DNA of 64,000 bases from an uncultured Poribacteria bacterium (GTDB lineage Bacteria; Poribacteria; WGA-4E; WGA-3G), in assembly GCA_951828385.1 (NCBI GenBank), contig OX639973.1:2102470-2166469 (forward strand), given 5' to 3'. Shown here in pieces: positions 1 to 64,000 of the stretch. Each line of letters starts with the position of its first letter. Positions within the stretch are counted from its first letter, which is position 1. The position numbers and the translations under genes were made by a program. Under the pieces are notes generated by a model. It did no database searches. It saw nothing but the letters and a program-made list of their open reading frames with translations, and was not told the origin of the DNA.

Positions 1-726
1 TATGCCCTTTGTTCCAGATCCAAACGCATCTATCAACTTTTCGTATTCTGCTGCACCTCGGAACCCTGGCATCAAACCTATCAGCTGTTTTGTCTGTAGA
101 TACGGATACATCTGCGAGACAATCACCCCTGTAACCCCCGCGGCAATCTGCAAATCGAATTTGGTATGTCCATAAGTAATCCAATCTTCTACCGTGCTGC
201 CAGCTGCGAGAACCAAAAGCAGCGAAATTTGGTCGTAGTTCGTGATATTTTGCAGCATCGGAATTTCGGTGATAGGTTTTTCTAAATAATCGCTATCAAA
301 TACGCTCGCGATTTCTGCACCCATCCCAAGGATTACAAAGGTATCCCCAGGTCGATAGCCAAGGAGAACGTAGTCTTCGCCGTATACGGCCCCCTTCTCT
401 ACGGCGACTCTTTGCATTACCTTATCTGCAAGCGGCACAGCTTGGATCTCCAATGTGATGCCAATGACGTTTACTTCCTTATCAAAACAGTGTTTCATGA
501 CTGCTTCAGCCATCGGTTCCGGTTCCACGAAAGAGGAGGGCCCATAATCAAAGGAAATCATAATTGTTGACCCAGGCGGCAAAGCATCTATGTAGTCGTA
601 CAGATTCTGTGTCGGCTCAGCAACAGTCAGCGGTATACTAAAAGGGGCTAACATCGGGATGATAACCACCAGCGCAACAAGAGTAAAGACAATCCGGCGA
701 TCTATATTCATCAATTTTTCAAACAT
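1..726 (-). CDS. membrane-anchored protein of unknown function, 3' end outside window
   Basis: The frame is open from an ATG at 724-726 to the left edge of the window, so at least 241 residues are present and the C-terminus is missing. Residues 1-14 are short and basic (MFEKLMNIDRR), followed by one hydrophobic segment of about 20 residues (about 12-32), so the protein is probably anchored at the inner membrane with the rest outside. The visible body alternates beta and alpha segments (PPGSTIMISFDYGP, VILGMGAEI, LLLVLAAGSTV), which suggests a Rossmann-like fold, but I recognise no family. The next gene starts 3 nt upstream and is also a membrane protein, so the two are very probably co-transcribed. 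Function unknown. Confidence 0.75.
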   Translation of the reverse strand, partial: MFEKLMNIDRRIVFTLVALVVIIPMLAPFSIPLTVAEPTQNLYDYIDALPPGSTIMISFDYGPSSFVEPEPMAEAVMKHCFDKEVNVIGITLEIQAVPLADKVMQRVAVEKGAVYGEDYVLLGYRPGDTFVILGMGAEIASVFDSDYLEKPITEIPMLQNITNYDQISLLLVLAAGSTVEDWITYGHTKFDLQIAAGVTGVIVSQMYPYLQTKQLIGLMPGFRGAAEYEKLIDAFGSGTKGI

Positions 727-729
727 TTA

Positions 730-1374
730 TTAATCTCCTCCCCCAAGGTATGAGCGTTCAATTCCCAGGATGATTCGAATAGATTGTGAGATCGCGCCGA
801 GACTAATTCCGAGAATAATGCCGCGTCTTGCTGAAAGATTCGGATTATCCAAAATCCATTGGCGAGCGTTTGAGGCAGTGTCGCCCCAAATGATATCCCC
901 AATCGGTACATTTCCTAACATCACGATCACTGCCGTGACAAGGAGTAGCGTTGCTTCAAATGTTCTCGCCCGAAAGGCACGGTAGGCTGCGGAGGCAATA
1001 AAGAAGGCGAGCAATGAAAACATCGTCGCATCCATAGGGACCTGAACATTATTGAACAACCATTGAAAGGCAGGATGCTGGGGGCCGAAAGGAGACCCGA
1101 CGATAACCAAAGGAGTCCCAACGACAACCATCAGGATCATGCCAAAGAACACAACAACGCTGTATTGCCAATGTTCTGTACGTCGCTGAATACGGGCCCA
1201 ATGCGTTTGGATCAGTGTGATCACGGCCAAGGCAAGGACAAAAGGCGAAATAACCCGTCCCCAATTCGCGATTTCTTTATAAGTTGCCTGAGAAGCGGCA
1301 TGCGGACTAAACTCCGTTAGAATCATTACAATGCCGAACAGAAAACAGAGCACTAAGGGTACTTGTTGTTTCAT
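730..1374 (-). CDS. multi-pass membrane protein of unknown function
   Basis: The 214-residue product is mostly hydrophobic. Candidate membrane helices lie at about residues 5-22, 43-60, 72-95, 118-135, 142-158 and 185-205. There is no soluble domain, no obvious catalytic motif and no transporter signature that I can name. It lies between two other membrane proteins: the fibronectin-III gene ends 40 nt upstream and the anchored protein begins 3 nt downstream, all on the minus strand. This arrangement suggests a three-part membrane complex. The gene looks complete; function is not known. Confidence 0.7.
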   Translation of the reverse strand: MKQQVPLVLCFLFGIVMILTEFSPHAASQATYKEIANWGRVISPFVLALAVITLIQTHWARIQRRTEHWQYSVVVFFGMILMVVVGTPLVIVGSPFGPQHPAFQWLFNNVQVPMDATMFSLLAFFIASAAYRAFRARTFEATLLLVTAVIVMLGNVPIGDIIWGDTASNARQWILDNPNLSARRGIILGISLGAISQSIRIILGIERSYLGGGD

Positions 1375-1414
1375 AATTTTTTTATATGGGCTCGCAAGAT
1401 GCGCCCTGAATCTC

Positions 1415-2560
1415 CTAATTCGCTCCCTCTAAAAGTGTTGTGATCCAATTAACCCCTAAACTTTCAAGAATCACACCGAGCACAATCATCCCAAAAATTA
1501 GAACCTTGCCCCAGTCTTGCCCTTTAAGACTTCCGAGGAACATCGGATCCTTAGATAGATAAGCCGTCGCAGCATACAGCTCTTCACCAATTAACGTGTA
1601 ATCACACGCGGCAATAAAGAACGGGAGTTGATGTTCAGAGTCTGTACCTGCAATCTGAATGGCACCGATAGAATTGCCGGTTTCGGCGAGGATGAGCGAT
1701 TCTGCAGCAAAAGAGCCTTGGAGGAATATCGCAGCCGGTTTCTCACGTACCATCATGCCATCAACCCCAGCCGCGTAAGCAAATTGGCTTCCAGTCAAAT
1801 AGAAAATGTTCTCCTCGTTGTAGGCATCCGGGCGACCCTCATCAAGGTAAGAAGTTTTCACCATCTCGCGCACAACGTTCAGGACGATCGGGTCATTGCA
1901 CGGCACACGTAACGGGGTTTCATAGTCTGCTGTCCGACGTGCAACCTGCCCCAGAATTGTCATACTGGCAATAGTCGCAACCCTCCCGATACTCCCTAAT
2001 CCTAAGACATAAAGAATAGAACGGCCCATCTCTGTCGCTCTACCGATGGCCTCATCTACTGCCTCTAAGCCTGGGATACGCCGAACAAATACCTCTTTGC
2101 CACTCCGCGCGTCATAGATGTTCCAAACAATGGCTGCCGAAAAGAGAAGCATAAAAATAAGCAGTCGTATTTTGCCGGTATGAAACCATTCACCCGTCCC
2201 TTTAACCGGAGCAGTCTGTTCAGAATCTACTGTCGCCTCTGTTTCGCTAACAGCACGGACGACGTAGGTGTAAGCAGTCCCACCCTCAATCGCGGAATCA
2301 ACATAAGTTGTTGTTCCGGCAGGCAGTAAATCTCCGATGGTTTCAAGATCGCTATCAGCAATCTGCCGCAGGATTTGATAACCGCTGATACCACTATCTT
2401 CAGCTGCTGCATCCCACTTAAGGGTGATACTGGATCCATCGTCGTTGGGAGTATCCACTGCCGTGACGTTTAACGGCGGGGTAAGTCCTTGGCTAAACGC
2501 AGTACTAACACTTATGCATAAAACCAAGCAGATGGCCATCCATTGAATTATTTTTATCAT
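1415..2560 (-). CDS. fibronectin type III membrane protein (DUF6754-like)
   Basis: The 381-residue protein begins with a signal peptide (about 1-23, AICLVLCISVSTAFS). A fibronectin type III domain follows at about 28-120, with typical strands such as SITLKWDAA, GYQILRQ and TYTYVVRAV. A membrane helix is at about 131-150. The cytoplasmic part (about 155-350) contains AVDEAIGRATEMGRSILYV and ends in a second helix at about 352-372. The order FN3, helix, conserved soluble region, helix fits my memory of DUF6754 proteins; that name is tentative. It is the promoter-proximal gene of the membrane-protein cluster running left out of the window. Possible roles include envelope scaffolding; nothing catalytic is visible. 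Confidence 0.65.
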   Translation of the reverse strand: MIKIIQWMAICLVLCISVSTAFSQGLTPPLNVTAVDTPNDDGSSITLKWDAAAEDSGISGYQILRQIADSDLETIGDLLPAGTTTYVDSAIEGGTAYTYVVRAVSETEATVDSEQTAPVKGTGEWFHTGKIRLLIFMLLFSAAIVWNIYDARSGKEVFVRRIPGLEAVDEAIGRATEMGRSILYVLGLGSIGRVATIASMTILGQVARRTADYETPLRVPCNDPIVLNVVREMVKTSYLDEGRPDAYNEENIFYLTGSQFAYAAGVDGMMVREKPAAIFLQGSFAAESLILAETGNSIGAIQIAGTDSEHQLPFFIAACDYTLIGEELYAATAYLSKDPMFLGSLKGQDWGKVLIFGMIVLGVILESLGVNWITTLLEGAN

Positions 2561-2763
2561 AAATATTATATTCCTTGAGAGTGATTATCAGTTTGCTTCA
2601 CAGTGAGAATACGCTGCGCTTTCAGGACGCAGGTAACAACTTGTGACTGGAACATCTGCTGATACTGACACAACCCTCTTTTACTGAAAACTGAGTACTG
2701 TTAACTGACAACTATTAACTGAAAGATTTTCGCAGAAAAATCGTACTGAAAACTAACAACTAT
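2561..2763. repeat. intergenic region with AACTGA-type degenerate short repeats
   Basis: Between the FN3 gene and aroB. From about 2690 to 2760 the sequence is a run of imperfect units built on ACTGA and AACTA/AACTG (for example GAAAACTGAGTACTG and TTAACTGACAACTATTAAC). Similar low-complexity strings sit next to gene ends at about 23590, 32637, 43440, 46301, 50380, 52620 and 52790. No ORF is supported here. The region lies upstream of the FN3 gene and may hold its promoter, but I cannot place one. Confidence 0.6.
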
Positions 2764-3852
2764 TTAAATACATTGCGATATGGCTTCTAAAATGTGTTGA
2801 TCGTCCACATCGTTTCGGATAACAACTTCTCCAATATGAGTCGGCAAGATAAGACGGAGTTTGCCCGCAAGCGTCTTTTTGTCTAAATACATAGCGTCAC
2901 ATATCGCTGCTGGGGTCAGATCGGACGGGAACGTGAGCGGCAATTTCGCACGGTTTAACAGACTGCGCTGCCGTTGGAAATCGGTTTCAGAGAAAATCCC
3001 TAAATTGACCGCCAATTGTGCGGCACAATTCATACCGATAGAGACCGCCTCGCCGTGTCGGTATCTGTTGTAATGCGTCAGTGCCTCAAGCGCGTGACCA
3101 AAAGTATGTCCATAATTAAGCACCATCCGCAACCCACTCTCTTTCTCATCTTTCGCGACGATTTCCGCCTTGTTAACGCAAGCACTTGAGATCATCTCAA
3201 TAACCATCGCGTCTTCCAAATTTAGAATAGCCTCTAAGTTTTCCTCAACCATTTCAAACAGGGGTTCATCACGGATAACACCCATCTTAATAACTTCAAT
3301 AAGTCCGGATCTAATATCGCGTTGCGGTAAGGTTTTGAGTGTATCTACGTCGATGAGTACCAGTTTCGGTTGGTGAAACGCACCGATGAGGTTCTTACCC
3401 TTCGGGTGATTAATCGCAGTCTTGCCACCGACACTCGCATCAACTTGTGCCTGTAATGTTGTTGGAATCTGAACGTAGGAGATACCCCGCATGTACACCG
3501 CCGCCGCAAAGCCACCAAGGTCACCGATGACACCACCACCGAGCGCAATAAGCACTGAACCACGGTCGAGTTGATGTGCAACCAAACTATCCTGTATCCG
3601 TGAAAACTGCGCCAACGATTTGCTCTCTTCACCGGCACGGATTTCAATCGTGTTTACGTTAAATCCAGCATCGGTAAGGCTTTGGTGAACGATAGGCATA
3701 TACCGCGCTTTAACAAACGAGTCCGAAACGATAAGCACCTGATTTGAGTTTATATGCGGCGTGAGAAGCTCTCCAACTCGGTTCAGGAGTCCCGTTCCGA
3801 CAGCAATCGGATAACTGTCCGCTCCGAGTGCCACGCGTAAAGTTTTCGTCAT
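2764..3852 (-). CDS. aroB: 3-dehydroquinate synthase
   Basis: Converts DAHP to 3-dehydroquinate, the second step of the shikimate pathway, using NAD+ and a divalent metal. The 362-residue length is normal. Family hallmarks are clear: the nucleotide-binding GGGVIGDLGGFAAAVYMRG, the substrate-loop stretch QIPTTLQAQVDASVGGKT, and the metal ligands in GLIEVIK (Glu), NYGHTFGHALE (His) and RHGEAVSIGM (His). The start ATG overlaps the stop of aroK by 4 nt (ATGA), so translation is probably coupled. The pairing of aroK with aroB is common in bacteria. No disruption seen. Confidence 0.97.
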   Translation of the reverse strand: MTKTLRVALGADSYPIAVGTGLLNRVGELLTPHINSNQVLIVSDSFVKARYMPIVHQSLTDAGFNVNTIEIRAGEESKSLAQFSRIQDSLVAHQLDRGSVLIALGGGVIGDLGGFAAAVYMRGISYVQIPTTLQAQVDASVGGKTAINHPKGKNLIGAFHQPKLVLIDVDTLKTLPQRDIRSGLIEVIKMGVIRDEPLFEMVEENLEAILNLEDAMVIEMISSACVNKAEIVAKDEKESGLRMVLNYGHTFGHALEALTHYNRYRHGEAVSIGMNCAAQLAVNLGIFSETDFQRQRSLLNRAKLPLTFPSDLTPAAICDAMYLDKKTLAGKLRLILPTHIGEVVIRNDVDDQHILEAISQCI

Positions 3853-4391
3853 TTTGGATCCCTAATGCTTTTCGTAAATACCCGTTTGATATACGCCATG
3901 ACTTCTCCGAATGAACGCCCTGTCGTTTCCACCATATAATCGGCTTTTGCATAGTAAGGGTGTCGTTCTTCCAGCATAGAGCTAATCTTCATGAGTGGAT
4001 CGGGAGTCTGGAGCAACGGTCGGTGTGACTGATGTTGAACCCGTCGATAGATCTCCTCTGCTGTTGCTGTTAGACAGAAAATAATGCCGTTACGCTTTAA
4101 TGCTACCATATTCTCTTCTTTCAAGACCACACCGCCCCCTGTCGAGATAACGTAATTGTACAGGTTCGACACTTTACGGACCGCTTCGCTTTCCAGTTCT
4201 CGAAAAGTAGGTTCTCCATCTTCAGCGAAGATATCACTAATCCGTCGTCCGCTATCGCGTTCGATGACGTCGTCGGTATCCACATAACGCATCCGGAGTT
4301 GCGTGGAGAGTCGTCTACCTATGGAGGTTTTCCCAGTTCCCATAAAACCGACAAGCACAATATTGGGGTTTCTTGTCTCCTGACGTTTCAC
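3849..4391 (-). CDS. aroK: shikimate kinase
   Basis: Phosphorylates shikimate with ATP, the fifth step of the shikimate pathway. At 180 residues the length is typical. The Walker A motif is GFMGTGKTS (about residues 15-23). The shikimate-binding region includes DTDDVIERDSGRRISDIF with the paired acidic residues, and the conserved STGGGVV follows at about 88-94. The lid region carries RVQHQSHRPLL. It is the first gene of an aroK-aroB pair with a 4-nt overlap. Confidence 0.95.
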   Translation of the reverse strand: MKRQETRNPNIVLVGFMGTGKTSIGRRLSTQLRMRYVDTDDVIERDSGRRISDIFAEDGEPTFRELESEAVRKVSNLYNYVISTGGGVVLKEENMVALKRNGIIFCLTATAEEIYRRVQHQSHRPLLQTPDPLMKISSMLEERHPYYAKADYMVETTGRSFGEVMAYIKRVFTKSIRDPK

Positions 4392-4775
4392 CTGTTTTCT
4401 ACCTTTATTGACAGTACCCGTTTCTTGCTACAAGTAATTGGTCTCTATTGTAGCATTTTTGAAAAATATTGTAAAGATTTTGCACCAATTTTTCAGAGCC
4501 ATTTAGTTCTCAGTTTTTTCGTCCAATTTTAGACCCCCAGGACCGGTAGGTGTCAATTTTAGAAAAAACCATAGGTGTCAATTTAGCAATACCCCAGGTC
4601 CGGTAGGTTCGGTTTTGCGGTGTACTCACCTGCCTCCTGAGAAGGAGGGTTGCGACCTGCATTCCTAACCGAACCGGTTCGTAGGGGCGAGGTCTCCTCG
4701 TCCGTTTTTCCAAGAGTGTTCCATTAATTCTAAGATCCACTATAAATAATCTTATCATCCTCTTCATTTTCAAAA
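4392..4775. other. intergenic region with direct repeats and a palindromic REP-like unit
   Basis: This spacer separates aroK from the TnpB element and holds no convincing gene. Between about 4537 and 4612 two direct repeats occur: GGTGTCAATTT appears twice and the block CCAGG(A/T)CCGGTAGG appears twice. At 4681-4704 lies one diverged copy of a palindromic repeat (arms GCGAGG / CCTCG) also found at 32560, 51968 and 56317. The aroK promoter should lie within the first 100 bases upstream of 4391 (reading leftwards), but I cannot pick it out. Confidence 0.55.
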
Positions 4776-4860
4776 CTCCATGCTTTAGCTTGGAGATTCA
4801 GAAAATGCTAATTATGTTGACTTTTTCTAATAATTTTGATACAATTTCAGTATCGCATTG

Positions 4861-4899
4861 GCAGGCATGTTAAGCATTGCCGCAAGGCAATGTGCCTGC
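4861..4899 (+). other. subterminal hairpin upstream of tnpB
   Basis: Two nested complementary blocks form a long stem: GCAGGCA (4861-4867) with TGCCTGC (4893-4899), and CATTGCC (4875-4881) with GGCAATG (4886-4892), closing on a GCAA tetraloop and leaving a 7-nt bulge on one side. It lies inside the element's left end and before the likely tnpB start at 4943. It may be a transposase recognition structure or may hold down tnpB translation. Confidence 0.6.
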
Positions 4900-4942
4900 C
4901 TCCCACTTAACAGGCGATAAAAGTGCGATATGCGATAAATCC

Positions 4943-6166
4943 ATGAGATTAACAAGAGCGAAAAAACTTAAAATAGAACGGCAAGACATCTTTTCTGAGA
5001 TTAATGCAGCATCAGCTGATGTATGGCATGAGTGTTGTGATTTGATGGACCGGTATCAGTGGCAGCGTGGTTATGGTCATGCTCACATGGACTTCTATAT
5101 TGGTGAGGATTGTGAAGGATGGATGGACAAGCAGTTAAATAAATCGCAACCTTTACATTCACAGAGTATACAGGCGGTGCGTGCGTCATATTTTAAGTCT
5201 TGGCGTTCTTATTCTGTGTTGAAGAAAACGGGTGGTATCAAGAATCCTAAACCGCCTAATAAAAGAAAGCAGTATCGTACGACTCAGTGGAAGAAGTCTG
5301 CTATAACTTTCATTGAGAGTGGTTTGTTTGGTAAGCGTGTTATTCTTTCTATGGGTCGTGGCAGGTCACGTTTAGATATAAAATTGCCAAAAAGTTTTGA
5401 TATGTCTACGAGTCATTTGATTGCCACAATAGAGTTAGTCTATGATTATGGTCAATGGGAATTACATTTCACGTATGTTGAGACTATAGTATCACCTGCA
5501 AGCGGTAATGGTATTATGGGTGTGGATATTGGTGAGGTACATCCTATGGTATGTTTTGATGGTCAGGGCGTTCTAATTTTTAATGGACGGTATATCCGAT
5601 CGCTATATCGACTTAGAAATAAAGTGCTTGCTGAATTCAGTCATACTATAAGTGGTTGTGAACGCCATTCCAAACGTTGGTGGAAACTCACGCGACGTAA
5701 GTGGAAGCGTATTAGACGGATTGATAATCAGATACGTGACTGCTTGCACAAACACACGCGTAAGTTTCTGGATCAATGTGAGTTAAAAGGTATTGGTACT
5801 ATTGTTGTGGGTGATTTGACGGGTATTCGCGATAATATAGACTATGGTAAAAAGGCGAATCAGAAGTTACACCAGTGGCCATTTGCGAAGTTAATAGCTA
5901 TGATAACCTACAAGGCAAAAGCATTAGGTATCAAAGTCAAATCTATTAACGAAGCATATACCTCACAAACTTGCCCTAAATGTAGTAACAGGAAGAAACC
6001 TACCAATCGCGAGTATAAATGCAAATGTGGATTTGCGTATCATCGTGATGGTGTGGGTGCGATAAATATAAGACAAAAGTATCTGGGATGCCTCGGTGCC
6101 CCTGTAGTGGCGGACATGGCGCCGCCCTTGGGCTTCAGACTAGAAGCCCCTGTTGCCTTGGCTTAA
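4943..6166 (+). CDS. tnpB: TnpB, RNA-guided nuclease of an IS200/IS605 element (alternative catalytic Glu)
   Basis: TnpB proteins use an omega-RNA to cut DNA and favour retention of their element. The 407-residue product has the RuvC-I aspartate in GVDIGEVHP (Asp195), RuvC-III in HRDGVGAINI (Asp369) and a zinc ribbon with CxxC at 344/347 and CxC at 360/362. At RuvC-II the usual glutamate of the V-E-D-L motif is replaced (VVGDLTGI, Gly290). A glutamate 47 residues later, in SINEAYTSQTC (Glu337), sits where the relocated catalytic Glu is reported for Fanzor-like and some TnpB clades. The start at 4943 follows the 5' hairpin and gives the usual basic N-terminus (MRLTRAKKLK); an in-frame TTG at 4877 would lie inside the hairpin. 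The 3' coding end overlaps the omega-RNA. Confidence 0.88.
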   Translation: MRLTRAKKLKIERQDIFSEINAASADVWHECCDLMDRYQWQRGYGHAHMDFYIGEDCEGWMDKQLNKSQPLHSQSIQAVRASYFKSWRSYSVLKKTGGIKNPKPPNKRKQYRTTQWKKSAITFIESGLFGKRVILSMGRGRSRLDIKLPKSFDMSTSHLIATIELVYDYGQWELHFTYVETIVSPASGNGIMGVDIGEVHPMVCFDGQGVLIFNGRYIRSLYRLRNKVLAEFSHTISGCERHSKRWWKLTRRKWKRIRRIDNQIRDCLHKHTRKFLDQCELKGIGTIVVGDLTGIRDNIDYGKKANQKLHQWPFAKLIAMITYKAKALGIKVKSINEAYTSQTCPKCSNRKKPTNREYKCKCGFAYHRDGVGAINIRQKYLGCLGAPVVADMAPPLGFRLEAPVALA

Positions 6167-6230
6167 AACCAAGGAATGTTCCTATAAGGAACAAAAGGAA
6201 TCTCCAGGCTTTAGCCTGGAGAGGGTTCAA
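6130..6230 (+). ncRNA. probable omega-RNA scaffold at the tnpB 3' end
   Basis: Four consecutive perfect hairpins lie over the last codons of tnpB and just after it: 6130-6149 (GGGCTTC/GAAGCCC), 6156-6174 (CCTTGG/CCAAGG), 6178-6192 (GTTCCT/AGGAAC) and 6202-6221 (CTCCAGGCT/AGCCTGGAG). TnpB guide RNAs are made from this part of the element, with the guide taken from the flank beyond the right end. If the end is TTCAA at 6230, the guide would begin at 6231 (AGAGTCTATAAAAAAATTGA). Transcript limits are inferred. Confidence 0.6.
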
Positions 6231-6329
6231 AGAGTCTATAAAAAAATTGACAAAGTAGGGCAATCATGTCAAAATAGTAAATATACTACGAAAGCGCGAT
6301 TGATTTTCATCTAAACGGAGGATGCTGTT

Positions 6330-7034
6330 ATGCGTGCTTATACGGATATAACCTTACGGAAGAAGTTCCATTTAGTGAGTCTTTTCACGATGATAATTCT
6401 TTTTCTCAGTGGGATTGTGCTGGGTAATGCATCAGCACAATCCGCAGAAACCATAATGGATAACGTCTTAGACATAATGGATAACGTCTTAGAAGGCTAT
6501 GAATATATTGAAGATTACGCCGCTACTGTTCACACTTATGAAGCGGATTCGATGGAAGTTTCAGGAAGTATTTTTGAGGGGCAACCCCCACGTGTTGCCT
6601 TCAGCCTCTTTTTCCGCCAACCCGATGAACACGCCGTTGAAGAAATCGGCAATTCCGGTCGCGGGGTATTCCGCGTTGAATTGCTAAGTGCCCTCGGGCA
6701 CCTCAGACCTCTTGAGATGCAGCCCCAAGGCAGAGCGTTTTTACTCGGAGATGAGTGTCATCTGATAGAATTCACCGATCCTGATAAACCGGAGGATAAG
6801 GCGCATCTCTGGGTATCCCCTAAGAATTGGCGAGTACTGCAACTCACCTTCTTTATCAAATCCATTGAATTGGTGAGGACGCAATTCAGATATGACCCTG
6901 GAAATCCAGATAGACTGCTTCCGATTGAAACGCGGACTTTCTTTCCGGTATCGAAGCGGATCTTAATCAATCGCATTATGAATTACGAAGTCAACACCGG
7001 GCTCCCGCCAGAAATTTTTGACCTCCATAGGTAG
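6330..7034 (+). CDS. exported LolA-like / outer-membrane lipoprotein-sorting-fold protein
   Basis: The 234-residue protein has a signal peptide (hydrophobic core about 16-34, ending ...GNASAQS). The mature part shows the pattern of the LolA/LolB-like half-barrel family that binds lipids or lipoproteins: an N-terminal helix (VLDIMDNVLEGYEYIEDYAATVH is the beginning), then strands through HLIEFTDPDKPEDKAHLWV and NWRVLQLTFF and a helix-strand end (INRIMNYEVNTGLPPEIFDL). The N-terminal codons contain a 21-bp tandem duplication (IMDNVLD-IMDNVLE). A GGAGG ribosome-binding site is at 6316-6320. It precedes the LRR surface protein by 27 nt, so the two are probably co-expressed. Family call is by fold pattern and therefore moderate. 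Confidence 0.65.
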   Translation: MRAYTDITLRKKFHLVSLFTMIILFLSGIVLGNASAQSAETIMDNVLDIMDNVLEGYEYIEDYAATVHTYEADSMEVSGSIFEGQPPRVAFSLFFRQPDEHAVEEIGNSGRGVFRVELLSALGHLRPLEMQPQGRAFLLGDECHLIEFTDPDKPEDKAHLWVSPKNWRVLQLTFFIKSIELVRTQFRYDPGNPDRLLPIETRTFFPVSKRILINRIMNYEVNTGLPPEIFDLHR

Positions 7035-7061
7035 ACAACCCACAAGTACCGGAGATACTAT

Positions 7062-10000
7062 ATGACGCGTTTTAGAAATATCGCTTACATCGTTTTAGGG
7101 CTGTTACTTTCGTTAGGTTACCCGCCTATTACTGACTCCCAAGAGGTCGAACCGGTAACCTACCGCGCTGAATTTATCCCGTTTGGTGAAGGATTGAACC
7201 TCAAAGAGATGTTTCCAGCAGGAGGGGGAGCTCTCGGTCTTGAGGTTGAGTTTGTTTTCAGTCCCGGCACCGTAACCGCAGAAATTGCCGGAGAAATTCG
7301 CTTTTCTGAGGACACCAGAACGCTCGCCATACAAGGCACCGGCGGACAGCTCAAGAGCGATGGCGGGGTGGTGTTGAAGGGAGACATCGTTATAAATTTC
7401 ACGGTCCCGCTGCCAGAAGCATTTTTTCAAGAAGATGACGACTCTCATATCAATTACAGAGTACCGATCCCCGGCTTAAACATCAATAAAGGCTGGAACG
7501 AGTCCGAAGAATTCGACTCCTTGCTTCTCAACAGCAGCCGTCCAGAGAGCGTTAAACTGGACATCCGTATTCCACAACTGGTGACAATACAATTGAGTGC
7601 TGTCGAAATCGTGCCCGTTGTCGCCAGCGCAATCTTGTCTGGGGGCACATTAACAACCGCCGTAAAGGTTTTCGTTGACAATCTCAGTGACTATCTGGAT
7701 GCTGGTATCTCGCTAAACGGTGGAATCGCAAGTGAATTAACCCTGGCTGGCAAAACCATTACCCTAAATGAAGCTACCATAACACACGAAAATCGACTTA
7801 TCCGGGCTCCCAACTTCGATCCCTCTGGGGAGACATATCAAATTCAGAGCAGCTATGATGAAGAATTCACATATACGCTTGATATCGTTGCCAGCAGCAA
7901 TGCTTACGCGAAGGTTGTGCTGCTGGGAGGTATTGAGATATGGAGTTATGATGAGCCGTTTGCAGAAAAGCAGATCCCTCTTATTAGTGAGAACACCTTC
8001 GATCTAAATTTCGGTGGCGCAGCTACCACAGCAGATATTGACATTGAACCTGAACCCCCAGCTGTGCAGTGGCTCGAAGATGGGGTAATACCGGATCCAG
8101 CGTTAGCAGATGGCATACGCAGGGAACTTAACATCTGGCAAAACGATCTAATCACGCGGAATGATATACGAAAACTAACTGAATTGTCGGTATTTAGGGG
8201 CGTAAGAAACCTCACAGGCCTTGAACATGCAATCAATCTGACGGAGTTGTATCTTTACGGTAATAACGCGATTTCGGAAGTTTCTTTGTCGGATATGCCA
8301 AACCTGGAGATCCTGAATCTTTCCAACAACCCTCTTTCAAAAGTATCTCTGTCGAATATGCCAAGCCTGACGCATCTGGTGGGTTTTTACGGTAACGCGA
8401 TTTCAGAAGTTTCTTTGTCGGATATGCCAAACTTGGAATCCTTGTCTTTTAGTGAGAGTACTATTTCAAAACTGTCCATGTCAGGACTCACAAACTTGAA
8501 ACGCCTATCTCTTTACGAGAGCACTGTTTCAAAATTGTCCCTGTCGGATATTCCAAGTCTGACAGAGCTGAATCTTCACGGCAACCTTTCGGAGGTGTCT
8601 CTATCGAATCTTCCAAATCTGAAAAGGCTGCATCTTAATAATGATAAGAGTATTTCAGAGGTGTTTCTGTCAGATCTGCCAAGTCTAACATACTTGAATC
8701 TTCAAAACAACTTACTTTCGGAGGTGTCTCTGTCAGATCTTCCAAACCTAACGCAATTGTCTCTTGACAACAACTTACTTTCGGAGGTATCTCTATCAAA
8801 TCTTCCAAACCTAACATACTTGAATCTTCAAAACAACAATATTTCAAAGGTGTCTCTATCGGGTCTTACAAACCTGACGCAATTGCATCTTCGTGATAAC
8901 GCTATTTCAGATGTGTCGCCTCTATCGGGTCTCGCAAACCTGACGGAACTGCTTCTTTCTCGTAACGCTATTTCGGATGTGTCGCCTCTATCGGGTCTCA
9001 CAAACCTGACACACCTGTATCTTTCTGGTAACGCTATTTCGGATGTGTCACCTCTATCCGGTCTCCCTAACCTGACGCGGCTGCTTCTTTCTGATAACGC
9101 TATTTCGGATGTGTCTCTATCGGGTCTCCCTAACCTGACAGACCTGTATCTTATAAGAAACGCTATTTCGGATGTGTCGCCTCTATCGGGTCTCACAAAC
9201 CTGACGGAACTGCTTCTTACTGATAACGCTATTTCGGATGTGTCGCCTCTATCGGGTCTCACAAACCTGACAGACCTGTCCCTTTCTAATAACGCTATTT
9301 CGGATGTGTCTCTATCGAATCTTCCGCACCTGACGAAACTGCATCTTGCTGGTAATCCTCTTTCGGATGTGTCTCTGTCGAACCTTTCAAGCCTGACGGA
9401 ATTGAATCTTAGTTTCAACAGTATTTCAGAAGTGTCTATATCAGAGCTTCCAAGCCTGACGGAATTGCATCTTGGTTCCAACAGTATTTCGGAAATATCT
9501 CTATCGGATCTCCCTAACCTGGCAGACCTGTATCTTTACGCCAACGCTATTTCAGATGTATCTGGTTTGTCGGATCTCAAAAACCTGGAATTCCTGGATC
9601 TTTCTAATAACGCTATTTCGGATGTGTCGCCCCTAATTGAATTCCCAAACCTGACACAATTATATCTTCCGAACAACCCGTTGAATTTCGCCTCGCGCCG
9701 CACGTATATTCCCGCCATGCAAGCGAGAAGAGTATTCGTATGGTTTGACGAGCGTGTGTCTCCGATCCTCGTAAAAATCTCCGGTGAAGGTCAGATAGGC
9801 GCGCCCAGTTTGACGCTGCCAACCCCGTTTGTCGTTCAGGCATTGGATGTGGAAGACAAACCGATGTCAGGTATCCCTATCAAATTTGCTGTCGCTCAAG
9901 GCAGAGGGGAACTCAGTACTACAACGGCGAGAACCGATGCCACCGGTAAAGCACAAACAACCCTGACCCTGGGACCGAATCCGGGCACGAACACAGTCGC

Positions 10001-10235
10001 CGTAATTGCTGAAGGCTTTGAAAGGGCAGTGAGTTTTACTGCCACCGCTGTTCTTGATCCTGTAACACCCTTGCCAATCGCTGAAGATGTCAATGGCGAT
10101 GGAGTAGTGAACATCCAGGATTTGGTCTTAGTCTCTTCAAACCTTGGCCAGGTGGGCGAAAATGAAGCGGATGTCAATGGAGATGGGGTCGTCAATATTC
10201 AGGATCTCGTCCAAGTTTCTGCCGCATTGCAGTAG
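7062..10235 (+). CDS. leucine-rich-repeat surface protein with Ig-like domain and type I dockerin
   Basis: The 1057-residue protein is secreted (signal peptide about 1-27). Residues about 30-340 form a non-repeat N-terminal region. From about 385 to 905 there are more than twenty LRRs of 20-22 residues with the bacterial internalin-like pattern L-x-x-L-x-L-x-x-N-x-I-S-D-V-S. An Ig-like domain follows (about 905-1005; FVVQALDVEDKPMSGIPI). The C-terminus has two calcium-binding dockerin half-repeats, each DVNGDGVVNIQDLV. Dockerins bind cohesins, so the protein may be docked to a larger cell-surface assembly; no cohesin is visible here. Repeats between about 8900 and 9310 are nearly identical at DNA level, pointing to recent unit duplication. 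A role in protein-protein binding at the cell surface is inference. Confidence 0.88.
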   Translation: MTRFRNIAYIVLGLLLSLGYPPITDSQEVEPVTYRAEFIPFGEGLNLKEMFPAGGGALGLEVEFVFSPGTVTAEIAGEIRFSEDTRTLAIQGTGGQLKSDGGVVLKGDIVINFTVPLPEAFFQEDDDSHINYRVPIPGLNINKGWNESEEFDSLLLNSSRPESVKLDIRIPQLVTIQLSAVEIVPVVASAILSGGTLTTAVKVFVDNLSDYLDAGISLNGGIASELTLAGKTITLNEATITHENRLIRAPNFDPSGETYQIQSSYDEEFTYTLDIVASSNAYAKVVLLGGIEIWSYDEPFAEKQIPLISENTFDLNFGGAATTADIDIEPEPPAVQWLEDGVIPDPALADGIRRELNIWQNDLITRNDIRKLTELSVFRGVRNLTGLEHAINLTELYLYGNNAISEVSLSDMPNLEILNLSNNPLSKVSLSNMPSLTHLVGFYGNAISEVSLSDMPNLESLSFSESTISKLSMSGLTNLKRLSLYESTVSKLSLSDIPSLTELNLHGNLSEVSLSNLPNLKRLHLNNDKSISEVFLSDLPSLTYLNLQNNLLSEVSLSDLPNLTQLSLDNNLLSEVSLSNLPNLTYLNLQNNNISKVSLSGLTNLTQLHLRDNAISDVSPLSGLANLTELLLSRNAISDVSPLSGLTNLTHLYLSGNAISDVSPLSGLPNLTRLLLSDNAISDVSLSGLPNLTDLYLIRNAISDVSPLSGLTNLTELLLTDNAISDVSPLSGLTNLTDLSLSNNAISDVSLSNLPHLTKLHLAGNPLSDVSLSNLSSLTELNLSFNSISEVSISELPSLTELHLGSNSISEISLSDLPNLADLYLYANAISDVSGLSDLKNLEFLDLSNNAISDVSPLIEFPNLTQLYLPNNPLNFASRRTYIPAMQARRVFVWFDERVSPILVKISGEGQIGAPSLTLPTPFVVQALDVEDKPMSGIPIKFAVAQGRGELSTTTARTDATGKAQTTLTLGPNPGTNTVAVIAEGFERAVSFTATAVLDPVTPLPIAEDVNGDGVVNIQDLVLVSSNLGQVGENEADVNGDGVVNIQDLVQVSAALQ

Positions 10236-10640
10236 GGATGCGGTTTTATGGTAACGTTTAACCCAAGTTGCTACTAACAAATTTTGATGTTTTTGCTTGG
10301 GTATTTCTGCGTATTTCAACTGAGAGTCTTAGGCATTTTCCTCACCGCAGAGGGGTGGTATGTCTATAGAAACCGAGGTCCACAACTTCTTGCACTCCAG
10401 CGGAGTGCTATGTAAGTAAATAGGTGGCAACTTGCGTTAAAGTTTAGTATAATTAGGGTATACCTCACAAATCCATTGCAAACGCACTCGTAGTGCTTCA
10501 ATGTTGAGTTTATAGGGGATCCTGTTCGTAGTAGGGCAATTCATTGCCCGTTCTTGATGTGCGATAAATCTCACGACTACGAACCTGCCCTCATGTTCAA
10601 AGTTGAAAGACTACTCGTAGCACGGGAAAAGGAATATCAG
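10236..10640. other. intergenic region with two related hairpins
   Basis: No gene is supported. Two hairpins share the core GCACT/AGTGC: 10392-10408 (GCACTCC, loop AGC, GGAGTGC) and 10484-10496 (GCACT, loop CGT, AGTGC). A TATAAT hexamer at 10448-10453 could be a -10 box for the GNAT gene, but the -35 match is weak. Positions 10288-10308 carry a 21-nt sequence repeated exactly at 28678-28698. An in-frame upstream ATG at 10554 exists, but homology with the second GNAT gene starts only at 10641. Confidence 0.5.
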
Positions 10641-11237
10641 ATGGCACGACAACTTAGAATGGTCCGTCCCAATTTGGAAGATTTACCGGCGTTAGAACTT
10701 CCAGCAGGCTACGGTATGCGCACCTATCGCAAAGGCGATGAAGAGCACTGGGCACGTATCATCAGTGACTCGTTCGGGGGCAGGGAACGTACTGCACAAG
10801 ACACGAAGAACGAGATTACCGGCAGAGATGTTTTTATTCCTGACGGTTTCTACTTCGCAATACATCGTGGGGTCCCTGTCGGAACTGCTTGTGCTTGGCG
10901 GCAATCTGTAGATGAAAAAGAGGTCGGATATGTACACATGGTAGGCGTTGTTGCTGAACACACCGGACACAAACTCGGAAAATGGGTCTCACTCGCTGTT
11001 CTCGCCTACTTTCGGGACAACGGATTCATAAGTGCTATGCTCGACACCGACGATTTTCGCATCCCTGCCATTAAAACCTATCTCAATTTAGGATTTATAC
11101 CTGTTTACGTCGAAGAAGGACAATCGGAGCGATGGCACGATATTTTTGAAAAGTTGGAGCTGCCGGCCATGACAACACAAATCGTGAATGTTAAAAAAAC
11201 GCTCCCTGACGAACTCTGGAAGAAGGTCTCGAGTTAG
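10641..11237 (+). CDS. GNAT family N-acetyltransferase
   Basis: GNAT enzymes move an acyl group from a CoA donor to an amine. The 198-residue product carries the fold's hallmarks: the beta4 strand VGYVHMVGVV, the CoA pyrophosphate loop EHTGHKLGKW (variant of Q/RxxGxG/A) and the C-terminal MLDTDDFRIPAIKTYLNLGF. I start at 10641 because AAAGGA lies just upstream and because its paralogue (15594-16121) aligns from this point (MARQLRMVR against MEDQLRMVR). It ends 17 nt before the interrupted nuclease-methyltransferase gene. Substrate unknown; mycothiol-synthase-like relatives are possible. Confidence 0.85.
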   Translation: MARQLRMVRPNLEDLPALELPAGYGMRTYRKGDEEHWARIISDSFGGRERTAQDTKNEITGRDVFIPDGFYFAIHRGVPVGTACAWRQSVDEKEVGYVHMVGVVAEHTGHKLGKWVSLAVLAYFRDNGFISAMLDTDDFRIPAIKTYLNLGFIPVYVEEGQSERWHDIFEKLELPAMTTQIVNVKKTLPDELWKKVSS

Positions 11238-11254
11238 AAATGGTATAAGATGAA

Positions 11255-12661
11255 ATGAGAAACAATTTCATGAGTAACCAACCTGAAACTCGCATTACGA
11301 GCAAACTTGTAGATATCCTTGAGCAGATGCACTACGGTTGGACAATCGAAGTGGAATCGAATCCATTTACAGTCGGTAGTAAGAAACTTGATGCTTTTGT
11401 AACCCAGCGGGGCCGTGATCCGATTGCCATTGAAGCGAAATATGCAGATACGCACACCGAAGAAAAACTGCAAGAACAAGCAATGAGCAGACTCGTCCGT
11501 GAACTCGTACCTGACCGCGCCTACGACAGCGTCACCAATACGCTTAACAACGTCATGGCGATCCGTTACCCCGTTGAATTCAAGACAGTCGCAGGCCGCG
11601 ACCTCCAGCAAGCACTCCTTGATGCCGAAGACCTCCAGTATAAACTCGTTAGCGGCACTGGGCAATTCCCCACTAACGGCTGGGCGAAAGGTAAAGTGAC
11701 AGACATCGCCAACGCACTCCATATCGGCGCAACGCCGAATAGCCGACTGGAAGCGGAATCGGATAAGATGGAACTGAGCATCAACAAAGCCGCGAACCTG
11801 ATTGAAGACGCTATTGCCGAGAGACCCGGGATCGGAAACAGCGTTGAAAGAATCTTGCACCAGACACGCGGTGAACAAACCTCTCGGATGGCGGCTCTCA
11901 TCATCACTGATGCCTTTGTGTTCCAAAGCTCACTCGCGGGCAGTGCACAAATGGAAAATGTTCGATCGCTCGGCCAGCTGCTCCGTAACATGAATTCCGC
12001 TAATGTTATCACGGATTGGAACGCGATTCTCGACGTAAACTACCAACCGATTTTCGAGGATGCCCGCGATCTCGTTGAGGCATTGGATACCGCAGATAAC
12101 CTCGTCAGACCTATTCTCACACTTCTCTGTGAAGCTGCTAAAGAACTCGTAGATACCGGAGTGGCACAAATGCACGAGCTCACAGGCATGGTATTCCAGA
12201 AACTTATCATCGATCGGAAATACCTCAAAGCGAATTACACACTCCCTGAAAGCGCTGCACTCCTCTCGGCACTCGTCCTGCCGGAATTACCGGACGGTAA
12301 ACTGCCAAAAGTTGCGGATTTCGCTTGTGGAACCGGTGCCCTGCTCAATGGTGTCTACCAGCGCGTCCTCACACTGCACGAACAAGCGGGTGGCAACGGT
12401 AAGGATGTCCATAAGCAGATGCTAGAGAAGCGTATCGGGGGGGCGGATGTCATGCCAAACGCGACACACCTGACCTTTGCTGCACTCGCAAGCACGTATC
12501 CCGATATTAAACTCGGCGGCACACGTGTGCTGACCGCCCCCTACGGCTTGTTAGACAACGGGTACTACGCTGTCGGATCGTTGGAACTGCTCAGCGACCA
12601 GCCTCCGCTCCCTATATTGGACGAAACGAAAGCGAAACAGCTCGGCGGGCAAAAAAGTCAA
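11255..12661 (+). pseudogene. 5' part of an interrupted PD-(D/E)XK nuclease / N6-adenine DNA methyltransferase
   Basis: This is the N-terminal 469 residues of a larger restriction-modification-like enzyme. Residues 1-100 contain a PD-(D/E)XK-like nuclease signature (KKLDAFVTQ with Asp46, then IAIEAKY with Glu60 and Lys62). After a helical region comes the start of the methyltransferase: RKYLKANYTLPESAALL and the SAM-binding motif I VADFACGTGALL (353-364). The reading frame runs into the IsrB element and stops at once (TAA 12662-12664). Catalytic motif IV (NPPF) lies on the other side of the insertion, so this half alone cannot methylate. An alternative start at 11270 is equally possible. The architecture resembles type IIG enzymes. 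Confidence 0.85.
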
Positions 12662-12684
12662 TAACCCCCGACTGAAGTCGGGGG

Positions 12685-12862
12685 CTTGTGCGAAGCGTAT
12701 ACCAAACGTTCACTCCACAAGTTAAACTATTTTCTACAGTAAAATATCGTAATATCTGTGGTGGTTCACAAAAGTATTTAGGATACTCCCCTCGTCCTAT
12801 ATCAATGCCGATATTACGATCTGGAAGGGGCAATATACAACCCGTAAGGGAGATTACAAACG
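12685..12862 (+). ncRNA. probable omega-RNA region upstream of isrB
   Basis: IscB and IsrB omega-RNAs are encoded upstream of their nuclease gene, with the guide at the 5' side drawn from the sequence flanking the left end. The 178 bases between the left hairpin and the isrB start have no ORF and contain several complementary blocks (for example AATATCGTAATATC near 12745 and GATATTACGATC near 12810, able to pair through CGTAATATC/GATATTACG). If this element works in the same way, its guide would come from the interrupted gene just left of 12662 (CGGGCAAAAAAGTCAA). Secondary structure was judged by eye. Confidence 0.55.
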
Positions 12863-13891
12863 ATGTTTGTTCCGGTGACGAGTCAAACAGGTCAGAAGTT
12901 GATGCCTACGCATGCTAACAAGGCGGGCGTGCTGATTAAGAAAGGTTTAGCCACGCCCTATTGGTCTAATGGGATATTCTGTATCCGGCTTAACTATGCT
13001 ACCGAAGACGCATACACACAAGATATAGTCGTCGGTGTAGACCCCGGTAGCAAGAAAGAAGGCTTTACCGTCAAATCAGAGGCACACACTTACTTGAATG
13101 TGCAAGCAGACGCTCACGGGACTGTCGGCAAGAAAGTCGCGAAGCGTAGTGAGTTGCGTAGAAGTCGGCGTTCACGAAAATGTCCGAATCGCAAACAGAA
13201 AAAGCACAATCTATCTAATAGAGACCGTATCCCCGCAGGCACGCGTGCGAGATGGGATTGGAAGTTAAGGGTTCTTGATTGGCTTTCTAAACTCTATCCA
13301 CTCACGCATGTCTGCGTTGAAGATATTAAGGCGCCGACGATACAACGTGCAAAGAAGTGGAATCAATCGTTTAGTCCTTTGGAAGTCGGTAAACAGTGGT
13401 TCTATAGCGAAATCCAAAAGCGTTGGGAACTCTACACTTTACAGGGTTGGGAAACCAAAGAGATACGGGATAGGTTAGGTCTCAAGAAGTCTTCAAAGAA
13501 ACTATCAGAAACCTTTGACGCACACTGTGTAGACAGTTGGTGTCTGGCACATCATAGCGTAGGCGGTTTGGATATACCCGATAACACGACGCTTCTGTGT
13601 ATCTCACCGATACCGATAAAACGCAGAGAGTTGCATAGGCAACAGGAAGCGAAAGGCGGTAAACGCACACGGGTGGGCGGAACTCTATTAGGGAAAGGAT
13701 TGGTCAAAAACACACTCATTCGGCATGTCAAATACGGATTAGCCCGACTCGCTGGCGTTAACGCAAAGGGTTTGTTTTCAATATACAGTATGGAAAACAA
13801 ACGATTAACCACGGGGGCGAAGCGGTCTGATTTCAGAGTGCTAACACGTCTTAACTTTTACTACAAGAGCGGTGTTTCCTCCCCTGAATGA
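12863..13891 (+). CDS. isrB: IsrB-type RNA-guided nickase (RRXRR/PLMP domains, RuvC, no HNH)
   Basis: IsrB proteins are close relatives of IscB, the ancestor of Cas9, and nick the non-target strand with RuvC only. The 342-residue product begins with a PLMP-like domain (QKLMPTHANKAGVLIKKGLA, 11-30), then RuvC-I VVGVDPGSKKEGF (Asp60), an arginine-rich bridge helix (RSELRRSRRSRKCPNRKQKK, 95-114), RuvC-II VCVEDIKAP (Glu153) and RuvC-III DAHCVDSW (His221, Asp224). Between RuvC-II and RuvC-III there is no HNH insertion, and the length matches IsrB rather than IscB. AAGGGAG at 12846-12852 is a good ribosome-binding site for the ATG. All catalytic residues are present, so the protein looks active. 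Confidence 0.87.
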   Translation: MFVPVTSQTGQKLMPTHANKAGVLIKKGLATPYWSNGIFCIRLNYATEDAYTQDIVVGVDPGSKKEGFTVKSEAHTYLNVQADAHGTVGKKVAKRSELRRSRRSRKCPNRKQKKHNLSNRDRIPAGTRARWDWKLRVLDWLSKLYPLTHVCVEDIKAPTIQRAKKWNQSFSPLEVGKQWFYSEIQKRWELYTLQGWETKEIRDRLGLKKSSKKLSETFDAHCVDSWCLAHHSVGGLDIPDNTTLLCISPIPIKRRELHRQQEAKGGKRTRVGGTLLGKGLVKNTLIRHVKYGLARLAGVNAKGLFSIYSMENKRLTTGAKRSDFRVLTRLNFYYKSGVSSPE

Positions 13892-13905
13892 ATTCAGGGG
13901 TTTCC

Positions 13906-15486
13906 ACACCGAAGATAAGAGATGAAGTTGTTGATTTCCATCAAGCATTCCCGCATAGCGAATGGCATATCGTCATCCAGAATCCACCTTTTACGAAGCC
14001 GAATGCGGATGCTAACGCAAGTGATAATAAAGGTCTCTTTAGAGGGCATGATCGACCTGAAGATGACGCGGAGGCGATGCGTTTGGCGGTAGCCAGCAAA
14101 GACCGGCGCGTCTCTAAAGGTGCAGGTATGGCGGGCCTCGGTGCTTACTTCGTTGACCTCGCGGATAAGAAACTCAAACGCGGGGGTACCATGGGCTTTA
14201 TACTCCCCGCAACTATCCTTGCTGGAACCAGTATGCAGAAAGTGCGAGATGTATGGGCAACCGAATACCATAATGTCACCGTCATTACCATCGCCCAAGC
14301 CGATGCGGTAAACTGTGCATTCTCCGCAGATACCGGGATGGCAGAATGCATGGTCATTGCAACCAAAGGCATCGGCGATACTACCGGACGGGGTAAATTC
14401 GTCTGCCTCAACCACAGACCCGAAAGCCTGCTTGAGGCACTTGAAATTGCGAACCGTATTAACCGTAGCAACAGGATACGGCGAATGGAGGATTCTCCAA
14501 ATAGTGGCGACACACTGAAGATCGGTGATGATGAGGTAGGCCAAGTCTTGGAATGCCCGCTTAAAGTTGGAGAAGGATGGAGTGTTACGCGTACAAAGGC
14601 GATGGAGTTGATTCAAACAGGTCACCATCTAATAAACCGGAATCTGAATCTCGCTGCAGAATTAAAAGCAGTAGATATCCCGATGTGTCGAGTAGGGGAG
14701 CTTGCAACCGTCAGTATGTCTCCCTTAGATGTGTACGGTGATGGTGGAAGAGGTGCCTTTGATATGGCAGAAGGGTGTGCTGACACCGATGACTACCCTT
14801 GTCTCTGGAAGGTCAATTCCGCCGTACAGCGGACGATGGAGGCACTTCCTAACTATCACGGGGTGCTACGCCCCGGAGGCGAGGCAAAACTGCAACAGCT
14901 GCTCGCTCGAAACAGTCGAGCCCACTACAATATCAGTTTGAGATTTAACGCATCTTCGGTAGTTGCTATATTTACAAAGAGACCCTCAATTGGTGTCAGT
15001 TCTTTTAGCAATGTCGCTTTTAATAATCCGCGATACGAATACCCCTTCATGCTCTGGAGCAACTCAACGCTCGGGTTAATCTGTCACTGGATGCATGCAA
15101 GTAAGCAACAACCCGGTCGTGGAAGGCTCGGTTTAACAACATTAGAAACTCTCCCTACACTTGACGTAACGGCATTAACAGAGGTCCAACTCGTGGAAGC
15201 GGAGGCTATCTTTAATACTCTCAAGCATGAGAAACTACTACCATTTAACGAGTGTTACCGTGCGAAACAGAAGAAGCACGATTCAGTACGGGCAGAGCTC
15301 GACCGGCGTGTATTAGAATTGCTCGGTATCACCGATACAGCGGTCCATGATGCCATGAAAACGTTGCGGATCAAACTATCACACGAACCGAGTATCCAAG
15401 GCACAAAGCAATCGCAATGCAACCTCAAGGCAGAGCTCGCGCTTCTGAAAAGGAAGGGGCTGCCGTTTCCAAGTTGGTATGAGTAG
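13906..15486 (+). pseudogene. 3' part of the interrupted nuclease-methyltransferase
   Basis: Continuation of the gene cut at 12661. It starts with TPKIRDEVVDFHQ and quickly reaches methyltransferase motif IV (IVIQNPPFTKP), the adenine N6-methylation site. The rest contains the end of the methylase fold (DLADKKLKRGGTMGFILPAT) and a C-terminal region (about 200-480) that should hold target recognition. An ATG at 13888 inside the element's right end opens a 532-residue frame, so a separate polypeptide could still be made. With the insertion removed the gene would encode about 995 residues. A second GNAT gene follows 107 nt downstream. Confidence 0.85.
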
Positions 15487-15593
15487 GCGTGGTATAATTC
15501 GGAACAATCGTCCTTATGTTTTCGCTGATTCAGATAAACAATGAACATTGCACATGTCTTAAGCAGTCAAGTGCGTCCGTCCTAAAATATACA

Positions 15594-16121
15594 ATGGAAG
15601 ATCAACTCAGAATGGTCCGGCACGGTTTAGACAAACTGCCGAGGCTCCAATGTCCTGATGGCTATCACATCCGAACCTATCAAAACGGAGACGAAGCGTA
15701 TTGGGCGCAAATAATGGATAGGGTATTTGTGGATAAAGGGAGAACCGCTCAAGATACGTATGCTAACGTTATCAACCAACCCAACTTTGATCCGGACGGT
15801 TTCTGCTTCGTTGTCCACGAGGACATACCAATCGGCACGGCGTGCGGTTGGAATAGGGATATCCGTGGTAAACAGGTAGGCTATATTGATATGCTCGCCG
15901 TCCTGCCAGAACACACAGGACATAAACTCGGAAAGTGGCTAACCCTATTTCTCCTGTACTATTTTAGAACTCAGCACGCGACATCCGTAATGTTAGACAC
16001 TGACGATTTTCGCCTCCCTGCTATCAAGAATTATCTCAACCTTGGTTTTGTACCGGCTTATGTCCGTGAAAACCATGAACTGCATTGGCGGAATATCTTT
16101 GAAAAACTGGGTTTTCCTTAA
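15594..16121 (+). CDS. GNAT family N-acetyltransferase (paralogue of 10641-11237)
   Basis: The 175-residue protein shares many blocks with the GNAT at 10641: QLRMVR, GRTAQDT, DGF, GTAC, EHTGHKLGKW, MLDTDDFR and YLNLGF. The two therefore arose by duplication and now flank the nuclease-methyltransferase gene. I start at 15594 because the similarity begins exactly there; an upstream frame to 15516 adds unrelated residues. The stop is 2 nt before the start of the glycosyltransferase gene, so those two are probably translated from one message. Substrate unknown. Confidence 0.82.
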   Translation: MEDQLRMVRHGLDKLPRLQCPDGYHIRTYQNGDEAYWAQIMDRVFVDKGRTAQDTYANVINQPNFDPDGFCFVVHEDIPIGTACGWNRDIRGKQVGYIDMLAVLPEHTGHKLGKWLTLFLLYYFRTQHATSVMLDTDDFRLPAIKNYLNLGFVPAYVRENHELHWRNIFEKLGFP

Positions 16122-16123
16122 AA

Positions 16124-17803
16124 ATGAAATCACTTCCGGTACTAAGAAACCGTTTTAGTTTGCCCAACAACTTTGTTGTATCTGTAATTCTCGTCGGTGG
16201 TTTCGGTTTTCGTGTCGTTGGTCTAAACGTCGGGTTGCCCGATACGCCTGATCCACGTGAGGTGATTATTGCACAAGATGTGCTAAACCTCGTTCACTTC
16301 ACAGCACCACCCCAAACCTACAACTGGCCCGGAACGGCTTGGTTTTACCTCATTGCTGCGGTAGGCAAATTGCTATCCATCGGTGGCTTACAACTAACCG
16401 AAACCCGCGTCATTCTATTGGCGCGCTGCATCAACACCCTCTTGTCCACAGCCACCCTCTGGTTCACCTATTCTATTGGAAAACATGCGGACAACAGACG
16501 CATGGGACAAATTGCCGCAGGATTGCTCGCTATCTCGATGTTACACGCCACCAACGAATCACGGTTCGCGCTTGTGGACATTCCCGCGACTTTCTGCGTA
16601 ACCCTATTTCTCTACCTTGTCACACGTGCTCGTTTTTCTTCAAAGTCGTTTAAAGCGTGGACTGCGATGTGGCTCGGTATCACTCTCGGAATTGGATTTG
16701 CCGTCAAATTCACCACCGTCTTCGTCTGTCTTTCTCTCATCATTTTCATCGGGAGTAAGCATTTTTATAGGAGGATTGTAACGGTTATCGGTGTGTCTGC
16801 CTTAACGTTTACGCTCCTCTGTCCATACTGGCTCATTGATCTGGTTTCGCCGACGTGGAATCTCTTCTTTGAGGATTTCTGGTATGAAGCTACACACTAC
16901 CACAAGGGGCACTTCGGCCTCATTTCCACAGGAGAAGCAGGGTGGCTGCAACGGTTTACCTACCTATGGGTGCTTCTGAAATGGGGGATGGGATTACCGC
17001 TCGCGATCGTTGCAGTTTTGAGTATCCTGCGAGCGATCGTTTCACTGAAAAGCAGAACCGGTGAGTTCCGTATATTAGAGGTACTTTTGCTGGCTTTTAT
17101 TATTCCGTATCTATTGTTTATCGGCGCACACAAGGTCAAATTCACGCGTCATCTGTTGATACTCTATCCTGCACTGACGGTGTTTGCTGCTATCGCACTC
17201 ACACGCGTGCCGAGTGCAATCGGTGATTTCTTCAAGTTCGCGCGTGGCGGTTCGCCGCATATTGTAGAAGACAAATCCAAGAGGTACGATCTATTTGGAA
17301 AATGGGGATGTGGAATTGTCGGTGGGATCGTCGTGCTTTATTCGTTCGTGTATACTGCCGCTTTTAGTGCTGTGATGCTCGTACAACCGACCCGTGTCGC
17401 AGCATCCGAATGGATATTCGCGCACGTGCCACCGGAGGAATCTATTTCCAGCGCGCCGGTCATTTTATTCGATTGGCTGCTGCCTGAGTTAGATTTGGAA
17501 ACGGAAGATGAAGACGCAGAATGGGTGCTCATCCTTGTGCCGGCCCTCGAAGTATTCCAGAAATACCAAAAGCAGCCACAACACTATCAAGATGAAGACT
17601 GGTATCCGCTCAGTGAAATTGAATTAGAGGAAACCTTGGCGTTTTATGACCGAATCATGCGACACGAAAGTCCGTATCAACTGCATAAGACGTTCCGACG
17701 TAAACCACAGTTTTTGGGCATACCAATATCAGATGCCGATGCACCATTTCCGATGCGAGCACTCGCACATCCTGAATTCCATCTCTATCGTCGTTCTGAC
17801 TGA
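16124..17803 (+). CDS. GT39/PMT-like integral membrane glycosyltransferase
   Basis: A 559-residue protein with about ten membrane helices followed by a soluble C-terminal part (about 430-559). Near the N-terminus the acidic motif LPDTPDPREV (about 39-48) follows the first helix, where PMT/ArnT-type (GT39/GT-C) enzymes keep their catalytic acidic residues in the first periplasmic loop. Other family-like features are the NWPGTAWFYL segment and the FAVKFTTVFVCLSL helix. Such enzymes use polyprenyl-phosphate sugars to glycosylate lipids or proteins in the periplasm. It follows the GNAT gene with a 2-nt gap. Donor and acceptor cannot be read from the sequence. Confidence 0.78.
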   Translation: MKSLPVLRNRFSLPNNFVVSVILVGGFGFRVVGLNVGLPDTPDPREVIIAQDVLNLVHFTAPPQTYNWPGTAWFYLIAAVGKLLSIGGLQLTETRVILLARCINTLLSTATLWFTYSIGKHADNRRMGQIAAGLLAISMLHATNESRFALVDIPATFCVTLFLYLVTRARFSSKSFKAWTAMWLGITLGIGFAVKFTTVFVCLSLIIFIGSKHFYRRIVTVIGVSALTFTLLCPYWLIDLVSPTWNLFFEDFWYEATHYHKGHFGLISTGEAGWLQRFTYLWVLLKWGMGLPLAIVAVLSILRAIVSLKSRTGEFRILEVLLLAFIIPYLLFIGAHKVKFTRHLLILYPALTVFAAIALTRVPSAIGDFFKFARGGSPHIVEDKSKRYDLFGKWGCGIVGGIVVLYSFVYTAAFSAVMLVQPTRVAASEWIFAHVPPEESISSAPVILFDWLLPELDLETEDEDAEWVLILVPALEVFQKYQKQPQHYQDEDWYPLSEIELEETLAFYDRIMRHESPYQLHKTFRRKPQFLGIPISDADAPFPMRALAHPEFHLYRRSD

Positions 17804-17825
17804 AAGGTGAGATCGCGCTGTGGTA

Positions 17826-18476
17826 TCACATCAACGGTGGCTTGAAATAATCCTTCTGAATCGGAACGATTTCCGATAAAATTCGGTGAAGCACGTCCGA
17901 TGCGATGTTGTCAGCATCAATGATCCGAACTATGTCTTGTGGGTAATGGTCAATCAGCGGTTCGGTTTCCCGTTTATATAGATCCCAGCGGTAGCGAACC
18001 ACGACTTCTTCGGAATCGTCAATGCGGTGTTCCTTCAGAGAACGTCCGCGAATCCGTTTAAACATCACCTCACGGTCCTCGCAAACCATGAAGATGACTT
18101 TAAAAATCTTGATATACGGTTTGATCAATGCCGCTTGTGTAATGTTCCGGGGAATGCCATCAAGGATGAGCAAGTCACGTTCTGGCGCGTAAACGCCTTC
18201 ACGGACCTTTGCCTCCATGTAGTCTTGCCAAATTTTAATCGTAATATCGTCGGGGACTAACTGACCGATGCCCGCATATTGCTGGAAGATTTGTCCGCAT
18301 TTGGAATTGACATCAAGTTCTCGGAACATATCCCCGCTTGAAACATGGAAGATACCCGGAATTTGTGCCAGCATTTTCCCCTGTGTTCCCTTACCAACAC
18401 CGGGGGGACCAACAAGCATCACTGCTTGATAACAAAGTCCATCCGCCTCGTGTAGAGGGCTTTTATCCGTTGTCAT
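17826..18476 (-). CDS. adk: adenylate kinase family nucleoside monophosphate kinase
   Basis: Catalyses phosphate transfer between ATP and a nucleoside monophosphate, most likely AMP. The 216-residue protein has the P-loop GPPGVGKGTQ (about 23-32), the NMP-binding SSGDMFREL (47-55), LVPDD (about 73-77) and the DGIPRN motif (usually DGFPR). The lid region is short (RGRSLKEHRIDDSEE) and lacks zinc cysteines. The Ile for Phe change in DG(F/I)PR and an N-terminal extension of about 15 residues are slight departures, so another NMP specificity is possible. Confidence 0.8.
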   Translation of the reverse strand: MTTDKSPLHEADGLCYQAVMLVGPPGVGKGTQGKMLAQIPGIFHVSSGDMFRELDVNSKCGQIFQQYAGIGQLVPDDITIKIWQDYMEAKVREGVYAPERDLLILDGIPRNITQAALIKPYIKIFKVIFMVCEDREVMFKRIRGRSLKEHRIDDSEEVVVRYRWDLYKRETEPLIDHYPQDIVRIIDADNIASDVLHRILSEIVPIQKDYFKPPLM

Positions 18477-18563
18477 GTCTGTTTTTGTCCTCTGCCGCCT
18501 TTATGACTCTCCGTTGAGTTAACGCGCTGGACCAAAGAGACACCAGCGCGCCTATAATAGACG

Positions 18564-19616
18564 CTACTTACCGAGCAGGTGTTCAAGAATATAGAAATCC
18601 AAACCTTCATAGTCGCGAGCCGCGATAAACGCCTGTTCGACGTGTTTATCAAATGTTCGCACCTTCTCAAGTAGGTTGAGGAACGTCCTTCGGCTGCTCA
18701 ATAGATGTTTTGTTGAAATATCGCGGGGTTGTGTTCGCATCACTTTCACATCCAATCCGATGAATTCACCGTTTCTACCGTATCCGTTCTCTTCAAGTAC
18801 CCGGACCTGATTAAATGCCCGGCGCAAATTGACAGATCCAAAGGCCTTATCCTGGTCGAATTTGAGTCCGTTCTGGTCGTTGAGATGTACACTCCAAAGT
18901 TTCTTATGGTGCAACGCATATCCCATTTCATCAGAAGGTTCTAACCCAGCGAGAATCGCATGTGCACTTTCAATTAATCCACCAACCCGTTCCGGCGCAT
19001 CGCTCGCATACGCCAACCCAATGGCGTGTCCAATCGTCGGGATATACGCAATGTCCATCGGTTCGTTCGGTTTCGGTTCAATCAGAATGCGGATTTCCGA
19101 ATCGTATTCAAGTAACGCGTTAATAGCATCCAGAATCTGGCCAACTGCGGCTGCCGACGATTTCGTTTCCCGGATATACGTGCCTTCACGCGCAAGCCAC
19201 AACACCAGGTTTTTACACCCAATTTCATTGGCAATATCCACGCACCGTTTTGAACGTTCCAACGCATACGCCCGTTCTTTTGCCGAATTAGACGTATAAG
19301 CACCATCAATCGTCTGTGCGGATTCCCACAGACGTGGCGCAACCACTTCCGCTGTTAAACCGTGGGCATCCAGCTGTGTTTTTACCCTTTTTGTCTGTGC
19401 TATCAATTCGGCATGCGTCTTTTCATCGATATCGGGGACAATGTCATCGTCATGAAATTGAATGCCAACGAAACCGAGATCACGGTAGAAGCTAACCTTC
19501 TCATCAAAACTAAACGATTCCCGAACAGGCGGACCGAAAGGGTCTGCACCTTCATGTATGTTCCAGGGGCCGAAAGAGAAACAATATTCCGTTGCTCCTT
19601 CAAATGATTCGCTCAT
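18564..19616 (-). CDS. xylA: xylose isomerase-like TIM-barrel protein
   Basis: The 350-residue protein matches the short (actinobacterial-type) xylose isomerases, which interconvert D-xylose and D-xylulose with two divalent metals. Conserved features are FHDDDIVP with His55, IEPKPNEP with Glu180 and Lys182, Glu216 and His219 in LIESAHAILAG, KFDQDKAFG with Asp254 and Asp256, and Asp289. One metal ligand differs: at the position of Asp245 of the Arthrobacter enzyme there is His244 (VHLNDQNG instead of IDLNGQNG). The fold and family are secure, but the metal or substrate preference may differ from true XylA. Confidence 0.75.
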   Translation of the reverse strand: MSESFEGATEYCFSFGPWNIHEGADPFGPPVRESFSFDEKVSFYRDLGFVGIQFHDDDIVPDIDEKTHAELIAQTKRVKTQLDAHGLTAEVVAPRLWESAQTIDGAYTSNSAKERAYALERSKRCVDIANEIGCKNLVLWLAREGTYIRETKSSAAAVGQILDAINALLEYDSEIRILIEPKPNEPMDIAYIPTIGHAIGLAYASDAPERVGGLIESAHAILAGLEPSDEMGYALHHKKLWSVHLNDQNGLKFDQDKAFGSVNLRRAFNQVRVLEENGYGRNGEFIGLDVKVMRTQPRDISTKHLLSSRRTFLNLLEKVRTFDKHVEQAFIAARDYEGLDFYILEHLLGK

Positions 19617-19835
19617 CTATTTCTCCTATGCGCAGCATTTCTCTCCACTTCTCCATTTGGTAATAATAATCTCTTATAAAAACGCTCCAATAACAGTAAA
19701 GGGTACGAAAAAACTGCTTGACTTTTCTAATAAGTATAAAGTATTATTTAAAATGTGTCAAGCAATTCTGTAGATATAATCTTCAAACCGATGGTGCAAT
19801 GCCATGCATCCCGAATTAAAACGAATTTTCCTGAA

Positions 19836-22800
19836 ATGTTACCCATGTGTCGTACAATCCTATCGCCCCTATATCTATTTTATGCATCCATGCTCGCACT
19901 GAACCTATTTGTCTTATCCGCAGGTGCTGTGGATACACAAAAGGCATCGGATGAATCTATTCCAACCCAAGAACAGACGCTCATATTAGAGGCAACGTCG
20001 GCAGAAGATTTCAGTGCTGAGGATATTTACCGCATAGAACTCAATTTCGACATACCCAGCGACATTGAAATTATTGCCATGGAGAGCGAGGTCATTGGTG
20101 TCGTCCTTGAAAAACAGATACAAGCGACAAAAACCGCGCGTGATGTTCTCATTCGGAACTACTTGGAGAACGTCTCCTTAATAGGAACACAGAACAGTGA
20201 TATACTGCAATTAAAGATAAAATTGCCAGAAGCGGATACGACTGACGGAAAACCTAACCCCTTTCCCAATATCGCGGATCTGCACACAACTCTTCAAAAG
20301 CAACTCCAATTGAAGTGTACGATTAAGACCCCTCCAGATGTTTCTGTTAAGATCCAAGCCAAAACAGGAGATATACATCTCAAGCGTATCCGAGGCAAGA
20401 TAGAAATTGCGACAGAAACAGGAAATGTCCAGTTAGATGAGACATTGGGTAACTACAATGTTACACTCAAAAAAGGACGCATTGATGGGAAAATTTTGCT
20501 AACGCAAGGACAGAACACATTGGAGACACAAAACGGTTCAATCGGGTTGACTATACTTGACACTGTGGCTGCACCAATGGATGTAACCGCACAAGGTGGT
20601 GCTATCCGCTTAGAATTACCTGAAAATTACGCCGTTGATGTTGAACTTAAGAGCGAAAAGCAGCAGGTCGTTATCAATCTCCCCGCCCAAATTGATGAGG
20701 ATACATCGCTAACGCTTATTAACGATGGAGGTCCCCTATTCCGTTTAAAAGCTACCGATGCGATTTCGCTGCTATCAAGCTCCTCAAATGACCGGAATAC
20801 GCCCCCTGATACTGTGTCAGACCCCTTTGAAGGGTCTATCCAACCTGTTCCAGAGGTAACACAACCCCCCGTTGTCGATGGCAATCTATTTGAAGTCGTG
20901 TGGCAGAAGGCGGCGTTGCTCTCTCCATTTCAGAACGCAGATGGCACTGGTGAACCACAGAATCCGACTGAAACCTTTCTCATGTGGGACGCTGAAAATC
21001 TATATATCGGTGTAAAGGCATACGTCGCTGAATCACAACTCCCGCATATCTCACAGACACAGCAGGATTCCCCTATCTGGGAAGACGAGTGTATTGAAAT
21101 CCTGATTGATCCCAACCTTCAAACCGACATTTACTACCACTTTGTTATCAACCCCATTGGCGCGTTCTTTGATCAGAGGGTTAACGTCCCCGGTCAACCT
21201 GATTTCCGATTCGCACCACATGATGTTCAACGCACTTTGGATCGGAAAACTATGCAGACAGCGTTTAGTGCCGATAGTGAATGGAATTCAAATACAAAGG
21301 TCGCTACCCAGATTAACGCCACCTTTTGGAGCATTGAAGTCGCGCTCCCGCGTGAAATGTTGGAAAAACTTTCTAAATCAGACTCCCAAGATAAACCTGC
21401 CCTTGAAAATAGGTGGTTTTTTAACATCCATCGTAAAGCATACAGCACTGCCCTCAATACGGAAGACCTCGCACCTACAACCCAGAGAGAATATAGTTAT
21501 TGGCTACCAACTTATGATAGCGAGCATCCGTGGTGGCCGCATACACCGCATCAGTATGTAGGTATACTTTCTGAACGTTATGCACCGGCAATGGGTGTCT
21601 TAGGCTTTGTAAAGGCATCGCCGACTTTCTCCCAAACCTTTACGTCCGAAGGAAAATTTCGGGTTACCGCAATTGAAATTGAAGGGAATACTTCTATTCC
21701 GTCTGAGGTTATCCAGCACTATCTACCTATTCAGCCTGGAGATGTTATCACGGGTTCACAACTCTCATGGCTCATCGCGGAATTGCGGGACCATGACTGG
21801 TTTCAGGATGTACGTTTAGAGACAAGGCAAGAACCGCCTGCGACTGGAGAGCCAGAGGTCTTCCCAGGTGTCAGTGTGCATATCCGAGTGACAGAAGCTC
21901 CTGTGCTCCTCGCACGCAAGGTTAAAATCGACGGAAATAGAAGTTTCCCCTCACAATTCATCGCGGAATGGTTCCAGTTAAAACCTGGCTATTTTGCCGT
22001 TGAAATTACAAGACGCAAGCGGCAGCTAATTGCCGATTTCTATTCAAACCGTGGATATGAATTCGCCACCGTTACGCAGCAATTAGTTAACGATACGCTT
22101 AAATTTAGCATTGACGAAGGCACATTACACGAAATTCGTTTCATCGGGAACACTCGGATCTCGCGGGCAGAACTGTTGTCGGCACTTAATCTAAAGACTG
22201 AAGCCATTGCTGGAAAACCAAGTTCACAAACCCCGGATATCTACCGCCATACCCTTGGACGCTCAAAGATCAACCGCATGGACAAGGAACTCCGGGAAAA
22301 TAATGAGCACTTTAAAGCCATTCGGGAGTGGCGCGTCCAGCGCGAGGGTTGGAAAAACATCATGATTGTTGAAATTGAGGAACAACCTATAATTAAACCC
22401 GGTGGTTTTCCAATTATTCAATTCAATCGTGTTCATGGGTTAATGCTTGGGGCAGGAGGGACACTCGCCACTCAGTTCACAGGGAAAGAGCAGGTTTTCG
22501 GTTCAATCAGCCGTGGATTTTCAAGCAAAAGATGGAACTATCACGCCGGTATTGAAAAAGGATTCTTTAAGCGACAACCCCTTAAACTCGGGGCAAGCTT
22601 CTATAAACTCACTGATGTCAGCTCCAATATCTATCTACATCAGGGGGATGCCAGCCTGAGTGCCGCCTATTACGGTTCCGCATTTCAGGATTATTATGAA
22701 CGTTCGGGCTCCCAAGGATGGATTACCTACGCACCCACGGAATGGAGCTATCTTCGGCTGGAACTCACAGGAGAACAACACGGTAACCTCTCCAAATCAA

Positions 22801-23525
22801 CGGATTGGAGTTACTTAAACCGCAACCTAATCAAACGGGGTAATGCTCGGATTGATCGCGGGCGACTCGGAAACCTGACCCTCGTTTTTGCGTTTGATAC
22901 CCGCGACCACAGATCAACAAGTATACGGTATTTTCACACGTTGTTTGCTGCAAATGAACGCACGCGACGTGGATGGCGCGGGCAGTTTGCTGTCGAGATG
23001 ACCGGGCAATATTTCGGCGGGGATTACGACTTCAATTTCTACCGATTTGAAATAGCGCGCTATACACCGCTGTTTGGTTCACACCACCTGAACGTTCGGA
23101 TTGCAGGCGATTTTTCTGACGCACCCTTGCCCAGACAACGGCTCCTTCATCTTGGAGGAGGGGCTACCGTGCGCGGTTATGATTTCAACAGGTTTGCAGG
23201 CGATAATCGCCTGCTGCTTAATCTTGAGTATAGATTCATCAATGAGACAATCCATAGAGATCCTGATGTCGTATTTGGATGGACACTCAGTGGCTTCTTA
23301 GATACAGGCAGGATCTGGTGGCATGGCGACACACCCTTTTCCGATTTTGAGAATTTCACAACGCAACTTAAAACTTCAATCGGTGTTGGATGTTCCGTTT
23401 TCATGGATCCCTTTGGGACACTTTCACCCTGGATCCTCGCTGTTGAAGTCGCAGAACCGCTTGATGCCTCGTTTTCATCATTACGAAACCCAAAAATCCT
23501 TTTACGCTTGGATCGTATCTTTTAG
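19836..23525 (+). CDS. Omp85 (BamA/TamA-like) outer-membrane protein fused to DUF4097-like and CBM9-like domains
   Basis: About 1229 residues from the ATG at 19836 (19845 is equally possible; a GTG at 19755 lies before the signal peptide). After the signal peptide (LSPLYLFYASMLALNLFVLSAGA is split by its cleavage region) comes a DUF4097-like beta-solenoid (about 60-300: VKIQAKTGDIHLKRIRGKIE, VQLDETLGNYNV). Next is a CBM9-like sugar-binding domain (about 350-580: VDGNLFEVVWQKA, LFMWDAENLYIGVKAY-type strands, EDECIEILIDPN). POTRA repeats follow (about 610-850: ITAIEIEGNTSIPSEVI-like, VKIDGNRSFPSQFI, IRFIGNTRISRAELL) and finally a 16-strand-type barrel ending in Phe. Typical BamA has only POTRAs and the barrel, so the N-terminal half is unusual and may present a ligand-binding module in the periplasm. 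Confidence 0.82.
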   Translation: MLPMCRTILSPLYLFYASMLALNLFVLSAGAVDTQKASDESIPTQEQTLILEATSAEDFSAEDIYRIELNFDIPSDIEIIAMESEVIGVVLEKQIQATKTARDVLIRNYLENVSLIGTQNSDILQLKIKLPEADTTDGKPNPFPNIADLHTTLQKQLQLKCTIKTPPDVSVKIQAKTGDIHLKRIRGKIEIATETGNVQLDETLGNYNVTLKKGRIDGKILLTQGQNTLETQNGSIGLTILDTVAAPMDVTAQGGAIRLELPENYAVDVELKSEKQQVVINLPAQIDEDTSLTLINDGGPLFRLKATDAISLLSSSSNDRNTPPDTVSDPFEGSIQPVPEVTQPPVVDGNLFEVVWQKAALLSPFQNADGTGEPQNPTETFLMWDAENLYIGVKAYVAESQLPHISQTQQDSPIWEDECIEILIDPNLQTDIYYHFVINPIGAFFDQRVNVPGQPDFRFAPHDVQRTLDRKTMQTAFSADSEWNSNTKVATQINATFWSIEVALPREMLEKLSKSDSQDKPALENRWFFNIHRKAYSTALNTEDLAPTTQREYSYWLPTYDSEHPWWPHTPHQYVGILSERYAPAMGVLGFVKASPTFSQTFTSEGKFRVTAIEIEGNTSIPSEVIQHYLPIQPGDVITGSQLSWLIAELRDHDWFQDVRLETRQEPPATGEPEVFPGVSVHIRVTEAPVLLARKVKIDGNRSFPSQFIAEWFQLKPGYFAVEITRRKRQLIADFYSNRGYEFATVTQQLVNDTLKFSIDEGTLHEIRFIGNTRISRAELLSALNLKTEAIAGKPSSQTPDIYRHTLGRSKINRMDKELRENNEHFKAIREWRVQREGWKNIMIVEIEEQPIIKPGGFPIIQFNRVHGLMLGAGGTLATQFTGKEQVFGSISRGFSSKRWNYHAGIEKGFFKRQPLKLGASFYKLTDVSSNIYLHQGDASLSAAYYGSAFQDYYERSGSQGWITYAPTEWSYLRLELTGEQHGNLSKSTDWSYLNRNLIKRGNARIDRGRLGNLTLVFAFDTRDHRSTSIRYFHTLFAANERTRRGWRGQFAVEMTGQYFGGDYDFNFYRFEIARYTPLFGSHHLNVRIAGDFSDAPLPRQRLLHLGGGATVRGYDFNRFAGDNRLLLNLEYRFINETIHRDPDVVFGWTLSGFLDTGRIWWHGDTPFSDFENFTTQLKTSIGVGCSVFMDPFGTLSPWILAVEVAEPLDASFSSLRNPKILLRLDRIF

Positions 23526-23619
23526 GAGGTTTCAGTTTTCAGCCATCGGTCTCATTGCTTTATACGTAAGACATTTTTATTCCTAAAACGCTAACTGATA
23601 ACTGATAACTGGCAACGCT

Positions 23620-24732
23620 ATGAAAACAACACCACTTCATCACATTCATGAACAGCTTGGCGCGACCTTCGCCGAAAGACACCAAGGTTGGAATATCGCT
23701 ATCGAGTTCACCGATGCTGCTTCCGAACATCAAGCCGTACGAAAGAGTGTCGGTATTGTTGATGTATCTTATCGAAGCAGGCATCAATTAACTGGCGATG
23801 ATCGCGCAACATTTCTACACCGCATCATTTCCAACGATGTTGAAGGGCTCTCAATCGGACAAGGCACTTACGCCATGCTCTTAACACATCGTGGCAAAAT
23901 TATCGCCGATTTAAATATCTATGTCCTTGAAGACGCAATCACTATTGACACTGCACCTGAGACCGCAGAAATTATCTTCAATGAACTGGATAAGTATATC
24001 ATCGCGGATGACGTTGAACTCTCTGATGTAACCACAGAAATTGGAGCAATCGCTGTCCACGGTCCCAAATCGTCGGAGCTCGTTCAATCTGCGCTAAACA
24101 TGAGCGATCTCGCGACTTTACCAGAACGGCACAGCTGCATTCGTGAAGTAGATGCTTTTTTTCAACACCGGATTGCCTGTGTAAGCACAAATGCTACTGG
24201 CGAAGTCGGTTACACGCTTTATACTGCTGCCGAGGGTTTGGCATCACTTTGGGAAGCATTGATGACGAAAGGCGCACAGTTTAACGTTCAACCTATCGGC
24301 TGGAATGCGCTCGAGTCACTCCGGATTGAGGCGGGCATACCCAGATATGGGACAGAATTAACCGATGCTGTTATTCCTCTTGAAGCGGAATTAGAACACG
24401 CCATCGATTTTGAGAAGGGATGTTATATCGGGCAAGAGATCGTCGCACGGATGAAGTATCGCGGACACCCGAATCGCCTGCTGCGTGGCATTGAAATTGA
24501 CGATAGATCAACATCACAAGACGACTGTGAACTACGTCCAGGTGCAAAAGTTTTCAACGCCGGTAAAGAGGTCGGTTGGCTTACGAGTGCCACCTTCGCA
24601 CCAACACTCGGAAAACAGGTCGCATTAGGTTACGTTCGGATCGCAGTCACAGAAGCTGGCAGTCGCGTTCAGATTGAAACATCAAATGGGCATGTTGATG
24701 CTACGGTTGTACTGCTGCCTTTTTCGACCTAA
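23620..24732 (+). CDS. ygfZ: YgfZ/GcvT folate-binding protein
   Basis: A 370-residue member of the aminomethyltransferase/YgfZ family, which binds tetrahydrofolate; YgfZ helps maintain certain Fe-S enzymes such as the tRNA-modifying MiaB. The YgfZ signature KGCYIGQEIVARM is present near residue 266, followed by RGHPNRLLRG. N-terminal GcvT features include RKSVGIVDVSYRS, FLHRIISNDVEGL and QGTYAMLLTHRGKII. The motif places it closer to YgfZ than to GcvT; no other glycine-cleavage genes are nearby. The start is preceded by AACTGATAACTG repeats rather than a strong ribosome-binding site. Confidence 0.85.
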   Translation: MKTTPLHHIHEQLGATFAERHQGWNIAIEFTDAASEHQAVRKSVGIVDVSYRSRHQLTGDDRATFLHRIISNDVEGLSIGQGTYAMLLTHRGKIIADLNIYVLEDAITIDTAPETAEIIFNELDKYIIADDVELSDVTTEIGAIAVHGPKSSELVQSALNMSDLATLPERHSCIREVDAFFQHRIACVSTNATGEVGYTLYTAAEGLASLWEALMTKGAQFNVQPIGWNALESLRIEAGIPRYGTELTDAVIPLEAELEHAIDFEKGCYIGQEIVARMKYRGHPNRLLRGIEIDDRSTSQDDCELRPGAKVFNAGKEVGWLTSATFAPTLGKQVALGYVRIAVTEAGSRVQIETSNGHVDATVVLLPFST

Positions 24733-24858
24733 CTTGTAAGCCTATAGTTTCTATACTAAAGAAATATCACGATAAAGCTTCTATCAGCGCGCTGTTTAAT
24801 GTCAATTTTCAGGTTTTGCGCGACAAGCGCGCAGGCAAAACTATGGAGGAATTTTACT

Positions 24859-25698
24859 ATGGAACATTCAAGCTTTTCCAACATTTTACTTGGGTTGGAT
24901 GGGTCTCCTTATGCACAGGCGGCAATTGAATACGCGTGTCAAATCGCACTCGGGCACAACGCAACAATTACAGGTGTCGCTATCATTGATCAACCCGGTA
25001 TTCAATTGTCAAGCGGACCCGTGCCAATCGGGGGCGCGCATTATGACGTCCGACTTGAAGATCAGTTGGTCGAGGAAACGCAAGCGCAAGCAAAAACTAT
25101 ACTTGACGATTTTGCACGTATCTGTGAGGCGCGGAAGATAAAAACTGTTTTACACGCAGATACCGGCAGCCCCGTCTCTGAACTTATTGAGGAGTCCAAA
25201 TTTCACGATTTTATTGTCATCGGGAAGCGGACATCCTTTGAATATAATGCCAATGAAACTTATGCGACACTTGAACGTGTCTTAAAGAATGGACTTATCC
25301 CTGTACTGGCTGTGCCGGATTCCGTGCGGGAGATTAAGAAAGTCCTCGTTGCCTATGATAATAGTATCCCTGCTTCTAAAGCTGTGCACATGTTTCTTCT
25401 ACTCGGTATATGGAGGGCGTGTGAGATAACCCTTCTGACTGTTAACAATGATGCCGCAGCCGCACAGGAATTATTAGGCAATTTGGGCGGCTTCTTTGAG
25501 ACCTACGGGATTAAACCGACGCTTGCCACACGAAATGGACACCCGGATACTGTCGTCAAATCCTATATCGCGGAAAATGACATTGACATGTTGGTGATGG
25601 GGGCTTATGGCAGAAAAAGTGTCCGTGAATTTTTCGTCGGTAGCGTCACACATCATCTGATTCATGAAACCGAAATTCCACTTTTCCTTTACCATTAA
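24859..25698 (+). CDS. universal stress protein with two Usp domains
   Basis: The 279-residue protein contains two tandem Usp domains: about 1-145 (FSNILLGLDGSPYAQAAIEYA to HDFIVIGKRT... and LIPVLAVP) and about 150-279 (KKVLVAYDNSIPASKAVHM to DMLVMGAYGRKSVREFFVGS). The second domain has the ATP-binding pattern G-x2-G-x9-G(S/T) in MGAYGRKSVREFFVGS. I start at 24859 because GGAGG (24845-24849) lies 9 nt upstream; a frame to 24799 would overlap that site. Such proteins help survival under stress; the actual stimulus is unknown. It stands alone between YgfZ and the TatT gene. Confidence 0.9.
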   Translation: MEHSSFSNILLGLDGSPYAQAAIEYACQIALGHNATITGVAIIDQPGIQLSSGPVPIGGAHYDVRLEDQLVEETQAQAKTILDDFARICEARKIKTVLHADTGSPVSELIEESKFHDFIVIGKRTSFEYNANETYATLERVLKNGLIPVLAVPDSVREIKKVLVAYDNSIPASKAVHMFLLLGIWRACEITLLTVNNDAAAAQELLGNLGGFFETYGIKPTLATRNGHPDTVVKSYIAENDIDMLVMGAYGRKSVREFFVGSVTHHLIHETEIPLFLYH

Positions 25699-25747
25699 AC
25701 GAAGCATCGTGGATAAATACCACTAACAACTATAAGGGACATTCATT

Positions 25748-26656
25748 ATGATACATAACCATTTTAGAACCCAAACCTTGTTGTTGCTGCTCTTACCCAT
25801 ATTCTTAGGCGGTTGTGGTCTCGCTAAATTGTCTAATATTCAAAAGGAGAGCAATTTAGTTGTCGTCGAAACCACCCTCGCGAAGAATCTCAAGACACTT
25901 GAGCGTGTGGCTAAGATCGGGAATACAGGGCTCATCGTCAAGACTGCACGCGCCCATTCATCTTACAGCGGTTTTCTCGAAGATAAGATGGAAGACGCTG
26001 AGATTGCCGGAGACATTGAAACAGCAGACGAAATGCGCTCACAAGCAATCGCACACTATGCACGCTCCGAAGAATACGCCTTTAAGGCGTTAGCGAAGTC
26101 CGATAAAATTTTCAAACAACCCAGAACTGTCGAGATCGCCGAATTTGAAAAGGCACTCCAGAGACTTAAGGAAAAACAGGTTGAACCGCTCTTTTGGGCG
26201 GCTTACGCTATGGGACGCGGCATTAGCCTTCAGAAAGATGATCCAATGCAAGTCATTGACCTCGCTCGCGTCGAGTTGATGATGCGGCGTATCCTTGAAT
26301 TGGACGAAACCTTCTACTTCGGCGGTGCTCACCTTTTCTATGCCGTCTATTACGGTGACCGATCACCAGCGATCGGCGGTGACCCAGAGAAAGCAAAAGA
26401 GCACATTGATTATGTCGATAAACTTAATAACGGCAAGTTCCTGATGAGTAAATTCTATCTTGCACGGTACTACGCCTATCCTAAACAGGATGTTAAACTC
26501 TATAAGCAAGCGTTACAGGAAGTTATTAATGCCCCAGAGGATATTTTTCCAGGGGAAGAAGCTGCCACTGCGCTCGCAAAATCGCGCGCCAAACGCTGGC
26601 TTGCTCAAGCTGATATGCTTTTTGATCCAGAAATGGAAGAAGGAGAGGTTGAATAA
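25748..26656 (+). CDS. tatT: TatT-like TRAP-associated TPR lipoprotein
   Basis: The 302-residue lipoprotein has a signal peptide ending in the lipobox LGGC (Cys23). The rest is helical, matching the T-component of TRAP transporters described as TatT in Treponema, a trimeric TPR-like periplasmic protein that binds the substrate-binding subunit TatP. Family-like segments are FWAAYAMGRGISLQKDDP, ELDETFYFGGAHLFYAVYYG and KFLMSKFYLARYYA. Its stop overlaps the tatP start (TAATG), so translation is coupled. No DctQ/DctM permease gene is present nearby. Confidence 0.85.
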   Translation: MIHNHFRTQTLLLLLLPIFLGGCGLAKLSNIQKESNLVVVETTLAKNLKTLERVAKIGNTGLIVKTARAHSSYSGFLEDKMEDAEIAGDIETADEMRSQAIAHYARSEEYAFKALAKSDKIFKQPRTVEIAEFEKALQRLKEKQVEPLFWAAYAMGRGISLQKDDPMQVIDLARVELMMRRILELDETFYFGGAHLFYAVYYGDRSPAIGGDPEKAKEHIDYVDKLNNGKFLMSKFYLARYYAYPKQDVKLYKQALQEVINAPEDIFPGEEAATALAKSRAKRWLAQADMLFDPEMEEGEVE

Positions 26657-27717
26657 TGACACGTAAAAAAACAGAGAAGGTAGGAGGGGTTTTCAACCCC
26701 GATTCCCCTTTTAAATTTGCATGCGTATTCCTGCTGATTTTCGGAATGTTATGTTTACCTGTAACGCATCTTGCCGCGGACTCCATTAAGTTCGCAACGC
26801 TTGCACCAAAGGGTTCCACATGGATGAACAATTTTGAGGCAATGGGAAAAGAAATTCGCACCAAAACGGATAGCGAACTCCAGCTCCGTATTTATCCAAA
26901 CGGGGTCCAAGGAGACGAACTTGATGTTATTCGCAAGATGCGAGCCGGATTACTACACGCAGGGGCTATGACCGCCACCGGGCTCGGCGAAATACAGAAA
27001 GAGGTACTGATTTTCCAACTGCCCCGGTTGTTCAAAACCTACGAAGAACTTGATTATGTCCGAGACTTTCTCCGCGAAGACCTTGACAAAGCCTTCTTAG
27101 ATGCAGGATATGTCCTAATCGGTATGGGAGACATCGGTTTCTACTATATCTTTAGCAATGAACCGATCCGTACGATTGCTGACCTTCAGTCCCCGAGCGT
27201 CAAGATGTGGGCACGGACAAGCGATAAAATCGGACTCGAATTCTACAAAAATGCCGAGATCGCGACTGTCCCCAGAGAAGTTACACAAGTCTTGGCTTCG
27301 CTCTATTCAGGACAGATTAACACCCTGACCGCATCACCGTATGTCACTGTAGCATTACAATGGCATGATAAATTCAAATACATGACGGACCTGCCTATAA
27401 GCGTCGGTGTGGGTGCAACGGTGATAACAAAAGAAAAGTTTGATCAGTTTACCCCGGAACAGCAGAAGATTTTACGTGAAATCGGTGACAAGTACCAAAG
27501 CACTTTGATTGAGCAAATTCGGAAAGATAATGACAGGGCGATTGAAGCACTCCAAAAGAAGGCAGGCATTCAAGTCGTTAAGTTTGAGGACGATGCCCGC
27601 GAAGCATGGGATGTTATAGCCACGGAAACCCATAAAGCACTCGTCGGTCAGATTTACTCACAAACCTTTCTCGACAAGATCAACGCTCTCTTAGAAGATT
27701 ACCGAAAAAACAAATAG
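26656..27717 (+). CDS. tatP: TRAP transporter substrate-binding protein (TatP/DctP-like)
   Basis: The 353-residue periplasmic binding protein starts in the stop codon of tatT. After the signal peptide (about 20-40, CVFLLIFGMLCLPVTHLAA) it shows DctP hallmarks: IKFATLAPKGSTWMNNFEAM, RIYPNGVQGDELDVIRKMRAG, IADLQSPSVKMWA (the arginine-containing ligand loop is altered here) and FTPEQQKILREIGDKY. With TatT it probably forms a ligand-carrying periplasmic complex, perhaps for hydrophobic molecules, as proposed for the Treponema pair. A GGGGTT/AACCCC hairpin at 26686-26700 lies within codons before the signal peptide core and encodes the odd GGVFNPDSP stretch. Confidence 0.87.
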   Translation: MTRKKTEKVGGVFNPDSPFKFACVFLLIFGMLCLPVTHLAADSIKFATLAPKGSTWMNNFEAMGKEIRTKTDSELQLRIYPNGVQGDELDVIRKMRAGLLHAGAMTATGLGEIQKEVLIFQLPRLFKTYEELDYVRDFLREDLDKAFLDAGYVLIGMGDIGFYYIFSNEPIRTIADLQSPSVKMWARTSDKIGLEFYKNAEIATVPREVTQVLASLYSGQINTLTASPYVTVALQWHDKFKYMTDLPISVGVGATVITKEKFDQFTPEQQKILREIGDKYQSTLIEQIRKDNDRAIEALQKKAGIQVVKFEDDAREAWDVIATETHKALVGQIYSQTFLDKINALLEDYRKNK

Positions 27718-27863
27718 GCAGGACTGACGGAATGTGTCAGTAAATCTTCCTTAATGGCGCGCTCCCAAAGCGCGCCTATCAAATTTGCATCTATACTTCT
27801 TTTATTTGGCGTGAAATTCATTTGCCATTTTTCCGGGGGTGTGGTATTATATCCCTTTGAAGA
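27718..27863 (+). terminator. hairpin downstream of tatP
   Basis: A perfect 8-bp stem, GGCGCGCT (27756-27763) with AGCGCGCC (27769-27776), closes on a CCCAA loop. No T-run follows, so it may end transcription poorly or may be one of several AGCGCGCCTAT repeats (similar strings occur near 18545 and 24785). It separates tatP from the corrinoid gene. Confidence 0.4.
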
Positions 27864-27884
27864 TTGAGGAGGGATTCAAAACTC

Positions 27885-28643
27885 GTGGCATCTATTAACG
27901 ACATCGCAAACGAATTTATCCGAGAAGAAATTGAAGAATTTCTTGAAGAACCTGATGAGATAGCACTTGCCATTGACACGTTTGCGCAAGCAACCCCTGC
28001 TATGCAAGACATCTCTGCTGCACTGATTGATGGCGACCATCACACTGTTGATGAATTGACCGAAGCGGCTCTGGAAGGTGGCACAGAAGCATTGGAGATT
28101 ATGGATGACGGACTCATCGCCGGGATGGGCATCGTCGGCATCAAGTTTCGGGAGAACTTTATCTTTGTCCCAGAAGTCTTGGCGTGTGCCCGCGCAATGA
28201 AAGCAGGTATGGCATATATCGAACCGATCCTCTCGGAATCAGGTATCGAACCGATCGGCACTGTGATAATGGGAACCGTCAAAGGCGATCTGCACGATAT
28301 CGGCAAAAACCTCTGCATTATGATGTTGCGCGGGGCAGGCTTCGTGGTACACGATTTGGGTGTCGATACCTCTGAAGATGAATTCATTGAGGCAGTTGAG
28401 GAATATGGGGCACCGATTTTGGGGATGTCAGCACTCCTAACCACAACGATGCCGAACATGGGAAAGACAATTGATGCCTTTATTGACGAAGACTTGCGGG
28501 AAGAGGTAAAGATTATGGTCGGCGGCGCGCCAGTCACACAAACATTCGCAGACGACATGGGGGCTGATGGATACGGTAAAGATGCACTCGCATGTGTCGC
28601 CTTAGCCAAACAATTCCTTCTCGAAGAACCTGAAGAATGGTAA
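27885..28643 (+). CDS. corrinoid (B12-binding) methyl-carrier protein
   Basis: These proteins carry a methyl group on cobalamin between a substrate methyltransferase and an acceptor methyltransferase. The 252-residue product has an N-terminal helical cap (about 35-115; LAIDTFAQATPAMQDISAAL) and a C-terminal cobalamin-binding Rossmann domain with the DxHxxG motif in VKGDLHDIGKNL (Asp135, His137, Gly140). The closest families are MtbC/MttC-like proteins. I start at GTG 27885, since GAGGAGGG (27866-27873) sits 11 nt upstream; the TTG at 27864 would overlap it. No substrate-specific methyltransferase (such as MttB) lies alongside, but a likely activator and homocysteine methyltransferase are 4-7 kb downstream. 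Confidence 0.88.
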   Translation: MASINDIANEFIREEIEEFLEEPDEIALAIDTFAQATPAMQDISAALIDGDHHTVDELTEAALEGGTEALEIMDDGLIAGMGIVGIKFRENFIFVPEVLACARAMKAGMAYIEPILSESGIEPIGTVIMGTVKGDLHDIGKNLCIMMLRGAGFVVHDLGVDTSEDEFIEAVEEYGAPILGMSALLTTTMPNMGKTIDAFIDEDLREEVKIMVGGAPVTQTFADDMGADGYGKDALACVALAKQFLLEEPEEW

Positions 28644-28770
28644 ACCGAAATCAAAAAACTGAGTTTGTAGGAGCGAGTGTTTTTGCTTGGGTATTTCTTG
28701 TCGCTCGCGACTTCTATACCCTTCAGCTCTGACATGATAAAGACCAATACATCTATGGAAATTTAGGGAA

Positions 28771-29607
28771 ATGATAATGCAAGATATTACCCACTCTAAA
28801 GCATATTACAATCGTGGTATTGCTTACTACAAAAAACGTGAGTATGATAAAGCTATCGCTGAATTTAGCAAGGTCATAGAACATCATCCCGATCATGCTG
28901 AGGCGTATTATAATCGCGGCAACGTGTATCGTGATATAGTTGATTTCGACAAGGCTATCGTGGATTATACCAAGACAATAGCACTTAAACCCGATCACGC
29001 CGAGGCGTATTACAAGCGTGGTACAATTTACGTCGAAGGAGATGAATATGATAAAGCTATTGCAGACTTTAGCATGACCACAGAAATTGATCCAACACAT
29101 GCTGATGGGCATGGCTACCGTGCCGATATTCACCGTAGTATGGGCGAATATGACAAAGCCATCGCAGACTATAGTATGGAGATAAAACTCCGACCCGATT
29201 GCCCTGAAGTCTATTATAGCCGTGGCACCACTTACTGTGAAAAAGGTGAGTATGACAAAGCAATCGTAGATTACAGCAAAGCGATAGAACTACATTCAAC
29301 GTTTACAGAGGTTTACAGAAAGCGCGGCTTGGCTTACTTCCGGGCAGGTAAATTTGAGTCTGCGATTCAAGATTATGACAAAGCAGTGGAACTCGAACCG
29401 AGTCTTACCAAAGTCTATGCTACTCGCGGCATAATGTGTTTACATATACAAGAATGGGAAAGTGCGAAATTTGACCTGACTTTTGCCAGAAATTTAAGGG
29501 TAAGTATTATCACTGAATTTCGTAAAATCTACGAAAGTGTTGCTGACTTTGAGCAGAAAAACAATGTTCAGTTACCGGAAGACATTGCTGTGATGTTGAA
29601 TCTATAA
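28771..29607 (+). CDS. tetratricopeptide repeat protein
   Basis: The 278-residue protein is almost wholly TPRs: about seven 34-residue units with the pattern AYYNRGIAYYKKREYDKAI followed by a short second helix ending in P-D-H-A-E. There is no signal peptide or membrane helix, so it is cytoplasmic and probably a protein-binding scaffold. The last about 40 residues (EFRKIYESVADFEQKNNVQL) leave the repeat pattern. It lies 64 nt before the methyltransferase of the restriction-modification module; a link is possible but unproven. Confidence 0.85.
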   Translation: MIMQDITHSKAYYNRGIAYYKKREYDKAIAEFSKVIEHHPDHAEAYYNRGNVYRDIVDFDKAIVDYTKTIALKPDHAEAYYKRGTIYVEGDEYDKAIADFSMTTEIDPTHADGHGYRADIHRSMGEYDKAIADYSMEIKLRPDCPEVYYSRGTTYCEKGEYDKAIVDYSKAIELHSTFTEVYRKRGLAYFRAGKFESAIQDYDKAVELEPSLTKVYATRGIMCLHIQEWESAKFDLTFARNLRVSIITEFRKIYESVADFEQKNNVQLPEDIAVMLNL

Positions 29608-29671
29608 TAGAAATGAAACCCAAATCTACTACTTCATAGAACATCTGCGGCGAAGAAAGGAGTCTAAATCC

Positions 29672-30985
29672 ATGGGACCGAATGAGATTTTTGAATGGTT
29701 CAACCAGACCCCTATTGACAAAACATGGTCGTTCGCCGGTTGTAAACCATCAGACACGGGGAAATGGACGCACAGTTATCACCGGTACCCCGCTAAATTT
29801 ATTCCACAACTTGTTGAACGCCTAATGGATGATTACCTAAACAGTGGAAGTGCTAGTGTGAACGACCCATTTATGGGATGTGGAACAACCATTGTTAGTG
29901 CTATATCACGAGGGTTTCATGCCAGTGGAACAGACATTAATAAAATTGCTTATTTGGTGACTGGAGCGAAAGCAAAGGCGATCTTCCCTGACTATCTGGA
30001 AAAGAAAGTTAAGCATTTTCTATCAGAAATTTGTCACCTCCGAGAAAAAGATGGATTATTCGATAATAATCAAATACCAGCTCACATTCCAAAGAGACAT
30101 TCGGAAAAAATAGACTATTGGTTTACGGAATCAGCACGGGACGAGCTTGGAAAAATTCTAACCGTAATTCGTAAAGAAGATGAATCAGTGATTAGGTTCT
30201 TTCTCTTTGTTGCGTTTAGTCATGTCCTTAAAACATGTTCAATTTGGAGCCAAAGTAGCACTAAGCCAACACGGGATTTGAATAAGCGACCCACACTTCC
30301 TTATGATGCTATCAAAAGGCACCTTCTAAAAATGTTGAAGGGAAATTCTCAATTTTACGATGTTATACCGTCTCATGTTAAAAACAATCCCGATAGTTAT
30401 CTAAATATCCGAATAGGTTCTGCAGAAGAGCAGCCTGTTTCAAATGATAGTGTTGATCTAATTGTGAGTTCAAGTCCGTATGTAACAAGTTACGAATATG
30501 CAGATCTACATCAACTCTCAACGCTCTGGCTTGATTTAGCAGGGGATCTCAAAGAGTACAGAAAAGAGTTCATTGGGACTTCCTATAAGCATTACGATCA
30601 CAAGGTCCTAAAGGGACAGATAGCCTCTGAAATTGTTAGTAACATGGTGTCCAAGAGTAAAAAGAAAGCTAAAGAAATTGAAGCCTTCTTTATTGACATG
30701 CAGGAGGTATTTGATGAAAGTTATAGAATTCTGAGGCCGGGCGGTAGGTGTTGCTATGTCATTGGGAATACAAAGTTAAAAGGTGTTGATATACTTAACG
30801 CAGAAGCATTCGCTGAGTCCTTGCAACACTCGGGTTTTAAACTGGATAAGCTCATAAAGCGTGAAATTCCTCTGAAGATTCTCCCCCAGAAAAGGGATGA
30901 AAAGACAGGGCGATTTGCTAGCAAGGATAAGGCTGATTCCGAAGCTTATCCAACCGAATATATTGTTATCGGGTTAAAGGAGTAG
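29672..30985 (+). CDS. site-specific DNA methyltransferase (N4-cytosine/N6-adenine type)
   Basis: A 437-residue amino-methyltransferase. The motif HSYHRYPAKFIPQLVE (about 34-49) precedes the SAM-binding NDPFMGCGTT (64-73), and the catalytic motif IV appears later as VSSSPYVTSY (265-274), a variant of (S/T)PPY with Ser-Ser-Pro-Tyr. The Ser form is more common in N4-cytosine enzymes, so N4mC is the better guess. It ends 5 nt before the first of two tandem endonuclease genes, so it is the protective partner of a type II restriction-modification module. A good AAAGGAG ribosome-binding site is at about 29655. Confidence 0.87.
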   Translation: MGPNEIFEWFNQTPIDKTWSFAGCKPSDTGKWTHSYHRYPAKFIPQLVERLMDDYLNSGSASVNDPFMGCGTTIVSAISRGFHASGTDINKIAYLVTGAKAKAIFPDYLEKKVKHFLSEICHLREKDGLFDNNQIPAHIPKRHSEKIDYWFTESARDELGKILTVIRKEDESVIRFFLFVAFSHVLKTCSIWSQSSTKPTRDLNKRPTLPYDAIKRHLLKMLKGNSQFYDVIPSHVKNNPDSYLNIRIGSAEEQPVSNDSVDLIVSSSPYVTSYEYADLHQLSTLWLDLAGDLKEYRKEFIGTSYKHYDHKVLKGQIASEIVSNMVSKSKKKAKEIEAFFIDMQEVFDESYRILRPGGRCCYVIGNTKLKGVDILNAEAFAESLQHSGFKLDKLIKREIPLKILPQKRDEKTGRFASKDKADSEAYPTEYIVIGLKE

Positions 30986-30990
30986 TAATC

Positions 30991-31671
30991 ATGAAGTTTG
31001 AAGATTTGAAAGATATGTACAGTGCGACGGAATTGATAGAAGGGGAAGAAGCTTATAGGGCGGTTTCCCAACTTTTGCAAGATGCTAAAGAACGTCATAA
31101 GCAGGACTTTTTGAGGGACAAACCCGATGGAGACCATGAACAAAGTTGGCGGGCTTTCAAGGGAAAAAATTTTGAAAAGTTGATTCAACATATTATTACT
31201 GAGTCAATTGAAGCACTTGGACTTAAGGTAATCAACGGTAATCAATTAGAGCGAACAATACGCCTTCCAATCGACCTGAGACAAGTTAAGAAAAATTTAC
31301 TTATAGATTTTGGGGAATTTGGATGCCATCTACCAGATGTTGATATTATCGTCTATAACCCTGAAAATCTTAGAGTAATTGCTTTAATCTCAAGTAAAGT
31401 CACATTGAGAGAAAGGATCGCGCAGACAGGTTATTGGAAACTCAAACTTTTGGAACAAGAAGATACGGAACATATCAGGGTTTATTTTATAACACCTGAC
31501 GAGGACGGCACTTTGACGAGTACATATCTTCCAAAGAAAGGGAGAGCCATTGTAGAAATTGACCTTGATGGCACTTATGTACTAACAGAAGCAAATCTTG
31601 AGGAGAGTAACAAGGTTAAACTTTTTGAGCACTTTATTGAGGATTTTAAGCAATTGATAGAGAAAAACTAG
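30991..31671 (+). CDS. BsaWI-like type II restriction endonuclease, copy 1
   Basis: The 226-residue protein has a PD-(D/E)XK core: LPDVDIIVYNPE (Pro115-Asp116, Asp118), then ISSKVTLRERIAQT with Lys136 and the basic LRER (139-142). The arrangement S-x-K followed by L-R-E-R matches my recollection of BsaWI-like enzymes in the CCGG-recognising group. Glu62 in FEKLIQ is a likely helper acid. It follows the methyltransferase by 5 nt and resembles the next gene over its full length. The specific target site cannot be read from the sequence. Confidence 0.75.
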   Translation: MKFEDLKDMYSATELIEGEEAYRAVSQLLQDAKERHKQDFLRDKPDGDHEQSWRAFKGKNFEKLIQHIITESIEALGLKVINGNQLERTIRLPIDLRQVKKNLLIDFGEFGCHLPDVDIIVYNPENLRVIALISSKVTLRERIAQTGYWKLKLLEQEDTEHIRVYFITPDEDGTLTSTYLPKKGRAIVEIDLDGTYVLTEANLEESNKVKLFEHFIEDFKQLIEKN

Positions 31672-31819
31672 GACTTTCTGTCTTTTAAATGTAAATCACT
31701 TTTTTGAAGAGCGTGTTCTGTATTGCAGTGGTTGTGAAAAATAAGACTCGTTTTTGCATCTTGTTTATCCATTGAAGAAACCTATTTGATAGCATACGTT
31801 TCTATCAATAGAAGGGGTA

Positions 31820-32518
31820 ATGATTGTGTGCCAGTATACCTATGAAGATGTAGAAAAACTATATAAAGAGATGGAACGAACAAAGGGCATGGAAGAAGCC
31901 CACAAATACATTTCTGAAGTCTTTGAGCAGGCTAAGGAACCCCATAAAGAGGATTTTTTGAGACGAAAACCAAATGGAAACCATGAGCAAAGTTGGCATA
32001 AGTTTAAAGGGAGTTGTTTTGAAAAACTGCTCAAATATATTATTACAGGGTCAATTGAAAAACTGGAACTGAATATAGTCAATGGTGATACGTTAGAACG
32101 GCGCAAACGACTGCCACAACAATTGGATACCGTTAAGCGAAACTTAGCTATTGATTATGGCGAATTTGGTTTACGTCTACCTGATGCTGACATTGTTGTT
32201 TATAATCCTGAAAATTCACAGATCATCGCTATTATTTCAAGTAAAACTTCTTTGGCAGAACGGGTTGCTCAGACCAGTTATTGGAAGTTTAAATTTTTGG
32301 AGAGTGAAAACACTGCACATATCAAGGTTTACCTGATTACAGCTGATGCAAAGAAAGACTTGACGAAGGTGGATCCTGCAAAGAAGTCACGAGTCATTGC
32401 AGAGGTAGAACTTGATGGTACTTACGTACTAACGACGGAAGAGCTTGAAGAAAGCCACAAAGTCAAACTTTTTGAGCATTTTATTGAGGATTTCAAGAAA
32501 TTGATTGAAGAGAATTAA
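31820..32518 (+). CDS. BsaWI-like type II restriction endonuclease, copy 2
   Basis: A 232-residue paralogue of the preceding gene, with the same blocks (NGNHEQSWHKFKG, LPDADIVVYNPENS, AQTSYWKFKFLE). Catalytic residues are kept (Asp122, Asp124, Lys142), but the copy-1 LRER is LAER here (145-148), so one arginine in the stretch expected to help DNA recognition is lost. It starts 148 nt after copy 1, in a spacer with no ORF. The pair could form a heterodimer, could cut different sites, or one copy could be a regulator. It has an alternative start a few codons downstream. Confidence 0.73.
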   Translation: MIVCQYTYEDVEKLYKEMERTKGMEEAHKYISEVFEQAKEPHKEDFLRRKPNGNHEQSWHKFKGSCFEKLLKYIITGSIEKLELNIVNGDTLERRKRLPQQLDTVKRNLAIDYGEFGLRLPDADIVVYNPENSQIIAIISSKTSLAERVAQTSYWKFKFLESENTAHIKVYLITADAKKDLTKVDPAKKSRVIAEVELDGTYVLTTEELEESHKVKLFEHFIEDFKKLIEEN

Positions 32519-32559
32519 TGTTCTATCCAACTTCAAATTGAGGGTAGCTGCTTCGGATT

Positions 32560-32583
32560 GGACGAGGAAACCTCGCCCCTACC
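32560..32583. repeat. REP-like palindromic repeat
   Basis: Core GACGAGG / CCTCGCCCCTAC with an AAA centre; one arm carries a base change. Related units lie at 4681-4704, 51968-51995 and 56317-56344. Here it sits between the restriction gene and the corrinoid-activator gene. Confidence 0.65.
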
Positions 32584-32667
32584 GTTAAATCGTTATATTG
32601 TCGAATAAAATTCTTAATTTTTATCCAGTTATACCTACTGAAAACCGATAACCGAAAACCAAATACC

Positions 32668-34560
32668 ATGAAGAAAATTGATAAAGCCGAATACGAGAAA
32701 CGCCTCAATAAAATTACACAGATTTTTGAAGGATTGGTTGTCCACGCCGATGAACAGGCAACGTATCGGTGCCCCTACAAAAATCGATTTGACCACTGCA
32801 CGGCGAAATTTGGCTGTCGAAACCAACGGAAAATTGATGAAGGAACCGGGCTTCTCTGTGTCGGAGACGATAAATTAGATTATCGCAGCGCATGGGAGAC
32901 TGACGCACCTGACCAAGCAGCGGAATCACAAGGCACGATCACATGCGACGGAAAGGTCTATCAACTCACTCCTGGAAAAACCGTTTTTGACTACGCGGAT
33001 GATTTAGCCGTCCAAGTCCCCACCTCTTGCTTCCGAACCGGGCAGTGCCATGAATGCATCGTTGAGATTAAACACGGGATGGACAGCCTCCAACCCCCTA
33101 ATGAAGCCGAAGCCTTCCTACGGGATAACTACCGCCTCGCTTGCCAAGCCGTCGTTCTTGATGTTGATGAAGACATTGAGTTTACACCACTTCGACGCAC
33201 ACCGAGAATCCTAACACATACCGTTACAAATGACGATGACGCACTGGAACTCAGCCCGCGGGTTACGCATCAAGACGGGACCGTTTACTATAACCAGGAA
33301 CCTGTTGATCGTTACAGAGGACATCTTTATGGACTCGCCATAGACATCGGGACAACAACAGTGGTCGCAAATCTGATGGATTTAGAGAACGGAGAAACGG
33401 TTTCTGTCAGCTCCTTTGAAAACCCGCAACGTTTCGGTGGCAGCGATATCATGAACCGCATCAGTTATGATAGTGAATTTCAGGGTGAACTGCGCCGATC
33501 GCTTATCGCTGCACTAAACAGTGAAATCATGGAGATGTGTACCCGACACAACTTCGTTCGACAGGAAATTTATGAAATCGTCGTTGTCGGTAACACAACG
33601 ATGCGCGATATTTTCTTCAGGCAGGATGTCCAAAGCATCGGGCAAAAACCCTATAAATCCTTGATTGAACATGAATACCGGGAGGGTATCCGCTCAACCA
33701 CTTCGCTGACGGAAAAGACGCGCCGTTTAGGGATCCGAGCGAATCCGAAAGCAATGGTGTACAGCCTGCCGTTGATTGCCAGCCATGTCGGGGCAGATGT
33801 CGCCGCGGATTTAGTCGCACTTGACATCGCCGCGCAGGATGATGTCATTATGTTGGTGGATGTCGGGACCAATACAGAGGTAATTGTCGGAAATGCCAAG
33901 CGGATGGTCGCGGCATCGTGTCCTGCCGGTCCCGCATTTGAAGGCGGTGGTATTGAATACGGGATGCCTGCGTATCCCGGTGCGATTGAGTCTGTGAAAT
34001 GGAATGGCAGCGAATTCAATTATAGGACGATTGATGAAGAGATACCGCAGGGTTTATGCGGTTCTGGGCTGATTTCGCTCCTCGCCGAGTTGCGTCGGAA
34101 CGATCAGATGAGTCCAAAAGGCGTTTTTGCGGAAAGGAAGCAGCGCATTATACCGCTTTTACCAGAACACGGTATTACCTTCTCACGCGAGGACGCAAGC
34201 AATCTTGCGCAAGCAAAGGCAGCAAATTACTGCGGACAGTATATTGTCCTACGACATTTCGGTTGCGCCCCTGAAGACATTACAACGCTCTTCTTAGCGG
34301 GAGGCTTCGCCAATTATGTTAACCTACAGGATGCAATTGAAATTGGATTTCTCGCGCCCGTACCAGAAGAAAATGTTGTCAAAATCGGCAATGCTGCAGT
34401 AGCCGGGGCAACGGCTGTCCTCCTTTCCGAGAAAAAACGCTCAGTTGTTGAAGCGTTTGTCAACAATATCGAACACATTGAATTGGAAACCACACCCGAT
34501 TTCTTTGACATATTCGTGGAGGGTTGTCAATTCAAACCGATGATAACTACTAAAAAATAA
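32668..34560 (+). CDS. reductive activator of corrinoid proteins (RACo/RamA-like, DUF4445)
   Basis: These enzymes use ATP and an Fe-S cluster to reduce inactive Co(II) in corrinoid proteins. The 630-residue product has a [2Fe-2S] ferredoxin domain (about 88-170) with Cys121, Cys127, Cys130 and Cys159 (CFRTGQCHEC and RLACQ), then an ASKHA ATPase-like region (about 213-620) with LAIDIGTTTVVANL, VVVGNTTMRDIFF and LVDVGTNTEVIVGN. An extra N-terminal cysteine group (Cys35, 44, 50, 64) is not part of the usual family and may bind another cluster or zinc. It ends 14 nt before the homocysteine methyltransferase. The probable client is the corrinoid protein at 27885-28643. Confidence 0.87.
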   Translation: MKKIDKAEYEKRLNKITQIFEGLVVHADEQATYRCPYKNRFDHCTAKFGCRNQRKIDEGTGLLCVGDDKLDYRSAWETDAPDQAAESQGTITCDGKVYQLTPGKTVFDYADDLAVQVPTSCFRTGQCHECIVEIKHGMDSLQPPNEAEAFLRDNYRLACQAVVLDVDEDIEFTPLRRTPRILTHTVTNDDDALELSPRVTHQDGTVYYNQEPVDRYRGHLYGLAIDIGTTTVVANLMDLENGETVSVSSFENPQRFGGSDIMNRISYDSEFQGELRRSLIAALNSEIMEMCTRHNFVRQEIYEIVVVGNTTMRDIFFRQDVQSIGQKPYKSLIEHEYREGIRSTTSLTEKTRRLGIRANPKAMVYSLPLIASHVGADVAADLVALDIAAQDDVIMLVDVGTNTEVIVGNAKRMVAASCPAGPAFEGGGIEYGMPAYPGAIESVKWNGSEFNYRTIDEEIPQGLCGSGLISLLAELRRNDQMSPKGVFAERKQRIIPLLPEHGITFSREDASNLAQAKAANYCGQYIVLRHFGCAPEDITTLFLAGGFANYVNLQDAIEIGFLAPVPEENVVKIGNAAVAGATAVLLSEKKRSVVEAFVNNIEHIELETTPDFFDIFVEGCQFKPMITTKK

Positions 34561-34574
34561 ACGAAAACCCAATA

Positions 34575-35585
34575 ATGAAGACCTTTCAGGAACGATTAAA
34601 ATCTAATAAACCGATTCTGTACGATGGTGGGTTCGGCTCGCAGCTGTTTGCTCGCGATATAGAACTCGCTAACAGTGCGATCGCCAATGAATTACATCCC
34701 GCTGCTGTTGTTGACATTCATTCAGATTATATCAACGCAGGTGCCGAGGCTATCGGGACAAATACGTTTGTAGCATCACCACTTCACTTGGAAATGGCAG
34801 GACAAGACGCGTCGGACGCACAACGTCTCATACGCCTTGCTGTCCAACACGCAAAAGCAGCTGTAGAGCGGTGCGAAAAAGAGGTATATATTGCAGGCTC
34901 TGTCGGACCCTCCCCCGGTGCAATTGAAGCCGATAGCGGGGATACGACTTTCGGTATCCCGAATGCGGACGCGAGAGCGGCGCATGCATTAGTGATCCAT
35001 ACCCTTGCAGAAGCAGGCGTGGATTTTCTCTGCCTTGAGACGATGTTTTCTGCGAAAGAAGCCGCACTCGCTGTAGATGTCGCACGTGAGACGGGAATCC
35101 CTGTTGCAGTGAATTTGACGTACAAATGGACGAAGGAGCGACGGACAAACAATATCATTTATCGGACAGACTGGGGGAACTCCCCTGCCGATCTGCTTGA
35201 GATCCTCATGAGCAATGACTTTTCGGGAGATGGTTCCCTATTAGATGCTGTGAGTATCATCGGTGTAAATTGCGGTGCCGAATCCAGACGTGATGAGCAT
35301 ACAGGGATGCCTTATGCGATTGCGGGTATCCAGCAACTCAGCACGGCACTCGCTGAAACGGGAGTCAACGGAAAATGGATGATGGCATATCCAAATGCCG
35401 GTATGCCGAAGCTTGATGAAAACCATAACACTGTCTATACACAAACACCAGCAGAGATGGCAAGCCACGTTCCCGCACTCATTGAAGCCGGAGCCTACCT
35501 GATAGGTGGCTGTTGCGGGACAACACCAAAACATATCAAAGCCTTCCGTGAAGCAATCGCATCGTATCGTTCGACACGGACGTAA
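34575..35585 (+). CDS. homocysteine S-methyltransferase family protein
   Basis: Zinc-dependent transfer of a methyl group to homocysteine, giving methionine. The 336-residue TIM barrel has the zinc ligands in GVNCGAE (Cys233) and GGCCGTTP (Cys313, Cys314), and the N-terminal YDGGFGSQLF that starts the family. Other matches are GTNTFVASP and AGSVGPSPG. The donor could be S-methylmethionine, betaine or a methyl-corrinoid protein; the neighbouring RACo gene (14 nt upstream) favours a corrinoid route. Complete and uninterrupted. Confidence 0.87.
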   Translation: MKTFQERLKSNKPILYDGGFGSQLFARDIELANSAIANELHPAAVVDIHSDYINAGAEAIGTNTFVASPLHLEMAGQDASDAQRLIRLAVQHAKAAVERCEKEVYIAGSVGPSPGAIEADSGDTTFGIPNADARAAHALVIHTLAEAGVDFLCLETMFSAKEAALAVDVARETGIPVAVNLTYKWTKERRTNNIIYRTDWGNSPADLLEILMSNDFSGDGSLLDAVSIIGVNCGAESRRDEHTGMPYAIAGIQQLSTALAETGVNGKWMMAYPNAGMPKLDENHNTVYTQTPAEMASHVPALIEAGAYLIGGCCGTTPKHIKAFREAIASYRSTRT

Positions 35586-35589
35586 TTAT

Positions 35590-35870
35590 GGGAAAAAGCG
35601 GAACGATACATGAGTAAAAATTACAGAACTTACGCGCTTTGCTCCGAATGTGAGTGGGAAGGGCATAGAGACGTTGTAGGTGCAAGTAACATTCTCACAG
35701 CGTATCAGGGTTGGTTGTTCAACCCTGTAGTCGGGGCGGTGGTATCCCCCGTAGGTAGCCGATATCATCCGAACCTATGTAGACTTAATAAGTGGTCACC
35801 GTTTTCGGGACTCAAATCAAGTAAGCCTTCCAAGAGAAGGCAAAGAAGCACACGCCTTTAGGCGTTGTGA
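35590..35870 (+). mobile_element. remnant of an IS200/IS605 element
   Basis: A short relic containing the tail of a tnpB gene and hairpins resembling an omega-RNA and right end: 35707-35726 (AGGGTTG/CAACCCT), 35825-35841 (GCCTTC/GAAGGC) and 35852-35865 (ACGCCT, loop TT, AGGCGT). The last has the same TT loop as the intact element's ends at 4776 and 6202. It lies between the homocysteine methyltransferase and the Hsp70 operon, whose ribosome-binding site begins about 8 nt after it. Confidence 0.65.
35610..35861 (+). pseudogene. tnpB: tnpB C-terminal fragment
   Basis: The 83-codon frame begins with part of the TnpB zinc ribbon and RuvC-III: CSECEWEGHRDVVGASNI contains CxxC and the catalytic HRD aspartate. 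Everything upstream (RuvC-I, RuvC-II, first zinc pair) is missing. The rest of the frame (from about residue 30) runs through the structured RNA region and is probably not protein-coding. Confidence 0.75.
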
Positions 35871-35892
35871 GTATCACGGAGGAAAGGAACAG

Positions 35893-37488
35893 ATGGGTAA
35901 GGTTATTGGTATTGACTTGGGAACGACATTCTCAGCAGTTGCACATGTTAATGAATATGGCAAACCAGAGATTATTCCTAACGCCGACAACCACCGAATT
36001 ACATCATCAGTGATTTTGTTTAAAGATGGCTCTGTCACTATAGGTAATGTTGCCAGACAACATGCCAGATCAGGCCCAGAGCAGATTGTTGAATTTGTCA
36101 AACGCGAGATGGGTAAGTCAAAAGAAACATTTTTCCGTACATTTGATAGTAAAGACTATTCCGCTGAAGAGCTATCATCTCTCATCTTAACCAAACTCAA
36201 ACAGGATGCTGAAGCATATCTTGATGCTGAAATTACTGACGCGGTTATTACTGTTCCAGCGTATTTCCACGACGCAGAGCGTCAGGCAACGCGTAATGCT
36301 GGTAAAATTTCTGGATTGAACGTTCTGCAGGTGCTTAATGAACCGACTGCAGCTGCACTCGCCTATGGCATTGATCAATTAGGTTATGAACAAACCGTGT
36401 TAGTGTTTGACCTTGGAGGTGGAACGTTCGATGTAACCATAATGAAGGTTGCTGGATCCAAAATAGAAATGATTGCAACAAACGGAGACCATAGACTGGG
36501 CGGTAAAGATTGGGACGATAAAATCATCATCCATGTCGCCGAGATTTTTGAGACTGAACACGGCGAAAATCCTTTGCAGGATCTTTGTGCTTATCAAAGT
36601 CTTCAATTTAACGCAGTCAACGCGAAAATACGGTTATCTCATCAAGAAAGAGCTTCCATCGCTTGCGAATACAATGGTAAAACAACGCTCGTGGAATTGA
36701 CGCGTGAGAAATTTGAGGAACTCACCGCTGGGCTCCTTGAAAAGTGTCGTGCTTTATGTGAGATAGTTCTCTCTGAAGGTAATATGACGTGGGCAGACAT
36801 TGACACAGTGTTATTAGTGGGGGGAGCAACGCGAATGCCGATGGTACGGGAGATGATTGCTCATATCAGCGGAAAAAAAGTTAACCCGCAAGAAGTTAAT
36901 CCTGATGAAGTTGTCGCGCTCGGTGCAGCACTCCACGGAACGCTCCACCAAATCTCCGAAAATCCCTCTTCAACAACAGACCTGCCAGATGTAGTTATTG
37001 ACCGGTTCTTCGGGCAGGATGGTGTGCCTAAAATAACAGTAACTGATGGTGCCACCCATAATCTCGGACTTGTTGTTCTCAATTCGTTACGCGAGCCTAT
37101 TATCCACGTAATGATTCCCAAAATGACCGCTATTCCTTGTGAGAAAGAAGACATTTTTAGAACCGTGGAAGACAACCAGCGTTCGGTGTTAGTTGAGATT
37201 GTCCAAGGGCTTGAACAGGGTCAACTCACGGATGAAATAGATGTATTTGAGGCTTATAAATTGGGAGAATGTACCCTTGAACTACCGCAAGGGCTGCCGG
37301 AGGGGTCTCCTGTACGTATTACCTACTCCTACAATCGGAATCAACTGCTTGAAGTAACAGCAACTGCCCTCAGTAGTGGCGACGCAAGAGGAATTTACGA
37401 CCTCTTTTCTGTCATTAAAAGACCAACGCTTGATGCTAAAGAAGTTGCGCAAGCTCAAGCAAACCTACAAAGCTTGGCGGTTAAATAA
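35893..37488 (+). CDS. Hsp70 family protein without C-terminal lid
   Basis: A 531-residue DnaK relative. The nucleotide-binding domain (about 1-375) is complete: GIDLGTTFSAVAHV (phosphate 1), VFDLGGGTFDVTIMKV (phosphate 2) and LLVGGATRMPMVREM (adenosine). A beta-type substrate domain follows (about 390-510: ATHNLGLVVLNS, RSVLVEIVQG, LPQGLPEGSPVRITYSYNRN). The helical lid of about 100 residues in normal DnaK is absent. A strong GGAGGAAAGGA ribosome-binding site precedes the ATG. It heads an operon with three membrane proteins (next gene 83 nt downstream), so it probably serves that complex rather than general folding. Confidence 0.87.
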   Translation: MGKVIGIDLGTTFSAVAHVNEYGKPEIIPNADNHRITSSVILFKDGSVTIGNVARQHARSGPEQIVEFVKREMGKSKETFFRTFDSKDYSAEELSSLILTKLKQDAEAYLDAEITDAVITVPAYFHDAERQATRNAGKISGLNVLQVLNEPTAAALAYGIDQLGYEQTVLVFDLGGGTFDVTIMKVAGSKIEMIATNGDHRLGGKDWDDKIIIHVAEIFETEHGENPLQDLCAYQSLQFNAVNAKIRLSHQERASIACEYNGKTTLVELTREKFEELTAGLLEKCRALCEIVLSEGNMTWADIDTVLLVGGATRMPMVREMIAHISGKKVNPQEVNPDEVVALGAALHGTLHQISENPSSTTDLPDVVIDRFFGQDGVPKITVTDGATHNLGLVVLNSLREPIIHVMIPKMTAIPCEKEDIFRTVEDNQRSVLVEIVQGLEQGQLTDEIDVFEAYKLGECTLELPQGLPEGSPVRITYSYNRNQLLEVTATALSSGDARGIYDLFSVIKRPTLDAKEVAQAQANLQSLAVK

Positions 37489-37571
37489 ATAGGAACTCTT
37501 AATATTAAATCGCATCGTCGTTTGTGATCTCAGCACTTGCTAACCACTATCTGATTCAAGAGGACTGATGT

Positions 37572-39182
37572 ATGTCTAAACGTGATGACTTCATTACCTT
37601 TGTTCGTGAGTTTAAAGCTGCTTCACCGACCATTAGCACTGAACAATATAGAGGACTTCTCCGACAAGCAAATAACAAGTACGAACTCTCCGATAATGAG
37701 GCTTCTGAAATCCTGAAGGATTTAGGGCTGAATATCGGAGGGGCAAACAACTATTTTGAGGTATTAGGGTTTTCAATGGAAGGATTGCAAAGTCTTAATG
37801 AGGATGATATTGTAGATCGTGTAGAGGAAGCTTACAATGTACGTTATACAGCGTCCTTGAATGCCGGCGCGCGCCCCCGACTCGACGGTAGAACAGAAGA
37901 ACAGTGGCGGGATCTTTTAATTCAAGCACGAGATACCCTTGAGGATTCCCAAAAACGAGAAGCGTATGTTGCCAATCTACAACGAGAGTTGGATAACCTT
38001 TTCGTAGAGGATGGCCCGCTTATCTTCAAATTCCCCAACGGTGATGAAGCTTTCAATATCCCACAACTGGCAAAGTTGATGCTGAAGAATTCAAAAGATG
38101 CCACCGATGCCCTCTACCGTGGCTACTTAGAGCAGAGTCTCGGTAGGGTTGGCGAAATGCACTTTGCCGATGCCGCGCGAGTTATTGTTAGTGAATTTCC
38201 CGAGCGTCGCGAACTCGGACTTAAAGCTATAGTGTCAATCCTACAGCGGAAAATGGAGTTTCAGGAAGGTCAGGTTGCCCGAACACCTGCCCAATTAGCT
38301 AACTCAATTGACCTGAATTGGGAAGAGGCAAAAAGCCTTTTGTTCAAGGGGTTCATCGCACTCTGGCTCGAATACAATCAGCAATCGCAATTAGCCAACA
38401 TTGCTCGAAACATCACCACACTTTACGGAGATGAGCAGGACATTGGTGTGGAAAAATTAGTTCAAAGTCTGAACCCGAGAATTGGTCATCCAAAGCTCCA
38501 TGTAAGTCATGAGTCAATCAACTTTGGCAACGTCGATACTGAGACTCAAAAGAAGATTCAACTCGAAATAAAAAACATTGGACGCGGGTTTCTCTATGGC
38601 AATCTCCAATTAACCAATGATGTACCGGGGATTCAACTGGCCACTACGACCATTCGCGGAGATACTCTTGTTATCGTCAAACTCGACGCAAGTCTCTTGG
38701 CATCGAAAAAAATGTATAAGACCGAATTAGTTGTCAACACAAATACTGGTGATCCTACAACTCCGTCATCACAGTATGTCATCAAAGCGGAATTGGAATC
38801 GACTATTAATACAAATGTCGGTGGTTTATCTGGTGATATAACAATCCCAATAGCTTGCTATGTTGACTATCCAATCCTAAAATCAATACGTCGGGTTGCA
38901 GTGAGCGGTGCCTCAGTAGCGGCTATTACCATTGCTGTGTGTCTAATAATTCTTCTACTGGGAGACGCTGGGGGGTTAGCAACGCACTTGACGGATACCA
39001 ACTTTGTAACTTTTGATGCTGATTGGACCGAATGGTCAGACAAATGGCTATGGATGGATTGGACAATCTATAAATTTGGACCACAAGGCGCTAGTTATCG
39101 TTTTGTAATTGCTCTTGCTGCACTCGTTGTAGGTATCTTTGGCTATTGGTTCTTTTTCTTGAAAAAAAGAGGGCAGCTATGA
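37572..39182 (+). CDS. membrane protein with divergent J-like domain and ASH/Ig-like domain
   Basis: I recognise no single family for this 536-residue protein. Residues about 58-140 resemble a J domain (NYFEVLGFSMEG, VEEAYNVRY, LIQARDTLEDSQKREAYV) but the HPD triplet needed to stimulate Hsp70 is missing. Residues about 150-300 are helical (IPQLAKLMLKNSKDATDALYR, ARVIVSEFP). About 305-410 reads as an ASH/DUF1573-like Ig domain (LHVSHESINFGNVDTE, IEIKNIGRGFLYG-like). Two membrane helices end the protein (about 442-464, 508-530). Its stop overlaps the next start (ATGA). Neighbouring an Hsp70 gene, a co-chaperone-like tether is a reasonable inference. Confidence 0.7.
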   Translation: MSKRDDFITFVREFKAASPTISTEQYRGLLRQANNKYELSDNEASEILKDLGLNIGGANNYFEVLGFSMEGLQSLNEDDIVDRVEEAYNVRYTASLNAGARPRLDGRTEEQWRDLLIQARDTLEDSQKREAYVANLQRELDNLFVEDGPLIFKFPNGDEAFNIPQLAKLMLKNSKDATDALYRGYLEQSLGRVGEMHFADAARVIVSEFPERRELGLKAIVSILQRKMEFQEGQVARTPAQLANSIDLNWEEAKSLLFKGFIALWLEYNQQSQLANIARNITTLYGDEQDIGVEKLVQSLNPRIGHPKLHVSHESINFGNVDTETQKKIQLEIKNIGRGFLYGNLQLTNDVPGIQLATTTIRGDTLVIVKLDASLLASKKMYKTELVVNTNTGDPTTPSSQYVIKAELESTINTNVGGLSGDITIPIACYVDYPILKSIRRVAVSGASVAAITIAVCLIILLLGDAGGLATHLTDTNFVTFDADWTEWSDKWLWMDWTIYKFGPQGASYRFVIALAALVVGIFGYWFFFLKKRGQL

Positions 39183-40087
39183 TTTGGCAAGTTTCTATCA
39201 AAGAGGGATTCACAACCCTAAATCAGAATCGAAAGTTAATTATCATTGCGCTGATCTCCGTGGTATTTGGCAAGATCATCGATCTAATTGAACAATTTAC
39301 TGATAAGACATTATACGAACTTATTGCTGTGAGTGTCAGCACAGAGAAATTACAACATGCCCTTGAAAGCGCACAAGCAGGGCGTTTTGACGAAATTTGG
39401 CGAGTGCTCAATCACATGGAATACCTCAACCTGGAACAACCGCAATTTCTGATTATTGTAGTGTGTCTCTTGATAGCTGCGTTTTTAATTGCCTTTTATA
39501 ATGATACTGGCCTGGCCGCACTCATTCGTGACCTACTGATAAACAACAATTATCGCTCGACACAGGTCGTCGCCTATGGTCGGATGTATTTCAAGCCTGC
39601 ATTTGCCTTCAAGGGTTCGTTTTACCTCATTTCTGGTTTTGTGGTTATTATAATCTCACCGGTCCTCTTTTTCATCCATTATACCTTAGCTTCCTCGATT
39701 CTCGCATGGACAGTGATCGCGCTTTGTGTGCTGCCTTTACTTGTCATTTACTCCAGTTTTCTATCACTTGGGATGAAGTTTATCATTATTGAGGGTGAAC
39801 ACCGTGTTCGAGCGATCTATCAACTCACTAAATCACTTATGCTTGATAACAAATGGGAAGTTAGCACATGTTTTTTCATTATGGTGTTAGTAACTGTCGG
39901 CTCCACAATCGCAGCTTACTATCTCATGGGCAGCCAACTGCAATTTCTTATCAGCTATTCGTTAAGTATTTTTATCCTTTCTTATGTGACAGTGCTTCTA
40001 AAAATCACCAGTTTTGTTTTTTATCTTTTGATTCGAGATAGACAAATTTCATCTATCCGTGACAGGGAGGGTGCCAATCATGAGTGA
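39179..40087 (+). CDS. six-helix membrane protein of unknown function
   Basis: The 302-residue protein starts within the previous gene's stop codon (4-nt overlap), so it is translationally coupled; an in-frame upstream ATG at 39146 would add residues encoded by the neighbour. Membrane helices are at about residues 18-40, 86-110, 140-162, 166-188, 212-234 and 248-278. The loop between helix 1 and 2 is hydrophilic (DKTLYELIAVSVSTEKLQH). No transporter or enzyme motif is visible. It overlaps the next gene by 8 nt. Confidence 0.72.
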   Translation: MIWQVSIKEGFTTLNQNRKLIIIALISVVFGKIIDLIEQFTDKTLYELIAVSVSTEKLQHALESAQAGRFDEIWRVLNHMEYLNLEQPQFLIIVVCLLIAAFLIAFYNDTGLAALIRDLLINNNYRSTQVVAYGRMYFKPAFAFKGSFYLISGFVVIIISPVLFFIHYTLASSILAWTVIALCVLPLLVIYSSFLSLGMKFIIIEGEHRVRAIYQLTKSLMLDNKWEVSTCFFIMVLVTVGSTIAAYYLMGSQLQFLISYSLSIFILSYVTVLLKITSFVFYLLIRDRQISSIRDREGANHE

Positions 40088-41342
40088 AGGGATAGGTTGT
40101 ATTATTGCGGTGGCAGTCATTGGCTTTGCAATTTGGGTTATTGGTCAACTTGTCGCTATAGTCCTTTTCGTGGTTCTTGTTGTTCCTATCTATCTTGCTT
40201 TTCTCTTGTATCTTGGATTGAGATTCATCGCGACAAATATATTTGTCGCGATGGATAAACTTTTTTACCTTGGATTCGACGTGCCTGTTGTTATAGTTTG
40301 GGTTTTCTGGGGGCTCATGATTGGCGCAGCGATTCAAGGATACCGAGAATTGAGAGGTATTTATGGGCGGAAATGGATAGGAATTTTAATACTCCTTACG
40401 CCTGTGCTTTTGTTGACTCTCGTTGGTGTAATCAAAAACGTCGCAGGCTCTGCACCTTCACAGATCATAGCACTTCCTGTTACGGAGCAGAACATCATCG
40501 GACCAAAAAGAAAATTAATCAAAAGCACGAAGAAATCCCCTACTGGAATGGACTATACTCGGTCAATATCTACAGACCTATCTCCCCGGACCAACATGAT
40601 ACTAATTCCCGCTGGTGAATTCCAAATGCAATCCCACGGTATTGCTGGAACGTTCTCTGGAGAAATATACGTTGAGGCATTTTATATTCACGCGTACGAG
40701 GTGTCGAACGCGCAATATAAGAAATTTATAGATGCTAACCCACAGTGGCGAAAAGACCAAATTCTGGATAAATACCACAATGGAAGTTACTTAGACTATT
40801 GGGATGGAAATAATTACCCAACAGGTAAGGACGATTATCCAGTTACGCATGTGAGTTGGTGTGCAGCGATGGCCTACGCGCAGTGGGTGGATAAACGTTT
40901 GCCAACAGAAGCTGAATGGGAAAAAGCAGCACGTGGTGGATTAATAGACATGAAGTATCCTTGGGGGAATACGATTGAGGCAAACAAGGCAAATTACAAC
41001 GGAAACTTTCAGGGTCCCACGCCTATTGGCAATTACGCTGGGAATGGATATGGCTTATGTGACATGTCAGGTAACGTTTGGGAATGGTGCCTTGATGCGA
41101 ATGAGTATTATGTGACATCACGTGGTAGAATGATTCCAGATGTCAAACCAATTTCAGTAACCGAAACAACATTTCTTGTGCACAATTTCACTGAAGTCGA
41201 GAGTACCACGGAGCGCGCGTTACGTGGCGGCAGTTGGGATAACTTCGCTCCTGATGTCCAAGTAGGAAGCCGCCACGCGCTTGAACCAACGTTCGCTCAT
41301 GGTGGACTTGGCTTCAGATGCGTTAAACCTGTAAATCCTTAA
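40080..41342 (+). CDS. membrane-tethered FGE-sulfatase (SUMF1) fold protein
   Basis: The 420-residue protein has about four membrane helices (1-115) and then an FGE-sulfatase domain (about 175-418): ILIPAGEFQMQ, YEVSNAQYKKFI, YPVTHVSWCAAMAYAQWV, LPTEAEWEKAARGG, YPWGNTI, GLCDMSGNVWEWCLD, ALRGGSWDNFAP and GFRCVKP. True formylglycine-generating enzymes need cysteines just after the RGGS motif; here that stretch (RGGSWDNFAPDVQVGSRHA) has none, so it is probably a binding or signalling version. GGGAGGG at 40065-40071 is a strong ribosome-binding site for ATG 40080. It is the last gene of the Hsp70 operon. Confidence 0.8.
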   Translation: MSEGIGCIIAVAVIGFAIWVIGQLVAIVLFVVLVVPIYLAFLLYLGLRFIATNIFVAMDKLFYLGFDVPVVIVWVFWGLMIGAAIQGYRELRGIYGRKWIGILILLTPVLLLTLVGVIKNVAGSAPSQIIALPVTEQNIIGPKRKLIKSTKKSPTGMDYTRSISTDLSPRTNMILIPAGEFQMQSHGIAGTFSGEIYVEAFYIHAYEVSNAQYKKFIDANPQWRKDQILDKYHNGSYLDYWDGNNYPTGKDDYPVTHVSWCAAMAYAQWVDKRLPTEAEWEKAARGGLIDMKYPWGNTIEANKANYNGNFQGPTPIGNYAGNGYGLCDMSGNVWEWCLDANEYYVTSRGRMIPDVKPISVTETTFLVHNFTEVESTTERALRGGSWDNFAPDVQVGSRHALEPTFAHGGLGFRCVKPVNP

Positions 41343-41498
41343 ATTCTTTCGCCGCGCTGTGTGAGGAGTTGAGTGTTAATAGAAGCAAGTCAATACAGTG
41401 TTGGACTTACTTAATCTGAGAGCATAGTAGAGTAACAAGAAATAAAATCTCAGTTAAGCACCAACCGACCTAAACGAACGGCAAGGAAAAATAAAAGA

Positions 41499-42053
41499 AT
41501 GGAAACTGTAACACTTACCTATAAAAGACCGCCGGACCGGGTTAATCACTTCCAGCAGGAGCTGCTTTATCTCGACGACGATGTGATTGTCACATCTCAG
41601 CGCGTTAAGCCATCTTCACCGATAATTCAAAACGGCGAGATGGTTTTAGGCGATAACTTCGCCGCCATCTGGTTTGTGTTTACAGGACTGTGGTATGATG
41701 TCGGCAAAGTGTACAATCTGAATAATGAATGGACCGGTTATTACTGTGATATTTTGAAACCCGTCAAGCGGAGCGTAGATCGGACAGGAAAACTTGACTG
41801 TTTTGAAATCACAGACCTTTTCTTAGACCTCTGGATCAATCCAGACGGCACTTATGAAATTCAGGATGAGGACGAATTTGAGGAAGCTATCCAAAATGGC
41901 GCAATTGACGCTGAATTGGAGAGAAAAGCGCGAGAGGTCTTGACAGTATTAATCGCTGAAGTAGAATCTGGGGCTTTAGAACATCAGGTACAAGAAGTAA
42001 TCAATAGGACGAAGTTCACAGATTTGCGGGATTATGTAGAACGGTTACCTTAG
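41499..42053 (+). CDS. DUF402 family protein
   Basis: A 184-residue protein matching the DUF402 fold, whose studied members are phosphatases of nucleotides or RNA-related proteins. Characteristic parts are the strand YLDDDVIVTSQRV, the aromatic WFVFTGLWYDVGKVYN and the tyrosine-acidic region NEWTGYYCDIL, followed by FEITDLFLDLWINPDGTYEIQDEDEFEEAI. Residues from about 140 on are helical. Its stop is directly followed by the region leading to the aminotransferase gene (21 nt gap). Substrate not known. Confidence 0.8.
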   Translation: METVTLTYKRPPDRVNHFQQELLYLDDDVIVTSQRVKPSSPIIQNGEMVLGDNFAAIWFVFTGLWYDVGKVYNLNNEWTGYYCDILKPVKRSVDRTGKLDCFEITDLFLDLWINPDGTYEIQDEDEFEEAIQNGAIDAELERKAREVLTVLIAEVESGALEHQVQEVINRTKFTDLRDYVERLP

Positions 42054-42074
42054 GTGCTAAAGGGGGACGAAAAG

Positions 42075-43289
42075 ATGGCAACATTGGCAATAAACGGGGG
42101 CGAACCTATCCGAACTGCTGGTTTCCCGGCATGGCCCACGCAGGATCCTGCCGATATCGAAGCATTTGAAAGTATTTACAAGAGCGGACAATGGGGTGTT
42201 GGTGGACCGAAAGTACCAGAATTTGCACAACAATTCGCCGAATTCCAAGGCGCGAACTATGGCGTTTGCGTCAATAGTGGCACCTCGGCACTCTATATCG
42301 CTCTGAAAGCCGCTGGCGTTTGTCCCGGCGACGAAGTCATTACCACACCCTATACCTTCCAAGCAACAGTCGTCGCTATTTTGATGACGCACGCCGTACC
42401 AGTCTTTGTCGATACGGCTCCCGATAGTTTTCTGTTGGATGTCTCCAAAGTTGAAGCCGCGATCACCGAAAAAACGAAAGTCATTTTGCCGGTCCATATC
42501 GCAGGATATCCAGCAGATTTGGACGCGCTTGTTGACCTCGCGAATCGGCATAGCCTTGGGATTGTCGAAGATTGTGCGCAAGCACACGGTGCAGAGTGGC
42601 GTGGACGCGGGGTCGGGAGTTGGGGACACTTCGGGTGCTTCAGTTTCCAATCCTCGAAAAACCTTTGCGCGGGCGAGGGGGGCATCGTCCTGATAAATGA
42701 TCGTGAATGCTATGAACGGGCGTATGCTTTGCATAACTGTGGGCGCACACTGCCCGATGCCGAATTCGGAGACGCTGAACCCTTCGGCGGTAACTTCCGT
42801 ATGACAGAATGGCAAGCCGGACTTCTCCTTTCCCGTCTAACCCGGCTTGAGGCTGAAACCAATTACCGACATAAGAACATGCGATGGTTAGACGGTTGGC
42901 TTGGCGAGGTACCGGGCATTAAAGTCACACCACTGGACCCACGCGCAACACGCGGGGGATGCCACGGCTACAAGGCGATTTTTGATTCCGAAGAGTTTGA
43001 AGGGATCTCACGTGAAACCTTCCTCCGTGCGATGCGTGCAGAAGGGATACCTATGGGATATTGGTACAGCACCCCTATGTATCGTGCCAGCTTCCTCGCC
43101 TCTAATCTTTTCGGTCAGAATCTCAATTTTGAGGGTGTGCAGTGCCCTGAGACTGAAAAAATATGTCAAACAGGTCTTTCCCTAAGCCAGAACGTCCTCA
43201 TGGCGAGCGAAGAGGACATAGAAGACATTATTAAGGCAGTTATCAAGATCCGCCGGAACGTCGCCGAATTGAAATCGGAAACTGCCTGA
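42075..43289 (+). CDS. DegT/DnrJ/EryC1/StrS family aminotransferase
   Basis: A 404-residue PLP enzyme of the sugar-aminotransferase family, used for amino-sugars in surface glycans or antibiotics. The conserved blocks are FAEFQGANYGVCVNSGTSAL, DEVITTPYTFQATV, ILPVHIAGYPADLDAL, VEDCAQAHGAEW and FSFQSSKNLCAGEGG, in which the lysine forms the internal aldimine with PLP. I begin at ATG 42075 with AGGGGG 8 nt upstream; a GTG/TTG-like frame reaches 42054. The substrate is not known, as no sugar-modifying genes adjoin it. Confidence 0.9.
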   Translation: MATLAINGGEPIRTAGFPAWPTQDPADIEAFESIYKSGQWGVGGPKVPEFAQQFAEFQGANYGVCVNSGTSALYIALKAAGVCPGDEVITTPYTFQATVVAILMTHAVPVFVDTAPDSFLLDVSKVEAAITEKTKVILPVHIAGYPADLDALVDLANRHSLGIVEDCAQAHGAEWRGRGVGSWGHFGCFSFQSSKNLCAGEGGIVLINDRECYERAYALHNCGRTLPDAEFGDAEPFGGNFRMTEWQAGLLLSRLTRLEAETNYRHKNMRWLDGWLGEVPGIKVTPLDPRATRGGCHGYKAIFDSEEFEGISRETFLRAMRAEGIPMGYWYSTPMYRASFLASNLFGQNLNFEGVQCPETEKICQTGLSLSQNVLMASEEDIEDIIKAVIKIRRNVAELKSETA

Positions 43290-43539
43290 TATTTCGGTAT
43301 TAGCGGTTCGCGCGTCTAATTAATTTTTTTCCACTCTCCTTTTAGGCCGAGATGACTCTATATAATTGATGGTCGTTGGTGATTGGTAAGAGGGTTAAGA
43401 ATAATCCAAAACCTCTTGTAACCAATCACTATTAACCATAAACCATTAACCACTGCACCATTAACTATTAACTTTTTTACTATCCTTTTCAGTCTTGAAG
43501 GACTCTATATAAGCAAATCGACCTAAAAAGGAGACAATC
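43290..43539. repeat. intergenic region with AACCATTAACCA-type repeats
   Basis: No ORF. From about 43425 to 43470 degenerate units of TTAACCATAAACCATTAACC type are repeated about six times, in the same family as those at 50371-50401. The promoter of the following gene should lie in the last 70 bases, but no clear boxes were found. Confidence 0.5.
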
Positions 43540-44109
43540 ATGTCTAACGAACGTGAAACGCAAAAGGAAATGCATAGACAAAAGGAAGTTCGCAGAATTT
43601 TACGGCTATTGGAAACCACAGCACGTATTGTAGAAACTTCTGCGATCGTGGACAATTTTTCAGAAGGTGAGGAGCGGTGCGCCCGGCAATTCAACAACGC
43701 CCTTAACCTCCTTACTGAGCTCGATGCCGTTCCCGATGAACTCTTTGAACCCCTCGAAACGGATGCCTCTTTTGGCGACATCTGTTTCGCATGCCATCAG
43801 GTCTCGGCATACGTCAAAGAGGGATGCATTGACGATTTTGACTTCGATCACATGAAGAAAACCATTGGTGATGAATTAAAAGAGGTCCCCGAGATGGTGC
43901 GCCAAGCAATGCCCTCCTTCCTCAAAGATATGTGGAGCGGACAAACACAAGAAGAGAATGTTGAGACCGTTCAGACCGTTGAGGTCACCTCAGACGAGGA
44001 TGAGGAAGTGACAGTCGAACAGCGTATTGGCAGGCTTGAGGGGCAAATGGAGACTGTTGTCGAGATACTCCAAGAGATCCGGGCACAACAGCAAAATGAC
44101 GAATCGTAA
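43540..44109 (+). CDS. hypothetical protein with C-terminal coiled coil
   Basis: I do not recognise this 189-residue protein. It is acidic and helical. The N-terminal part is charged (MSNERETQKEMHRQKEVRRI), a middle region holds two cysteines in FGDICFACHQVSAYV, and the end (RIGRLEGQMETVVEILQEIR) looks like a coiled coil that would allow oligomerisation. No signal peptide or membrane helix. GGAGA precedes the ATG by 6 nt. It is followed by a good terminator hairpin and then by the DUF4097 genes. Confidence 0.7.
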   Translation: MSNERETQKEMHRQKEVRRILRLLETTARIVETSAIVDNFSEGEERCARQFNNALNLLTELDAVPDELFEPLETDASFGDICFACHQVSAYVKEGCIDDFDFDHMKKTIGDELKEVPEMVRQAMPSFLKDMWSGQTQEENVETVQTVEVTSDEDEEVTVEQRIGRLEGQMETVVEILQEIRAQQQNDES

Positions 44110-44114
44110 GCTGC

Positions 44115-44166
44115 ACCTGTCTGGGAGAGCGTTGAGAGCGTTCCAGACAGGTCGCGCTTTCCTTTT
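44115..44166 (+). terminator. rho-independent-type terminator
   Basis: A perfect 10-bp stem, ACCTGTCTGG (44115-44124) with CCAGACAGGT (44143-44152), encloses an 18-nt loop containing GAGAGCGTT twice. A T-rich stretch (CGCGCTTTCCTTTTAA) follows. It lies just after the hypothetical gene and should separate it from the DUF4097 pair. Confidence 0.7.
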
Positions 44167-44206
44167 AACGCCACAACAAAAGTTGTGAGGTAATAGGAGG
44201 AGTTCA

Positions 44207-45307
44207 ATGGCGAGGTTCATGAAGTTGAAAGTCCTTGCGGTGCTGCTTTTCTATAGCATCACTTGGGTTATTAACGCCAACGCGCAAGTTTCGTCCGACG
44301 TTACAGCAACCTCGGATGGCAATATTCTAAAAAAAATTGAGAAAGCATATAATGTCAAAGCTGGCGGAAATCTAACAGTTGTATCGGAATTCGGTGCAAT
44401 TGACGTTCAAACCGCTGAACAGGACAAAGTTGAGGCTGCTATCATCTTCAGTCCCGCTGGTTCGGATGTGGTTAATATCGCCGGTAATAATAATGTCGTC
44501 ATCCAGAGTAACAGTAATAGAGGTAATGTTGTTATCATAAACGGGAAGGTTCAAAAAGGGTCAAAATTCAAATTGGATCCGCGGGTAAAAGAGGCTGTTG
44601 AGGATTTTGAAGTTACTTTTGAACACAAGGACTCCGATGTTCATATTAACGGGAAGTTTAGACACGGACGAAAACACTGGCAGAAGCAACTGAATCAATT
44701 GAAAATCCTGTTTCAGGTGACAGTGCCTCAGCAGTACAACGTTGACCTACACACCTCAAGCGGAGGTATCTTGGTCGCTGACCTTGACGGTAATGTTCGC
44801 GCAAAGGATGCCGCTGGAAGGTTGCGTTTTGGTAAAATCAAAGGTACCGTATGGGGACACACGTCAGCGGGAAGTATCAAGCTTACTTCATGTGATAGTA
44901 CGGTTGATGTGAAAACGTCCTCTGGCAGTATTAAAATCGGTGATGTTGCCGGTGATATTCAAGCACAAACTTCAAGCGGTAGTATCAGACTGGATGGTGT
45001 CGGCGGAAATGTAAACGCGAGAACCTCAAGTGGTTCTATCCGGGCATCTTTAACAGGACAACCCCGAGATGCGTGCAATTTACACACATCGGCAGGCAGT
45101 ATAACTGTTACTTTGATGTCAGATATCGCAATTGACGTGGACGCGCAAACCAGTGCCGGGCGCGTTTCAACAGAATTCGCAGTGGCTTCTGTCATACGAG
45201 GAAAAGTGCAGAAAAATAGATTGAAGGGCGGTATAAACGGCGGTGGCCCCTTATTGAAATTGCGCACCTCCGCCGGAAGCATCCGTTTGCAAAAAGCGGC
45301 AAACTAA
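44207..45307 (+). CDS. exported DUF4097 beta-solenoid protein
   Basis: A 366-residue protein with a signal peptide (about 1-27, LKVLAVLLFYSITWVINANA). The mature part has repeated strands ending in S-S-G-S-I (SSGSIKIGDVAGDIQAQTSS, SSGSIRLDGVGGNVNARTSS), typical of DUF4097, an adhesin-like solenoid seen in envelope proteins. GGAGG at about 44196 gives a strong start. The paralogue follows after a 6-nt gap (or 54 nt from its likely start), so they form an operon. Confidence 0.85.
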   Translation: MARFMKLKVLAVLLFYSITWVINANAQVSSDVTATSDGNILKKIEKAYNVKAGGNLTVVSEFGAIDVQTAEQDKVEAAIIFSPAGSDVVNIAGNNNVVIQSNSNRGNVVIINGKVQKGSKFKLDPRVKEAVEDFEVTFEHKDSDVHINGKFRHGRKHWQKQLNQLKILFQVTVPQQYNVDLHTSSGGILVADLDGNVRAKDAAGRLRFGKIKGTVWGHTSAGSIKLTSCDSTVDVKTSSGSIKIGDVAGDIQAQTSSGSIRLDGVGGNVNARTSSGSIRASLTGQPRDACNLHTSAGSITVTLMSDIAIDVDAQTSAGRVSTEFAVASVIRGKVQKNRLKGGINGGGPLLKLRTSAGSIRLQKAAN

Positions 45308-45361
45308 GTCCATTTGAATGTTAAAAGTAACATTTACTCTATAGCAGTGGAGGAATCTATT

Positions 45362-46288
45362 TTGGAAAGGATTGAAAAAAGATATGATGTCAAGAGTGGC
45401 GGGAGTTTAACCGTTTTGTCGGAGTTCGGAGCAATTGAAATCCAAACCGCTGAACAGGAAAAGGTTGAGGTCGTTGTCACGAAAGAATCAAAATCCAAAC
45501 TGATTAAGGCATCTCAAGAAGTACTTGAGGATTTTGAGTTGGCATTTGAGCACGAGGGTTCCGATGTCCATATTCAAGGCACTTTCAAACGGGGTTCGGA
45601 ACATTGGCAAAAACAGTTGAATAAACTGAAAATTCATTTTCTGATAACGGTGCCGCAGCAATACAACATTGATTTGAATACCACAAACGGTGGTATTTCG
45701 GTAGCCGACCTTACGGGTGATGCACGTGCAAAGACCTCAGGCGGTAGTTTGTGCTTTCAGAACATTACAGGCGCAGTGGTGGGGCATACATCCGGTGGGA
45801 GTATTGAGGCAGTCAATGTCAAAGGCGATGTTCAGGTCCGAACTTCGGGCGGCAGCCTCCGTTTGGGGGCAATTCAGGGCTCTGTTTCAGGGAGGACTTC
45901 CGGAGGCAGCATCAAGGTCGTGGACTGTAGTGGCGGAACAGAGGTTCGGACTTCTGGAGGTGGTATCTGGTTAGGCGGCATCGGCAGGAATGTGACCGCG
46001 AGAACCTCAGGTGGTTCCATCAAAGCCAATATGGCAATACAACCCCAGAGTGAGTGTAGTTTGCGCACATCGGGCGGTGGGATAACCTGCACGCTTATCC
46101 CAGATATTGCTGTTGACTTAGAAGCAAAAACCAGCGGTGGACGTGTCTCTACGGATTTTGAGGTGGCATCGACTATTGAAGGAAAGGTCCCCAAAAATAG
46201 ATTGGAAGGCAGTATAAATGGTGGCGGTCCGTTGCTGAAATTGCGCACCTCTGGTGGAAGTATCCATTTACACAAGGCTACGGATTAA
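45362..46288 (+). CDS. DUF4097 beta-solenoid protein, paralogue without signal peptide
   Basis: A 308-residue copy of the previous gene: IEKRYDVKSGGSLTVLSEFG matches IEKAYNVKAGGNLTVVSEFG and the C-termini agree (GSINGGGPLLKLRTSGGSI). The strand ends are T-S-G-G-S-I rather than S-S-G-S-I. I start at TTG 45362, since GGAGG (45349-45353) lies 8 nt before it; a TTG at 45314 is possible but also gives no signal peptide. It also lacks the about 40-residue insert present in copy 1 between KVEAAI and the helix EAVEDFEV. Probably cytoplasmic or relying on an unusual route. Confidence 0.8.
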   Translation: MERIEKRYDVKSGGSLTVLSEFGAIEIQTAEQEKVEVVVTKESKSKLIKASQEVLEDFELAFEHEGSDVHIQGTFKRGSEHWQKQLNKLKIHFLITVPQQYNIDLNTTNGGISVADLTGDARAKTSGGSLCFQNITGAVVGHTSGGSIEAVNVKGDVQVRTSGGSLRLGAIQGSVSGRTSGGSIKVVDCSGGTEVRTSGGGIWLGGIGRNVTARTSGGSIKANMAIQPQSECSLRTSGGGITCTLIPDIAVDLEAKTSGGRVSTDFEVASTIEGKVPKNRLEGSINGGGPLLKLRTSGGSIHLHKATD

Positions 46289-46328
46289 GCACTTTTTCGG
46301 AACTGACAACCGACAACTGATAACCATT

Positions 46329-48251
46329 TTACCAATGCTTGAATGAATACATCCGTTGTCCCAGGAATAGTCCTAAAATCGCCCAAATACTTCCCATCAC
46401 AAATTCGCCGAGCATTGTCCCGAAAAAGAGGGGCAGTGTTCGGCGATACGCACCGAGCCCACCGTGCCGAATCAGGATCGTCTTTATCAGCCAAGCCAGA
46501 AAGACTGGAAACCAGAGCCTACCGAAATTCCAATTGCCCGCGAGCGGATAGGCAAGTGGGTGCAGCTGCCACCAGATAAACCGCAAGCGCATAAAAAGCG
46601 TTGTCAGCGTTAGCGAGATACCGAATCCAAAAAAGCCGAGGCGACTCCAGTCTGTATCGTTAGGGAGCGTCAACCAGCGTTGTAAGTCGCTGAACGCCTC
46701 TTGCCCGCGCCATGTCCCCAAACTGCCATGTCGATAACCAGCGTGTAGGAACGCGATAAACCCAATCAGGAGTCCGATAACCGTTGCACCCCACATCACC
46801 CAAAGGATTTGCCGTGTATTAATACTCCCTTTATCTGCAAGTTTAAATCCCTCTAATTGATTCGGCATCGGTTGTGAACGGTAGTTGCGGGTGAATCCAT
46901 AGAGAAAGGCGAACCCCGTCAATGTTGGCGCACCAATCTTTCTGGAGCCAAAAATTGAAGTCAGGAAAAGACCAGGACCAGCACGGTAGAAATCCATCGT
47001 CGGGGTGCCAAGTTCAGCGCGCATCCGCGTAAACGCTAAAACAAGTATAAAATGGATACCAAAAAATCCGAGTACACCCCACCACGACATCCCCGCCTTC
47101 AGGCAAAAACCAAACACAACCGCAATACTAATCAGTAGCCCAACAAACGCCCCACGATACCCGATCGGTTCGTTTGCTGTCCCAAGACTCGTTTTCATAC
47201 CTAAGATATTACGGATAACCTGCCACAAATGCTTGTGTGTTATCCAGAGCGCAAAGAAACAGAGACCAAAATATGCCCCAAGCGATTGCATATCTATGTG
47301 CGGATACCCCGGTGTCTGATTCATACCTGTCATTGCGCCGAAGACAAGCTGCGCCTTCCAAAACAGGTAGAACAACCAACAAGAGAGCGATAGATCCAGC
47401 GGCATTAGGAAACCGATGCCAATAGCATACGGATTCAAATGAATCGGTGTTGATCCGATAGCACTCAACGGTTTTTCAGTGAACATCGCTCCGATGTCGT
47501 AGCGGATAGGGATGCTCGGTACAAACGGATAGAGGAAACTGATACCGTTGAGCAGATCGAGTCCACAGCCAATTGCGAAGCCTATCCAGAGAAGTCGGTT
47601 CCGGTAAAAACTTACACCTTTCGTCATCTCAAAGGGGAGTAAGATAATCGGGTAGCTCAGTTTCTCGTGTTCAATCCACTGTTTGCGGAGAATGACGCTA
47701 AGCATCATCATAGAGAAGGCAAGCGCGGAAAAGAACACTAACCATGCCATTACCGGCGTAAGCCACGCGCGGATACGCGCGATTTCAAATAAATTTGACG
47801 TGCCTTCGTAATAACCGGTTAAAGCACGCCGATTCATAACAGCAATCCAGTCTGGAATGTATCGAAAAAAGAGAGATTGCCATTCGTTCTCCGGTGTAGC
47901 GAACCACGAGGCGTGTCCTAAGACGCACATCGTCGCCTGCAAAAGATCGTGCCCACACACGACGCATGCCAGCGTTACCATGAGGTATACCGTCAGCATT
48001 TCTGCCTGTGTGAGTTGCCATTTCGGGAAGTAACGGGTTAGCGGTAGATTGATGATTGTGACGAGGAAGAGTGTAAAAACGGCGTTGAAGATAATCGCCA
48101 TTGTGGTCGGATATTGTGTCGTCCATACCGTTTCCGTCTGAACCACAAGGTAGATATTGAGCGGGAGCGACAGGAAGCCTATCAGGATAGCCCGCCAGGT
48201 GATGCTTTCAACTGAAGTACGTGGGGGTGTGTCCATATTTCTGTCTGTCAA
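46329..48251 (-). CDS. large multi-pass membrane protein (DUF6785/DUF6784-like)
   Basis: The 640-residue protein has about 12-14 membrane helices (for example ILIGFLSLPLNIYLVVQ, MAIIFNAVFTLFLVTIINL, VMAWLVFFSALAFSMMMLSV). Conserved-looking loops include EHEKLSYPIILLPFEMT and the region TGMNQTPGYPHIDMQSLGAY. It resembles the DUF6785/6784 families that are frequent in Poribacteria and related phyla and remotely similar to oligopeptide transporters; the name is from memory and should be treated as tentative. Substrate unknown. It stands between the DUF4097 pair and the BamA-like gene; the latter ends 31 nt upstream on the same strand. Confidence 0.7.
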   Translation of the reverse strand: MTDRNMDTPPRTSVESITWRAILIGFLSLPLNIYLVVQTETVWTTQYPTTMAIIFNAVFTLFLVTIINLPLTRYFPKWQLTQAEMLTVYLMVTLACVVCGHDLLQATMCVLGHASWFATPENEWQSLFFRYIPDWIAVMNRRALTGYYEGTSNLFEIARIRAWLTPVMAWLVFFSALAFSMMMLSVILRKQWIEHEKLSYPIILLPFEMTKGVSFYRNRLLWIGFAIGCGLDLLNGISFLYPFVPSIPIRYDIGAMFTEKPLSAIGSTPIHLNPYAIGIGFLMPLDLSLSCWLFYLFWKAQLVFGAMTGMNQTPGYPHIDMQSLGAYFGLCFFALWITHKHLWQVIRNILGMKTSLGTANEPIGYRGAFVGLLISIAVVFGFCLKAGMSWWGVLGFFGIHFILVLAFTRMRAELGTPTMDFYRAGPGLFLTSIFGSRKIGAPTLTGFAFLYGFTRNYRSQPMPNQLEGFKLADKGSINTRQILWVMWGATVIGLLIGFIAFLHAGYRHGSLGTWRGQEAFSDLQRWLTLPNDTDWSRLGFFGFGISLTLTTLFMRLRFIWWQLHPLAYPLAGNWNFGRLWFPVFLAWLIKTILIRHGGLGAYRRTLPLFFGTMLGEFVMGSIWAILGLFLGQRMYSFKHW

Positions 48252-48281
48252 CTCTTAACAGTCCCTAATACATTTGGTATA

Positions 48282-50273
48282 TTAGAATGTGGACTCAATT
48301 CCCCAAAAGAGCATCTGTTTGACCGGCGGAGAAGACGGGGCATCGAGTGGAAACGCAAATTCAAAACGAAATATCCCGGCATTGCTAATCTTCGCAAACC
48401 CACCCCGGAGTCCGAATCCAATGCTCCGCTTCGGGTCCATCAGGTTAAATGTCCGTTTCCCATTCCAGATATAACCGATATCGCTAAAGGCAGTGGCACT
48501 TAGGATGAGCCCAAGGTTAACGGAGCGTTTGATAAATGGTTTCGCGATGAAAGTGGCAACCGCTTCAATCCCTTCATCAAGCTTCCTGAAGAGCGTCCCG
48601 CCACAAACAGTGCGGCTCTCAAGGCGCAGCACCATCATTTTTTCACCGCTAAATTGTCGGTAGTCGTAACCTCGCAATCCGTTGAAAGCACCGAGGAGTA
48701 CCTGGCTTTCACCAGACCAGCCAAACTGCAGTCTCGTTTTGAATTCTGCAACAAATGTTTGATGAAAATCTAAAAAACCGTTTTTACGAAATCCCTTGTC
48801 AACAGTATAGATGTCGCCTGTATTGAATACGTCTGTGTAGTACCACGAGGTTCGCGCCTGAAATGTGGAATTCTCAATGTGTGTTGTGAAATATGAACTT
48901 ATATCTATAAGCATTGTGCCTAATATCCGCTTCCCGCGGGTCCATCCTGCTCTACCTATAAGATTGGCGTAACCTTCGGATCTGTCTGAACCGTATAGAG
49001 GCGAGGCGTGACCTAATGAGAAAGCGTATTCAGACCCTACTAAAAAAACTTCCTCGCGCCCCATTCTTCTGATAAACTGCGTCTTGTGATAAGTGACACG
49101 TTTCCGTCCGACAGTAATACCAACCAGTTGGATGTCGCGATTTGATGGATCCGCCGTGGAAGGAGATTCTTTCTCAATTAATACATACTTTGAACGCCGC
49201 GAAGTTGCCCAAAGTCCAACATAGCTTTGACGCTCGCGATCCCCAAAATACCGTCGAATTCTGCCAGACACGCCTTGTAGATTCATCTCAAACCTATCTG
49301 TTCGCTCTGACTTATGAGAGAGTGAGTCCATTTCATACCATGAGAATTCGTTGACTGACTCTGATAGCGTAAACCTCGCACTCCAACGACTTTTCAAGGT
49401 ATATTGCGGGCGTTCTAATATAATCGCCCATGAATCCCCCTCCTGTTTCTGAATGTAAGCGCCATCAAAATTCCAGTGTGAATTGACAACACGGGGCATT
49501 CTATACTTCCATGTTAAAAGGCTCTTCGTCTTTTCGCCAATCTCACTAATCCGTTTATAACGGACCTCGGTATCGTGTCCAGAGCCAAATACGTTGGATT
49601 CCCGTATCCCCAAAAGGAATGTTCCACCTTGACTGTTCAACACGGGACTGATTGCAGGAAGTGGCGGCGACCAAAGTTCCGTGACATTAACCTGAATCGC
49701 TACCGTATTGGAACTCGCATCCCACAACGGAGCAATTTTTGCTGCTCCGATATAACTCTTATCCCGGAGTATTTGCTCACTTTCCTCTTTATCGGCTTCT
49801 ATGTAAACATCACCAACTTCAAACAAGAGTTCACGGAGAATAACATCTTTCTTGGTTTTCTCATTACCGGATAAGTTGATTTCTCCGATAGTCCCTTCGT
49901 CAATTTCAATACCGAGATAAACGCCATCCGCAAACTTCTTTACTGAGAGCTCTTCTGTGTCTACGCGCGCAAAACGATAGCCATTTTCCTTATAAAAATT
50001 TATGATTGCTTCAAAATCTAATGCCAGAACGCTTTCATCATAGACACTCCAGACATCCGTCCGCATCAGGGCGCGAATTTGCTGTTCGGAGAATGAATGA
50101 TTACCCTTGATAACGAGACTTCGCACGGTATTCGATTCATCCCCAAACCCCGTTGTTTTGTCTTGTGAAGCCGTCGCTGTCTCTGATGCAATTTCAACGT
50201 GTATGGCGATACTCAGCAGCACTATTAAACACAATGTTCCAAACGAGCATGTGGGGTGACAAAATTCTTGCAT
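48282..50273 (-). CDS. BamA/Omp85-like outer-membrane protein
   Basis: The 663-residue protein has a signal peptide (about 1-33), two or more POTRA domains (about 48-210: SLVIKGNHSFSEQQIRALM, FEAIINFYKENGYRFARVD, IGEINLSGNEKTKKDVILREL) and a C-terminal barrel (about 220-663) with Omp85 features such as FNGLRGYDYRQFSGEKM and SIGFGLRGGF, ending in Phe. Such proteins insert or export outer-membrane proteins or lipids. It is a second Omp85 copy in the window; it lacks the extra N-terminal domains of the one at 19836. The two are not adjacent, so they probably serve different clients. Confidence 0.83.
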   Translation of the reverse strand: MQEFCHPTCSFGTLCLIVLLSIAIHVEIASETATASQDKTTGFGDESNTVRSLVIKGNHSFSEQQIRALMRTDVWSVYDESVLALDFEAIINFYKENGYRFARVDTEELSVKKFADGVYLGIEIDEGTIGEINLSGNEKTKKDVILRELLFEVGDVYIEADKEESEQILRDKSYIGAAKIAPLWDASSNTVAIQVNVTELWSPPLPAISPVLNSQGGTFLLGIRESNVFGSGHDTEVRYKRISEIGEKTKSLLTWKYRMPRVVNSHWNFDGAYIQKQEGDSWAIILERPQYTLKSRWSARFTLSESVNEFSWYEMDSLSHKSERTDRFEMNLQGVSGRIRRYFGDRERQSYVGLWATSRRSKYVLIEKESPSTADPSNRDIQLVGITVGRKRVTYHKTQFIRRMGREEVFLVGSEYAFSLGHASPLYGSDRSEGYANLIGRAGWTRGKRILGTMLIDISSYFTTHIENSTFQARTSWYYTDVFNTGDIYTVDKGFRKNGFLDFHQTFVAEFKTRLQFGWSGESQVLLGAFNGLRGYDYRQFSGEKMMVLRLESRTVCGGTLFRKLDEGIEAVATFIAKPFIKRSVNLGLILSATAFSDIGYIWNGKRTFNLMDPKRSIGFGLRGGFAKISNAGIFRFEFAFPLDAPSSPPVKQMLFWGIESTF

Positions 50274-50380
50274 TATACTTTACCTGTATTAAAGGTTGTT
50301 GGTGCGGTCTTTCTTTCTGCAAAAAACCTTTTCGTTAGTTAGAAAGAGATTTTAAGGCTATCAAAAACCTCTTGTCACCA

Positions 50381-52612
50381 TTAACCATCAACCATTAACC
50401 GATTTGAAAGGAAACTTTCGAGGAGCATACAGCAAACAGCCAAGAGAAGCAACTCACCCCATATTTCCCTGCCGTGTCTTTTAACGTTATAAGCCTCATC
50501 TGCCACTGTTATCCCTCCAGCCGCCTCATCTGCTGTTGTTTCCGCACCGACGCGTGCAGCCGCCTGTTGAAGTGAAATCTGTGCTAAATCGGCTTCAGCC
50601 GCATCAACATTGACCGCGAAAAAGTCTCGCTGAAGTCTGTTTTGTGTGCGCACCTCAACCTCATAGATGCCGGGACGTTCTGTGCCTCGAAATTGCAATG
50701 TACCGTCCTCAGCAATCGGGACCACAATGCTATTGTCAGCATCCGTACCAGCATTCTCTGGTGTAGTATCAACAGGGGTTTTTAAGCGAATAGACGCTTT
50801 CCCACCAGCACTGTGAGGATAACGCGTTGTATAGGTGTCTCCGATATGTCCGCTCCATGTTAAGAGATTGCGCTGTGCTGTAGCAGTGTAAAGCACACTC
50901 TGTTGGAGCATCGGGAGGAAATACGGATTAACGAGTAGGTCGTTTGTAGCAGCTGTAGTGCGAGAGCGTCTGGCATTGGCATTTGATGTGTTAAGCTGTC
51001 GTCTGAGCAATCCGCAGTTATAAAGTAATACTGTACTTATCCCTTGATTTCGCTCAATAAGAAACGGCGTATCATCGTCAAAATGTGCTATTACCTCTGA
51101 TTCAGGGGTAGGACGTAGCATCACACCGCTATAAAATTGTGGGGCGTATTGCGCAGAAAACCCTTCGTTCGGAAAAATATCAAAAATAGGGTGTCCCTCT
51201 TGGTACGCACGAACCTGCTGCGGCGGGGTCCATGTGAGTGTGCTAGCAAGTCGCGCAGGCAACCAAGCATCGCTACGTGAGTTGTAACTTTCTGCATCGC
51301 TGTGCTTGCTCACAAAGGCTATAACGCTTTTGCCGTGTCGGATGAATTCTTGAAGCTGCGCACCGATCTGTCGGGTAATCTTTGGCACGTCTGCCAGAAT
51401 GATAACGTCGTAATCTTCAAGTGGAAAGGATTCAAATTCAGTGGGCGTGCATTGCGTCGGTAAAATCATTATACCGTTGGTGTCTATTGTATTTGGGCTT
51501 GTCCCTTTAGAAACCGCATCCCCGTTAACGAGGGATGAAACAGGAGCATTATGTGGATTGAGTGCCAATGCAAGGTATTCCGTCTGTTCCCCGACACAAA
51601 GGACACGCACTTCACCGATCACATCCAGGGCGAAATAACGCTGGTTGTCGATGTTGAGTCGGTCCGCCGTGAGTGTAAGGTAACCGATATGTGTGCCGGG
51701 TGTAGAAAAGTTGTATGTTAAAGTTGTGTTCAGTGATTCGTTAGCTGCTGCAGAAAAGCTCACAGTTTTTTGTTTTTCCGCACCAATAAACAGCGTTAGC
51801 ATACACTGCGTCAAGGGTGCTACTGAGTGATTCGCAGTTGTTACATTTAATTGGAGCGGTAGATTTACGCCTATTAGTTGGTTGGATGGTCGGACTTCTT
51901 CAATATTTGTGTTATGTGCTTCTCCTTCGGCAACCGGAATCAGAGAAACGCGCGCACCAGAGCGATTGTAGGGGCGAGGTAACCTCGCCCTTACGTTCTC
52001 CCATCCGTTTCGCGTAAAGTCTGAAATGAGATAGAGTTCTTTGTTCAATTGTGCTGATTCGGCGAGGATTTCGTGCGCAAGTTCAAGGCTCGGTTGGACG
52101 TTCGTGGCGCGATAAGAGACCGTCGCAGCATGAATCGCTGCTGTAACGCTTCCAAGGTCAGGTGTGAGCTGCCGGAAAATGGGATTTGGAATATCCGACA
52201 TTAAAATAAGCGCGGCACTGTCTCCGTGCCGCAGTGTATCCATAATATCAATTGCCAAAGCTTGTGCTTTTTCAAACCTGATGCCGTCAACATCTTGGTG
52301 TGCCATACTGTAAGAGTTGTCTAAAACGATGACTATGTCAGTTTTCGCACGCACGGATGCAACCGGCAGTCCAAGCGTCAAGAATGGACGTGCTAAAGCC
52401 AGCGCGATAAGCGCGACGATTGCCATCCGCAAAAGCAAAATAAGCAGCTGCCTGAGTTGGAATCGCCTCGCATTTTCACGATGCGCCGCCATCAGAAACA
52501 TCAAGCTGCTAAAATCAACCGTCACAACACGGCGACGATTCCAAAGATGGATAATCAGTGGGATACCAGCGGCGAGAAGTCCGAAAAGAAAAAATGGGTT
52601 GAGAAATGCCAT
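50381..52612 (-). CDS. BatA-like von Willebrand factor A membrane protein
   Basis: A 743-residue protein. The N-terminal BatA segment (FLNPFFLFGLLAAGIPLIIH, and a second helix about 55-75) anchors it; a VWA domain follows with the MIDAS motif DNSYS (Asp98, Ser100, Ser102) and the later TNVQPSLELAHEIL. Residues about 310-480 look like a class I amidotransferase-like fold (EDYDVIILADVP, IRHGKSVIAFV). The C-terminus has another helix (WGELLLLAVCCMLLESFLS). A palindromic repeat (51968-51995) lies in frame inside the gene and codes for residues about 206-215. BatA-type proteins are often linked to MoxR ATPases, but none is in this window. Confidence 0.83.
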   Translation of the reverse strand: MAFLNPFFLFGLLAAGIPLIIHLWNRRRVVTVDFSSLMFLMAAHRENARRFQLRQLLILLLRMAIVALIALALARPFLTLGLPVASVRAKTDIVIVLDNSYSMAHQDVDGIRFEKAQALAIDIMDTLRHGDSAALILMSDIPNPIFRQLTPDLGSVTAAIHAATVSYRATNVQPSLELAHEILAESAQLNKELYLISDFTRNGWENVRARLPRPYNRSGARVSLIPVAEGEAHNTNIEEVRPSNQLIGVNLPLQLNVTTANHSVAPLTQCMLTLFIGAEKQKTVSFSAAANESLNTTLTYNFSTPGTHIGYLTLTADRLNIDNQRYFALDVIGEVRVLCVGEQTEYLALALNPHNAPVSSLVNGDAVSKGTSPNTIDTNGIMILPTQCTPTEFESFPLEDYDVIILADVPKITRQIGAQLQEFIRHGKSVIAFVSKHSDAESYNSRSDAWLPARLASTLTWTPPQQVRAYQEGHPIFDIFPNEGFSAQYAPQFYSGVMLRPTPESEVIAHFDDDTPFLIERNQGISTVLLYNCGLLRRQLNTSNANARRSRTTAATNDLLVNPYFLPMLQQSVLYTATAQRNLLTWSGHIGDTYTTRYPHSAGGKASIRLKTPVDTTPENAGTDADNSIVVPIAEDGTLQFRGTERPGIYEVEVRTQNRLQRDFFAVNVDAAEADLAQISLQQAAARVGAETTADEAAGGITVADEAYNVKRHGREIWGELLLLAVCCMLLESFLSNRLMVDG
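51968..51995. repeat. REP-like palindromic repeat inside a coding sequence
   Basis: 28 nt with arms GTAGGGGCGAGGT and ACCTCGCCCTTACG around an A-centred axis. It is read in frame by the BatA-like gene (residues about 206-215, ENVRARLPRPY), so the insertion is tolerated. It is nearly the reverse complement of the copy at 56317-56344. Confidence 0.8.
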
Positions 52613-52805
52613 CAGTAGTTATCAGTCGTCAGTCGTCAGTTAAGAAAGTCGTCAGCCGTCAGAAGAATAGTTTTCGGTCATCAGTCATCAGTTTTGGTTT
52701 TTGATAGATGTACACCTTCTTTTAAGATGTTATCCTCTCTGAAATGCTAATAGTTTCAAAGGAGATTTGGGTTTATCAGGAACCTCTTTAACTGATAACT
52801 GATGA

Positions 52806-54608
52806 CTACTCAACGATAGCAATTTCGAGTTGATTGAGTGTTCGGAAAACGCCTTCGGCGAATTCCATCAGGTTATCCGATTCCACAGTGCTGCCGCCAA
52901 GCTGAATATGATTCGCATCGGCGATGGTCTGTCCCAATGTTGGATCCATCTGGACCCATTTGCCGACGTAGACTTCAGGCCAGAAGTGGTAGTAAAAGGC
53001 ATCCTTCGCAAATGTGATACCGGAACAGATCCGTGCCGGAATGCCAGCCGCACGTGCTAAGGCAATGAAAAGCACAGTGTGTTCCGTGCAATCCCCAGAG
53101 AGTGACGCTAATGCAGTTAAGGATGAACCGAAGCCACCACTCATTTTTTTCTCCGTAATGGCTGTATGAACCCATTCGCATAATTTTTCTGCCGCACGCC
53201 ATGAATTAACTTCCCCGTCTAATATTTCCTCGGCTTTCGCACGAATCGCTGGCGCATCGGTTTGAATATAAGCACTCGCCCCAAGGAATTCACCTGCTAC
53301 ATCTTGAATCGGTAAGGTCGGACAGTCTTCCGCTACAACCGTTGGCACTTGAATCGAAAGCCTACCCGCCTTCTCACTCGTTACGATCAGTTGTTGTTGG
53401 GAATTAGACATAATGGCATCAGCGATGTTTCCTGCTGGCAGTTTCACCGCTGCTTTGAAGTTTTTTGCCTTGGGTGTAGGGCGTTTGCCGGACGGAAGGA
53501 TACGCGTTTTTAAGACCACATCAACTTCTTCAGTGTCGCCAAGCGCGGTTTCCTTATCCGTTTTCGTGGTTACCATAGAAAGTCCCATCATGGGTACTTC
53601 TGTTCTATAGTTCACCCCATCCGCGTCGAGCCATACTTTCGCGGTAATCCCATTCATCATATCCAGCGTCTGACGCAAAACATGAACCTGCTTTTCCTCT
53701 GACTGGTAGGTTAAAGTATCTTGCCCTTCAACCTCGAGCTCTGTTTTCACGGGCTTCAACAGATCGAAACTGAATATATGAAAATTCCGTTTTTCACCTA
53801 TTTTAAGCCCCTGTTTGAACAGCGATTCCACACCTACGTGTTCCGAGATTGTATCCGGCGGTACTGGAACTTCTGATTCAGTGGTTTCTCCATTAAGCGT
53901 TGTTTTAATGTAAGCAACACCATCTACAATCCGTCCCTCCACCTGTTTCAAGCCGGATTCATTGGAGGTCGAGAGAAAGTGGCGTGGCATTAAATCGGAA
54001 CCTGTATACTCCACGCGAGTGATTTCTAATGTCACATCCGTCCCAAGTGCCTTAAAATTCATAACCATATCAATTTTGTGTCGATCTACCTCTTCCCCTT
54101 GATACTCGGTTTTGTCTGTTGACATACGCATATAACCGATCTTGGTATTCATCAAGGCGAGGTCGTACCAGTGCTCTTGCGGATTTTGTGACATATTCTC
54201 AAGGGCATTCTGTTCTTGGAGTTTTTTTTGGAACCTGTCCATGATGGCGGCGATATTCGACTTTTGGGTCATCTTAAGCGGGACGTAATGTTTGCCGCCA
54301 TCAACAACTGTAACCGGTTTCCCAAGCCGATCGCCGTATCCTTCCTTATAGATACTAATTAGGTAACGACCCGCGGGGAGACCTGTTCGTTCATAATCAC
54401 CATTTTCGTCGGTTGTTGCTTCATATACTGACCCATTTATATCGACAATTTTTACTTGAACGCCTTCTATTGGATTCTGTTGACTACCGGTGTCAGTAAT
54501 CTTACCTTCCACGGTTCCACCATTCACATCTTCACCTTGTGCGAAGACGATACTAATGGACATCCCGGCACAAGCCATTAACATTAACACGAAACTTAAA
54601 CGAACCAT
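52806..54608 (-). CDS. exported transglutaminase-like protein with carboxypeptidase-regulatory-like domain
   Basis: The 600-residue protein has a signal peptide (about 1-23), then a carboxypeptidase-regulatory-like beta domain (about 30-112: GTVEGKITDTGSQQNPIEGV, GDYERTGLPAGRYLISIYK). The middle part (about 140-390) is beta-rich with no clear name. The C-terminal transglutaminase-like domain (about 440-590) carries a cysteine-histidine-aspartate triad: LSGDCTEHTVLF, YYHFWPEVYVG and MDPTLGQ. Such domains in secreted proteins usually act as proteases or cross-linkers. It follows AACTGAT-like repeats downstream and lies 197 nt from the BatA-like gene. Confidence 0.85.
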   Translation of the reverse strand: MVRLSFVLMLMACAGMSISIVFAQGEDVNGGTVEGKITDTGSQQNPIEGVQVKIVDINGSVYEATTDENGDYERTGLPAGRYLISIYKEGYGDRLGKPVTVVDGGKHYVPLKMTQKSNIAAIMDRFQKKLQEQNALENMSQNPQEHWYDLALMNTKIGYMRMSTDKTEYQGEEVDRHKIDMVMNFKALGTDVTLEITRVEYTGSDLMPRHFLSTSNESGLKQVEGRIVDGVAYIKTTLNGETTESEVPVPPDTISEHVGVESLFKQGLKIGEKRNFHIFSFDLLKPVKTELEVEGQDTLTYQSEEKQVHVLRQTLDMMNGITAKVWLDADGVNYRTEVPMMGLSMVTTKTDKETALGDTEEVDVVLKTRILPSGKRPTPKAKNFKAAVKLPAGNIADAIMSNSQQQLIVTSEKAGRLSIQVPTVVAEDCPTLPIQDVAGEFLGASAYIQTDAPAIRAKAEEILDGEVNSWRAAEKLCEWVHTAITEKKMSGGFGSSLTALASLSGDCTEHTVLFIALARAAGIPARICSGITFAKDAFYYHFWPEVYVGKWVQMDPTLGQTIADANHIQLGGSTVESDNLMEFAEGVFRTLNQLEIAIVE

Positions 54609-54769
54609 CTATTGTATTCTCCTTTGGAATCTTTTTTAGCTGGGGAAAATGTTTGATTGCTTGTTCTACTTATAATATTATATTATACCTAACCGCTGCG
54701 CCTATGTCAAATCATTCTCAAAGCGTTGACAGTCCGTAGCAGCTTTGTAAGCACACAGTTCTTCAAACA

Positions 54770-55345
54770 CTACACTCGCGTTGCCATTGCAACTGTATGC
54801 GTCCGACGCTGTTTAACCTTCCGATAATTCCCGAAAACAGTCATAAAATTGCGCTTGATAAATTCTCGGAGGCCCGAAATCGTGACGACATAGAGCCGTC
54901 CATTCGGTTTGAGGGAGTGTTGGGTGTCCGCCAGAAAAATCTGTAGAAGTTCTTTGCCAACATTGGCGGGGAGATTAGAGACGATGAGATCGAATTGGAT
55001 GTTAGGAAGGTCGCTGAATCCGTTGCTCAGGAGGACGTGGCAATTCTGAAGTCGATTCTGTTCCACGTTTTTGCGCGCATAGTCAACGGCTACAAAATCC
55101 TTGTCCACCATATAGACAGTTGACGTTTCGACGCACTTCGCGAGCGTGATGCCGATAGCACCGTATCCACAACCGAGGTCAAGGCAGGTCTCTCCCTCTT
55201 GGATGTCCAAATGTTCAAGCAATAGACGGGTACCGGCATCAATCCCTTTGGGTGAGAAGAGTCCCCACGTTGCCGAAAAAGCGACGGACACGCCGCGCAA
55301 TTCTGCCCGAAACGCAATCTCTCGTGACGGAACATCTACTGCCAT
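54770..55345 (-). CDS. RsmC-like class I SAM methyltransferase
   Basis: The 191-residue protein holds the SAM-binding motif DLGCGYGAIG (about 57-66) and the catalytic VSNLPANVGKELL (about 122-134), in the N-P-P/N-L-P style of small-subunit rRNA m2G1207 methyltransferases of the RsmC type, which modify 16S rRNA. It lacks the N-terminal non-catalytic half of RsmC, as is common in many bacteria. Its start lies within the 3' end of the MDR gene (10-nt overlap), so the two are coupled. Confidence 0.8.
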   Translation of the reverse strand: MAVDVPSREIAFRAELRGVSVAFSATWGLFSPKGIDAGTRLLLEHLDIQEGETCLDLGCGYGAIGITLAKCVETSTVYMVDKDFVAVDYARKNVEQNRLQNCHVLLSNGFSDLPNIQFDLIVSNLPANVGKELLQIFLADTQHSLKPNGRLYVVTISGLREFIKRNFMTVFGNYRKVKQRRTHTVAMATRV

Positions 55346-56298
55346 TTTATCAGCACTCCGAGCGTATCACCGGGGGTATTCCAGAGGAGGTCAAATGCGG
55401 CTTTCGACTCGGTGTAGTGAAAGCGGTGCGTCGTCATGGCTGACGCGCGAATCTCGCCATTCTGTATTTTTTCCAAAGCGCGTGCAGCAATCTCTGAACG
55501 GGGTTCATCCGTCAAAATACCAGCGACGAGGCGTTTACTCATCATTTTCGAGGAATGTAGCGGGAGCGGTGCCTGCTGATAGAGCGCAATGAGTTGAATC
55601 GTGCCAAACTGGCGCGTCATATCCTGTGCCTGTTCAAATGATTTGACTCCCGCGTACCCACCGACGCAATCTATGACCAAGTCTGCGCCTTTGCCATCGG
55701 TAAGACGACGGACCTCTTCAACCGGATCTATTTCATCAGCATTTATAGAGACATCCGCGCCAAGCTGCGTTGATAATTCACACCGAAGCGGCAGCGCATC
55801 CACAGTGATAATCCGATCAGGGGTATACCCACGTAGCACCTGCATCATCAGACTACCCACCAACCCTTGTCCCAAGACAACAACTGTGTCTCCTACTTTC
55901 ACACCGGATGAGTCTGACCAAGCAACGGCACTCGTTGCAAGCGGGAGAAAAGTGCCCGCTTCAAAGCTGACATCATCGAAAAGCCGTACAATGCGTCCAT
56001 CAGTTGCATTCGGTTCAGCGACAACATATTGCGCATGTGGTGCGACGACCATCACACGTTCCCCAACCTGATACCCTGTCACCTCCGCACCGACCGCGTC
56101 CACAATACCTGTAAGCGAATAACCCATGATTGATGGTGGCACTGCCTCTTCTCGGATGTAGCGTCGAAATAGTTCAGAACCACGGCTAATTAACGTCGTA
56201 TCCGTCTCCACTCGAATCTGTCGAGCATTTATCTCCGGCATCGGCACCTCTTCGAGTTGGATATTGCCGAAACCTTCGGGTTTGGTTACCTGAAGCAT
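55336..56298 (-). CDS. zinc-type MDR alcohol dehydrogenase family protein
   Basis: The 320-residue protein belongs to the medium-chain dehydrogenase/reductase family. The nucleotide-binding loop is VVLGQGLVGSLMMQVL (GxGxxG), with GERVMVVAPHAQYVV in the catalytic domain and GADLVIDCVGGYAG later. Compared with normal members (about 340-350 residues) the N-terminal part is shortened, and the catalytic-zinc cysteine is not evident, so the substrate is uncertain. It shares a 10-nt overlap with the RsmC-like gene downstream. Confidence 0.8.
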   Translation of the reverse strand: MLQVTKPEGFGNIQLEEVPMPEINARQIRVETDTTLISRGSELFRRYIREEAVPPSIMGYSLTGIVDAVGAEVTGYQVGERVMVVAPHAQYVVAEPNATDGRIVRLFDDVSFEAGTFLPLATSAVAWSDSSGVKVGDTVVVLGQGLVGSLMMQVLRGYTPDRIITVDALPLRCELSTQLGADVSINADEIDPVEEVRRLTDGKGADLVIDCVGGYAGVKSFEQAQDMTRQFGTIQLIALYQQAPLPLHSSKMMSKRLVAGILTDEPRSEIAARALEKIQNGEIRASAMTTHRFHYTESKAAFDLLWNTPGDTLGVLIKWQ

Positions 56299-56316
56299 AT
56301 CTCTTTCTCCTCCGAG

Positions 56317-56344
56317 CGTAAGGGCGAGGTTACCTCGCCCCTAC
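56317..56344. repeat. REP-like palindromic repeat that supplies a stop codon
   Basis: The 28-nt unit runs CGTAAGGGCGAGG then TTACCTCGCCCCTAC. Its last bases (CTA, 56341-56343) form on the minus strand the TAG stop codon of the TolB-like gene at 56341-57705. The repeat thus fixes where that protein ends. Confidence 0.75.
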
Positions 56345-57705
56345 TGCAAACGTTGAACTAAATCTTCACGCGTAACAGGTTTGTCAAAAGACATCAGATA
56401 GATATGGAAAGTATCACTTCTGTCAGAAACAAACACAAGATGCCGTCCATCAGGCGAGAAAGCCGGTTGGATGGATCTGCCGATGTCGTTAGTGATTCGC
56501 CGTTCATTTTTGCCATCTGCATCAATGAGGTAAATTTCCCAGTCGCCATCTCTCGCAGAGACATACGCAATCGTTTTTCCATCAGGCGATACAGTCGGGT
56601 TGTAACAATCGTAGCGGTTCGGGTTAAAATGTGTTTCGTTTTGTCCATCAATATCTATCGTCCAGAGTTGATTCACCTCATTGCGCGAAGAGACAAACAT
56701 GATGCGTTTGCCATCAGGAAAAAATGTGGGACTGCCATCGTCGGTTTCGTTGAAGGTGATGCGTTTGTGTTTGATGCTTTCTGGGGTCAGTTGTGCAAGA
56801 TCAGCTCCCTCCAAATCGAGAAGGTATAATTCCAGATTTCCATCTGCGTTGGATTCATAGACAACCTGATCGCCTGCCGGCGATGTGCGTGGCACGCGCG
56901 CACCGAAACTCACCGGTAGCACGGCACGCGTGATTTTGCTGTGGATGTGCGTAAGATTGAACCCGGCGTAAATTGGTGTTGAACCGCTACTTTGAATAAC
57001 GACTTTAACTTCGCGAGATGCCTTCGGTTCACTGCTATAAAAAAGATAATTCGGAGTCGTAAGGAATGTTGGGGAACTGTCGTTGAAATCCGTTGTAAAG
57101 GTTACGCGGCGTCGGATCCGTCCATTCAGATCCATTAAATAAATTTCACCGTTGTCGGTTCTGAAGGATGCAAAGGCGATCTGTGTGCCATCCGGTGAGA
57201 AGGTCGGTGAATAGTTATCCGAATCGCCGTCCGTGAGTTGCTTTGTCCGATAACCGTCTCCCACAAGTTCAATGATCTCACGCAGGGTTTCGGGGTCTGA
57301 AGTACTCCGTTGAACGAGCTTGAGCACGCGAAAGGCAGAGGTCCTGTCGCCGAACCTCAGATAGGTACGTGCCAGTTCCAGGCGTGCCGCGATCCGTTCT
57401 TCGGGGTGCGCTGCATAGAGTTGTGAAGCCTTTCGCAGCTGCTCAACTGCGTCGTTATACCGTCCCAATGCATTGTAGGCTTGCCCCAGTAAAAATCGTG
57501 CCTTCGGTTCCTCCGGTGCTGTTTCAATAAAAGCCTCTAATCCGTCAACTGCCGCTTGTGGAGCCCCAGCCTCCAAGTGTTTTTCGCTCTCTTTCAAGAG
57601 TGCCTTGTTATCTTGACACCCGATCACCAAAACAACAAGGAGCGTACTACACAGCAGAAACCTGAGAACTTTTAACGAAGTTGCCAAACTTAAATTTACT
57701 ATCAT
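56341..57705 (-). CDS. TolB-like PD40 propeller lipoprotein with TPR region
   Basis: The 454-residue protein is a lipoprotein (lipobox LVIGC, Cys30). Residues about 35-140 form TPRs (LLKESEKHLEAGAPQAAVDGL, FLLGQAYNALGRYNDAVEQL). The rest is a six-bladed-type propeller of PD40 repeats, each with S-P-D-G-x-x-I/H-x-F-x-S (FSPDGTQIAFASFR, FFPDGKRIMFVSSR, VSPDGKTIAYVSAR, FSPDGRHLVFVSDR), as in TolB. It probably helps envelope integrity or binds peptides. The 3' end is set by a palindromic repeat. It starts 6 nt after the small membrane protein at 57712. Confidence 0.87.
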   Translation of the reverse strand: MIVNLSLATSLKVLRFLLCSTLLVVLVIGCQDNKALLKESEKHLEAGAPQAAVDGLEAFIETAPEEPKARFLLGQAYNALGRYNDAVEQLRKASQLYAAHPEERIAARLELARTYLRFGDRTSAFRVLKLVQRSTSDPETLREIIELVGDGYRTKQLTDGDSDNYSPTFSPDGTQIAFASFRTDNGEIYLMDLNGRIRRRVTFTTDFNDSSPTFLTTPNYLFYSSEPKASREVKVVIQSSGSTPIYAGFNLTHIHSKITRAVLPVSFGARVPRTSPAGDQVVYESNADGNLELYLLDLEGADLAQLTPESIKHKRITFNETDDGSPTFFPDGKRIMFVSSRNEVNQLWTIDIDGQNETHFNPNRYDCYNPTVSPDGKTIAYVSARDGDWEIYLIDADGKNERRITNDIGRSIQPAFSPDGRHLVFVSDRSDTFHIYLMSFDKPVTREDLVQRLQ

Positions 57706-57711
57706 AAAAAC

Positions 57712-58176
57712 CTATAATGAGCGTTTATGCCTTCTACGTCTACCGCGCCAGCCATCGCCAATCGCATAGAGCCAACATAAAATTCCTTGGATTGAACCGC
57801 TGATCTTCAGCTTCCAAGATGGACGGTACATCAACTTTTCTCCATCATCAAACGTCCAGATATGAATAGCATAAGGGGCATGCTTTTGAGCGTCTTCTGT
57901 GTCATCTGTTGAAACGTCTTCTTTCGCGGTGGGTTTAAATCGAGTTAAATCACGCCATTCCTTTACTGGCATGGAATTGAGATAGAAAATCCCGAATGCT
58001 GAAGCAAATATTAAGAAAATAATAAATCCCTTCAGAAATTCCCCCAAGTATAATTGACCGAGCCCCGGCAGAATAACAGACAGTATCATCGCAAGGTATG
58101 AACGCGTAGGAGCAGGCTCACCTTGAGAGTTCCTGAGATTACTGGATTCAGTATAAGCAGTTGCCGGTTCTGCCAT
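57712..58176 (-). CDS. small membrane protein with two helices (TM2-like)
   Basis: A 154-residue protein with an N-terminal cytoplasmic tail (about 1-25), a hydrophobic stretch (about 26-62) that reads as two helices joined by a short turn (SVILPGLGQLYLGEFLKGFI), and a soluble C-terminal half. The pattern G-x-G-Q-x-Y-x-G resembles the TM2/DUF5683 group, whose role is not settled. It lies directly between the EamA/SMR-like gene and the TolB-like lipoprotein gene with gaps of 3 and 6 nt, so all three are likely co-transcribed. Confidence 0.68.
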   Translation of the reverse strand: MAEPATAYTESSNLRNSQGEPAPTRSYLAMILSVILPGLGQLYLGEFLKGFIIFLIFASAFGIFYLNSMPVKEWRDLTRFKPTAKEDVSTDDTEDAQKHAPYAIHIWTFDDGEKLMYRPSWKLKISGSIQGILCWLYAIGDGWRGRRRRHKRSL

Positions 58177-58179
58177 GAA

Positions 58180-58548
58180 TTAAGACTCTCCTTGTGCGAC
58201 AAGATAGACACCGATACAGATAACCAGAGCACCGATGATACGAACCTTCGGGATAGCTTCTTTGAACAGCAGCCAGGAAAACAAAATAGACAGCACATAT
58301 CCAGAGCTTAACATCGGATACGCAATGCTCAGTTTAACACGCGACAGGATGACCAACCAGACGAGAGTCGTAAAGCCGTATATCGCAATCCCGCTGAGGA
58401 CATAGGGATTCAGGAATGCCTGTGGCAGTTTTGCCAGCGCGTCTCGGACGTTGTTGATACGACCCACTATATTCATACCGTGTTTGAACAAAATTTGTCC
58501 TATCACCGTCAATAGAACGTTGAAAAATAGCAGTATAAAGTCTTTCAT
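58180..58548 (-). CDS. EamA/SMR-like four-helix transporter
   Basis: The 122-residue protein has four membrane helices (about 3-20, 50-68, 70-92 and 100-118), as in the small multidrug resistance and half-EamA proteins. Typical parts are GQILFKHG in helix 1, VKLSIAYPMLSSGYVLSILFS and FKEAIPKVRIIGALVICIGV. The AYP motif is common to the drug/metabolite transporter superfamily. Function may be export of a small metabolite or polyprenyl-linked sugar flipping. First gene of a three-gene group. Confidence 0.8.
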   Translation of the reverse strand: MKDFILLFFNVLLTVIGQILFKHGMNIVGRINNVRDALAKLPQAFLNPYVLSGIAIYGFTTLVWLVILSRVKLSIAYPMLSSGYVLSILFSWLLFKEAIPKVRIIGALVICIGVYLVAQGES

Positions 58549-58869
58549 GCTTTTATTATATCACCTCTCTGTTCTTTTTACAATTTTTATTTTATTTCTG
58601 TGATTGGAATATTGAAATCTCTGGTTGTTAATGGTATACTTAACAGAGTCCTATCTAATTTCTGTTCCGATCTGGGTGGGAAATGCAGAATATTTATTAG
58701 GAATATATTCAAAAGTTTCAGAGTATTCAGAGTCAATTGGGAAATTATAGGGCTATGAAAAAACGTTGAGAACCCACACCACGACTGATGTTGTGGGCGT
58801 TTAGTGGCATAAGTATTCAGAACTGTACTCTGAAAATTTCAGAGTACTCAGCGAAAAGGAGAAAGAACG
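58549..58869. promoter_or_regulatory. intergenic region with operator-like palindrome and direct repeats
   Basis: The 15-nt sequence TTTCAGAGTAYTCAG occurs twice (58716-58730 and 58837-58851). The second copy is half of a perfect inverted repeat, TACTCTGAAA-A-TTTCAGAGTA (58826-58846), which ends 24 nt before the start at 58870. A third feature is a hairpin at 58773-58797 (CCCAC...GTGGG) with a G-ACTGA-T core like the IsrB left hairpin, perhaps an IS remnant. A repressor of the downstream gene could bind the palindrome. Confidence 0.45.
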
Positions 58870-59844
58870 GTGGCAAGCAACAAGTATACACTTCAGGACG
58901 CGCTGCATGGACAGCTTAGGAAATCGGAAAAGAGCCCCACGGAAGAAAGCGGGAAGCTATTATTCTCGGACTTAAAAGAGTTGCGTGATACGTTGGAAGG
59001 TCAAGAACGTGTAGATGCGTTTATAGTGCGTATACAACGTTATGCAACGGAAAGTATGAACTTATCTGTTGACGACGATTTCAAGGACATAGAACAAGAT
59101 ACGTTAGATCAAATTCAACGGACAATCAGAGATATATTGCGGGATTGTGTTTCTCTGTTTATATCCGATGAACATAGGAAATTCGTGGTGCGCTGTCATG
59201 CCCAGGGAATATCTACTACTGATGCGGTTTCGGAATTGATCAGGCAAGACAAGATGATGAATCGGTTAGTCTATGATGACGCGCTGGGTCCGAAGTTGCT
59301 TCGTGATACACTAATTCATCGGTTGTCCTATTTAAAGCCGGGGACGGCTCGGTGGCCTGAGAAGAAGTACGGTTCGGTATGGCGTGAGGCACGGGATGCG
59401 TATAAACAGATGATAAATGATATGCCTCTGACCTCTCCAATGGAACAAGCTGCGATGTTAGTGAAACATGCTAATCGAATTAACTATGCGTTAGAAAACG
59501 ATAGTTATACCGTGAAAGATTTGCAAATATTGACCAATTCGTTGACTAAAACGATTGAGAGTTTACGGAAAGTATCAGTGGTCGAAGAGCAGGCACCGGC
59601 GAATTTGTCTACCCCGCAGCTTGTGGCTGTTTTAGAGCGGTTGACGCTTGCGTTGGATGTGCCTGAACAACTTGCCCTTAGCGGTGACACGGATGCGCTC
59701 GTCTCGGTTTTGGAGCAGTTAGCAGTTGCGCTGAAGACTTCTCGGGAACCGAAGGCACTCGGTGATGGGACTGAGGCATCTGTGCAAGAGGCGGAGGTTG
59801 TTTCTACGGAAAATGGTGTAAACGGTAGTGGTAGAAAAAATTAA
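58870..59844 (+). CDS. hypothetical protein
   Basis: I do not recognise this 324-residue protein. It is charged, largely helical and has no signal peptide or membrane segment. The region about 100-170 (RDCVSLFISDEHRKFVVRCH, RLVYDDALGPKLLRD) could form a compact core. The C-terminal part (about 240-290) has two heptad-like repeats around VLERLTLALDVPEQLAL and VLEQLAVALKTS. GTG 58870 is preceded by AAAGGAG (58855-58861). Its stop (59842-59844) overlaps the stop of the TPR fragment on the other strand. A regulated promoter appears to lie upstream. Confidence 0.72.
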   Translation: MASNKYTLQDALHGQLRKSEKSPTEESGKLLFSDLKELRDTLEGQERVDAFIVRIQRYATESMNLSVDDDFKDIEQDTLDQIQRTIRDILRDCVSLFISDEHRKFVVRCHAQGISTTDAVSELIRQDKMMNRLVYDDALGPKLLRDTLIHRLSYLKPGTARWPEKKYGSVWREARDAYKQMINDMPLTSPMEQAAMLVKHANRINYALENDSYTVKDLQILTNSLTKTIESLRKVSVVEEQAPANLSTPQLVAVLERLTLALDVPEQLALSGDTDALVSVLEQLAVALKTSREPKALGDGTEASVQEAEVVSTENGVNGSGRKN

Positions 59845-60209
59845 CGCAATAAGTAACTGAACGCTCCGATTTCCATGTAAGTTTGTGCCAGATGGTAATG
59901 TGGCTCAACGTCATTTGGATTCGCCTGGATAATCTTTTTCAACCCCGCTTCGGCTTGCAGATATTGCCGATTGTTTAGAAACACCAAAGCGCGTTGCTTC
60001 TCTTTGTCAAGAGCATTAGCGTCTATCTCCTGAGGCTTCGGATACGATTTTTCTGTCTGAAGGGACGGCAGCGTCGCGGCGGTTTCGGGTTCTGGCAGAC
60101 TCGGTCCTATGGTTTTTAAGAAAGAGAATGCCGGTGAGTAGTTCGGGTCGATTCGCAGTGCAGCCTTTTTCGCCTCTGCTAACTCGTGGAGTCCAAAGTA
60201 TGCCAGTGC
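59841..60209 (-). pseudogene. TPR protein fragment following an in-frame stop
   Basis: This 122-codon stretch lies in the same frame as the gene at 60210-60701 and begins right after its TAG stop. It reads ALAYFGLHELAEAKKAALRI, then proline-rich linker segments (GPSLPEPETAATLPS), and ends with another TPR (QAEAGLKKIIQANPNDVEPH). No ATG gives a sensible start. It is either the rest of a gene with an amber mutation or the joined remains of two genes. The end overlaps the stop of the convergent gene at 58870-59844. Confidence 0.6.
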
Positions 60210-60701
60210 CTATGTGAAAATTTTGCGTCCATCCGCCCACGTGAGCGTCACTTCAACAGATTGCTTTTGATGTTCACGTTCAAAGATTAATGTTCTATCA
60301 GGGATTGGAGAGTCAGTGGTCTGTGCAATTGACTGGAGTTTAAACTCAAAGAGGAGGGTTACAATATTTCCTGTTTGTTCCCAATTCGATCTAAAAAATT
60401 TTGCGAGTAATCTGTTCACCTCAAATTCAGCTTTCAGATCGACAGGCGATCCATTAAAGACAACATCAAACGCTGCGTGCCACGTATCGCGATCCAACCC
60501 GGTACGGATGAGCGGCGGTTTCACCTCTACAAACACAACTGTCTCCGTGTTTGCCATATCTGTGTCTCTGCCACACCCGATATACAATCCAACAATAACA
60601 AACAAAAAACAGAGTCCGCGATTGCGAACTTCATACATCCTGCTGAACACGTTGGATATCCGTCGGATCTCGTCGTTGTCGAAGGGTCTTGTGCTTTTCA
60701 T
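60210..60701 (-). CDS. lipoprotein-like protein, probably truncated by an in-frame stop
   Basis: The 163-residue product has a hydrophobic segment (about 28-42) and a lipobox-like YIGC (Cys43), so it is probably a lipoprotein. The mature part is beta-rich (VVFVEVKPPLIRTGLDRDTW, VTLLFEFKLQSIA, SVEVTLTWADGRKIFT). AAAGGAAG precedes the ATG. The TAG at 60210-60212 is followed in the same frame by 122 sense codons of TPR sequence, so the original protein may have been about 286 residues. Function unknown. Confidence 0.6.
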   Translation of the reverse strand: MKSTRPFDNDEIRRISNVFSRMYEVRNRGLCFLFVIVGLYIGCGRDTDMANTETVVFVEVKPPLIRTGLDRDTWHAAFDVVFNGSPVDLKAEFEVNRLLAKFFRSNWEQTGNIVTLLFEFKLQSIAQTTDSPIPDRTLIFEREHQKQSVEVTLTWADGRKIFT

Positions 60702-61411
60702 CGTAGTATCTTCCTTTCCATACCGAGCAGCACTGCCGAAAGATTGTTGACGGGAGAGAGAAGCCCATAATCGATCTTTGCCACAATTTCTACCACTTCA
60801 CACGGATTTGTCAAAAACCATTCCGTTCCTTGATTTTGCGGTATATCCTGCTCTCGCACAGTGAGAATTCCGTGTATGGCTTTCTCCAGTGCGACGTGTC
60901 TATTGGTTCTAAAGAGAAGTCCGATTATAGGTGTTTTTGGGCATCCACTCGTTTGGCTTTTCACCCGTCGCTCCGGCGCATTGAAAACTCTCCGTCCTTT
61001 CTTGTTAACACCGTTGGCGCGACCGATCTTGCATTGCCAAATAGACTGACGTTTGGCTTTGGGTTCTGCGTCCTGTTTATCCTGTGGGAAATAGTAGAGA
61101 TAGACCCAATGCTTTCCTTCTCCGAAAATCCATTGATTTCGCTTGGCAATGCGCCAGTATCCTTTTTTATGGCGAATGAAACTTGCTTGTGCTTTCTTTG
61201 CGCAGTTCATTAATGCCTTCTGCACTATAAAAACGTGTTCCGTGTCAAATGCGTCGTCTTCTAATACTAATCCGCCTTTTTTCAAGTGTAAATCAAGTAA
61301 GTGCTTTTTTATTTCTCCTATCTGAGAACCCGTTGTCTTCGTAGCCTCCAGAATCAGTGTTTCTGCAATCTCTACGGAGAAATGCTGATCCTTATATTCA
61401 TAGCCGTTCAT
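60698..61411 (-). CDS. GIY-YIG superfamily (T5orf172/MUG113-like) protein
   Basis: The 237-residue protein has an N-terminal helical part (about 10-90) that may be a winged-helix-like DNA-binding region, and a C-terminal GIY-YIG-like nuclease domain (about 100-215). The latter shows VYLYYF (103-108) for the GIY strand, WQCKIGRANG (125-134) for YIG, Arg in the following helix, Glu176 in ALEKAIHGIL and EWFLTNP (197-203), in the order of T5orf172/MUG113 proteins. These are often carried by phages and mobile islands. AAGGAGATATACC before the ATG is a strong ribosome-binding site. It overlaps the lipoprotein gene by 4 nt. Confidence 0.7.
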   Translation of the reverse strand: MNGYEYKDQHFSVEIAETLILEATKTTGSQIGEIKKHLLDLHLKKGGLVLEDDAFDTEHVFIVQKALMNCAKKAQASFIRHKKGYWRIAKRNQWIFGEGKHWVYLYYFPQDKQDAEPKAKRQSIWQCKIGRANGVNKKGRRVFNAPERRVKSQTSGCPKTPIIGLLFRTNRHVALEKAIHGILTVREQDIPQNQGTEWFLTNPCEVVEIVAKIDYGLLSPVNNLSAVLLGMERKILR

Positions 61412-61505
61412 GGTGGTATATCTCCTTGCTGCTTCTGCGAAATAGTGTCTGTACCGCGGTCATCCGAACATGCCATTAAGTGCGAAACCCAATAAGTTGT
61501 CATCG

Positions 61506-61689
61506 CTAAAAAAGCCTTATTTTTTCATGTGAACTGGCTCTATAAACATTTCTTTCGGTCCCATAAGCCACTTTTTCTATGACATCGAATTCTATTGTAT
61601 CTCCGACTCGAAAATATTGAGTTTCTACTTCACCATCTTCGCCCAGAACTAAACGCTGGAGTTTAAGGAACAGAAGTTTGAATCCATTC
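61506..61689 (-). pseudogene. open frame without start after the TPR gene
   Basis: In the +1 frame relative to the TPR gene at 61663-62064, an uninterrupted stretch of about 60 codons ends at TAG 61506-61508 and reads LQRLVLGEDGEVETQYF and GDTIEFDVIEKVAYG. It has no initiator codon and overlaps the end of the TPR gene. A frameshift in the TPR gene, natural or from sequencing, would join the two. No family recognised. Confidence 0.35.
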
Positions 61690-62064
61690 CTCAGTTAACT
61701 GAAGATGCAATAATGCTTGCTGATAAACAGAAGATGGAAAACGAGTTGCTTCACGAAAATCGTGAGCGGCATCCAGATACTCATTAAGTCGAAATTTAGC
61801 AAGCCCCCGAAGGTCGTAATAAACAATGTGTTGCGGAGCAATACGAATTGCTTCATCAAGATCAGAAACTACACCTTCATAATCGTGAATTTCATATTTT
61901 AATGTTGCTCTTTGATAGTAGTAGGGGGCATTATTAGGAGAAGATAAAATACTGCTTGTCGTTTCTTCAATTGCATGTTCAAAAAATTTGTGAGCCGTAT
62001 CTTTGAATCCTAATCTACTATAAGCATATGCTAATTGAATATAGCCAGTAGCTTCTATATTCAT
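61663..62064 (-). CDS. small TPR protein
   Basis: The 133-residue protein has three TPR-like units: YIQLAYAYSRLGFKDTAHKF, APYYYQRATLKYEIHDYEGV and IVYYDLRGLAKFRLNEYLDA. No signal peptide. AAAGGAG lies 6 nt before the ATG, which supports the start. A frame lying +1 to it continues past its stop, so the true protein may be longer. It lies 46 nt after the small gene at 62111 on the same strand. Confidence 0.7.
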   Translation of the reverse strand: MNIEATGYIQLAYAYSRLGFKDTAHKFFEHAIEETTSSILSSPNNAPYYYQRATLKYEIHDYEGVVSDLDEAIRIAPQHIVYYDLRGLAKFRLNEYLDAAHDFREATRFPSSVYQQALLHLQLTEEWIQTSVP

Positions 62065-62110
62065 TGTTTTCTCCTTTGTCGGTTGGCGCGAAGAAGGTCT
62101 CCCCGCGCAG

Positions 62111-62347
62111 TTAGTTGGTATCGGATGATTTTATCTCAACATCATATTCACCAGCAAGAATATTTTCGATAAGGGTATATCCGTTTGTTAGAGATTTTAC
62201 AGTGTTACTCAACATAACACGTCTACGAGGTGTTTTTAAGACACCTATGACAACATATTTATTAATGGGGCGCCACTCTACTTTGAATTCGCTAAAAGCA
62301 TCAAGACTGTAGTAATGTCCGTTCATCTGAAACCAGCGATTTGTCAT
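62111..62347 (-). CDS. small hypothetical protein
   Basis: A 78-residue protein, beta-rich in appearance (FKVEWRPINKYVVIGVLKTP, EYDVEIKSSDTN), with no known motif. AAAGGA precedes the ATG and the gene shares strand and close spacing with the TPR gene that follows, which supports its being real. Function unknown. Confidence 0.55.
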   Translation of the reverse strand: MTNRWFQMNGHYYSLDAFSEFKVEWRPINKYVVIGVLKTPRRRVMLSNTVKSLTNGYTLIENILAGEYDVEIKSSDTN

Positions 62348-62517
62348 TATGGAATTCCTTTGTGAGAACGCAGTGAGTTAGATTCTGTACTGCCTACGGT
62401 TTTTTAGACCACTCCCTAAAGGAAGATTGTGCTACAATACAATCTCATTTTTCAATGGAAATCTTTGAAAAAAGGCGTGAGCGTATGTGGCAGGTTTCCG
62501 CGCATCGGACGATAGAC

Positions 62518-63312
62518 TTACGAGTACAAGCCTGCAATGAGTGCCAATATCACGAATCCCAAAATCAGAATACTCGCCCATAAACGGCCATTTTTATTCT
62601 TTACTTCTGCGACTTCAGTTTTTAGATATGCGATTTCATTTTTGAGACGCTGTTCAGATGCTCTCGCTTCTGTTTCTAAAGATGCAATGTGCTGTTTTGA
62701 GGCATCTTTCCAGTCATTAAGTGCTTTTTTGAGATGCCACTCAGCTGCTGACTTGTAATCATTTTTGGTGATCCGCCTTTTCGCTTCTTGGTCGATTATT
62801 GATTCTTTACGTGCTTCTATGTGTTTTCGAATTGCCAATTTCGTTGCTTCCTCCTCAATACGCTGTTCTTTCCGTGCTTGTATCCGGTTTTGGATATCTT
62901 CTTGATTTTGCTTTTCGTTATTCAAGATATTAAAAAATTCCTTACGGCTTATTTCTTGTATGTCGTTGCGTCCATAATTTTCATAATACTTCCAGCTTGT
63001 AGGAATCCTGTTATTGGCAAACACCCCTAAACGCGTGTCTGTCGCACATAAATAACTGCGTAATTGATCTACGCCATCACCATTTTTCCCTTGTGCTTTA
63101 CACTCCACAATGGCTGCAATATGATCGAGGGGATCACTCGAAAGAGCAAAAGACTTATGATATATCACAACATCGGATTTACATCGCTTGCTCCCAATCT
63201 GAATTGTATATTGCCTTTTGGTATCAAATCCTTCTTTTTTAAAGTGGCGGACAACGCATTCTTCAATTTCAGTTTCAGGAGTTGACCGTAAGTTGATGTA
63301 CTGTTGTGCCAA
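62518..63312 (-). CDS. membrane-anchored PD-(D/E)XK nuclease (HsdR N-terminal-like)
   Basis: A 264-residue protein whose first 110 residues match the N-terminal nuclease of type I restriction HsdR: CKSDVVIYHK (Asp47), AAIVECKAQG (Glu70, Lys72) and the QxxxY motif in VDQLRSYL (Gln83, Tyr87). It has no helicase part. Instead, about 120-235 form a long charged coiled coil (RIQARKEQRIEEEATKLAI, ETEARASEQRLKNEIAYL) and a single helix ends the protein (SILILGFVILALIAGLYS). The TTG at 63312 with AAAGGAG 8 nt upstream is a better start than ATG 63345. It may guard against DNA at the membrane, but this is inference. Confidence 0.72.
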   Translation of the reverse strand: MAQQYINLRSTPETEIEECVVRHFKKEGFDTKRQYTIQIGSKRCKSDVVIYHKSFALSSDPLDHIAAIVECKAQGKNGDGVDQLRSYLCATDTRLGVFANNRIPTSWKYYENYGRNDIQEISRKEFFNILNNEKQNQEDIQNRIQARKEQRIEEEATKLAIRKHIEARKESIIDQEAKRRITKNDYKSAAEWHLKKALNDWKDASKQHIASLETEARASEQRLKNEIAYLKTEVAEVKNKNGRLWASILILGFVILALIAGLYS

Positions 63313-63409
63313 AATATATGCTCCTTTGTTGTTAACAAAGTGCACCGCTTGATTTTACAAGGGATTCCATGATAGAATATCGGTAAGTCAATAGGGGTTG
63401 CTGTCCTCC

Positions 63410-63517
63410 ATGACTCAACAGGATACACGCCCCCTGTATCTCGCAGCAACCTGCTATAAGTATAACAACCGCGATGAGAATATCTTCGCGAAGCTGCTAC
63501 AGGGGTGTTTCCAATGA
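63410..63517 (+). CDS. small ORF coupled to the next gene
   Basis: A 35-codon frame (MTQQDTRPLYLAATCYKYNN is its first part) whose TGA overlaps the ATG of the following gene (ATGA, 63514-63517). Overlap of this kind suggests coupled translation. There is no good ribosome-binding site, so it could instead be a chance frame or the tail of a lost gene. Confidence 0.35.
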   Translation: MTQQDTRPLYLAATCYKYNNRDENIFAKLLQGCFQ

Positions 63518-63735
63518 AAGAAATTAGAGATTCCATGGCAGAAGTATTAAGGCGAAATGGGTTTGACAAAGAAAAATCTAACGCTACTGACTCAGTTCTA
63601 TCTGAAAAAGAACATATTCAAGAATTGTGTTTGGTGAGCAGGTATCTATCGGAGAACCTCGCTTATTATGCCGACAAGATCATGTTTTCTCTCGCAGGGG
63701 ATTCTGAGAAAACCAATGTGCCTGACATGCCTTAA
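63514..63735 (+). CDS. small hypothetical protein
   Basis: A 73-residue, mostly helical protein (EIRDSMAEVLRRNGFDKEKS, LVSRYLSENLAYYADKIM). Its 3' end overlaps the convergent gene at 63680-63940 by 56 nt, so one of the two may be mis-called. No family recognised. It is preceded by the coupled small frame at 63410. Confidence 0.45.
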   Translation: MKEIRDSMAEVLRRNGFDKEKSNATDSVLSEKEHIQELCLVSRYLSENLAYYADKIMFSLAGDSEKTNVPDMP

Positions 63736-63940
63736 CAGCGTTCATTAAGTCATCAAAGGTTGACAAAAGTTCTTCTTCTGTCTTGAATTCTATCCCTTTT
63801 TTACCAAACTCGCGATGGTGTATTAAAAGAACGTAGGAACTTTCTGCACTCCTGTGAGTCACTTGAGTTTCTATTGTTTGACACATTGCTAAATTTAAGG
63901 CTTTTCTCTGATTATGTTCGGTGTATTCAACGAAAAACAT
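63680..63940 (-). CDS. small hypothetical protein
   Basis: An 86-residue protein (FVEYTEHNQRKALNLAMCQT, YVLLIHHREFGKKGIEFKTE). AAGGA lies 8 nt before the ATG. The alpha-beta pattern suggests a compact fold, but I know no relative. It overlaps the 3' end of the convergent gene at 63514-63735. Confidence 0.5.
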   Translation of the reverse strand: MFFVEYTEHNQRKALNLAMCQTIETQVTHRSAESSYVLLIHHREFGKKGIEFKTEEELLSTFDDLMNAVKACQAHWFSQNPLREKT

Positions 63941-64000
63941 GGTTTATTCCTTTTTAGGTTGGAGGGGACCGAAGTCCCTCACAGTTGCGGTTAATTTTTT

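Follow-up and report, generated by a model that had tools for sequence, protein, structure and literature searches.

A lidless Hsp70 and a J-like domain without HPD in a four-gene membrane locus of a sponge-associated Poribacteria genome

The window, a stretch of 64,000 nucleotides from a Candidatus Poribacteria genome (GCA_951828385.1, contig OX639973.1), contains a run of four genes in which an Hsp70 is followed by three membrane proteins (Table 1). The Poribacteria considered here are sponge-associated. In the ORF listing gene 2 overlaps gene 3 by 4 nt, and gene 3 overlaps gene 4 by 8 nt. Purifying selection acts on each of the four, with dN/dS of 0.13–0.29 when the sister locus L043 is taken as reference, and the genes surrounding them are mostly metabolic.

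Table 1. Genes and features of the four-gene locus (positions in the window; aa, residues of the protein).
Feature	Position	Strand	Description
Gene 1	35893..37488	+	531 aa, lidless Hsp70; ATP-site motifs retained, J-contact Arg changed to Gln, linker replaced
Gene 2	37572..39182	+	536 aa, J-like / helical / ASH / two-helix membrane protein
Extra N-terminal helical part, gene 2			aa 1-55
J-domain fold without HPD	37752..38006	+	gene 2 aa 61-145; AlphaFold2 and Foldseek
Middle helical domain, gene 2	38022..38471	+	aa 151-300
ASH/PapD-like Ig-type domain, gene 2	38460..38765	+	aa 297-398
Two predicted membrane helices, gene 2	38901..39161	+	aa 444-462 and 512-530; hydropathy scan
Gene 3	39179..40087	+	six-helix membrane protein without known family; ATG start
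Gene 4	40080..41342	+	four membrane helices and FGE-fold domain; ATG start
FGE (C-type lectin fold) domain, gene 4	40587..41333	+	non-catalytic by missing cysteine
Putative ligand-site stretch, gene 4	41238..41309	+	between GGSW and GFRC; 24 residues, most variable among paralogues

The match of gene 1 to the Pfam HSP70 profile (2e-119) covers profile positions 1–493 of 599, and since it stops there and the protein is so short, the helical lid that follows the beta substrate-binding domain is missing. Some known Hsp70-like proteins, a minority, are likewise without a lid. The ATP site has kept the K70 equivalent, NEP and DLGGGT. The arginine that contacts the HPD motif of a J-domain is changed to Gln or His in Hsp70s of this type (below, partner-type), Gln being the residue in gene 1.

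The AlphaFold2 model of the J part of gene 2 has a mean pLDDT of 84, and the top 17 matches in a Foldseek search of the PDB were all J-domains, with a best probability of 1.00 and E-values of only 0.15–2; at the sequence level the support for its identity as a J-domain is weak. We call the domain J-like because the HPD motif was found in 0 of 130 unique J segments. Judged from the sequences, the classical contact between Hsp70 and J is thus altered in both partners, the arginine being Gln/His in the one and the HPD absent in the other. The ASH part is a PapD-like Ig sandwich which in Foldseek matches the PapD-like domain of HYDIN best (E 2e-6), with CEP192 ASH (7e-4) and a domain of OCRL among the further matches. 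A Pfam match of gene 2 to EntA_Immun (0.0005) was seen in only 1 of 17 members and was judged to be due to chance.

Gene 3 has six hydrophobic helices in the hydropathy scan and no family in Pfam. It occurs in 3 of 85 genomes, every time in the gene order of the window, and is missing from most loci. In gene 4 four helices, seen by hydropathy, are joined to a domain that matches the Pfam FGE-sulfatase profile at 1e-50 and, among PDB profiles, FGE and SUMF1. Where the second catalytic cysteine would align, a cysteine is found in 0 of the 105 FGE domains of this family, and the position of the first lies within a deletion, so that an active sulfatase-maturing enzyme is ruled out. The original prediction therefore stood on the protein level: the overlapping layout, the lidless Hsp70, the J-like domain without HPD (upheld by the structural comparison), the ASH/Ig-like domain and two helices of gene 2, the bare six-helix protein and the FGE fold without active-site cysteines were all found again.

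The ligand sites of the FGE domains are 25% identical between neighbouring paralogues, as compared to 87% between species, and the dN/dS of the ligand stretch is 0.12 between close homologues. Divergence among neighbours together with conservation across species implies that the specificities are fixed and not products of hypermutation. An origin of the variability by a DGR was rejected on the low dN/dS in the site and the lack of a DGR reverse transcriptase; the sole RVT_1 protein of the genome adjoins a Cas1-like gene and CRISPR-like repeats. As variability is highest in the ligand stretch, it is unlikely that the FGE domains share one sulfatase motif as their ligand.

The J-like domain is present in 29 of 85 Poribacteria genomes and the partner-type Hsp70 in 28, all of them within the 29 (Fisher p about 1e-21); no genome of the 85 has this Hsp70 without the J-like domain. 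The commonest locus has one Hsp70 upstream, followed by 1–10 tandem J-FGE fusions on the same strand, mostly less than 100 nt apart and with broken copies among them, and in many loci of other genomes a GrpE-like gene adjoins the Hsp70. To the constant J domain are joined an FGE/C-type-lectin fold, WD40 or ankyrin repeats (which replace the FGE in some proteins), or ASH with membrane helices. The gene order of the window was found in two other genomes, three in all, one of which lacks the FGE part, while in six genomes J, ASH, membrane helices and FGE are fused into a single chain, and the operon then also holds an upstream caspase-PEGA-FGE gene. Kinase-mid-ASH and Hsp70-vWA fusions were seen as well. 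The genes belong together beyond chance, as shown by co-occurrence across genomes, conserved order and fusions, which answers the co-occurrence search that had been proposed as a check. The core of the system is the Hsp70 with the J-like domain; only a minority of loci show the membrane form with four genes. Hence the four genes as one unit were only partly borne out: they are linked across genomes, but in the same order in just three, with gene 3 absent from most loci.

The best reading, held tentatively and at a little under an even chance, is a dedicated GrpE-Hsp70-J machine with exchangeable sensor-adaptors. It appears that one ATP-driven engine serves exchangeable sensors, because the J proteins each bear a different binding module. 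The J-like domain would dock on its partner Hsp70 via a non-canonical interface, each attached module would bind its own fixed ligand, and ligand binding would recruit or cluster the Hsp70, whose ATP cycle could then assemble or remodel a complex and so set a threshold. In the window version the sensor would be split over three membrane proteins, with J and ASH in the cytoplasm and the FGE on its four-helix anchor, perhaps outside. In the all-in-one relatives the output is likely to be regulated proteolysis or cell death, since the receptor shares its operon with the caspase-PEGA-FGE protein. The membrane-bound chaperone complex with an ASH/FGE sensor that was first proposed is thus supported in part, by gene linkage and folds, but it describes a minority, and most J-FGE proteins are soluble. 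Some observations count against a sensor machine. Neither a GrpE-like nor a caspase gene adjoins the window locus or L043, and the FGE is not indispensable at L043, which has lost it and kept the rest. The syntenic loci and purifying selection would fit a housekeeping role too. Furthermore, the loss of HPD may leave the J domain unable to stimulate ATP hydrolysis.

The housekeeping alternative is that of a client-specific chaperone set without signalling, which we consider rather unlikely. Each J-FGE, J-WD40 or J-ankyrin protein would be a targeting J-protein for the folding or assembly of one client, such as an exported enzyme or an envelope complex, with the window version acting at the membrane. 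The fixed and conserved specificities would suit such a set, as would the lack of defence neighbours and the soluble locus, where a sulfatase gene and a glycoside hydrolase-like gene lie nearby in conserved synteny. A precedent exists in E. coli, where the specialised Hsp70 HscC has dedicated membrane-anchored J proteins, DjlB and DjlC, encoded nearby, and where a comparable membrane role has been suggested (PMC8215388). However, DjlC stimulates the ATPase of HscC, and ASH, FGE or WD40 modules and an array are missing there (PMC8215388). The caspase-PEGA-FGE operons and the kinase-mid-ASH and Hsp70-vWA fusions resemble signalling, a copy number of 1 to 10 with broken copies is unlike a fixed housekeeping set, and the lid for holding folding clients is absent.

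It is also conceivable, with a distinctly lower probability, that the J-like domain is inhibitory or purely docking, so that the Hsp70 is held in one state and not stimulated. Pam16 is an HPD-less J-like partner of the Hsp70 system in the mitochondrial import motor, where it pairs with Pam18; unlike our proteins it has no sensor module. What Pam16/Tim16 has in common with them is a J-like domain that lacks a working HPD and acts at a membrane alongside Hsp70 (see also PMC8605242 and PMC3806816). HPD is missing from all members, and in all systems where it has been mutated the stimulation of the ATPase is reported to be lost (PMC8215388). The partner Hsp70 has, however, also lost the HPD-contacting Arg, which a re-wired interface fits at least as well, and as the loci are without a gene for a canonical J protein there would be nothing to inhibit.

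Anti-phage defence, in which phage products would be recognised by the FGE and infected cells killed through the membrane proteins or a caspase, is very doubtful: its parts (constant-plus-variable architecture, FGE, Hsp70, caspase, vWA) recur in conflict systems (PMC7159879), caspases occur in membrane-type loci of other genomes and one cluster contains a DUF2971 gene that fits a candidate model of PADLOC, but PADLOC matched none of the four window genes to a defence protein, whether known or candidate, the window locus has no defence-gene neighbours, no phage or plasmid relatives of the system were found, synteny is stable and the ligand stretch is not fast-evolving. Neither a defence-island nor a mobile-element origin is supported, and the suggested association with phage-defence islands was not seen.

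No published description of this system was found in the open-access literature that deals with Poribacteria in combination with Hsp70, FGE or J-like domains, in agreement with the original prediction. Among the closest known systems are the GTPase-centric GAP1-N2 conflict systems, described mainly from actinobacteria and firmicutes, where Hsp70 and GrpE accompany a DnaJ fused to Ig-like (FNIII) repeats, sometimes with a second Hsp70 form; systems of this class can also have vWA and membrane parts (Kaur et al. 2020, PMC7159879). Those systems are defined by a GTPase-GAP1 pair and use DnaJ rather than a J without HPD, and tandem J-FGE arrays do not figure in the sections of that paper considered here; no such GTPase-GAP1 pair was recognised among the Poribacteria genes scanned, in a scan without a GAP1 profile. 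VMAP ternary systems and bDLD3 proteins also combine a non-enzymatic lectin-fold FGE (FGS) as the binding part with a constant adaptor, but with an adaptor other than a J domain and an ATPase other than Hsp70 (PMC7159879, PMC8195603). The upstream gene in the all-in-one loci, with a caspase and an FGE domain, is comparable to prokaryotic caspase homologues with accessory domains, an account of which mentions FGE-sulfatase (PMC3501461); what is new here is the Hsp70-J linkage, and no caspase adjoins the four genes of the window. CoCoNuT type IV restriction systems contain an Hsp70-like protein, whose ATP hydrolysis is predicted to be extremely inefficient, but are built on a McrBC-type GTPase and nucleases, and their description is without DnaJ or GrpE (PMC11090510).

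In these genomes a single Hsp70 has as many as ten J-fold adaptors with differing binding modules as its partners. As both sides of the Hsp70-J contact appear to have changed together, the system offers a natural test of J function without HPD and of the evolution of orthogonal chaperone circuits. It is possible, although we would not count it as probable, that the genes represent a new class of bacterial sensing, where the switch is neither STAND, AAA+ nor GTPase but the ATP cycle of an Hsp70, by which a heritable repertoire of receptors with a lectin fold is read via re-wired J domains, with a caspase output in the membrane form. Should the caspase link be functional, the known ways in which bacteria reach regulated proteolysis or cell death would be joined by one with a switch driven by a chaperone, and this in symbionts of an early-branching group of animals.

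The original prediction had placed four reading frames in the operon, with overlaps of 4 and 8 nt, and these stand when the internal ATG codons at 39179 and 40080 are taken as starts. The host genome comprises a single contig of 6.66 Mb. The Hsp70 encoded by gene 1 matches positions 1-493 of the 599 in the profile and ends about 30 residues past the beta substrate-binding domain; it therefore lacks the helical lid. The N-terminal region of gene 2, about 141 residues, was modelled by AlphaFold2 with 81 relatives (mean pLDDT 84). PDB structural matches 1-17 of this model were all J-domains, with modest E-values of at least 0.15, and the top profile-search match of the region was Jac1/HscB (E 0.12). 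The middle part is predicted to fold into a helical bundle and a beta sandwich, the latter with a HYDIN PapD-like (ASH) domain as its best match (E 2e-6). The FGE domain of gene 4 is unambiguous in Pfam, and its missing cysteine indicates that it is non-catalytic.

The J-like domain is the constant part, and the module attached to it varies. Most J-like proteins carry the FGE fold and several a WD40 propeller, while ankyrin repeats (locus L073) and a seven-helix region (L034) were each seen on one protein; the window has the helical/ASH/membrane arrangement. Six genomes have J, middle domain, ASH, membrane helices and FGE in a single chain of 1018-1047 residues (all-in-one), and two further genomes encode J, middle domain, ASH and FGE without the multi-helix part (L050, no predicted helix; L059, one). 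In the window, genes 2 and 4 are thus the separated parts of a protein that is a single chain elsewhere. The gene order including the six-helix gene is also found in G068 (L082, another genus) and in G079, at the sister locus L043, where the FGE domain is lost. Related arrangements and other genes are listed in the table.

Coordinates of the operon and of further features in the window and the compared loci (L, loci; G, genomes)
Sequence	Positions	Strand	Feature
Window	35893-41342	+	Genes 1-4
Window	35610-35861		Short ORF just upstream of the Hsp70; weak Cas12f1-like TNB domain match (0.0007, below cut-off); looks like a transposase (TnpB-type) remnant
Window	46329-54608	-	Genes with BatA/vWA, transglutaminase, POTRA and DUF6785/DUF6784 domains
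Window	19755-23525		1256-aa protein with DUF4097, CBM9-like, POTRA and Omp85 domains together
L040	2559-5027		Fusion of a zinc-ribbon protein kinase to a gene 2-type middle/ASH module
L039 (G033, another family)	7433-8535		Two small separate genes for the membrane parts of genes 2 and 4; J, FGE and Hsp70 absent
L073 (G080)	2428-13480		Elaborate relative in a single run: Hsp70-vWA, Hsp70-GrpE with J-like stretch, J, J-ankyrin, J-mid-ASH-membrane, membrane-FGE
L055	14421-15617		Two extra genes within the J-FGE cluster, the second with a DUF2971 domain and matching PADLOC candidate PDC-S31 (5e-17)
L063	14298-15552		Two extra genes within the J-FGE cluster, resembling the L055 pair by eye
L072	G000:C1:468000-478000		RVT_1 protein, Cas1-like gene and CRISPR-like repeats

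When 84,980 species genomes were scanned for patterns from the J-like alignment, all 29 loci found were in Poribacteria; since such a pattern-based scan favours close relatives, distant ones may exist outside this group. The domain was found in 29 of 85 Poribacteria genomes, all from one family, and a partner-type Hsp70 (E below 1e-40) in 28, every one among the 29 (Fisher p 1.3e-21, only indicative as the genomes are related). The remaining genome, G080, carries two other Hsp70 genes at its locus. This co-occurrence bears out the original prediction that the genes belong together, the homologues not being found mostly apart. The usual layout is one Hsp70 followed by 1-10 same-strand J-FGE genes, with gaps mostly below 100 nt. 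A second locus in the window genome has an Hsp70 73% identical to gene 1 over its full length, then three tandem direct J-like-FGE fusions. No Hsp70 lies within the fetched stretch at five loci: L054, which is close to a contig edge, and L066, L067, L069 and L071, second clusters in genomes that also hold a main locus. At L056 the Hsp70 is split over two frames. Several loci (e.g. L054, L055, L057, L065) hold broken J-FGE copies, which suggests gene turnover in the clusters.

In E. coli, the Asp of the HPD motif touches Arg167 of DnaK and the His touches the linker (PMC8215388). HPD occurred in none of 130 unique J segments. The Arg167 position is Gln or His in 33 of 33 aligned locus Hsp70s, an alignment that counts some genomes twice, and the linker is replaced in all of them; the window genome's own DnaK retains the Arg. 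Among 39 unique Hsp70 sequences Gln was found in 30 and His in two. The others were two sequences in which the motif could not be read, a spurious pattern match in the truncated L056 frame, and four second Hsp70s that retain Arg, encoded by extra genes upstream in L073, L074, L082 and L084. The contact is thus lost on both sides, which suggests that the Hsp70 and the J-like protein are a dedicated pair with a changed contact.

Variability in the FGE domain peaks in a 24-residue stretch flanked by GGSW and GFRC (2.58 vs 1.43 bits, 105 domains). Paralogues at the same locus are 55% identical in the FGE core and 25% in this stretch, as compared to 83% and 87% for the nearest homologue in another locus. 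Each receptor therefore has its own site, kept between species. As known relatives such as TvpA have the C-type lectin fold, we infer a putative ligand site. Hypermutation of the site was ruled out by this conservation and by a dN/dS of 0.12 between close homologues, and its evolution does not resemble an arms race. The only RVT_1 protein of the window genome, at L072, is probably a CRISPR-associated reverse transcriptase, because of the adjoining Cas1-like gene and repeats.

No membrane helix was predicted for 126 of 133 J proteins in a simple hydropathy scan, so most J-FGE proteins are probably cytoplasmic. The J-like and ASH domains of gene 2 are predicted on the inner side, and charge counts give no decision for gene 4. 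With its single helix between ASH and FGE, L059 would have its FGE domain outside.

A GrpE-like gene (Pfam GrpE 4e-8 to 1e-11 in those scanned) lies immediately 5' of the partner Hsp70 in most sister-genus loci and in the all-in-one loci, and soluble loci of the window's genus have an ankyrin gene there instead. Neither adjoins the window operon; one GrpE gene and three DnaJ genes pass the family cut-off elsewhere in the window genome. A caspase-PEGA-FGE gene occurs with Hsp70 and GrpE-like genes in all six all-in-one genomes, although in G075 the receptor of 1045 residues lies on another contig. The caspase-PEGA-FGE gene overlaps or almost abuts the GrpE-like gene at L032, L034 and L076, and the N-terminus of its product resembles a signal peptide. 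By eye, a GHG histidine can be recognised in the caspases of L032, L034, L076, L083 and L084, together with a likely catalytic cysteine within TDTCSN or a closely similar motif (L083 has Asn in the Asp position); the L074 copy is truncated where the fetched stretch ends. L082 and L073 have an Hsp70-vWA fusion and also a separate caspase, whose motifs are FFAGHG and DACFSG. None of the eight caspase-domain matches in the window genome is close to either Hsp70 locus.

We found no published description of the Hsp70/J-like/FGE combination in the open-access literature, and the wider literature may differ. Among described systems, the Hsp70/GrpE/DnaJ-FNIII theme of GAP1-N2 systems comes closest, and FGS domains are used elsewhere in that network (PMC7159879); no GTPase was recognised among the locus genes scanned. 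The nearest chaperone parallel is E. coli HscC with DjlC. The main alternative explanation is dedicated folding of clients. Phage defence has little support. The linkage, the folds, the constant-plus-variable architecture and the conserved ligand stretches have been shown, as have the GrpE and caspase associations in relatives. In the proposed ligand-sensing mechanism, the J-like domain would dock onto its partner Hsp70, the FGE domain would bind a ligand, and ATP-driven assembly would serve as a threshold.
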